Source of the DNA: Burkholderiaceae bacterium
Lineage (GTDB): Bacteria > Pseudomonadota > Gammaproteobacteria > Burkholderiales > Burkholderiaceae
Direction: 5' to 3'
Assembly: GCA_947374315.1 (NCBI GenBank)
Contig: CANCBK010000016.1
Span: 1-28,980 of the forward strand
Length of the DNA stretch: 28,980 nucleotides
Below the pieces are notes generated by a model. It was given only the letters and a program-made list of their open reading frames with translations. It had not been told where the DNA came from and did no database searches. Within the stretch, counting starts at the first letter, position 1; the number at the start of each line of letters is the position of its first letter. Position numbers and translations under genes: made by a program. Shown here one piece after another: positions 1 to 28,980 of this stretch.

Positions 1-7
1 GTTCCCA

Positions 8-814
8 TTGGCACTTATTGGCGTATTTGATTCTGGCGTTGGAGGCTTGTCCATTTTGGACGAGGCTCTGCGCCAGCTTCCACAACACGATTACATCTAT
101 CTAGCTGATTCCGCTAACGCACCTTATGGCGAGAGATCAAGTGAGTGGATCGCAGCACGCAGCCTAGCTTTATGCGCCCAGTTATTAAGTGAGGGTTGCG
201 ACGCCATTGTGGTTGCCTGTAATACTGCTACAGCCGAAGCCATTGCCCAGATTCGTGATGAGTTGGCTATTCCAGTGGTTGGTGTGGAGCCTGGCATTAA
301 GCCGGCATCCATGCAAACGCAAAATGGGATCGTGGGCGTCTTGGCTACAGAAGCAACCTTAAACAGCGATAAGTTCAATGCGCTGCTAGCAACACTACCC
401 AGCAACTGTCAGTTCATAAAACAATCTGGCGCAGGTTTAGTGCCGCTCATTGAAGCTGGCCAAGCCGATGGTGAAGAAACTTTGGAGTTATTGGCCAAAC
501 ATCTAGAGGCAATTCAGGATGCTGGTGCCGATACCTTAGTGTTAGGCTGCACCCACTACCCTTTTTTGCGCAAAGCCATTCGCAAACTGCTTGGTGAGTC
601 TATTAATCTAATAGACACCAGTGAAGCAGTCGTACGCCAGCTAAAGAGACAACTTGAATTACAAGATAAAACAACGCGGGTTGATCAGAAGTTTTCTCTC
701 ACCTTCATTAGCAGCAAGGATGAGCAAAGCCTATTGAGTATGGCCAAAGAATTAATGGCGAGTGATATGTCATCGCATCACATTCATGCAAAGTTCTTAG
801 GTAGCACTCGATGA
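8..814 (+). CDS. murI: Glutamate racemase
   Basis: Cytoplasmic enzyme that interconverts L- and D-glutamate and so supplies D-Glu for peptidoglycan. The family hallmarks are all visible: FDSGVGG at the N-terminus (Asp8), VVACNTATAEAI with the first catalytic cysteine (Cys71), and LGCTHYPF with the second (Cys181). About 268 residues is the usual family length. The first start codon available here is TTG at base 8. The frame is still open upstream to the window edge, so the real start may lie a few codons outside. The stop overlaps the start of the next gene by four bases (ATGA), suggesting translational coupling to the tonB-like gene. The function is secure; only the exact start is uncertain. 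Confidence 0.95.
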   Translation: MALIGVFDSGVGGLSILDEALRQLPQHDYIYLADSANAPYGERSSEWIAARSLALCAQLLSEGCDAIVVACNTATAEAIAQIRDELAIPVVGVEPGIKPASMQTQNGIVGVLATEATLNSDKFNALLATLPSNCQFIKQSGAGLVPLIEAGQADGEETLELLAKHLEAIQDAGADTLVLGCTHYPFLRKAIRKLLGESINLIDTSEAVVRQLKRQLELQDKTTRVDQKFSLTFISSKDEQSLLSMAKELMASDMSSHHIHAKFLGSTR

Positions 815-1509
815 GCTCTTTCTTGCAAAAGCTCGATAGCCATTTACCGTTTAATAAAACGGAACGAATCATTATTGGTATTGTTGTGCTTTTACATGCT
901 CTGCCTGCACTCGAATTTTTACACTGGACATCAAAGCCAAGCAGGACAGATGATGATGCACGGGTCATGGCAAATTTGGTGAGCCCTGATACTGCCAATA
1001 AGAGTCAGCAACCACCTGCGCCACCGCCACCAAAACCTAAGCCTGAACAGAAAAAGAAAACAGTGGATGAAAAATCTACTGAGAAGCCAGCGCCTACGCC
1101 ACCCCAATCGCAACAGCAGGCTGCTACCCCACCCACACCCCAGCAGTCCAAGAGTGAGTCTCAGACACCGAATGCCACAGTGGCACCTGCTACCAGCTCG
1201 GGGTCAAGCGGCACACCCATTCAGACTGACATTGGTAAACTGGTTGTCGTATATCAACCAGATGCAGATGCGTACTATCCCTCTTTCTCCAAACGATCCG
1301 GGGAGCAAGGGGAAGTGGTAGTGCGACTCGTTATTGATGAGGGCGGAAATGTTGAGGATGTCGCCTTATTGCGTTCCAGTTCATTTCCACGTCTAGATCG
1401 AGCAGCAAGCGAGATAGGACGGCGTTATCGCTTTAAACCATTCTTGGTGAATGGCTCACCCGCCAGAATTTCTACTAACCTTTTAATTAAATTCAATTTA
1501 AAGAATTAA
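811..1509 (+). CDS. tonB: TonB-family energy transducer
   Basis: Periplasm-spanning protein that carries proton-motive energy from ExbB/ExbD to outer-membrane TonB-dependent receptors. It is 232 residues long. A single N-terminal membrane anchor lies around residues 19-38 (RIIIGIVVLLHALPAL). A long Pro/Gln/Lys-rich spacer follows at about residues 65-125, with PPAPPPPKPKPEQKKK at its start. The C-terminal TonB domain (about 150-231) has GEQGEVVVRLVIDEGGNVEDV and the terminal RYRFKPF segment. It overlaps murI by four bases and is followed six bases later by exbB, so tonB-exbB-exbD is one operon. Iron or siderophore uptake is the usual role, but no receptor gene lies nearby, so the substrate cannot be told. 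Confidence 0.9.
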   Translation: MSSFLQKLDSHLPFNKTERIIIGIVVLLHALPALEFLHWTSKPSRTDDDARVMANLVSPDTANKSQQPPAPPPPKPKPEQKKKTVDEKSTEKPAPTPPQSQQQAATPPTPQQSKSESQTPNATVAPATSSGSSGTPIQTDIGKLVVVYQPDADAYYPSFSKRSGEQGEVVVRLVIDEGGNVEDVALLRSSSFPRLDRAASEIGRRYRFKPFLVNGSPARISTNLLIKFNLKN

Positions 1510-1514
1510 ACATC

Positions 1515-2207
1515 ATGAATACACCATTTGGCTTAGCAAATTTATGGCTTGAAGGCGACACGATTACTCGCTTTGTGGCACTCGCCCTTCTCATTTGCTC
1601 GATCGTGACTTGGGTCATCCTGCTATCTCGCTTTTGGGATTTACGCAATCTGCGCAAACTGATGCCTGAGCTTGATCAATTTTGGCGCGCTACGTCATAC
1701 GACCAAGGTTTGAATGCCTTTACTAGTCGCGCAAGCAATCCGTACTATCAGATTGCTAAAGCGGCGAACGTTGCTTCGAACCACCATCAAAGTCAATCCA
1801 ATAATCATCGGGAGCTCTTGCAGACGCTGAACTACTCCGAATGGATGGCTAGAAGTCTGAAGAACAGTATTGATGGCGTCGGCGCGCAACTCCAAAAAGG
1901 GCTTACCTTCCTCGGCTCCACCGGCGCAACCGCACCGTTTATTGGCCTGTTCGGCACTGTATGGGGCATCTACCATGCCTTGATTGCGATTAGCAGCTCA
2001 GGAAGCGCGCAAATTGACCAAGTGGCCGGCCCTATCGGCGAAGCACTCATCATGACTGCCTTAGGCTTAGCTGTTGCAATTCCAGCGGTACTGGGATTTA
2101 ACGCCATTAACCGTGCCAATAAATTACTGGTTGCCGACCTCAATCGCTTTGGAAATGATCTTCTCGCTTACTTTGTGACTGGCGCTCGCGTGAAGTCCGG
2201 AGAATAA
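1515..2207 (+). CDS. exbB: ExbB-type MotA/TolQ/ExbB proton-channel protein
   Basis: Inner-membrane subunit of the ExbB-ExbD proton channel that energises TonB. The 230-residue protein has the family layout: one transmembrane helix near residues 17-37 (FVALALLICSIVTWVILLSR), a cytoplasmic region of about 100 residues, and two further helices. The second helix contains ATAPFIGLFGTVWGIYHAL, a MotA_ExbB signature. The third contains GPIGEALIMTALGLAVAIPA. The gene starts six bases after the tonB stop and its own stop lies two bases before exbD. TolQ is the main alternative name, but the adjoining tonB and exbD argue for ExbB. Confidence 0.93.
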   Translation: MNTPFGLANLWLEGDTITRFVALALLICSIVTWVILLSRFWDLRNLRKLMPELDQFWRATSYDQGLNAFTSRASNPYYQIAKAANVASNHHQSQSNNHRELLQTLNYSEWMARSLKNSIDGVGAQLQKGLTFLGSTGATAPFIGLFGTVWGIYHALIAISSSGSAQIDQVAGPIGEALIMTALGLAVAIPAVLGFNAINRANKLLVADLNRFGNDLLAYFVTGARVKSGE

Positions 2208-2209
2208 AT

Positions 2210-2623
2210 ATGTCATTTAATCTGCAGAGCGATCAAGAAGAAGGTGGCATCATGGCCGAAATCAACATGACTCCAATGGTGGATGTCATGTTGGTGCTCT
2301 TGATTATTTTCATCATCACCCTGCCAGTCATCCAGCAGGCGGTGAAAGTGGAGTTACCAAAAGCCAATAGCGTGCGCAATGAAGTAAAGCCTGAATCGGT
2401 TCAACTATCCATTGATGCCAATGGTCAAATCTTCTGGAACAGCACTCCTATCAATTTAGAGACATTCAATGGCTACGCTGAAAAAGCCGCGCAGAAAGAG
2501 CCGCAGCCAGAAATTAATTTGCGTGCTGATAAATCGGTTAAATACGAATATGTTGCTCAAGTACTGGCAGCATCGCGGCGCGCTGGCTTAACTAAACTGG
2601 GATTTGTGACTGAGCCGAATTAA
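2210..2623 (+). CDS. exbD: ExbD-type biopolymer transport protein
   Basis: Partner of ExbB, with one membrane helix and a periplasmic domain. The N-terminus reads AEINMTPMVDVMLVLLIIF. Asp25 in the VDVMLVLLIIF helix is the expected proton-carrying residue. The periplasmic part, about residues 45-137, includes the typical PEINLRADKSVKYEYVAQVL stretch. The length of 137 residues is normal for ExbD/TolR. It is the last gene of the tonB-exbB-exbD operon. Its stop codon overlaps the stop region of the convergent minus-strand gene by four bases. Confidence 0.93.
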   Translation: MSFNLQSDQEEGGIMAEINMTPMVDVMLVLLIIFIITLPVIQQAVKVELPKANSVRNEVKPESVQLSIDANGQIFWNSTPINLETFNGYAEKAAQKEPQPEINLRADKSVKYEYVAQVLAASRRAGLTKLGFVTEPN

Positions 2624-3066
2624 GGATTTTTAATGGGGCTGCATTGCTCTTGGTAGATCTTTGTACCTTCACCTAAGGTGGCCGAGAGAATGCCACCTTG
2701 AATAGCCTCCACCTTCCTCAGTTGACCAGTCAAACGATTAATGTTGACGACGGTTGCAACGGACCCCGCTCCATATTGAATGCCATCAAAACTTTCTGGT
2801 GGGAAATGCGCTTCCATCGCGATTAAGACCGTAGAGTCGGTTACCACTACATTCTTAATTGCCTGTCGACCTGATTCATCACCCCGATCTAAATCTCGAT
2901 CATCGACGAAGACTTTAGCCTTTTGAGTCTGCGAGGCGGGATTGATCTTTAACTCATAAGTTTCGGTGTAATTATTTTCCGCACGCTCGCAAGTAAAGAT
3001 GAGCGCGTCAACCGCTAGAGCGGGAATGGCGCAGCAGAATAAAAAGAGAATGGGGAGGTATTTCAA
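2620..3066 (-). CDS. Secreted hypothetical protein
   Basis: I do not recognise this 148-residue protein. It begins with a clear Sec signal peptide (MKYLPILFLFCCAIPALA), with likely cleavage after ALA near residue 18, so it should be periplasmic. The mature part is polar, has two cysteines (in FTCERAE and EQCSPIK) that could form a disulfide, and shows no catalytic motif. Its end overlaps the convergent exbD by four bases, and its start lies about 20 bases past the 3' end of the minus-strand tRNA-Leu. It may therefore be transcribed with or after the tRNA. The signal peptide supports a real gene; its role is unknown. Confidence 0.75.
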   Translation of the reverse strand: MKYLPILFLFCCAIPALAVDALIFTCERAENNYTETYELKINPASQTQKAKVFVDDRDLDRGDESGRQAIKNVVVTDSTVLIAMEAHFPPESFDGIQYGAGSVATVVNINRLTGQLRKVEAIQGGILSATLGEGTKIYQEQCSPIKNP

Positions 3067-3087
3067 GAATGCCTGAAATCAATCGAT

Positions 3088-3175
3088 TGGTGCCCGAAGC
3101 CAGAATCGAACTGGCACGCCTGTTTAGGGCGAGGGATTTTAAATCCCTTGTGTCTACCGATTTCACCATTCGGGC
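3088..3175 (-). tRNA. tRNA-Leu (anticodon UAA)
   Basis: The reverse complement folds as a class II tRNA. The acceptor stem GCCCGAA (3175-3169) pairs with TTCGGGC near the 3' end. The discriminator base is A and CCA is encoded (3090-3088). The T-arm contains GTTCGATTC. The anticodon arm AGGGA-TTTAAAA-TCCCT places TAA at 3141-3139. A long variable arm (CGCCCTAAACAGGCG region) marks the leucine type. The length is 88 nt including CCA. Confidence 0.95.
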
Positions 3176-3308
3176 TCGTACAAGCAATAAAGCCGCACTA
3201 AATACATCAAGACAAGCAAAATTTTAGCATGCGTGGCTTACAGTTGGCGGGAAGCCTGTTTTCATCAAGGTTCGGCTGAATTTGAGGCAAACCTACTAAA
3301 CTATTGCG

Positions 3309-5774
3309 ATGAAAATTCCTACCCTAAGCTCAGGCTTCAAAACCCTCTTTAAGGGCATCTTTTGGTTTGGATCGGCCGTCATTGTCTTGATCGTCGTCAC
3401 TGGAATCATCTATTTACTGTCAGCCCATACCAACCTCTCTGGAAAACGCGTCATTAAAAGCCTGGGGGATTCCGTCGTCGTGACTTTTGACGAAAGCGAT
3501 GTCCCTCATATTCAAGCCAAAACCTCTTCAGATGCGCTCTTTGCTTTGGGCTACTTACACGCGAGCGAGCGCTCCTGGCAAATGGAAATTAATCGTCGCC
3601 TGGCTAGTGGACGACTCTCTGAAATCCTAGGAAAAGAAACGGTTTCGATTGATCGCTTTATTCGTACTTTGGGCATTAAGCATGCTGCCGAAAATCAATT
3701 TGATCGTTATCCCATTGCTACCAAGAGATTGCTCCAATCCTATGCGGATGGTGTAAACGCTGGTAACGCACACTTAGGCTGGGCACTCCCCATTGAATAT
3801 TTTCTAACGGGATCCAAACCAGGGCATTGGTCACCGAGCGATAGCGTCGCCTGGATGTTGATGATGGCCTTAGATCTTGGTGGTAACTGGGATAAAGAAT
3901 TGCAACGTCTTGAACTGTCGCAATTTTTAACGACTAAGCAAGTTTGGGAAATCATGCCCGCATACGACCCTGGGGAGCCGGTGAGCAATGCGGATTTCTC
4001 TAAGATGTATCACGACATCAATGTCTTTAATCCCCATCCACTCGCGAGGGATGCAAAATCCAAAAAACTCCCGGCAACAGAATTAGCGATCAATGAAGTG
4101 CCCGGCGGCAAAGATGGCATTGGCTCAAATAACTGGGCGCTCAATGGCAAGCTCACGACATCTGGCAAGCCCTTGCTTGCCAACGACCCTCACCTCGGCC
4201 TGTCTGCCCCTGCGATTTGGTACTTTGCCCACCTTGAAGCTCCTGGTTTGAATGTGATTGGCGCCACCCTACCCGGCATTCCCGCCGTAGCGCTGGGACG
4301 GACCGATAAGTTTGCCTGGAGTTTTACGAACACCAATCCAGATGTCCAAGATTTATATATTGAACAACTAGATCCTAAAAATCCCGGGGTCTACCGCGGC
4401 CCAGAAGGATCATTACCGTTTAAGGTTCGCCAAGAAATAATCGACATTAAAGGAGAACCCCCCTTACGTTTTTTAGTTAAAGAAACACGTCATGGTCCCG
4501 TGATTTCTGAATCATATGCACGCGCAAAAAGGGTAATTGATACCGATCGTTTTGCCTTGGCGCTACGCTGGACAGCCCTAGATGTTGAAAATCAATCTGT
4601 TGCTGGATTGATTGAAATGAATCATGCAAAAGATCTAGACACCTTTAAGCAAGCATTGCGGAAAAATTATGCGCCAATGCAAAACGTCGTCATGGCGGAT
4701 GTCGAGGGAAATATTGCCTATCAAGCGGCCGGGGTTGCGCCCAAGCGCACCTTGCACCAAGGTCTTTATGGGGTCGCGCCCGCCATAGGCTGGGAGAAGC
4801 AGTATGACTGGACCGGCTATGTACCATTCGAGCAACTGCCTAGTAGCAATAACCCAGACTCCAATTGGATTGCCACAGCCAACCAAAAGATACTAGCTAG
4901 CAATGATCCCAATCCATTAACGGGCGACTGGGATCTGCCGACCCGCTATGACCGAATTGTGGAGTTGATTAAAGCTAAACCAAGCCATGATCTCGCCTCC
5001 ATGAAATCCATGCAGGCTGATACCCTCTCTTTGGGGGCGACACCATTATTAGCGATATTTAAAGCTTCGCAATCAACACACCCATTAGCCCAGCAAGCCA
5101 TAGAGTTAAGTAAGCACTTTGATGGCGACATGAAAGCAGACAGTGCTGGCGCTTTGATTTTTAACGCTTGGGTTGACCAGCTGACTCGAAAACTGTTTTC
5201 TCGCTTAGGCTATTTGTTTACAGAAAATTATGGGGCACGTAACTTTAGAAACCCCCTCATATTGCAATTACAAAACCCAAACAGCCCCTGGTGTGACGAC
5301 CCCAAGACCGCACAGGTCGAGTCGTGTGCAGATGCTTCGAACGTCGCATTTGGTGATGCACTTGAACAGTTGAGTGCGCAATTTGGAAACAGTCCCAAGA
5401 ATTGGGCATGGGGAAATGCGCATATCGCCGTCTCTGAGCACCGCCCACTGAGCAAGGTTCCACTGCTAGGTAGCATCTTTAATCTATCCCAGCCATTCCC
5501 GGGGGATAGCTTCAGCATCAACGTTGGCCGACTAGAGCTACTGAGGGCTGATAACCCTTTCGAGACCAAGCAAGCGCCTAGCCTTCGGACGCTATATGAC
5601 TTATCTGATTTAGAGCAGTCCCTCTTTATTTATCAAACCGGCCAGTCTGGCTGGGTTCAAAGTAAGTTCTACCGCAATATGAGTGGGCTCTGGGCTGAAA
5701 ACGCATATCTCCCCCTGCAAATGAAGCCTGGGAAGATCGACAGGCAACTCGATCTCAATATTAAGGAAAGATAG
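3309..5774 (+). CDS. Penicillin acylase family protein (N-terminal nucleophile hydrolase)
   Basis: Member of the penicillin G acylase / acyl-homoserine-lactone acylase family, which cleaves amide-linked acyl groups and matures by autoproteolysis. It is 821 residues long, normal for a full precursor. One hydrophobic helix at about residues 16-38 (IFWFGSAVIVLIVVTGIIYL) acts as membrane anchor or uncleaved signal. The alpha chain follows to about residue 272. The beta chain should begin at Ser273 in GIGSNNWAL, the expected nucleophile after cleavage of the Gly-Ser bond. LTSGKPLLANDPHLGLSAP, typical of the family, comes just after. It is monocistronic by appearance. The natural substrate (antibiotic side chain, AHL signal or other amide) cannot be read from sequence. 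Confidence 0.9.
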   Translation: MKIPTLSSGFKTLFKGIFWFGSAVIVLIVVTGIIYLLSAHTNLSGKRVIKSLGDSVVVTFDESDVPHIQAKTSSDALFALGYLHASERSWQMEINRRLASGRLSEILGKETVSIDRFIRTLGIKHAAENQFDRYPIATKRLLQSYADGVNAGNAHLGWALPIEYFLTGSKPGHWSPSDSVAWMLMMALDLGGNWDKELQRLELSQFLTTKQVWEIMPAYDPGEPVSNADFSKMYHDINVFNPHPLARDAKSKKLPATELAINEVPGGKDGIGSNNWALNGKLTTSGKPLLANDPHLGLSAPAIWYFAHLEAPGLNVIGATLPGIPAVALGRTDKFAWSFTNTNPDVQDLYIEQLDPKNPGVYRGPEGSLPFKVRQEIIDIKGEPPLRFLVKETRHGPVISESYARAKRVIDTDRFALALRWTALDVENQSVAGLIEMNHAKDLDTFKQALRKNYAPMQNVVMADVEGNIAYQAAGVAPKRTLHQGLYGVAPAIGWEKQYDWTGYVPFEQLPSSNNPDSNWIATANQKILASNDPNPLTGDWDLPTRYDRIVELIKAKPSHDLASMKSMQADTLSLGATPLLAIFKASQSTHPLAQQAIELSKHFDGDMKADSAGALIFNAWVDQLTRKLFSRLGYLFTENYGARNFRNPLILQLQNPNSPWCDDPKTAQVESCADASNVAFGDALEQLSAQFGNSPKNWAWGNAHIAVSEHRPLSKVPLLGSIFNLSQPFPGDSFSINVGRLELLRADNPFETKQAPSLRTLYDLSDLEQSLFIYQTGQSGWVQSKFYRNMSGLWAENAYLPLQMKPGKIDRQLDLNIKER

Positions 5775-5849
5775 AGTCGGTAGAGCGAGTTAAAATGCCA
5801 TTGGAACGCTTTATTTGGAAATAACCCTTTATTCAATACGCTACGCACC

Positions 5850-6257
5850 ATGAAAAAAATACAAGTACTCGCGGTTTTCATTTCCCTTTGCACTCTTCCC
5901 GTGGCAAATAGTTTTGCCGCCTGGAAAGAGCTGGGCTCCAATGAGCAAATGGTAGTTTATGTGGATATCGACACGATCAGCGATGTTGGCGAAAAAGCCC
6001 AGATCATGTCGATGCTCGACCTCAAGAAACCCGGCGTTAATCCAAAAACAAAACAGCCCGTAAGCTCCATCATCGGATTAAATGAATATAACTGCCCTGC
6101 GATGACCTACCGTCCGATTGCATATAAAGAATTTTCCGGCAGCAAAGGAAGCGGTAAAGTGGTTTCAGATAACAAGACCCCGAATAGTGAATTCGAGCCT
6201 GTCGTGAGCGAATCTTGGACTGCTGGAGTATTTAACGTTGTCTGCAAACGCAAATAA
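5850..6257 (+). CDS. Surface-adhesin E-like secreted protein
   Basis: A 135-residue exported protein. The signal peptide is MKKIQVLAVFISLCTLPVANSFA, with cleavage predicted after about residue 23. The mature part begins AAWKELGSNEQMVVYVDIDT and has two cysteines (in EYNCPAM and NVVCKRK). The pattern W-x5-S-(x)n-YVD-x-(x)n-DL followed by a late Cys resembles the small adhesin-E / surface-adhesin family common in betaproteobacteria. That assignment is from memory of the family style. A strong intrinsic terminator follows 26 bases after the stop, so transcription ends here. Confidence 0.65.
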   Translation: MKKIQVLAVFISLCTLPVANSFAAWKELGSNEQMVVYVDIDTISDVGEKAQIMSMLDLKKPGVNPKTKQPVSSIIGLNEYNCPAMTYRPIAYKEFSGSKGSGKVVSDNKTPNSEFEPVVSESWTAGVFNVVCKRK

Positions 6258-6283
6258 ACAGATTCTCTTGGCAGCCCCACAAG

Positions 6284-6318
6284 GCAGATCAAATCTTTCG
6301 GTTTGGTCTGCTTTTTTT
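6284..6318 (+). terminator. Strong intrinsic terminator
   Basis: A 12-bp stem (GCAGATCAAATC with GGTTTGGTCTGC, including two G-U pairs) closes on a TTTC loop and is followed at once by seven T residues (6312-6318). It should terminate the adhesin-E-like gene. The next ATG (6319) begins on the base directly after the T-run. Confidence 0.85.
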
Positions 6319-6681
6319 ATGGGCACTCGCCTTACCCTTTGGGCCCTCATTCTTGGATGCTTTACAACTGGCTGTGCAGCGCCCCTGCTGGCCTTCAGTA
6401 GCTCTACTACTGCCGCTGCCAGCTCTGCAGGCACCGCAGCGACCTCGATAGCAATAGCCAATCCCACTACTGCGGCAAGCCTGCTTTCGACTGCCACCAC
6501 TGGTAAATCACCGCTGGAACACGCCGCTTCGGCAGCAACCAAACAGGATTGCAACTTCCTCAATGCTTTGGGGCCCAAGCCCATTTGCATGGATATTCCC
6601 ATTCCCCAAGTTACCGACCTCAGCGAGCCATATCCAGGACTGGCCGATGCCATCAGCGTCCCAGGGGCCAAGGCGCAGTAA
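6319..6681 (+). CDS. Putative small lipoprotein
   Basis: From the ATG at 6319 this encodes 120 residues: a short basic start (MGTR), a hydrophobic segment, then two candidate lipobox cysteines (LILGC and TTGC). A long Ala/Ser/Thr-rich tract follows, and a C-terminal part containing KQDCNFLNALGPKPICMDIP. No known domain is recognised. The frame also extends upstream to a TTG at 6238, but those codons cross the terminator hairpin and the previous gene, so I prefer 6319. No Shine-Dalgarno sequence can be present in the T-run before this ATG, which makes translation from here unusual. The composition fits an outer-membrane lipoprotein, but the start, and to some degree the gene itself, are uncertain. 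Confidence 0.55.
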   Translation: MGTRLTLWALILGCFTTGCAAPLLAFSSSTTAAASSAGTAATSIAIANPTTAASLLSTATTGKSPLEHAASAATKQDCNFLNALGPKPICMDIPIPQVTDLSEPYPGLADAISVPGAKAQ

Positions 6682-6772
6682 TCCGTCCATCGACCCCACC
6701 TCGCTTTGCCGCATTTTTCGCCATGCAGTCTAAAATTAGGGCTTATCAGCACTCTTTTTAGATATCGAAACC

Positions 6773-7627
6773 ATGACCACAGAAAATTACTACCTCACGC
6801 TCACTTGCCCTAACCGTCCCGGCATTGTTGCCGCCGTATCAACCTACATCTTTGAACTGGGTGGTGATATTGAAGAAGCGCAGCAATTCGATGACAAAGC
6901 CTCTAAGCGCTTCTTTATGCGCGTGAGCTTTAGCTGTAACGCAGATGCCAAGGCACTCAAAGCAGGCTTTGTGGAGATTGCGAAACGCTTTGATCTCACT
7001 TGGGATCTGCGTGCTGTAAAAGAATTCAAACGTGTCTTGATCATGGCTTCTAAGCTGGATCACTGCTTGGTCGACCTACTCTATCGCTGGCGCATTGGTG
7101 AATTGCCAATGATCATTAGCGGTATTGTCTCTAATCATCCACGCGAAGTGTATTCCAGCATTGATTTTGCGGATATTCCGTTTTACCACCTGCCAGTCAC
7201 CGCTGATACCAAGCCGGCGCAAGAAGCAAAGTTACTCGAGATTGTGGCTGACTCAAAAGTCGACATGGTGATCTTGGCTCGCTATATGCAAATTCTCTCG
7301 GACGATTTATCCACCAAGCTATCGGGACGTTGCATTAACGTTCACCACTCTTTCTTACCGAGCTTCAAGGGCGCCAAACCATATCATCAAGCACATGCCC
7401 GCGGCATTAAGTTGATTGGTGCCACCGCACACTTTGTCACGAGCGACTTGGATGAAGGCCCCATCATTGAGCAAGACGTTACCCGCGTTACCCATGGCGA
7501 TACTCCAGAAGACTTGGTGCGCAAAGGTCGTGATTTAGAGCGCACCGTGCTGTCTCGCGCCCTACGTTATTACTTGCATGACCGTGTGCTGATTAACGGC
7601 GCTACTTCAGTCGTTTTCTCAGACTAA
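6773..7627 (+). CDS. purU: Formyltetrahydrofolate deformylase
   Basis: Hydrolyses 10-formyltetrahydrofolate to formate and tetrahydrofolate, balancing the one-carbon pool and feeding formate to PurT-type purine synthesis. It has 284 residues, the usual length. An N-terminal ACT regulatory domain (about 5-85) begins [17 protein letters not shown]. The C-terminal formyl-transferase domain (about 90-280) contains [20 protein letters not shown] and [14 protein letters not shown]. These give the catalytic triad Asn189, His191 and Asp227. The gene is convergent with the soxA-like gene, with only eight bases between the stops. Confidence 0.95.
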
Positions 7628-7635
7628 ACGCAACT

Positions 7636-8412
7636 TTAAGGTCGGACCCCTGGACTTTCCAGGGGCATTCCCCTGGCTCGCCACATTAAAAACAGCTCTA
7701 GCTGAGCCATTTCAGTAGAGCCATACTCAAACTGCTTGGCTCGCACTCCACTCATGCAATTACGCAATCGTCTTTGCAAAGATCCCATGGTTTGCCATTC
7801 AATTCGGTAAATGGGATAGGCAGTTGGGTGCCCCTGAGGAATCAAGCTACCACCCAACTTCAAACCAGCGCGAGCTTCATGACATTGTGCGCACGATAAA
7901 TTGAGCTGCCCCATTCTTTCATTAAAGAACTTCCGCCCTTGCTCTAGGTCTTTGGAGTTTTGGAGCGTTGCTTTGATTGCGATAGGCATCCCTTTGGATT
8001 GGGTTGCTACAAAACTGGTTAAAGCCAAGAGCGACTTACTTTCATAAGCTAGTGCGGGCGCCTCTTGCTTGGTGGATCGACATTGATTAATTTGTCCCTC
8101 TAGGGTTTGTAATTTCCCTTTAATAACTTTGGGATATTGGGTGGCAACACCAACCATGCTCTGACCGGAGTCACCATGACAAGATGCGCAGGACACATTC
8201 TTTTGCCCCGCCTTCTCTTTCCAAAGAGTGTGGCCATCCATCACCCAAAACAGAGCGGGATTTAAATGGGGGTCGTCTTGCATGGCTTGATTCTCCAGCG
8301 TCATCAATTGATAACTGGATTGCCGGGAATCTTGTTGCGCAAAACTTGAACTAGTGCCAATCAAAATAAGCAAAAGGCAAAAGTAGGGAATACAGAATGC
8401 AGGGAGTTTCAC
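7636..8412 (-). CDS. soxA: SoxA-like diheme c-type cytochrome
   Basis: SoxA with SoxX forms the heterodimeric cytochrome that, in classical sulfur oxidation, joins a sulfur substrate to the SoxY carrier. The protein has 258 residues with a signal peptide (PAFCIPYFCLLLILIGTSSS). It carries two heme c sites, C75-ASCH79 and C174-AQCH178. A third cysteine, C219 in RNCMSGVRA, matches the cysteine (persulfide in known SoxA) that ligates the active-site heme. The C-terminus LELFLMWRARGMPLESPGVR is typical of SoxA. It starts at GTG 8412, which overlaps the soxZ stop by four bases (GTGA). It is the last gene of the minus-strand unit starting at 12421. Key SoxA residues are intact, so it should be catalytically competent. 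Confidence 0.88.
   Translation of the reverse strand: MKLPAFCIPYFCLLLILIGTSSSFAQQDSRQSSYQLMTLENQAMQDDPHLNPALFWVMDGHTLWKEKAGQKNVSCASCHGDSGQSMVGVATQYPKVIKGKLQTLEGQINQCRSTKQEAPALAYESKSLLALTSFVATQSKGMPIAIKATLQNSKDLEQGRKFFNERMGQLNLSCAQCHEARAGLKLGGSLIPQGHPTAYPIYRIEWQTMGSLQRRLRNCMSGVRAKQFEYGSTEMAQLELFLMWRARGMPLESPGVRP
7647..7665. other. Perfect short hairpin at the purU/soxA junction
   Basis: CCCCTGGA and TCCAGGGG form an 8-bp perfect stem with a 3-base loop, inside the last codons of the soxA-like gene and 20 bases after purU. The right arm can also pair with a following CCCCT (AGGGGcattCCCCT), giving two competing stems. No T-run follows on either strand, so a canonical intrinsic terminator is not supported. 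Confidence 0.45.
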
Positions 8413-8738
8413 GAGACAGTAATTTGCGCTTGACTCACTGCTTCATACCCATCATCGCCCACCCACCTACACTCAATCGTGCCAGAGGCAACTGCAATGG
8501 CGTTAAAAATAATGAGGGGGTTCGCCCCAATCCCTGGATAGAAGTCCGCCCTAAAAACTTCTTCACCGTTATAAAGGCAAGTAAACAAGCGAATGATGTC
8601 TCGAGGGATCCGCTTACCATCTTCCGAATAGCGAAAGCCTGTTTCCATGTCATGCTGGGCAATGGCCCGAATTTCAATGATGGCATCTTTTTTTGCTTGG
8701 ACGGGCACCGTAATATTAGTGCGAGAAGTTTTACTCAT
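8409..8738 (-). CDS. soxZ: SoxZ-like carrier subunit
   Basis: SoxZ is the immunoglobulin-like partner of SoxY; it has no signal of its own and is exported in complex with Tat-targeted SoxY. From ATG 8738 it encodes 109 residues with typical SoxZ features: AIIEIRAIAQHDMETGFRYS near the N-terminus, FTCLYNGEEVFRADFYPGIG in the middle, and a C-terminal ECRWVGDDGYEAVSQAQI. I chose 8738 because a GGAG lies five bases upstream and the ATG overlaps the soxY stop (ATGA); an in-frame ATG at 8753 lacks these features. Its own stop overlaps the soxA GTG by four bases. The tight overlaps indicate stoichiometric co-translation. Confidence 0.9.
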   Translation of the reverse strand: MSKTSRTNITVPVQAKKDAIIEIRAIAQHDMETGFRYSEDGKRIPRDIIRLFTCLYNGEEVFRADFYPGIGANPLIIFNAIAVASGTIECRWVGDDGYEAVSQAQITVS

Positions 8739-9226
8739 ACCAACTCCGTACAAGCCGATAGCGTCACTAGGGTATCAGCATGGCCTTGCCAGAAACTGCC
8801 ATCACTCATTTGAGCAATCGCCCATACCCTCTGAGAGTCCGCCAATCGAACGCGGGTTGTCAGTTCAGCGCGTCCAGAACGGGGGGTGAAATACGCGCTA
8901 AAAATATTCGGGAGTGGATTACCCTCGGCAATCACATGAACCGCTTTGACATAATCATTCGCGGTCATGGGGCTTTGGATGGAAACCTTTAGCACCACTA
9001 AGTTTCCACTCTCGACTAGGGGAGGAATGATGAGCTTAACCCGCTCATCTTGAATGGGGTTTGAGCCCACAATCTTGGCTATTGCCTCCATCGCCTCGGG
9101 CTTTTTAGCCATCACCAGCAATGGCGCCATCCAGCTGGATAAACCCAAAAGCCCCAGTGCCGATAAATACATCCGGCGACGTAGGCTTAGAGGCATGGAA
9201 TTGAGGTTTAACGATGTCATAGTCAT
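8735..9226 (-). CDS. SoxY-like carrier protein without the GGCGG arm
   Basis: The SoxY fold is recognisable over 163 residues: a twin-arginine-like signal (SLRRRMYLSALGLLGLSSW), then VKLIIPPLVESGNLVVLKVS and a C-terminal half with RVWAIAQMSDGSFW. In true SoxY the chain ends in a flexible GGCGG arm whose cysteine carries the sulfur substrate. Here it ends LVTLSACTELV: a cysteine is kept (Cys159), but the flanking glycines are gone and four residues follow. From memory, a class of SoxY paralogues with an AACIE-type arm has been described, and SACTE fits it. I therefore annotate it as SoxY-related rather than true SoxY. It lies 17 bases after the soxX-like stop and overlaps soxZ. Confidence 0.82.
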   Translation of the reverse strand: MTMTSLNLNSMPLSLRRRMYLSALGLLGLSSWMAPLLVMAKKPEAMEAIAKIVGSNPIQDERVKLIIPPLVESGNLVVLKVSIQSPMTANDYVKAVHVIAEGNPLPNIFSAYFTPRSGRAELTTRVRLADSQRVWAIAQMSDGSFWQGHADTLVTLSACTELV

Positions 9227-9243
9227 TTAGTAAATCTATTTAC

Positions 9244-9693
9244 TCATTGAACAGTGTTGACCTTAAGACTAAACAAGAACGCCAGTACATCTTCTATCTC
9301 TTGGCCACTCAAGATCGTTTGATCAACAAATTTGGGCGCTACGCGATTCAACCCCGTAGTACGGTAATAGGCTGGCATGATCGTATCAGGATTAAAGCGG
9401 CTAGGATCCACAATATGGGCTCGGAGTTGCGCTGTAGATAAGCGTCCCACACTGAGTCCTAAGTCTGGCGCCAAATTACCCTGAAAGCGCTCCTCCGGAA
9501 AAGGCCCGCTGTGGCATAAGAGACATAGACCCGTTTGGCGACTTCCCACAATAGCGCGCCCTCTAGCAATATCCCCAGGAGCTGAAGTGAGGGGATCCAC
9601 AATTGAATCCCCTATCCAAGTTTGCGCATAGACCGAATAAGAGGGCAAAAGAGTCGACATACCTAGCAATACCACCACTAGTGCGCTTCTCAT
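9244..9693 (-). CDS. soxX: SoxX-like monoheme c-type cytochrome
   Basis: Partner of SoxA, accepting electrons from the SoxA active site. The signal peptide is MRSALVVVLLGMSTLLPSYS. There is one heme c site, GLCLLCHSGPFPEERFQG. Downstream, PSRFNPDTIMPAYYRTTG supplies the distal methionine ligand in the expected SoxX context. LSGQEIEDVLAFLFSL forms the C-terminal helix. I prefer ATG 9693 as start, although GTG 9699 is possible two codons upstream; neither has a strong ribosome binding site. It begins 52 bases after the stop of the molybdopterin subunit and lies 17 bases before soxY, so it links the molybdenum hydroxylase genes to the soxYZA genes. Confidence 0.87.
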   Translation of the reverse strand: MRSALVVVLLGMSTLLPSYSVYAQTWIGDSIVDPLTSAPGDIARGRAIVGSRQTGLCLLCHSGPFPEERFQGNLAPDLGLSVGRLSTAQLRAHIVDPSRFNPDTIMPAYYRTTGLNRVAPKFVDQTILSGQEIEDVLAFLFSLKVNTVQ

Positions 9694-9745
9694 TCCCACT
9701 TATTCATAACCCATTGCAAACCGTCCAGCCTCTTTATCGCTGCAC

Positions 9746-11962
9746 TTAAACCAACTTAATGCCACTATTTTTCAATGGCACCGTACGGTACCGCTTACCA
9801 GTTGCACGATAGATCGCATTGAGCACCGCTGGCGCTGCCACTGCAATCGTTGGCTCACCAACCCCGCCCCAGTCCTTACCGCCACCTTGAATGATGATGG
9901 TTTCGACCTTAGGCATTTGCGCAAGGCGAATAGAGTTGAAGGTATCAAAGTTCTTCTGCACAACTGCACCGTGCTCAAGCGTGATTTCTTCTTCGAAAAG
10001 AGCGGATAAGCCGTACACAAAGGATCCCGAAACCTGACGAGCTACTTGTGCGGGATTCACCACATAACCCGGATCCGTTGCTGCGACGATGCGATGAATT
10101 TTGACCTCATTGCCATTGGTCACCGATAACTCGCAAGCAGCCGCCACATAACTACCGAATGAGCGCATCTGCGCGATACCGCGGAAGACGCCTGGCTTAG
10201 CGGGCGTAGTCCAACCAATGCCCTCAGCTACCGCATTGAGTACTGCCACGGCACGAGGGTAGTTTTGCATATGCTGACGACGGAACTCCACTGCATCAAC
10301 ACCCGTTGCCTCGGCCATCTCATCCACAAAGGTTTCGAGGAAGACCGCATTTTGGTTCACGTTCACGCCACGCCAAAATCCCGGTGGAACATGGGTATTA
10401 CGCATCGCATGATCAACCATTAAATTCGGGAAGCTATACGTGATGCCATGCTCCGTAGTGTCATCCAGACCTTGAAACGTCAAAGGATCTTTACCTTTAT
10501 TAGCTGCCAACACCGCTGGACGTACTGATGCCAAAATAGATTGGCCTGATAAACGCATACTCAGACCAGTAATATTTTTCTTGTCATCAATCGCCGCAGT
10601 CAATTTACACATCATTACCGGGTGATAGCGACCCTGAGTCATATCTTCTGAGCGCGTCCAAATTAATTTGATTGGGGTGCCCGGCATTTGCTTGGCGATA
10701 TTCACTGCTTGGGTTGTGTAATCCTGGAATGCACCACGACGACCAAAGCCACCGCCTAGATTCACCTTATAGACATTACATTTTTCCGCCGGCAATCCTG
10801 AGGCTGCAATCACAGCGGCCAAAGATGCCTCACCGTCTTGAGTGGGAACCCATGCTTCACAAGCATCAGCAGTCCACTTGGCGGTCGCCGTCTGAGGCTC
10901 TAAAGTGGCATGGTTCAAGAATGGATAAAAATATGTTGCTTCAATAGTTTTGGATGCCTTAGAAATCGCCTCGCTGGCATCGCCATTGGCGTTACCAACA
11001 AACGCATCGTCAGCTGTCAAACCCGCTTCCAACATCTTCTTAATAGATGCACTGGAAACATTACCATTGGCGCCGTTGTCCCAAACAATGCTGACAGCTT
11101 CCATACCCATTTTGGCTTGCCAGAAGGTATCCGCCACCACCGCTACAGCAGAATCACCGACCTGCACTACCTTCTTTACACCCTTCATACCAGCAGCTTT
11201 AGAGGCATCGTAGCTCTTAACCTTGCCACCAAATACTGGGCACTCCTGAATAGTGGCAATCAACATGCCAGGTAATTTCAGGTCAATGGCATAGATCTGC
11301 TTACCACTGACTTTGTCCGCAACGCCATCAATGCGGTTTACTGGCTTTCCAATCAAAGTCCACTCTTTAGGATCTTTGAGAGGGATTTCTTTAGGGGTCT
11401 CTAGCTGTGATGCCGCTACAGAAACTTTTCCGAAAGTGGTTGTGCGACCCGATGGGGTATGCGTAATTACACTGTCTTTGGCAACGCATTCTGATGCAGG
11501 CACATTCCACTGATTGGCTGCCGCCTGAATCAACATGATGCGAGCGGCTGCGCCACCCTTACGAACATATTGCTCAGAGGTCCGAATGCCACGACTTCCG
11601 CCAGTGGAATAACTACCCCAAGCTTGTTTGCGCTTCAGACTCTCGGCTGGAGATGGGTATTCGTAAGAAACTTTCTTCCAGTCACACTGCAATTCTTCAG
11701 CAACCATTTGCGCCAAACCAGTGATCGTTCCTTGACCCATTTCAGAGCGCACGATACGCACGACCACATCATCGTTTGGCTTTACTACCACCCAAACACC
11801 AATTTCTGGCGTTGCTAGCGGAGTCATTGAGGTGGCGCCACTCCCCATTGCGGCATTGGCCGCAGAAATAAAAGAGAAATCAAAGCCAATGGCTAGGCCA
11901 GCGCCAATAGCACTTGCGCCAACTACAAAGTGACGACGGGATGCATTAATAGTATTTGTCAT
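9746..11962 (-). CDS. Molybdopterin-binding subunit of an IorB-type molybdenum hydroxylase
   Basis: Large subunit of the xanthine dehydrogenase family, in the isoquinoline 1-oxidoreductase / aldehyde dehydrogenase branch; such enzymes hydroxylate heteroaromatic rings or oxidise aldehydes with water as oxygen donor. It has 738 residues. A twin-arginine signal is present (SRRHFVVGASAIGAGLAIGF), so the enzyme is exported folded to the periplasm. Molybdopterin-contact motifs include MGQGTITGLAQMVAEEL, GGGFGRRGAFQDY, PPGFWRGVNVNQNA and the C-terminal GGVGEPTIAVAAP, in which Glu703 is the expected catalytic base. It starts nine bases after the 2Fe-2S subunit. The substrate is not predictable; 'isoquinoline' should not be taken literally. 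Confidence 0.9.
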   Translation of the reverse strand: MTNTINASRRHFVVGASAIGAGLAIGFDFSFISAANAAMGSGATSMTPLATPEIGVWVVVKPNDDVVVRIVRSEMGQGTITGLAQMVAEELQCDWKKVSYEYPSPAESLKRKQAWGSYSTGGSRGIRTSEQYVRKGGAAARIMLIQAAANQWNVPASECVAKDSVITHTPSGRTTTFGKVSVAASQLETPKEIPLKDPKEWTLIGKPVNRIDGVADKVSGKQIYAIDLKLPGMLIATIQECPVFGGKVKSYDASKAAGMKGVKKVVQVGDSAVAVVADTFWQAKMGMEAVSIVWDNGANGNVSSASIKKMLEAGLTADDAFVGNANGDASEAISKASKTIEATYFYPFLNHATLEPQTATAKWTADACEAWVPTQDGEASLAAVIAASGLPAEKCNVYKVNLGGGFGRRGAFQDYTTQAVNIAKQMPGTPIKLIWTRSEDMTQGRYHPVMMCKLTAAIDDKKNITGLSMRLSGQSILASVRPAVLAANKGKDPLTFQGLDDTTEHGITYSFPNLMVDHAMRNTHVPPGFWRGVNVNQNAVFLETFVDEMAEATGVDAVEFRRQHMQNYPRAVAVLNAVAEGIGWTTPAKPGVFRGIAQMRSFGSYVAAACELSVTNGNEVKIHRIVAATDPGYVVNPAQVARQVSGSFVYGLSALFEEEITLEHGAVVQKNFDTFNSIRLAQMPKVETIIIQGGGKDWGGVGEPTIAVAAPAVLNAIYRATGKRYRTVPLKNSGIKLV

Positions 11963-11971
11963 GATCGCTCC

Positions 11972-12421
11972 TTATGCCTTACTCACAGCATGAATAGCAT
12001 CACGCACTTGTTGGAATGTTCCGCAACGGCAGATATTTGTCACCGCCGCATCAATCTGCTCATCAGTCGGTTTTGGGGTGTTGCGCAGCAAGGCAGTGGT
12101 CGCCATCACCATGCCAGATTGGCAGTAACCACACTGAGGCACTTGATTATCAACCCAGGCTTTTTGTACTTTGGAGAGCTGGCCATTTTTTTCCAAGCTC
12201 TCAATAGTTTCAATCTTCTTGCCCTCTGCAGCACTCACCGGAAGCGAGCAGCTTCGCATAGCCTGGCCTTCAAAGAGGATTGTGCAAGCTCCACATTGGC
12301 CGATGCCGCATCCGTACTTGGTACCAGTTAATCCTACATGGTCACGAATTACCCACAACAAAGGGGTTTCTGGATCTACATCCACCTTGTACTTTTTACC
12401 GTTGATATTTAAGTCGGCCAT
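11972..12421 (-). CDS. 2Fe-2S subunit of the IorA-type molybdenum hydroxylase
   Basis: Small electron-transfer subunit of the same molybdenum hydroxylase. It has 149 residues. A plant-type [2Fe-2S] domain comes first (Cys38, Cys43, Cys46, Cys58 in YGCGIGQCGACTILF...RSC). An all-helical second [2Fe-2S] domain follows (Cys97, Cys100, Cys131, Cys133 in QCGYCQSGM and NICRCGT). It has no signal of its own and is presumably exported with its Tat-bearing partner. A good ribosome binding site (GAGGAGAG) precedes the ATG. This is the first gene of the minus-strand unit that continues through the molybdopterin subunit to soxX, soxY, soxZ and soxA. No FAD subunit gene is present, as is usual for IorAB-type enzymes, which pass electrons to cytochromes. 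Confidence 0.92.
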   Translation of the reverse strand: MADLNINGKKYKVDVDPETPLLWVIRDHVGLTGTKYGCGIGQCGACTILFEGQAMRSCSLPVSAAEGKKIETIESLEKNGQLSKVQKAWVDNQVPQCGYCQSGMVMATTALLRNTPKPTDEQIDAAVTNICRCGTFQQVRDAIHAVSKA

Positions 12422-12520
12422 GGCTGCTCTCCTCTGTGTTTTTATGGGGAAGCCCTATCGATCAGATAAAGCCCCTACTTTTGTGATGATTATCTTAACC
12501 AAGAAATGATTTATTGCTTT

Positions 12521-12534
12521 GCAACATATATTGC
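12521..12534. promoter_or_regulatory. Palindrome GCAA-N6-TTGC in the iorA/lrgA divergent region
   Basis: The 14-base sequence GCAACATATATTGC matches its own reverse complement at 12 of 14 positions. It lies in the 132-base gap between the divergent molybdenum hydroxylase operon and the lrgA-like gene, overlapping a possible promoter (TTGCAA, 17 bases, TAAGAT) for the latter. It could be an operator. The regulator is unknown and none is encoded nearby. Confidence 0.3.
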
Positions 12535-12553
12535 GGGGCAGTAAGATCAGACC

Positions 12554-12904
12554 ATGATCTCCGGCCTCGTTCAAATTCTCTTTTTCCAAAGCCTGGGTGA
12601 GCTTATTTCCAAATTCGCGCTACCCACCCTGCCAGGCCCTGTGATTGGCCTGGTACTACTCATTGTTTGGCTAGTATTGCGCAAAGGAGTTAACCCTGAA
12701 TTAGCGTCCGTGGCCGATGGCTTTAGCCAGTACTTTGGCCTCTTGTTTGTGCCGGCCGCTGTTGGTGTGGTCTTGTTTCTGCCTCAACTCAAAGCCAATG
12801 CCTTGGCAATTGTGAGCGCCCTAGTGGGAAGCGTAGTACTCACCATCGCCACTAGCGCCATCGTCGTCCGCTTTTTGAGCGCAAAGCCTGAAGAGGCTAG
12901 TTGA
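12554..12904 (+). CDS. CidA/LrgA family membrane protein
   Basis: Holin-like / small-solute transport membrane protein that works with an LrgB partner. In various bacteria this pair affects autolysis or the export of pyruvate or glycolate. The 116-residue protein has four hydrophobic segments, with the family motif LPGPVIGLVLLIVWL near residue 25 and GLLFVPAAVGVVLFLPQL in the middle. No clear ribosome binding site precedes the ATG. A possible -10 (TAAGAT, 12542-12547) lies so close to it that a very short or absent leader is conceivable. The stop overlaps the first base of the lrgB-like ATG, so the two are co-translated. Confidence 0.88.
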   Translation: MISGLVQILFFQSLGELISKFALPTLPGPVIGLVLLIVWLVLRKGVNPELASVADGFSQYFGLLFVPAAVGVVLFLPQLKANALAIVSALVGSVVLTIATSAIVVRFLSAKPEEAS

Positions 12905-13629
12905 TGAGTGAACAACATTCCATCGTCGAGATTTGGGTCTATCTTTCAGGTAGTCCTTTATTTGCTCTGTTCATTACCTTGGCCGCTTATCAATTTGGCC
13001 TGTGGGTTTATAAAACCACCAAGCAGAATCCTCTAGCTAACCCTGTGGCAATTGCCATCATCCTCGTGGCGAGCCTTATTCAGTTTATTGAGATGCCCTA
13101 CTCCACCTACTTCGAAGGCGCCCAATTCATCCACTTCTTGTTAGGCTCTGCGACAGTGTCCTTGGCGATTCCGATCTACCGTGGCCTCAATAGCTTAAAG
13201 GGTCGATCCCTCCCTTTACTTGCCTCTTTAATGGCAGGCGGCCTTGTTTCCATTCTGAGCGCTGTCAATATCGCTAAATTGTTGGGGGCTGATTCCAGCA
13301 TTACTGGCGCGATGTATCCAAAGTCCGTCACCGCGCCAATCGCGATGGGCATTGCGGAACGGATTGGCGTCTCCCCAACATTGACAGCCATCTTTGCCGT
13401 TACCACCGGCATTCTCGGGGCTATTTTGGCGCCCTTCATTCTTAATGCTTTAGGCATGAAGGCTTGGTGGCAACGTGGCTTTGCCATTGGCATCGGCGCC
13501 CATGGCATTGGCACCTCCCGTGCATTTAGCATCCACCTAGAAGCAGGAACCTACGCCAGTTTGGCCATGGGTATGAATGGTGTCATTAGCGCCGTCGCCA
13601 TCCCTATTCTTTACCACCTATTTAATTAA
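12904..13629 (+). CDS. LrgB family membrane protein
   Basis: Partner of the preceding LrgA/CidA-like protein; 241 residues from ATG 12904. It is a polytopic membrane protein. Family motifs include MYPKSVTAPIAMGIAERIG near residue 138 and the C-terminal GIGAHGIGTSRAFSIH. Both are characteristic of LrgB/CidB and of the plastidic glycolate/glycerate transporter. The start at 12904 shares its A with the preceding TGA; a TTG one codon earlier is less likely. The role (transport of small organic acids or control of murein hydrolases) is inferred from the family. Confidence 0.9.
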   Translation: MSEQHSIVEIWVYLSGSPLFALFITLAAYQFGLWVYKTTKQNPLANPVAIAIILVASLIQFIEMPYSTYFEGAQFIHFLLGSATVSLAIPIYRGLNSLKGRSLPLLASLMAGGLVSILSAVNIAKLLGADSSITGAMYPKSVTAPIAMGIAERIGVSPTLTAIFAVTTGILGAILAPFILNALGMKAWWQRGFAIGIGAHGIGTSRAFSIHLEAGTYASLAMGMNGVISAVAIPILYHLFN

Positions 13630-13857
13630 TAGATAGATTCAACGTCCATCCACTAACACTACTCAATTGGGCACGATGCACTAATAAGGAACATGGGGTC
13701 CTGATTACGCCCCACATTACCGCCATCCCTACCCGCCAATGCTCTATGCTCCATACTTCATAGCCACTGTGTATTCAGATCCTTGGATGCCAATAAAATA
13801 TGGACTTGCTGCGATGGCTTTTCCAGCACTACACGACCTTCAATAAAGAGTACTCAA

Positions 13858-14850
13858 ATGAACGCACTAAAACATTGCTTTAGCCGCCTGCTGATAGGCT
13901 CCCTGCTGGCAACCAGCCTTTGTAATCTGGTATTTGCAGCATCCGACGCGGATTGGCCAAAAAAACCGATCATGGCGATTCTGCCCTTTCCTGCCGGCGG
14001 ATCTACTGATGCATTTGCACGTTCAATAGCCGTCCCTCTTGGTGAGGCATTGGGTCAATCGGTAGTCATTGAAAATAAACCAGGCGCTGGCGGAATGATC
14101 GCCTTGGGTGCGGTGGCAAAGGCCTCACCTGATGGCTACACGATTCTTTTTAGTGCGCTAACCAATCAATCGATTTCTCATTCACTGTTCAAAAACCCAC
14201 CAGCAGATCTGACCAAGGATTTTGCTCCGATCGCTTTGATTGGCACAATTCCGCATTTGATCGTGGTTAATCCATCAGTACCAGCTAAAAATTTGCAGGA
14301 ACTCATTGCGTTTATTAAATCCAAAAAAGGGGATTTCAATTACGCATCCCAGGGCAATGGCAGCTTGTCCCATTTGGAGTCCGTTTTATTTATGCAGCGC
14401 ATTGGCGCTACTGGTACGCATGTCCCCTACAAAGGCAGCTCTTTTGCCCTGCCAGATTTAATCGCAGGCAATACGCTGATGATGTTCGATAGCGTGACCG
14501 CCTCACTGCCTCATATTCAAAGCGGCAAATTACGCCCCATCGCGATTGCCGCAGCCGAGCGCTCACCACTATTGCCCAATGTCCCGACCTTAGGGCAAGA
14601 TGGCATGAAGCAGTTTGATGTTGAGAACTTATATGCAATCTACGCACCCAAGGGAACATCCCCTACTATTGTGATGAAACTCGAGAGAGAAATTCGGAAG
14701 ATTTTGACCAACCCCGACTTCAAGGCGCGTCTAGCCAATCAGGGAATTCATACGCAGTTTGCAAATTCAGAGCAACTGACAATCATCACCCAAGCCGAGC
14801 AAGACAAATGGGCAAAGATCGTCAAGACTGCAAACGTTAAAATTGATTAA
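13858..14850 (+). CDS. Bug-type (tripartite tricarboxylate) solute-binding protein
   Basis: Periplasmic binding protein of the Bug / TctC family, which captures carboxylates and related small molecules. From ATG 13858 it is 330 residues with a signal peptide (CFSRLLIGSLLATSLCNLVF, cleaved near AASDADW). Family motifs are clear: MAILPFPAGGSTDAFAR near the N-terminus, VIENKPGAGGMIA and ASPDGYTILF. I chose this ATG because it is followed by a normal signal peptide and preceded by AAAGAG; a more upstream ATG (13783) would add a non-signal-like extension. No tctA/tctB membrane genes lie nearby, so it is an orphan, as most Bug proteins are. The ligand is unknown. Confidence 0.9.
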   Translation: MNALKHCFSRLLIGSLLATSLCNLVFAASDADWPKKPIMAILPFPAGGSTDAFARSIAVPLGEALGQSVVIENKPGAGGMIALGAVAKASPDGYTILFSALTNQSISHSLFKNPPADLTKDFAPIALIGTIPHLIVVNPSVPAKNLQELIAFIKSKKGDFNYASQGNGSLSHLESVLFMQRIGATGTHVPYKGSSFALPDLIAGNTLMMFDSVTASLPHIQSGKLRPIAIAAAERSPLLPNVPTLGQDGMKQFDVENLYAIYAPKGTSPTIVMKLEREIRKILTNPDFKARLANQGIHTQFANSEQLTIITQAEQDKWAKIVKTANVKID

Positions 14851-14897
14851 TTCCTCATTGCCCATGAGCACACTTCTTGATTGAATAGATTAGAACC

Positions 14898-16487
14898 ATG
14901 TTGATTTCCCCTCCCTTTGGTGGCGGCCGTGCCCCAGTCCTCGCTAAAAATGCCGTTGCTAGTTCACAGCCTTTAGCGACCCAAGCTGGTATTGAAGCAC
15001 TGCAAAATGGTGGTAATGCCGTGGACGCAGCCCTAGCCACCGCCATCACCTTAACCGTTGTTGAGCCCACCATGAATGGCTTGGGAGGCGATGGCTTTGC
15101 GCTCATCTGGGATGGTAAAAAACTCCATGGTATGAATGCCTCCGGCAGAGCTCCAGCAGCTTGGACGCCAGAATATTTTTCTGGCAAGACGGCAATGGAT
15201 CTGATTGGCTGGAATACCGTAACCATACCTGGCATGGTGTCCGGATGGATTGAGCTGTCTCGTAAATTTGGCAAGCTCCCTTTTGCCCAGCTCTTTAAGC
15301 GTGCGATTGATTACGCGGAGAACGGCTTTCCAGTTTCCCCAGTCATTGCACGTCAATGGCGTGAAGCGATCCCCGTCCTGAAGAATCAACCTGGTTTTGT
15401 AGAGTCATTTTTAATTGACGGCAAGGCACCTACTGCCGGTCAAATCTGGCGCTACCCCGCTCAAGCTAAAACCTTGCGCGAGATTGCAGAAACGGAAGGT
15501 GAGTCTTTTTACACCGGTAAATTGGCTCAAAGCATAGTGGACTTTGCTCAAAGCACTGGTGGTTGCTTTACGATGGCCGACTTTGCCGCAAACCAAACCG
15601 AATGGGTTGAGCCTTTAGCATTTGATTATGGCGAATACACCTTGCACGAGATTCCGCCGAATGGCTCCGGAATTGTGGCGCAAATGGCACTCGGTATTTT
15701 GCAAGCCGCGAATGTCAAGCAGTACCCAGCCAACTCTGCGCAACGCATTCACCTGCAAGTAGAGGCAATGCGTATTGCCTTTGCCGATGCATACGCCCAT
15801 GTCTCCGACGCCAGCACCATGAAGGCTCCTACCAGCGCCTTATTGGATAGGGATTATTTAGCCAGCCGCGCTGCACTCATTAATCACAATCAAGCAGGCA
15901 GCTACGGTGCAGGTGATCCGCATGCTGGCGGTACCGTTTACCTTTGCGCCGCCGATGAATCCGGCATGATGATTTCATATATTCAGTCAAACTTTAAAGG
16001 CTTTGGTTCTGGTGTAGTGGCTCCCGGTGGCATCGCTTTACATAACCGCGGCATGAGCTTTAGCCTGGTAGATGGCCACCCTAATCAAGTGGCACCGGGC
16101 AAGCGCCCGTTCCACACCATCATTCCGGCATTTCTAAGCAAGGGCGCTCAACCCACCATGGCATTTGGTGTGATGGGCGGCAATATGCAACCCCAAGGGC
16201 ATATACAGTTTGTCATGCGCTTTGTGGATGAATACCTCAACCCACAAGCTTGCTCCGATGCACCTCGCTGGAGAATTGACGACCTCGGCAAACTGACAGT
16301 AGAGGCCTCGATGCCCGCAGCAGTCGTTGAAGGCTTAAGCGCAATGGGCCATACGGTAACAGTGATGCCAGCCAATAGCCTGGACTTTGGTAGCGCCCAA
16401 GCGATTGCTTTGTTAGGCGAAGAAACTAAAGACGCCTATATTGCTGGTAGCGATCACCGTCGCGATGGCTTGGCAGCGGGATTCTAA
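14898..16487 (+). CDS. Gamma-glutamyltransferase family protein
   Basis: N-terminal-nucleophile hydrolase of the gamma-glutamyltranspeptidase superfamily, which transfers or hydrolyses gamma-glutamyl groups (for example from glutathione). The 529-residue precursor should cleave itself before Thr346 in HAGGTVYLCAAD, giving large and small subunits. The large subunit carries GGNAVDAALATAITLTVVEP and MNGLGGDGFAL. The small subunit carries GFGSGVVAPGGIALHNRGMS and PGKRPFHTIIPAF. No signal peptide is visible, so it is probably cytoplasmic, like the YwrD-type branch it resembles. Its stop lies six bases from the convergent helicase gene. Confidence 0.88.
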   Translation: MLISPPFGGGRAPVLAKNAVASSQPLATQAGIEALQNGGNAVDAALATAITLTVVEPTMNGLGGDGFALIWDGKKLHGMNASGRAPAAWTPEYFSGKTAMDLIGWNTVTIPGMVSGWIELSRKFGKLPFAQLFKRAIDYAENGFPVSPVIARQWREAIPVLKNQPGFVESFLIDGKAPTAGQIWRYPAQAKTLREIAETEGESFYTGKLAQSIVDFAQSTGGCFTMADFAANQTEWVEPLAFDYGEYTLHEIPPNGSGIVAQMALGILQAANVKQYPANSAQRIHLQVEAMRIAFADAYAHVSDASTMKAPTSALLDRDYLASRAALINHNQAGSYGAGDPHAGGTVYLCAADESGMMISYIQSNFKGFGSGVVAPGGIALHNRGMSFSLVDGHPNQVAPGKRPFHTIIPAFLSKGAQPTMAFGVMGGNMQPQGHIQFVMRFVDEYLNPQACSDAPRWRIDDLGKLTVEASMPAAVVEGLSAMGHTVTVMPANSLDFGSAQAIALLGEETKDAYIAGSDHRRDGLAAGF

Positions 16488-16492
16488 GAAGA

Positions 16493-17818
16493 TTAGCTGG
16501 GCAAGCAGTTCAAATAAAAACGCTTGACCTCTTGATCGCAGCTCACATCCTTCGGTTGTATAGGTCGCTCTAGAGTGATGCCTTCAATGGAGGTGCAACG
16601 ACTGAGGGCTACATAGACTTGTCCTGAGGCAAAGGCCCCTGATGAGAGATCAACCTTAATCTTGTCCAGCGTCTTGCCTTGGCTCTTATGAATGGTGACG
16701 GCCCAAGCCAACATTAAAGGAATCTGCACAAAGGTACCAATCACGTTTGGTGAGATTCTGCCAGACATCATGTCGTGGTCATAGCGATAGGACTCCCACT
16801 GGTGCCCTTTTACTTCAACCGTATTCGAGTATGGTCCGTTTTGCAGCAACACCTTAACGGTATTGGGCAGCAACTCGCGCACTACCCCAATCGTACCGTT
16901 CACCCAACGCTTCGGAAAATTACTATCCGTAGCCGTAAACATCACCTTAGCGCCGACCTTCAGCGTCAGATGGTTGGGGGATGGCAAATTGCGATCATCC
17001 ACATTGAACTTACCAGTACTATTGCCTGTGTAAATCTTGGCATCTGTAGTTAAGGCGCGTAAGCCTGCATGATTGATTTGGTCAGCCCGAGCATTGGTTG
17101 TGGTGAGCGTGATTGTTTGCTCATCAGCCTCTTTTTTTGTTTCATAACAAATAGCATTGAGCGTATCGAGCGCCTCATCGATATCTTGATTGATGCGAAT
17201 CTGATTAAGCAAGCCCGCAAAGTGCGCATCCTTCTGACGGAAGATCTTGGATAGCTCCACCATCGTCACATCTTTACGATGGAGCGCCATAGCGCAGAAG
17301 AAATAAGGACCTTCATAGCCACGATCACCTAGGACCTGCATATCGGCACTAGAGACCACTGGTGGCAACTGAAATAAGTCCCCTACAAACATTACCTGAA
17401 TACCGCCGAATGGCTGGGTCTTGTGTGGGCCATTAGCACGCAAGAATAAATCCATGGCATCCACTACATCCGCCCTCACCATCGAGATCTCGTCAATGAT
17501 AAGTAAGCGAATATCTTTATAGAGACGCTTATCTTTTAATGGCTTGATATCCTCTTCGGGGAAGATCAGACGTGGCGGCAAGCGAAAGAAGGAGTGAATA
17601 GTGACACCCTTCACTTGTAATGCAGCTACACCGGTTGGCGCCACCACAACCACATTGCCGGGAATATGTTCACGTAAATAACCAATCAGAGTGGTCTTAC
17701 CAGTACCGGCCTTACCACTAACGAAGATATAGGGATCGTGACGCTCAATAGCGTCAATGACCGCCTGGTATTCAGGGGTGATTTCAATTTCGGGGGAGTT
17801 CACTGTTGGGCTAGTCAT
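16493..17818 (-). CDS. PIF1/RecD-like DNA helicase
   Basis: Superfamily 1B helicase of 441 residues, expected to unwind DNA 5' to 3'. Motif I (Walker A) is GKAGTGKTT with Lys41. Motif II (Walker B) is LLIIDEIS with Asp109-Glu110. Motif III is MFVGDLFQLPPV. The C-terminal motifs VTIHKSQGKTLDKIKVDL and GQVYVALSRCTSIEGI are typical of PIF1-like and RecD2-like proteins. There is no N-terminal RecD extension, so it is a minimal-core, PIF1-like enzyme. It appears monocistronic. A role in replication or repair of G-rich or structured DNA is known for the family but inferred here. Confidence 0.87.
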   Translation of the reverse strand: MTSPTVNSPEIEITPEYQAVIDAIERHDPYIFVSGKAGTGKTTLIGYLREHIPGNVVVVAPTGVAALQVKGVTIHSFFRLPPRLIFPEEDIKPLKDKRLYKDIRLLIIDEISMVRADVVDAMDLFLRANGPHKTQPFGGIQVMFVGDLFQLPPVVSSADMQVLGDRGYEGPYFFCAMALHRKDVTMVELSKIFRQKDAHFAGLLNQIRINQDIDEALDTLNAICYETKKEADEQTITLTTTNARADQINHAGLRALTTDAKIYTGNSTGKFNVDDRNLPSPNHLTLKVGAKVMFTATDSNFPKRWVNGTIGVVRELLPNTVKVLLQNGPYSNTVEVKGHQWESYRYDHDMMSGRISPNVIGTFVQIPLMLAWAVTIHKSQGKTLDKIKVDLSSGAFASGQVYVALSRCTSIEGITLERPIQPKDVSCDQEVKRFYLNCLPS

Positions 17819-17935
17819 CCGCTATTGTTTCATGGGATCGACCAAAGCCAGTAAAGCCCTGATAAACCATGGCAATCACCTTGCCTAGGAGTACTTCAAG
17901 TTCCCAATACGCTGATGCACTTGACTAACAGGACT

Positions 17936-17968
17936 TGCCAGAAAGAGAAGGGGCATTTCTTAGCGAAA
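17936..17968 (-). terminator. Possible terminator after the diguanylate cyclase gene
   Basis: On the minus strand GGGCGCTTT...AAATGCCCC can form an imperfect stem containing a wobble pair and a mismatch. It is followed by a pyrimidine-rich CTTCTCTTTC rather than a clean T-run. It lies a few bases after the stop of the GGDEF gene. Weak but plausibly placed. Confidence 0.35.
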
Positions 17969-17976
17969 GCGCCCTA

Positions 17977-19464
17977 TCAATCAGCGAAAATCTCGTATCG
18001 ATCTCTGCCTGCCCGCTTTGCTAAATACATTGCAGCATCTGCATTTTTTATTAAATCATCACTGAGATTATGTGAGCCATCAGGGTCAGTCGCAACGCCA
18101 ATACTCACGCTGACATGCACAATGGCATCATTATTTACTTCTATGGCTCGAGCTCGCACCGCCTTTAAGATTTCTTGAGCGTAGTGCACTGCGCCCTCCT
18201 GAGTAGTGCCGGGTAGAATGAATAAAAATTCCTCCCCGCCCCAGCGACAGAAGAAATCTAAGGGGCGTTTTTTAATGGCCAAGATGGCGTGCGAAACGAC
18301 CCTCAGCGCCTTATCTCCACATTCATGCCCATGAAGATCATTGAAATCTTTGAACTTATCAATATCAATGAACAGAATGCTTAAGGGTGTGTGCGCCCTC
18401 CTACAATCCCCCTGAATTTTTGGAAAGATTTCATCAAAATAACGACGATTCGGAATATGGGTGAGGGCATCATGAATAGCCAACTGATTCTCAGACTCTA
18501 TGGAGGATACGGACCTCAATAGGTGTTTAGTCAGGTAGCATACAAAAAAGCAACTTAAAAGAATAAATGTTAAAAACTTAATACCCCAAGTCAGCGTTCT
18601 TACCCATGCAACCTGAGTCGAAACCCCTTCGATGACATAAATATCAAATTGCGGATTCAGCGCATAAGCAACGATATTCCCAAGACCAAAGGTGGCAGTA
18701 TGGGGCTGCTGGAATACTCCCGTGGAATTTGACATGGATTTAATCCGTGCAAATAAGTCTTCAGTCATCGGGGGTTGAGCGTCTTGTTGAGTCTTATTGC
18801 TCAAAGAAAACATAATCGACCTATCCGACAAATAAAAACCCATCTCACCGAAGTTATCGCCAAAGGAGTCGATCAAATCCCTTCTAAATTTATCCGCATC
18901 AATCTGAATGACCAATAAGCCATCAAATAATCCCTTGCTATCCAACAAGGGGGTAGCCATATGAAAAACTCTTTTTCCATTTGAACGGGCAATGACTTCA
19001 GGGCTAATCACGATACTTTGATTACTATCCCGCTTTAATGACTTGAAATAAAGACGGTCAGAGACGTTAATTTTTCTGACAAGCGGGCCGTATGTTTGAG
19101 CCAATACATTACCGGACACATCAACAAATAGTAGATTGCCATAGGCATTAAACCAACTACTGATTTTGAATTTTGATACAGACTTCTGAAGTGAACTTTC
19201 TATTGCCTGGGGGCTTGAATTAGAATTAATTGCTTTGGATTTCAAGTCCTCTCTAGAAACATCTAAGAATCTAGATCCATCAGTTAAGGCTTCATTAACC
19301 AATATATTTGCCACATGAACATTGTGGGCCGATCTTGATTCGATTTCCTGAATAGAATCAATCCAAATGGAGTAAATTTGATAGCCACCAAGCGAAAGGA
19401 TAGAGAAAATTGCTACGCAAAATCCAAGCTTAATTTTCAACTTCATCTCTTGATACTGCATCAT
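17977..19464 (-). CDS. Membrane diguanylate cyclase with an extracytoplasmic sensor domain
   Basis: Makes cyclic di-GMP from GTP. A membrane helix near the N-terminus (IKLGFCVAIFSILSLGGYQI) is followed by a periplasmic sensor region of about 250 residues of Cache type. That region has VDVSGNVLAQTYG and LLDSKGLFDGLLVIQIDAD. A second helix (GIKFLTFILLSCFFVCYLTK) leads into the GGDEF domain. The active-site motif is GGEEF (residues 414-418 counted from the upstream ATG at 19479). The inhibitory I-site RPLD (405-408) has correct spacing, so product feedback is expected. I start at ATG 19464 because GGAAG lies eight bases upstream; ATG 19479 lacks a ribosome binding site. It is last in the minus-strand stress gene series. 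The ligand is unknown. Confidence 0.88.
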   Translation of the reverse strand: MMQYQEMKLKIKLGFCVAIFSILSLGGYQIYSIWIDSIQEIESRSAHNVHVANILVNEALTDGSRFLDVSREDLKSKAINSNSSPQAIESSLQKSVSKFKISSWFNAYGNLLFVDVSGNVLAQTYGPLVRKINVSDRLYFKSLKRDSNQSIVISPEVIARSNGKRVFHMATPLLDSKGLFDGLLVIQIDADKFRRDLIDSFGDNFGEMGFYLSDRSIMFSLSNKTQQDAQPPMTEDLFARIKSMSNSTGVFQQPHTATFGLGNIVAYALNPQFDIYVIEGVSTQVAWVRTLTWGIKFLTFILLSCFFVCYLTKHLLRSVSSIESENQLAIHDALTHIPNRRYFDEIFPKIQGDCRRAHTPLSILFIDIDKFKDFNDLHGHECGDKALRVVSHAILAIKKRPLDFFCRWGGEEFLFILPGTTQEGAVHYAQEILKAVRARAIEVNNDAIVHVSVSIGVATDPDGSHNLSDDLIKNADAAMYLAKRAGRDRYEIFAD

Positions 19465-19527
19465 ATGAATTTCTTCCATCGACCGCTTATCCGATCCGAT
19501 GATAATGAGAGGCTAGCTTAAGCATGC

Positions 19528-19968
19528 TCACCCCAAAATCAGAACGGGGAGCTTACTATGTAGAATGACTTCCTGCGCTTCACTCCTGAGAAAGATGCCT
19601 CGTAAGCCTGTTCTTTTATGTGATGTCATGATGATCACATCAGCTTTTGCCTTTTTAGCGGCCTCAATAATTCCATCAGAAACGTTCGGGTGATAAATAT
19701 GAAATTCACTTACCTCGATGTCAGGGCCAATAATAGATTTGGCTTTTGCTAAAACGCGTTTAGCAAATTCATTGCTGAGTTTTTTATATTCTTTAACTGA
19801 CAAAGCCAATGCAGACTGCACCTCCGAGGAGGAGTATGGCATCACCGGATCCGTAACAAAAACTAGGCTGATTTTGGCGCCATCTAATTTTGCCAACTTG
19901 ATCGCTGCTTTCAATTCCGATTTGGTAATGGAATCACCGCTAACGGGAACTAAGATATTCTTAAACAT
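19528..19968 (-). CDS. Universal stress protein, UspA family
   Basis: A 146-residue single-domain Usp. The fold is plain from MFKNILVPVSGDS at the N-terminus, DVIIMTSHKRTG near residue 110 and the C-terminal HSKLPVLIL. ATP-binding Usp proteins carry G-x2-G-x9-G-(S/T). Here the three glycines are replaced (Thr115, Lys118, Arg128; only Ser129 remains), which places it with the non-nucleotide-binding UspA-like type. The gene lies 25 bases after the MFS transporter stop and is followed by the diguanylate cyclase, all on the minus strand. A role in stress, starvation or oxygen limitation is inferred from the family. Confidence 0.9.
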   Translation of the reverse strand: MFKNILVPVSGDSITKSELKAAIKLAKLDGAKISLVFVTDPVMPYSSSEVQSALALSVKEYKKLSNEFAKRVLAKAKSIIGPDIEVSEFHIYHPNVSDGIIEAAKKAKADVIIMTSHKRTGLRGIFLRSEAQEVILHSKLPVLILG

Positions 19969-19993
19969 GACTTCTCCTTATGAATTGAACCAT

Positions 19994-21199
19994 CTAACAC
20001 TCAGACATACTGTTGCGCCCGAAAACCCAAAACTTAAATAAGATAATTGAGCAAATGGCGCAAAAAGCAGAGAACCAAAATGCGTAGCTTGGACCAACAG
20101 CTTCATATATCTCGCCAAAAATAAGAGAAGCTGGCAGCACCATTACGCCCGTGATCAAATTAAACCAACCAAAAGCAGCGCCTGCCCTACCAGCGGGAGC
20201 TAAATCGGCAACCAACGCTTTTTCTACCCCTTCAGTTGCGGCCTTAAATAAACCATAGAGGACAAATAAACCACATAAGCCGTAGATACCAATCGATGGC
20301 AAACCCATTCCAATATAAAAAATAGCAAAGCCAACCCAGGCAATGAGGATGAAATCCTTGCGACCAAATCGATCCGAAAAAGCTGATAATGGCGCACCAA
20401 ATATGGTGGTCACCAATGAAACGCCTGCCCAAAGAATAGGAATTTGAGCCAGCGGAACGCCAAGCTCCCGGGCTCGAAGCAACAGGAACATATCAGAAGA
20501 ATTTGATAGGGCAAAGAGTCCGGCCACCCATAGATAGCGCTTAAATTGGGGAGACATGCCTTCAAAAGTCCATTGAAATCCTGTAGGTCCGTCAACAATG
20601 ACAAGCTCTTTTGGCGCCACAGGCTCCTTTAGGGATAGGGCCAAACCCAAAGTTAAGATCGCAGGAATAATCGCCCAGAAGAAAATATCTCGCAGTGGAA
20701 CCTGAAAAGACAATAGGAGCGCAGCAATCAATGGGCCAATGACTGCTCCGGCATTATCCATAGAGCGATGAAATCCAAAAACCAAGCCCCGTTTATTTTT
20801 TGGAACACTTTCCGCCAACAGCGCATCTCTTGGCGATGTACGCAATCCTTTACCAACGCGATCAGAAAAGCGAATGACAAGTAACCACCCCCATGAATGA
20901 ACGAATGCAATGAGGGGTCTACTCACCCCAGCAAGGAGGTAGCCAAATACGATCCAGGGCTTGGTTTTTCTAGTCCGATCTACTATCACTCCGGATAAAA
21001 GCTTTAATAAACTAGATGTTGACTCAGCAATACCCTCAATCAAACCCAGCACTTTAGGCCCAGCCATCAATACAGAGGTGAGATACAAGGGCAGTAATGG
21101 GTATAGCATTTCACTAGCCGAATCATTAATGAGGCTAATAAAACCGATCAACCAAACGGTTCTCGGAAGACTGCGAAGGGCTTGAAAAAATGGTAGCAC
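19994..21199 (-). CDS. MFS transporter
   Basis: Inner-membrane major facilitator of 401 residues with about 12 hydrophobic helices. The conserved loop between helices 2 and 3 reads SDRVGKGLRTSPRDALLAES, a variant known from a bacterial MFS subgroup, followed by FGFHRSMDNAGAVIGPLIAA. The gene starts only five bases after the stop of the RNB ribonuclease gene, so the two should be co-transcribed. The substrate is unknown; the neighbours hint at stress physiology but give no chemical clue. Confidence 0.87.
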   Translation of the reverse strand: MLPFFQALRSLPRTVWLIGFISLINDSASEMLYPLLPLYLTSVLMAGPKVLGLIEGIAESTSSLLKLLSGVIVDRTRKTKPWIVFGYLLAGVSRPLIAFVHSWGWLLVIRFSDRVGKGLRTSPRDALLAESVPKNKRGLVFGFHRSMDNAGAVIGPLIAALLLSFQVPLRDIFFWAIIPAILTLGLALSLKEPVAPKELVIVDGPTGFQWTFEGMSPQFKRYLWVAGLFALSNSSDMFLLLRARELGVPLAQIPILWAGVSLVTTIFGAPLSAFSDRFGRKDFILIAWVGFAIFYIGMGLPSIGIYGLCGLFVLYGLFKAATEGVEKALVADLAPAGRAGAAFGWFNLITGVMVLPASLIFGEIYEAVGPSYAFWFSAFCAICSIILFKFWVFGRNSMSEC

Positions 21200-21204
21200 T
21201 GAGA

Positions 21205-22692
21205 TTAACCGGTCGCTACAAAATCAATAAAACCACGTTCAACATGGGTGGAAATTAATTTCACCCTCATGATGTGCCCCACTTTATAGTCGCCCGGGCT
21301 GCTGACTAACTTTCCTTCAACGGGGGGATTAAAAATCCTGACCCAGGTTCCTTTTTCATTAGCACCCGAGATCACCCCATCAAAATATTGACCAATACGA
21401 GAACTCAGTAATAAAGCAGCCTCAGACTTTCTCACTTGGCGCTCTACTCTCTTACCGATATCTTCTTGAAGCGTACAATGAAGGGCCAGGGCCTTTAGTT
21501 CATCCAGGGAATATGGCGGCTTCTCACCTAATAAAACCGACTTAATCAGACGCAAGGTGATGAGGTCCGGATACCGACGATTCGGGGCTGTGGAATGCAT
21601 ATAGTCAGTCACAGCTAGGCCAAAGTGACCGACCGGATGACTTGTTGGCTTTTCTACAATGTATTCACCAGATCCCATCAATTTAACGATGACCAAGGAA
21701 AGATCTGGAAACCTTAGGGGATCACGTCGGTGCTCTTTCGCTAAAAACTGCTCTAGGGCTTGAGAATCAGGCTGATTGGGCAACTTATGGCCATATTCTG
21801 CTGCGACCTGAACAATGCGGAGCCATCTCTCAGGCGAGCGAACCACCCTACGCATCGAGAAAATTCCCGCTTCCGCAAGAAATCGAGATGTACATCCATT
21901 GGTGGCAATCATGAATTCTTCAATCAATTGTCGAGCTCGGTTATGCACCTGTTGAGAAATTTCGGCTATCTGATCATTTATAAAAGTGGCTTTTGGCTGA
22001 AAAATATCGAACTCTAGAGAGCCTTTTTCATGCCGGATTACTCTCAATTTTTGCGCTAACTCATCCTGCAAGCGCAATTGTTTCTCAAGGCCATGCACCT
22101 GTTTAACACCCTCAGGCATAGGCTCTTTGCCATCTAGCCATGCAGAAACAGCATCATATGCAAGCTGGGATTGATTCCTCACCTTTGCTTGATAAATTGA
22201 GGAATGAAGTAATTCCGCATGACTGGAAAACCGCATCTCGCAAATCATCGCTAGACGATCTTGTCCTGGATTTAAAGAAGTTAAGTCATTGGATAGCTTG
22301 ACGGGAAGCATCGGAAAAATACGGGCAGAGGTATAGACCGAACGTGTATTAATGTAAGCATGGGAATCGATGGGGCTATCCATCTTCACTATCGCATCAA
22401 CATCAGCAATACCCACCAGCAACTTCATCTCACCGCCAGCCATTTGCTCAACTACGGTGATTTGATCAAGATCGCGGGAATCATCATTGTCAATGGAGCA
22501 CCATAGAAGTTGAGTTAAATCTCGATGTAAGTGCGGCAACCCAGGAGCAGGCTCATGAATCTCCTTAAGCTGAGCCTCGACGTCGGATGAGAACTCCGGC
22601 TCCAACCCCCGAATCATCATCACGCCAACAGCAATACGGGCCAACTCCGCCTTATGGTTTTGAGTTCTTCTCGAGTCAAAATTCATTTTCAT
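21205..22692 (-). CDS. Short RNB-domain (RNase II-type) exoribonuclease
   Basis: RNA 3'-5' exoribonuclease core of 495 residues. The catalytic motif is SIDNDDSRDLDQ (Asp68, Asp74, Asp76). The RNB domain runs to about residue 400, with ATNGCTSRFLAEAG and DYMHSTAPNRRYPDLITLRL, typical of RNase II/R. An S1-like domain ends the protein (FDGVISGANEKGTWVRIF). E. coli RNase II (about 644 residues) and RNase R have two N-terminal cold-shock domains; here only about 65 residues precede the RNB motif, so these are missing. The position equivalent to the last metal-binding Asp is Gln77. It resembles the shorter Deinococcus-type RNase II. The gene lies between an FMN reductase and an MFS transporter. Confidence 0.87.
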   Translation of the reverse strand: MKMNFDSRRTQNHKAELARIAVGVMMIRGLEPEFSSDVEAQLKEIHEPAPGLPHLHRDLTQLLWCSIDNDDSRDLDQITVVEQMAGGEMKLLVGIADVDAIVKMDSPIDSHAYINTRSVYTSARIFPMLPVKLSNDLTSLNPGQDRLAMICEMRFSSHAELLHSSIYQAKVRNQSQLAYDAVSAWLDGKEPMPEGVKQVHGLEKQLRLQDELAQKLRVIRHEKGSLEFDIFQPKATFINDQIAEISQQVHNRARQLIEEFMIATNGCTSRFLAEAGIFSMRRVVRSPERWLRIVQVAAEYGHKLPNQPDSQALEQFLAKEHRRDPLRFPDLSLVIVKLMGSGEYIVEKPTSHPVGHFGLAVTDYMHSTAPNRRYPDLITLRLIKSVLLGEKPPYSLDELKALALHCTLQEDIGKRVERQVRKSEAALLLSSRIGQYFDGVISGANEKGTWVRIFNPPVEGKLVSSPGDYKVGHIMRVKLISTHVERGFIDFVATG

Positions 22693-22706
22693 GATGGATG
22701 TCGCTC

Positions 22707-23261
22707 CTAGCGGCTACGGTGAAGATCAATCCACCGAACCATGACCTCAATCCAATGACGAATGAATTGTTGACTGTCCTCACCGATATTCCATGCACTA
22801 TCAAAAAAACCGTCTTTCATCTGCAGGAACATTTCAGGCTGGCACAAAGTCGGCATATCCAAGGTAGCTAATACTCCACGCAGGTGCTGCTGAGCCAGGG
22901 CCGTGCCGACAGGGCTCGGAGAAATGCCAATAATGGCGGCAGGCTTCTTGCCCCAAGAGTTTTTACCGTAAGGTCGGGAGCCATGATCTAAGGCATTTTT
23001 TAATACCCCAGGTATAGAACGGTTGTACTCTGGAGTAATAAATAACACCCCATCGCACTTCACTATTTCCGTCTTCATGCTTTTAACAGAATCGGCTTGA
23101 TGATCATCATCGTCTTGGTTATACAAGGGAAGATTGCCGATCTCCACTAGATTAAAGCCCACATCAGCTGGAGCCAGTTTCATAATGGCATTTGCCAGAT
23201 GGCGATTGAATGAATCTTTCCGCAAACTCCCAACAACAATGGCAATGTGAATAGCACTCAT
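22707..23261 (-). CDS. NAD(P)H-dependent FMN reductase
   Basis: Flavodoxin-like oxidoreductase of 184 residues that binds FMN and reduces quinones, flavins or metals such as chromate. The phosphate-binding loop is GSLRKDSFNRHLANA at the start. The flavin-contacting segment is FITPEYNRSIPGVLKNALDH near residue 75, followed by KPAAIIGISPSPVGTALAQQ. A ribosome binding site (GGGGGA) precedes the ATG. It starts 16 bases after the ferritin-like gene and is followed 14 bases later by the RNB gene. With the ferritin-like protein next door, a role in redox or iron reduction is a reasonable inference only. Confidence 0.88.
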   Translation of the reverse strand: MSAIHIAIVVGSLRKDSFNRHLANAIMKLAPADVGFNLVEIGNLPLYNQDDDDHQADSVKSMKTEIVKCDGVLFITPEYNRSIPGVLKNALDHGSRPYGKNSWGKKPAAIIGISPSPVGTALAQQHLRGVLATLDMPTLCQPEMFLQMKDGFFDSAWNIGEDSQQFIRHWIEVMVRWIDLHRSR

Positions 23262-23277
23262 AAATCCCCCGAATAAA

Positions 23278-23757
23278 TTACTCTACAAATGGACTGATTT
23301 CGCCTGATTTCCTCAGCATCTTATTCACCTCATCTAAATGCATTTCTTCTTGAACGATGAGATCTCGCGCATATTCTTCCAATAAAACCGACTGAACACC
23401 ACTGGTTTCTGGATGCGTACGGGTTGCGATCTGCAATAAATCGTAATAAGCAGCCAAGGCAATGGTTTCATGTTCAAGGCTCTCTCTTAAGATATCCCCG
23501 ATATCGTGCTTCTCAGTCTCCAGCAAGGGGCCAATCTTTAAGGATGGATGACCGCCTAGCAATGTCACTAACTCTCCAGCCCGATGGGCATGGGCAAGAC
23601 TTTCATCGGCATTGCCTTTGAGCCAGGAGACGATAGGGATTCTGTTGTACCCGAATACCATGAGTGAGTAATGAGTGTATTTAACAACACCCGCCAGCTC
23701 TAACTCCATAATTTTGTTGAGCGCTTTGACTGCGATTTGTTTGTTGACGTTATCCAT
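23278..23757 (-). CDS. Ferritin-like / bacterioferritin-type diiron protein
   Basis: Four-helix-bundle protein of 159 residues. Potential iron ligands are placed as in ferritin-like proteins: MELELAGVVKYTHYSLMVFG in helix 1, ADESLAHAHRAGELVTLLGG in helix 2, SLEHETIALAAYYDLL in helix 3 and VQEEMHLDEVNKML in helix 4 (ExxH). In helix 2 the Glu-His spacing is one residue longer than the classical ExxH of bacterioferritin. No obvious heme-ligand methionine can be confirmed. A role in iron storage or oxidative protection is likely. An AAAGGA ribosome binding site precedes the ATG. It is separated from fumC by 95 bases, so it may have its own promoter. Confidence 0.82.
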   Translation of the reverse strand: MDNVNKQIAVKALNKIMELELAGVVKYTHYSLMVFGYNRIPIVSWLKGNADESLAHAHRAGELVTLLGGHPSLKIGPLLETEKHDIGDILRESLEHETIALAAYYDLLQIATRTHPETSGVQSVLLEEYARDLIVQEEMHLDEVNKMLRKSGEISPFVE

Positions 23758-23852
23758 TTTTTCCGATCCTTTACATTTTTTTGCATATTAAAAAATGACG
23801 CTGCCTGTAAATAACTCTACTCCTTTGGATGGCAATAAGCGATCCATTAAAT

Positions 23853-25241
23853 CTACTTCCCGACTAACTTTTCCGGCCTAACCCATTCATGAAATTGATC
23901 TGCTGAAACGTGGCCACTTGCCAGCGCAGCCTGCTCAAGAGAGACATTATTCTGATGCGCATACCTCGCTATTTCTGCCGCTTTTTCATAGCCTATATGT
24001 GGGGTTAAAGCGGTAGCCAACATTAAAGAGGCATTCATGAGCTCCGCAATCCTGGAGGAGTTGGCTTCAATTCCTTGGACGCAAAAATGATTAAACGAGC
24101 TCATCCCATCAGATAAGAGGCGAATACTTTGCAGCAAGTTATGCAAAATAAGCGGCTTGAATACATTTAATTCAAAATTGCCAGAGGCAGCGCCCATGCC
24201 AATGCTCACATCATTACCGAGCACCTGGAAGCAAATCATGGCAAGAGCCTCGCATTGGGTTGGATTGGTTTTGCCAGGCATGATCGAGCTACCGGGCTCG
24301 TTCTCGGGAATATGAATCTCACCCAATCCCGATCTAGGCCCAGAAGCCATCCAGCGAATATCCGTTGAAATCTTCATCAAGGCTGTGGCCAAGGCTTTCA
24401 AAGCACCGTGGGTAAATACCACTGGCTCGTGCCCCGCTATGGCTGCAAATTTATTGCTAGCGCCAGTAAATCCAATCCCCGTCTCAACACCCAGGGTATC
24501 GATTACCAATTCAGAAAATATAGGGGTGGAATTAATACCTGTTCCTACCGCGGTAGCGCCAATAGCCAGCTCAGATAAGCCGGGAATGGTTAACATTATG
24601 GCTTGGCGCGCAAGTGTTAATTGCGCGACATATCCTGAGAACTCCTGCCCCAAGGTGAGTGGAACAGCATCTTGTAAATGGGTGCGACCCACCTTGATGA
24701 TTTCCGAAAACTCATCAACCTTCAACCCTAAGGTGGATATCAAATTCTCCAGCGCGGGTAACAGCAACTCTTTAATTTGACAAACTGCGGCAACATGAAT
24801 GGCAGTGGGAATAACATCATTCGATGATTGCCCTAAATTCACATCATCGTTAGGGTGAATAAAGTGATCCACACCAAGGACACCACCCATTAACTGAATG
24901 GCTCTATTAGCCAATACCTCATTCATATTCATATTGGTTTGGGTGGCCGATCCCGTCTGCCAAATAGATAGTGGAAATTCTAAGCAATGCTTACCCTCTA
25001 TCACCTCATCAACAGCAAGCAAAAGAGCTCGTCCCTTGTTCGCTGGCAATAGCTTCATTTGAATATTAGCCAAAATACAGGCGCGCTTTACTCTTGCTAG
25101 TGCAAGAATAAATTCCCCAGGCATTTTTTCAGTGGAGATATTAAATTGCAATAAGGACCTTTGGGTTTGAGATCCCCATAAGCATTGATCTGAAACCTCA
25201 ACAGCTCCCATGCTATCGCGCTCTATTCTGGTATCAGTCAT
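23853..25241 (-). CDS. fumC: Class II fumarate hydratase
   Basis: Oxygen-stable, iron-free fumarase that interconverts fumarate and malate in the TCA cycle; 462 residues, the usual length. The start [16 protein letters not shown] matches family N-termini. Active-site motifs include [44 protein letters not shown] and the signature [16 protein letters not shown], with the catalytic serine at residues 318-319. No Shine-Dalgarno precedes the ATG, which is unusual given the clear homology-based start. Finding it at the head of a stress gene series fits the use of FumC as the fumarase of iron limitation or oxidative stress, though that regulation is inferred. Confidence 0.95.
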
Positions 25242-25268
25242 ATTTATATGTATTCAATTTCGATTCAC

Positions 25269-25297
25269 TTGATAAGTATTTTTTATAAGCGTATAAA
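25269..25297 (+). promoter_or_regulatory. Sigma-70-type promoter for the DUF2789 gene
   Basis: TTGATA (25269-25274) and TATAAA (25292-25297) are separated by exactly 17 bases. Transcription should start near base 25304, about 20 bases before the ATG at 25326. Both hexamers are close to consensus. Confidence 0.6.
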
Positions 25298-25325
25298 TAA
25301 AACTGTAGGATTAAAAGGAGTTGTG

Positions 25326-25565
25326 ATGGATAAAGCCTTTGAGTCATTAAAAGATCTTTTCAAGCAGTTAGGCCTTCCCGATAGTTGCCAAGATATTGAA
25401 TTATTTATTCAATGCCACTCGCCATTAGATGAATCCACTCTTTTGGAAGATGCCGCCTGGTGGCTTCCAGACCAAAGAGACTTTTTGAGAGATGAGCTCT
25501 TCAAAGATGCCGATTGGGCGGAAGTGATTGATTTACTCAATAGCCAGCTTAGGCAAATACGCTAG
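25326..25565 (+). CDS. DUF2789 family protein
   Basis: A 79-residue acidic cytoplasmic protein. The pattern SLKDLFKQLGLPDSCQDIE, then FIQCHSPLD, AAWWLPDQRDFLRDELFKDA and DWAEVIDLLNSQLRQ is that of the DUF2789 family. Its function is unknown; members are often found near stress or metabolic genes. I start at ATG 25326 because AAGGAG lies five bases upstream; the frame opens further upstream, but that part covers the promoter. The gene converges on the minus-strand gene at 25568 with two bases between the stops. Confidence 0.85.
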   Translation: MDKAFESLKDLFKQLGLPDSCQDIELFIQCHSPLDESTLLEDAAWWLPDQRDFLRDELFKDADWAEVIDLLNSQLRQIR

Positions 25566-25567
25566 AG

Positions 25568-25831
25568 TTATCCTATAGACTCAATCTTCCTCTCTAGCTC
25601 TTGAGCAATTTCCAAAACACCTTCGTATCCGGAGCGTATATGTTTCGGCAAATCAGGATCGCCGATCATTGACCCTAGGGTCTCAATCAGGCTATAAATA
25701 AGCCCTTTAGCAGCTGAATAGCTAATTTGATTTACCGACAACGCCGCATCAATATGGCTAATCGCATCGGCGAAATGCTCTTGTGGAACTCGATTCTGCG
25801 ATGTTGATATTTTGCTGATAGTGTTACTCAT
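25568..25831 (-). CDS. Small hypothetical protein
   Basis: I do not recognise this 87-residue, mostly helical, soluble protein. It has no signal or membrane segment. The middle part (HIDAALSVNQISYSAAKGLI) and the end (VLEIAQELERKIESI) look like amphipathic helices. A good ribosome binding site (GAGGGG) lies eight bases before the ATG, which supports real translation. It is the last of three minus-strand genes, 21 bases after the DUF1488 gene, and so is presumably in the operon that starts at 26531. Confidence 0.7.
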   Translation of the reverse strand: MSNTISKISTSQNRVPQEHFADAISHIDAALSVNQISYSAAKGLIYSLIETLGSMIGDPDLPKHIRSGYEGVLEIAQELERKIESIG

Positions 25832-25852
25832 TCGTCATTCCCCTCAATGTAC

Positions 25853-26119
25853 TCAATCACCAACCAAATCATGGCTGTATACCTGTATACGGCTCGCATG
25901 GGCATGTCCCCCAAGGATCTTCTGCTCCGCTATTGAAAGCAGTTTCAGCTGATGCTTAGAAAAATGCTCCAAGGGGTCTCCCAATACGGCATCTGGATCG
26001 ACATCCTCTAAAACTTCATAACTAAAATGACAAGTAAGAGGGTGTCCATTCATCGAGGCTAGATAATTTACTCCACCATCTTCAGCCACTTGCGCAGGGC
26101 CAATAAATTCAATTTTCAT
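25853..26119 (-). CDS. DUF1488-like protein
   Basis: An 88-residue protein from ATG 26119, chosen because TTGGAGA lies a few bases upstream; an earlier in-frame start at 26149 would overlap the upstream gene. The layout fits DUF1488: MKIEFIGPAQVAEDGGVNYL, then MNGHPLTCHFSYEVLEDV, then a helix LEHFSKHQLKLLSIAEQKIL. No function is known for this family. It is the middle gene of a three-gene operon with the eRF1-like protein upstream and the small unknown protein downstream. Confidence 0.75.
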   Translation of the reverse strand: MKIEFIGPAQVAEDGGVNYLASMNGHPLTCHFSYEVLEDVDPDAVLGDPLEHFSKHQLKLLSIAEQKILGGHAHASRIQVYSHDLVGD

Positions 26120-26132
26120 AAAGTCTCCAAGA

Positions 26133-26531
26133 TCAAATACTAAGATCACCTAGGATGCGATCAATCTTGTAAAAGAATTTCCTCGCAAAAGCTAATACTT
26201 CTTTGTCAGTAGGATGATCTACCGTCTCAATACCCACAATTTTTTCAGCAATGCCAGCCTCGTGCAGGTGAGCGTATTTGATCAGCTCCACCTTTGCCGA
26301 GCCCGGCCCGATGATTAATATTTCCTTAGCCTCTTTGACGGCACCCATCACCGATTGAAAGTATTTGACATCAAATGCCACTTTTCCGGACCCAATCTCA
26401 CCCCTTTTATGGTGAAGATGCGGATGAGTTGATTTCGTCTTAATGATTTCAGCCTCATCAGCATCCTCACTTAAGAACATGACATGTGCCTCTTTGTGAT
26501 CTATCCATATCACCGCATGATTTAGACTCAT
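26133..26531 (-). CDS. eRF1-domain-like 'translational machinery' protein
   Basis: A 132-residue soluble protein. It begins MSLNHAVIWIDHKEAHVMFL, has a histidine-rich stretch (THPHLHHKRGEIGSG) and continues with ILIIGPGSAKVELIKYAHLH and IVGIETVDHPTDKEVLAFAR. This matches a small bacterial family usually named translational machinery protein, related to the central domain of eRF1/Pelota and host-attachment proteins. The biochemical role is not established. The GPGSAK and ETVDHPTD segments are the most conserved parts from memory. A GAGGGGGT ribosome binding site precedes the ATG. It is first in the minus-strand operon controlled from the FNR-type divergent promoter. Confidence 0.82.
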   Translation of the reverse strand: MSLNHAVIWIDHKEAHVMFLSEDADEAEIIKTKSTHPHLHHKRGEIGSGKVAFDVKYFQSVMGAVKEAKEILIIGPGSAKVELIKYAHLHEAGIAEKIVGIETVDHPTDKEVLAFARKFFYKIDRILGDLSI

Positions 26532-26616
26532 TTAACCCCCTCATCATTGACTAACGATTCATTCCCTTTAAGGGGTGAATGCATACATCGACACTTATTC
26601 CGCTCGACTCCTAATC

Positions 26617-26622
26617 ATCATA
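26617..26622 (-). promoter_or_regulatory. -10 element of the FNR-type promoter for the minus-strand operon
   Basis: The minus strand reads TATGAT here. With transcription starting 7 bases after the hexamer, the centre of the FNR-type box at 26644-26657 lies at about -41, which is class II activator geometry. Confidence 0.5.
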
Positions 26623-26643
26623 TCTAGGCTGTTCTAGGAAATT

Positions 26644-26657
26644 TTGACTTAAATCAA
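26644..26657. promoter_or_regulatory. FNR/Anr-type binding box
   Basis: TTGACTTAAATCAA matches the FNR consensus TTGAT-N4-ATCAA at nine of ten defined positions, with a perfectly symmetric N4 (TTAA). It sits in the 242-base divergent region between the eRF1-like gene and the reductase-patatin fusion. The rest of that region holds only promoter-like elements. Confidence 0.6.
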
Positions 26658-26673
26658 ATTAGCTTCAATAAGC

Positions 26674-26679
26674 TATAAA
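26674..26679 (+). promoter_or_regulatory. Possible -10 element for the fusion gene
   Basis: TATAAA lies downstream of the FNR-type box on the plus strand. A start seven bases later would place the box centre near -36, closer than ideal for a class II site. It would leave a leader of about 90 bases before ATG 26774. Confidence 0.35.
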
Positions 26680-26773
26680 CCATCGGAGTTTCCAGTTATT
26701 AATTGTTCATTCGCCTCTAATATGCTAAGTTGGAACATGCAACGGATCTTCGCAAAATAGGTTAGCCTTGAAT

Positions 26774-28980
26774 ATGGACAAAATCCAGAAAAAACATGCT
26801 CAGTTTGATTTCGTCATTATTGGTGGTGGGGTTGCCGGAGCTACCGCAGCTGAGACACTCAGAATTGAGGGATCAAAAGCTAGCATCCTTATCTTATCGA
26901 ATGAGAAGCACCTTCCTTATCAACGCGCCATCCTGTCTAAAAAGTACATTGCTAGCAAGCAGGACATCAGCACGACGCCAGTACTAACCCAAAAAGAATA
27001 TGAGAAGCTAGATATTCACATTGAATTTGATAGGCATGTAACGCATATTGATTACGCCCGCAAAGTCATTAGGATCAGCAATCATGCTGATATTGAATTT
27101 AAGAAATTGCTGATTGCTACAGGCGCCTCCCCCATGCAATTAGAAGTTCCAGGGGTTGGCCTAGAGGGAGTTCACTATCTCAGAACGATCGATGATGCTT
27201 TGGCAATCAAACAAAATTCCAACCACTCGAAAAGAGTAGTGATTGTTGGAGGAAGTTACCTCGCGTTGGAGATTGCCGCTTCACTCTCAAAATTAGGGCT
27301 ACACGTTACGATGCTCACGCGTGACGGACTGTTGGATAAGCTAGATTCTCCTGACATATCCCATTTTTTTGAATCCTTTTATAAAAAACACCATATTGAA
27401 ATCATCTTTGATGATGAGCCAATCGCCCTACTGGGAAGTAAGCGAGTCAAGAGAGTAAAGACCAAGGGCAATCGCGATATTGACTGCGACATGGTCGTCA
27501 TCGCAATAGGCGTGACCCCAAATATTGATTTCTTAAGGGGTAGCGGAATACAAACTGATGACGGCATCTTGGTGGACAAGCACCTTAAAACCAACAAGCC
27601 TAATATCTTCGCTGCTGGTGATGTGGCCAATGTTTATGATCCTATTTTTAATATTCGACAACGTGTAGAGCATTGGGATAATGCAGTGCGGCAAGGCAGA
27701 GTAGCTGCACAAAACATGCTAGGCAATAAGAAATCGTTTGACGAGGTGCCCTACTTCTATTCTCATGTATTCAATCTCAGCTTCAATTTATTGGGATTAA
27801 TCGAGCCCAACCAGGTTCGCATTACACGCGGATCGATGGAGGAAGGATCATTCGCCTGCTTTTATGTATCCAAGGATGTCATACAAGCGCTATTTACATT
27901 TGGGCGCCCTAGCGAAGAATTAAAAGTAGTTGAGAATTTAATCAAGCATCAAGTGAATATTTCAGCCATTAGGGATAAGCTATCTGACCCCCACTTTTCC
28001 CTGAACGAAATTCCCAATCAAACCATCTACATCCTTCAGGGTGGTGGTGCTTTGGGAAGCTTTGAGTGCGGAGCAATTCAGGCGCTATCTGAAAAAAATA
28101 TTACTCCAGATATTGTGGCTGGAGTGTCTATTGGCGCCTTTAATGGTGCGATTATTGCTGGGAACCCCAATGATCCCGCTAAAGCACTGCTCTCCTTCTG
28201 GGGTGAAATTATGTCTAACCCACCTCCAGCCGCAAACGAGCAGATGCGCCACATTCTCGCGAATGAACAAGCGGCAATGTTTGGGGTCAATAACTTCTTT
28301 CAGCCACGCTGGCTCACTCCACCCATGAATCTATCTCAGATGCCAATGAATTGGTCGAGCTTTTATGATTTTTCACCAGTAAAAAGTCTACTTGAAAAAT
28401 ATGTAGATTTTGACAAACTCCACTTAAGCCCAATTCGACTTCTCATCAGCGCTGTCAATATCCAAACAGGAGAAATGACGATTTTTGATAGTCATAGCGA
28501 AAAGATAACAGTCGATCACATCATCGCTAGCGGTAGCCTACCCCCCATGTTTCCCTGGACAACGATTAATGGCAAGCACTATTGGGACGGAGGCATTCTG
28601 AGCAATTCTCCACTAGAAACTGTTGTGGAGCGCTGCGGCTCAGCAGGAAAACAGATCTATGTCATCGATCTATTCCCAGGCAAAAGGAGTAATCTACCCC
28701 AAAGCCTTCCCGAGGTCATGGCGCGCAGGGATGAAATTCAATTCTCAGAGCGCATCCGCAGTGATTTGAAGACCAGCAAACTCATCGTTGAATTTAAGAA
28801 ATTGGTCAACGATATAGCAGCCGAACTACCGGATGATGTACTTGAGCAGATGTATCACGAACCTCGATACATTCAAATGATGGGGGAAGAAACCCCGATG
28901 AAGATCATCCGGATTACTAGAGAAACGACCCCTGACGAAACAACATCAGGGGCTTATGATTTTTCAGAAAAATCGATTCA
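26774..28980 (+). CDS. Ferredoxin-reductase-type FAD oxidoreductase fused to a patatin-like phospholipase (3' partial)
   Basis: One uninterrupted frame runs from ATG 26774 off the window end (735 codons, no stop). Residues about 11-400 resemble ferredoxin/rubredoxin reductases. They have an FAD loop IIGGGVAGATAAE (Gly17, Gly19, Gly22), HLPYQRAILSKKYI, a second Rossmann segment VVIVGGSYLALE and the FAD motif NIFAAGDVA (Asp283). HWDNAVRQGRVAAQNML follows. Residues from about 420 form a patatin domain: oxyanion loop QGGGALGSFECGA (422-434), nucleophile elbow GVSIG (Ser452) and DGG (Asp605), so the Ser-Asp dyad is intact. The tail (MARRDEIQFSERIRSDLKTS) resembles the DUF3734 region of some patatins. 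In the NAD loop two conserved glycines are replaced (Ser161, Ala164). The architecture suggests a membrane-lipid hydrolase coupled to a redox module; the substrate is unknown. Confidence 0.88.
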   Translation, partial: MDKIQKKHAQFDFVIIGGGVAGATAAETLRIEGSKASILILSNEKHLPYQRAILSKKYIASKQDISTTPVLTQKEYEKLDIHIEFDRHVTHIDYARKVIRISNHADIEFKKLLIATGASPMQLEVPGVGLEGVHYLRTIDDALAIKQNSNHSKRVVIVGGSYLALEIAASLSKLGLHVTMLTRDGLLDKLDSPDISHFFESFYKKHHIEIIFDDEPIALLGSKRVKRVKTKGNRDIDCDMVVIAIGVTPNIDFLRGSGIQTDDGILVDKHLKTNKPNIFAAGDVANVYDPIFNIRQRVEHWDNAVRQGRVAAQNMLGNKKSFDEVPYFYSHVFNLSFNLLGLIEPNQVRITRGSMEEGSFACFYVSKDVIQALFTFGRPSEELKVVENLIKHQVNISAIRDKLSDPHFSLNEIPNQTIYILQGGGALGSFECGAIQALSEKNITPDIVAGVSIGAFNGAIIAGNPNDPAKALLSFWGEIMSNPPPAANEQMRHILANEQAAMFGVNNFFQPRWLTPPMNLSQMPMNWSSFYDFSPVKSLLEKYVDFDKLHLSPIRLLISAVNIQTGEMTIFDSHSEKITVDHIIASGSLPPMFPWTTINGKHYWDGGILSNSPLETVVERCGSAGKQIYVIDLFPGKRSNLPQSLPEVMARRDEIQFSERIRSDLKTSKLIVEFKKLVNDIAAELPDDVLEQMYHEPRYIQMMGEETPMKIIRITRETTPDETTSGAYDFSEKSI

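Follow-up and report, generated by a model that had tools for sequence, protein, structure and literature searches.

A molybdenum hydroxylase gene pair linked to SoxXYZA genes with an AACIE-arm carrier in a Polynucleobacter-like bacterium and its relatives

The six genes described here appear to form one inherited module, in which a predicted exported two-subunit molybdenum hydroxylase is accompanied by a SoxYZ-type carrier of its own and by the SoxAX cytochrome. That the Mo enzyme and the Sox proteins make up a joint system is well supported. The genes lie in the window, by which we mean the whole stretch of 28,980 nucleotides that was analyzed; it is Polynucleobacter-like and comes from a freshwater bacterium. 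An earlier note on this DNA had described six minus-strand genes in the order 2Fe-2S subunit, Mo subunit, SoxX, SoxY-like protein, SoxZ, and SoxA, with gaps of 9, 52, and 17 bases followed by two 4-base overlaps, and we found the row as described (Table 1). The gap between the FeS and Mo genes is 9 bases and that between soxX and soxY is 17; the overlaps read ATGA (SoxY/SoxZ) and GTGA (SoxZ/SoxA). The 52 bases between the Mo gene and soxX hold with the ATG start of SoxX and become 46 with its GTG. A longer, TTG-start frame of SoxZ extends to 8753. SoxB and SoxCD, which the same note had reported missing, were not found in the window either: a Pfam scan of 20 further frames, including every long frame taken for a gene, returned other families or no family.

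Table 1. Positions of the six genes and of the Mo-SoxX junction in the window
Feature	Position	Strand	Basis or remark
[2Fe-2S] subunit of Mo hydroxylase, 149 aa, 8 cluster cysteines	11972..12421	-	Fer2 + Fer2_2 over cut-off
Molybdopterin subunit, 738 aa, xanthine-oxidase (XO) family	9746..11962	-	MoCoBD_1 + MoCoBD_2 over cut-off
Mo-SoxX junction	9700..9745	-	46 or 52 bases depending on start codon
SoxX, mono-haem cytochrome c (CLLCH, Met108)	9244..9699 (GTG) or from ATG 9693	-	TIGR04485
SoxY-like carrier, AACIE-arm family	8735..9226	-	TIGR04487
SoxZ, carrier partner, 109 aa from ATG 8738	8409..8738	-	PF08770
SoxA, di-haem cytochrome c, GTG start	7636..8412	-	TIGR04484

The Mo subunit carries an N-terminal twin-arginine motif (SRRHF), contains only MoCoBD domains and a sub-threshold Ald_Xan_dh_C domain in Pfam, and is closest in sequence, among solved chains, to 8gy3_C (E 1.2e-71). 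Its Glu703 (encoded at 9854-9856) belongs to a GxGE motif, which holds the catalytic Glu of XO-family molybdenum hydroxylases, and is kept in 71/71 aligned sequences. The cluster-cysteine columns of the FeS subunit are retained in 69-71 of 71 relatives. SoxX scores 67.8 with TIGR04485 (cut-off 61) and keeps its CxxCH and Met in 40/40 aligned sequences, while SoxA scores 226.2 with TIGR04484 (cut-off 110) and aligns to the di-haem SoxA 1h31_A (E 4.9e-39). In that alignment Cys219 (7756-7758) and Cys111, a set that includes the conserved ligand Cys, are both matched, and both are kept in 39/39 relatives. SoxZ reaches 74.8 with PF08770, over the cut-off of 25, and 69.8 with TIGR04490, just below its cut-off of 76. 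The SoxY-like protein ends in LSACTELV and not in GGCGG; it exceeds the cut-off of the NCBIfam "AACIE arm" model TIGR04487 (192.6 against 172) and fails the model for GGCGG SoxY, TIGR04488 (81.9 against 125). Its Cys159, encoded at 8750-8752, is a Cys in 56/56 aligned sequences. Taken together, the alignments show no variation at the catalytic residues of these four proteins, SoxA, SoxX, SoxY, and the Mo subunit.

The view that the two gene sets belong together survived a comparison of neighborhoods: they are not consistently unlinked, and the Mo gene lies directly before SoxXYZA in 42 of the 44 near loci that could be judged. Across an order-wide sample, the Mo gene was found beside the carrier in 38/40 fetched loci. 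Twenty loci fetched in a phylum-wide sample divided by the arm of their carrier, as 15/15 non-GGCGG carriers lay beside a Mo enzyme and none beside SoxB, whereas 5/5 GGCGG carriers lay beside SoxB and none beside a Mo enzyme. We also counted SoxY frames by arm type, using fetched loci at least 6 kb long. Within 4 kb, a Mo enzyme accompanied 103/112 frames whose arm is not GGC[GAS] and SoxB accompanied 0/112, while the GGC-type frames (n=19) had a Mo enzyme in no case and SoxB in 11. The gene row is more than chance, since its order persists in distant relatives. By blastp, the genes that loci L044-L047 have in common with L001 and with each other are these six, plus TctC-type transporter receptors only.

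Among 398 genomes of the family sample, the carrier is present in 45/45 of those that have a Mo orthologue (at least 73% identity), and the orthologue is present in 45 of the 47 carrier genomes. All linked Mo subunits fall in one clade in a quick tree. The distance matrices of the six proteins agree (r 0.62-0.87, with 0/500 permutations as high) in a comparison made without a species-tree control, and this agreement indicates shared inheritance only. Within the Sox set, SoxYZ is the most constant part, as 15/40 loci have SoxYZ without SoxAX beside the enzyme. Total loss of SoxAX from this SoxYZ-only type was considered and ruled out, SoxA being found in 15/15 of these genomes; the neighbors of the type gave no consistent substrate clue, with 6 Peripla_BP_6, 4 NHL, and 3 TctC proteins among 78. 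A flavocytochrome c sulfide dehydrogenase occurs in 14/15 phylum-sample loci, its family assignment having been made on three plasmid copies.

Exceptions to the pairing exist on both sides. SoxXYZA occurs without an adjacent Mo gene at L023, L040, L167, L174, L270, L273, and L272 (at the last, at least SoxYZA), and at L128 an FeS-Mo pair, 73% identical, stands without sox genes among nucleotide-salvage genes. No residue was found that marks the linked Mo subunits: distant relatives are set apart from them at 17 columns, and at 13 of these all four nearest unlinked subunits agree with the linked ones. Two further lines were followed and dropped. Genomes G010 and G011, which have the carrier and no Mo gene in cis, hold a 48-52% paralogue that might have substituted for it; so do 25/47 genomes, and the paralogue is therefore no evidence for substitution. 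Broken copies in G275, G315, G379, and G355 seemed to tell of joint decay, but flanking genes are broken too. In G379 and G355, a penicillin-amidase-like gene is broken and purU is whole.

At the Mo-SoxX junction, a consensus scan of 9700-9745 found no promoter-like site, nor was there one upstream of the FeS gene; the region as a whole held 2 such sites against 6.2 expected. A weak terminator-like stem with 3 G-C pairs (9782-9758, minus strand) lies where the Mo gene ends, just upstream of the junction, and is within chance numbers, 4 terminator-like stems having been found against 5.6 expected. The fold of 9680-9760 is no better than that of shuffled sequence (z -0.64).

The SoxY of the window is by score a member of TIGR04487, and public records already name its kin SoxY-related AACIE arm protein. 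That family covers SoxY alone, and in the open-access literature searched we found no paper on its pairing with a Mo hydroxylase. Classical Sox systems (SoxXA-SoxYZ-SoxB(-SoxCD)) likewise have SoxAX and SoxYZ with catalytic residues, but here there is no adjacent SoxB or SoxCD, the arm is not GGCGG, and the Mo enzyme is of another family; the sulfite-oxidase-family Mo domain of the SoxCD sulfane dehydrogenase was not found in the Mo subunit by Pfam. Exported XO-family enzymes, namely the AldFGH-type aldehyde dehydrogenase (8gy3), IorAB, and PaoABC, share with this enzyme a 2Fe-2S and a Mo subunit and the twin-arginine motif; the AldFGH type has a cytochrome subunit of its own. The present row has no haem or FAD subunit belonging to the enzyme and has SoxYZ and SoxAX instead. 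The quinoprotein dehydrogenase-associated SoxYZ-like carrier (TIGR04557; PP_2677, ped cluster) also stands beside a periplasmic dehydrogenase system (PMC12997753 and PMC11582611). That carrier, however, is a fusion of SoxY with SoxZ and its enzyme is PQQ dependent, whereas here the two are separate genes, and TIGR04557 scores are 56.0 and 23.5, both under 140. In SAR324, a flavocytochrome c with SoxY and SoxZ on its flanks is a further likeness in its incomplete sox set, and the passages of PMC4782131 consulted name no Mo hydroxylase beside it.

The earlier note had gone on to propose a joint periplasmic oxidation pathway for a carrier-bound sulfur or organosulfur compound. This view is partly supported: the linkage as one system stands, and oxidation of a carrier-bound substrate would be its chemistry under the model proposed below. 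SoxAX is the cytochrome that loads SoxYZ-type carriers. We tentatively favor a model, to which we give somewhat less than an even chance, in which a thiol carrier, loaded by SoxAX, brings the thiol or organosulfur group bound to it to the Mo hydroxylase. SoxAX would join a substrate that bears a thiol or sulfane group to Cys159 of SoxY through a disulfide, and the C-terminal arm, no longer of the GGCGG type that goes with SoxB, would present it to the Mo site for hydroxylation while carrier bound. Electrons would pass from the 2Fe-2S clusters to a cytochrome c, and the flavocytochrome c sulfide dehydrogenase, where it is in the same row, may handle sulfide or reactivate the carrier. To our knowledge, no XO-family enzyme acts on a protein-bound substrate. 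Against this model, the substrates may be free N-heterocycles and not carrier-bound thiols, a possibility raised by the position of the L128 pair among nucleotide-salvage genes.

SoxYZ, loaded with sulfane sulfur by SoxAX or, in many species, by the flavocytochrome, might instead replenish or shield the Mo=S ligand after export, which we judge rather unlikely. XO-family enzymes require a sulfido ligand on Mo, whose insertion is a cytoplasmic step assisted by XdhC. All 25 of the carrier genomes examined (25/25) encode XdhC (PF02625), which adjoins the cluster in G008, so the enzyme is probably, on this indirect ground, of the sulfido kind; the same count rules out a replacement of XdhC by SoxYZ. 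An upkeep role would account for a carrier that goes with the enzyme and is never found beside SoxB. The carrier is also present in 23/23 family-sample genomes with the 48-50% paralogue and so may follow the enzyme clade and not one neighborhood, in a count that covers one bacterial clade and includes the genomes of L118, L119, L195, and L196, chosen for having the carrier. At the loci inspected (L118, L119/L120, L195, and L196), this paralogue is not beside sox genes; its neighbors include cupredoxin-like (under cut-off), SBP_bac_11, and ferric-reductase-like proteins. The SoxYZ-like carrier of PQQ alcohol dehydrogenases, for which disulfide or cofactor protection has been proposed (PMC12997753), offers an analogy. 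However, XdhC already performs the job in the cytoplasm (PMC10609526), and SoxAX plus a sulfide dehydrogenase is heavy machinery for mere upkeep. Moreover, 13/13 more distant FeS-Mo pairs fetched (L197-L209) have no adjacent SoxY, and the search for an invariant Cys that would set the linked Mo subunits apart found none.

Two other readings seem to us improbable to a like degree. In one, the Mo enzyme replaces SoxCD and oxidizes inorganic sulfane sulfur on the carrier. The carrier, SoxAX, and the flavocytochrome are all parts of sulfur oxidation, and SoxB is also encoded in 41/53 carrier genomes, a raw count without a phylum background rate. Yet SoxCD is of the sulfite-oxidase family and the Mo enzyme here is of the XO family by Pfam, the carrier arm is without GGCGG, and SoxB, which is needed for sulfate release, is beside 0/112 non-GGC carriers, missing from 12/53 carrier genomes, and not over cut-off in Sheuella. 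In the other, SoxAX merely accepts electrons from the Mo hydroxylase while SoxYZ rides along. Transfer of electrons to a c-type cytochrome is usual for IorAB-type enzymes, and among the six proteins CxxCH occurs only in SoxX and SoxA, but the retention of SoxYZ without SoxAX beside the enzyme (15/40 loci) is the opposite of what this reading predicts, and the invariant SoxA ligand Cys and SoxY Cys also speak against it. Ordinary thiosulfate or sulfide oxidation genes beside an unrelated hydroxylase by accident would agree with PMC3308952, where four Polynucleobacter genes, one of three SOX clusters, are assigned to inorganic sulfur oxidation; these, Pnuc_1154-1157, are probably the same genes as here. 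With the Mo enzyme linked in 15/15 phylum-sample loci and the partner changing with the type of arm, such an accident is very hard to credit.

The SoxXYZA genes of one Polynucleobacter, probably of this kind, have been taken as a sign that it oxidizes inorganic sulfur (PMC3308952). Should the arm motif indicate the enzyme that a SoxYZ works with, interpretations of this sort may be misleading, both in this freshwater genus and in the other Proteobacteria of the samples. Besides that of the PQQ dehydrogenases, the module would be a second example in which a SoxYZ-type carrier goes with a periplasmic oxidoreductase, and it makes testable the question of whether a SoxYZ carrier presents substrates to, or sustains, a molybdenum hydroxylase. 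The pairing, kept in many relatives apart from the usual sulfur-oxidation genes, points to little-studied chemistry outside the cell membrane.

The module of molybdenum hydroxylase and Sox genes is real and conserved. Its six minus-strand genes, encoding the 2Fe-2S (FeS) subunit, the molybdopterin (Mo) subunit, SoxX, a SoxY-like protein, SoxZ and SoxA, were confirmed in the window sequence as the earlier note had described them, except that the 52-base gap it gave between the Mo gene and soxX depends on the start codon of SoxX: it holds with ATG (9693) and becomes 46 bases with GTG. Twin-arginine motifs can be read directly at the start of the Mo subunit (SRRHF) and of the SoxY-like protein (RRRMYLS). 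In sequence comparisons, the nearest solved relative of the Mo subunit is an aldehyde dehydrogenase large subunit (8gy3_C, E value of 1.2e-71), and SoxA matches the di-haem SoxA 1h31_A with its cysteines also aligned. The SoxY-like protein, hereafter the carrier, passes the TIGR04487 profile and fails the model for SoxY with a GGCGG arm. The reported absence of SoxB and SoxCD from the window extended to the 20 further frames scanned. Its best relatives mark the window as Polynucleobacter-like.

Scanning genome contigs with an alignment of SoxY turned up 47 near loci, of which 44 were judged, a contig end lying too close to the carrier in L025, L032 and L037. The Mo gene stands immediately ahead of soxX-Y-Z-A on the same strand in 42 of the 44, preceded by the FeS gene wherever the contig extends that far (this gene is broken in L008, cut in L007 and past the contig end in L021); L023 and L040 carry soxX-Y-Z-A with neither gene. 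The outer neighbours (LrgAB, purU and a penicillin-amidase gene) are also mostly retained across Polynucleobacter, so linkage within that genus alone is weak evidence. Four loci from Sheuella, a Comamonadaceae metagenome-assembled genome and two others (L044-L047) have flanks unlike those of Polynucleobacter, and the only genes that they share with the reference locus L001 and with one another are the six of the module, besides TctC-type transporter receptors and antisense frames. Across the order, 67 of 399 genomes gave a match at an E value of 1e-30 or better, and 40 loci from 40 genomes were fetched, leaving out 7 already-known genomes and 20 others. The carrier adjoins the Mo gene in 38 of the 40, divergently in L190 and L192; L167 and L174 have SoxXYZA without an adjoining Mo gene.

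In 15 of these 40 loci, SoxY and SoxZ lie beside the enzyme without SoxX or SoxA within the sequence covered (L193, whose contig stops inside soxZ, was left unjudged for SoxAX). SoxA is encoded elsewhere in all 15 genomes; therefore, SoxAX seems able to serve the module from a distance, and SoxYZ is its most constant Sox part. Fifteen stretches around these distant soxA genes, fetched from 11 of the 15 genomes, include a second carrier row without the Mo enzyme in L270, L272 and L273 and with it in L271; the remaining stretches mostly have GGC-type SoxY (L274 and L279 uncounted). The rows of L270, L272 and L273 combine TACLDA-kind arms with SoxA, with neither a Mo enzyme nor SoxB within 4 kb, and their genomes hold the Mo enzyme elsewhere with SoxYZ only. 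Those of L275, L276, L277 and L283 have GGCG-like arms (GGCGVS, GGCGT, GGCGE and GGCAG), with SoxB absent from the surrounding 4 kb.

The type of SoxY arm goes with the partner enzyme. In the phylum sample, 32 of 398 genomes matched at an E value of 1e-30 or better, 15 of them over the cut-off, and 20 of 35 places were fetched, omitting five of Polynucleobacter type and ten other lower-scoring ones. The 15 non-GGCGG carriers are accompanied by the Mo enzyme in 15 cases, by flavocytochrome c sulfide dehydrogenase in 14 and by SoxB in none; the five GGCGG carriers are accompanied by SoxB in all five and never by the Mo enzyme. Short loci from the same search, not fetched wide, held five further GGCGG arms. 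Among 131 SoxY frames pooled from 130 fetched loci at least 6 kb long, a Mo partner lies within 4 kb of 103 of 112 arms other than GGC-type and SoxB of none, and the corresponding figures for GGC-type arms (including the GGCSG arm of L281) are 0 and 11 of 19. The pooled loci were chosen by similarity and include many close kin and at least two duplicated places (L121/L046 and L122/L045), which makes the phylum sample the cleaner test. The nine non-GGC frames without a Mo gene are in L023, L037 (a contig end), L040, L124 (a broken copy), L167, L174, L270, L272 and L273. On alphaproteobacterial plasmids of Neorhizobium galegae (Mo frame split), Methylobacterium sp. NMS14P and Roseomonas marmotae (SoxY below the TIGR04487 cut-off, 155.2 against 172), the module is accompanied by a flavocytochrome, to which a small cytochrome is added where one was seen. 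The GGCGG SoxY of Indioceanicola adjoins SoxB in a stretch without the Mo enzyme.

In the 398-genome family sample, a TIGR04487 protein scored above the cut-off in 44 genomes and marginally below it in G340, and was split in two in G315 and G275. All 45 genomes with a Mo orthologue (at least 73% identity) have the carrier; the orthologue is missing from two of 47 carrier genomes, G010 and G355; in G355 a remnant of a decayed copy persists. The 44 genomes over the cut-off are all of Polynucleobacter size (1.7-2.4 Mb), so these co-occurrences come mostly from a single clade and should not be counted as 45 independent events. In L123-L126 the module is broken along with some neighbours, and the genomes look decayed in general. 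Of 53 carrier genomes, 41 contain SoxB and 12 lack it at an E value of 1e-100 (G809 and G723, without a Mo gene in cis, are included; G785 and G796 are left out). Among the first nine carrier genomes, SoxB exceeded the cut-off in all except Sheuella, which has one SoxY match only. The module is thus independent of the thiosulfate pathway, with which it often shares a genome.

Alignments of rows picked by profile score retain the haem and ligand cysteines of SoxA (39/39), the haem motif and Met of SoxX (40/40), the Cys of SoxY (56/56) and the Glu of the Mo subunit (71/71). A quick tree covering 69 Mo subunits, drawn open with a midpoint root, places every linked subunit within one 56-row set that includes four unlinked rows (SH-aLRT, 97); it divides the SoxYZ-only subunits into a deep group of ten and a nested group of four. 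Seventeen columns separate linked from unlinked subunits, and 13 of them are identical in all four nearest unlinked ones, so such columns mark clade and not linkage. The more distant FeS-Mo pairs L197-L209 lack a nearby SoxY in 13 of 13 cases; the paralogue-clade Mo enzyme of L194 faces another SoxXYZA.

Features of the window and of fetched loci, with positions in each
Locus (genome)	Positions	Strand	Feature
Window	16493-17818	minus	PIF1-like helicase
Window	26768-28978	plus	Pyr_redox_2 and Reductase_C oxidoreductase joined to a patatin-like phospholipase in one frame; runs off the end
L194 (G009)	5008-9824		SoxXYZA of greater divergence, with arm ATACSDET, convergent with a paralogue-clade Mo enzyme
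L128 (G061)	6439-9096		Second FeS-Mo pair without sox genes, about 80% and 72-73% identical
L118 and kin	7114-9847		FeS-Mo paralogue (48-50%) beside SBP_bac_11, ferric-reductase-like and sub-cut-off cupredoxin-like genes
L121 (G008)	13138-14088		XdhC-family frame, convergent, directly after SoxA

That SoxA and SoxY both keep invariant cysteines argues for selection on thiol loading. With no adjoining SoxB and no GGCGG arm, the next step is probably not the thiosulfate cycle, and the constancy of the Mo partner suggests that the arm probably goes to the Mo enzyme. Taken together, these features point tentatively to a pathway in which SoxYZ, loaded by SoxAX, would present a bound thiol or organosulfur group to the hydroxylase. 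It is rather unlikely that the carrier instead maintains the sulfido ligand of the exported enzyme; such a role would fit the need of this enzyme family for that ligand, noted in PMC10609526, the presence of XdhC in all 25 carrier genomes examined and that of the carrier in all 23 family-sample genomes with the paralogue. The neighbours of the second FeS-Mo pair of L128 (genes for S1/P1 nuclease, GDA1/CD39 phosphatase and nucleoside hydrolase, and a frame that matches adenosine deaminase below the threshold) hint at N-heterocycles as candidate substrates.

Among the matches listed for the open-access literature, with subscription papers mostly outside its scope, no paper paired the Mo enzyme with SoxY of the AACIE arm. 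Polynucleobacter Pnuc_1154-1157 are drawn as four genes forming one of three SOX clusters in PMC3308952, and neither "molybdopterin" nor "isoquinoline" occurs in its main text; related literature includes PMC12815253, PMC5894208, PMC4782131, PMC2864759, PMC12997753, PMC2907700, PMC11747546 and PMC11582611. The named SoxY subfamily TIGR04487 has an enzyme partner that has apparently gone undescribed so far.
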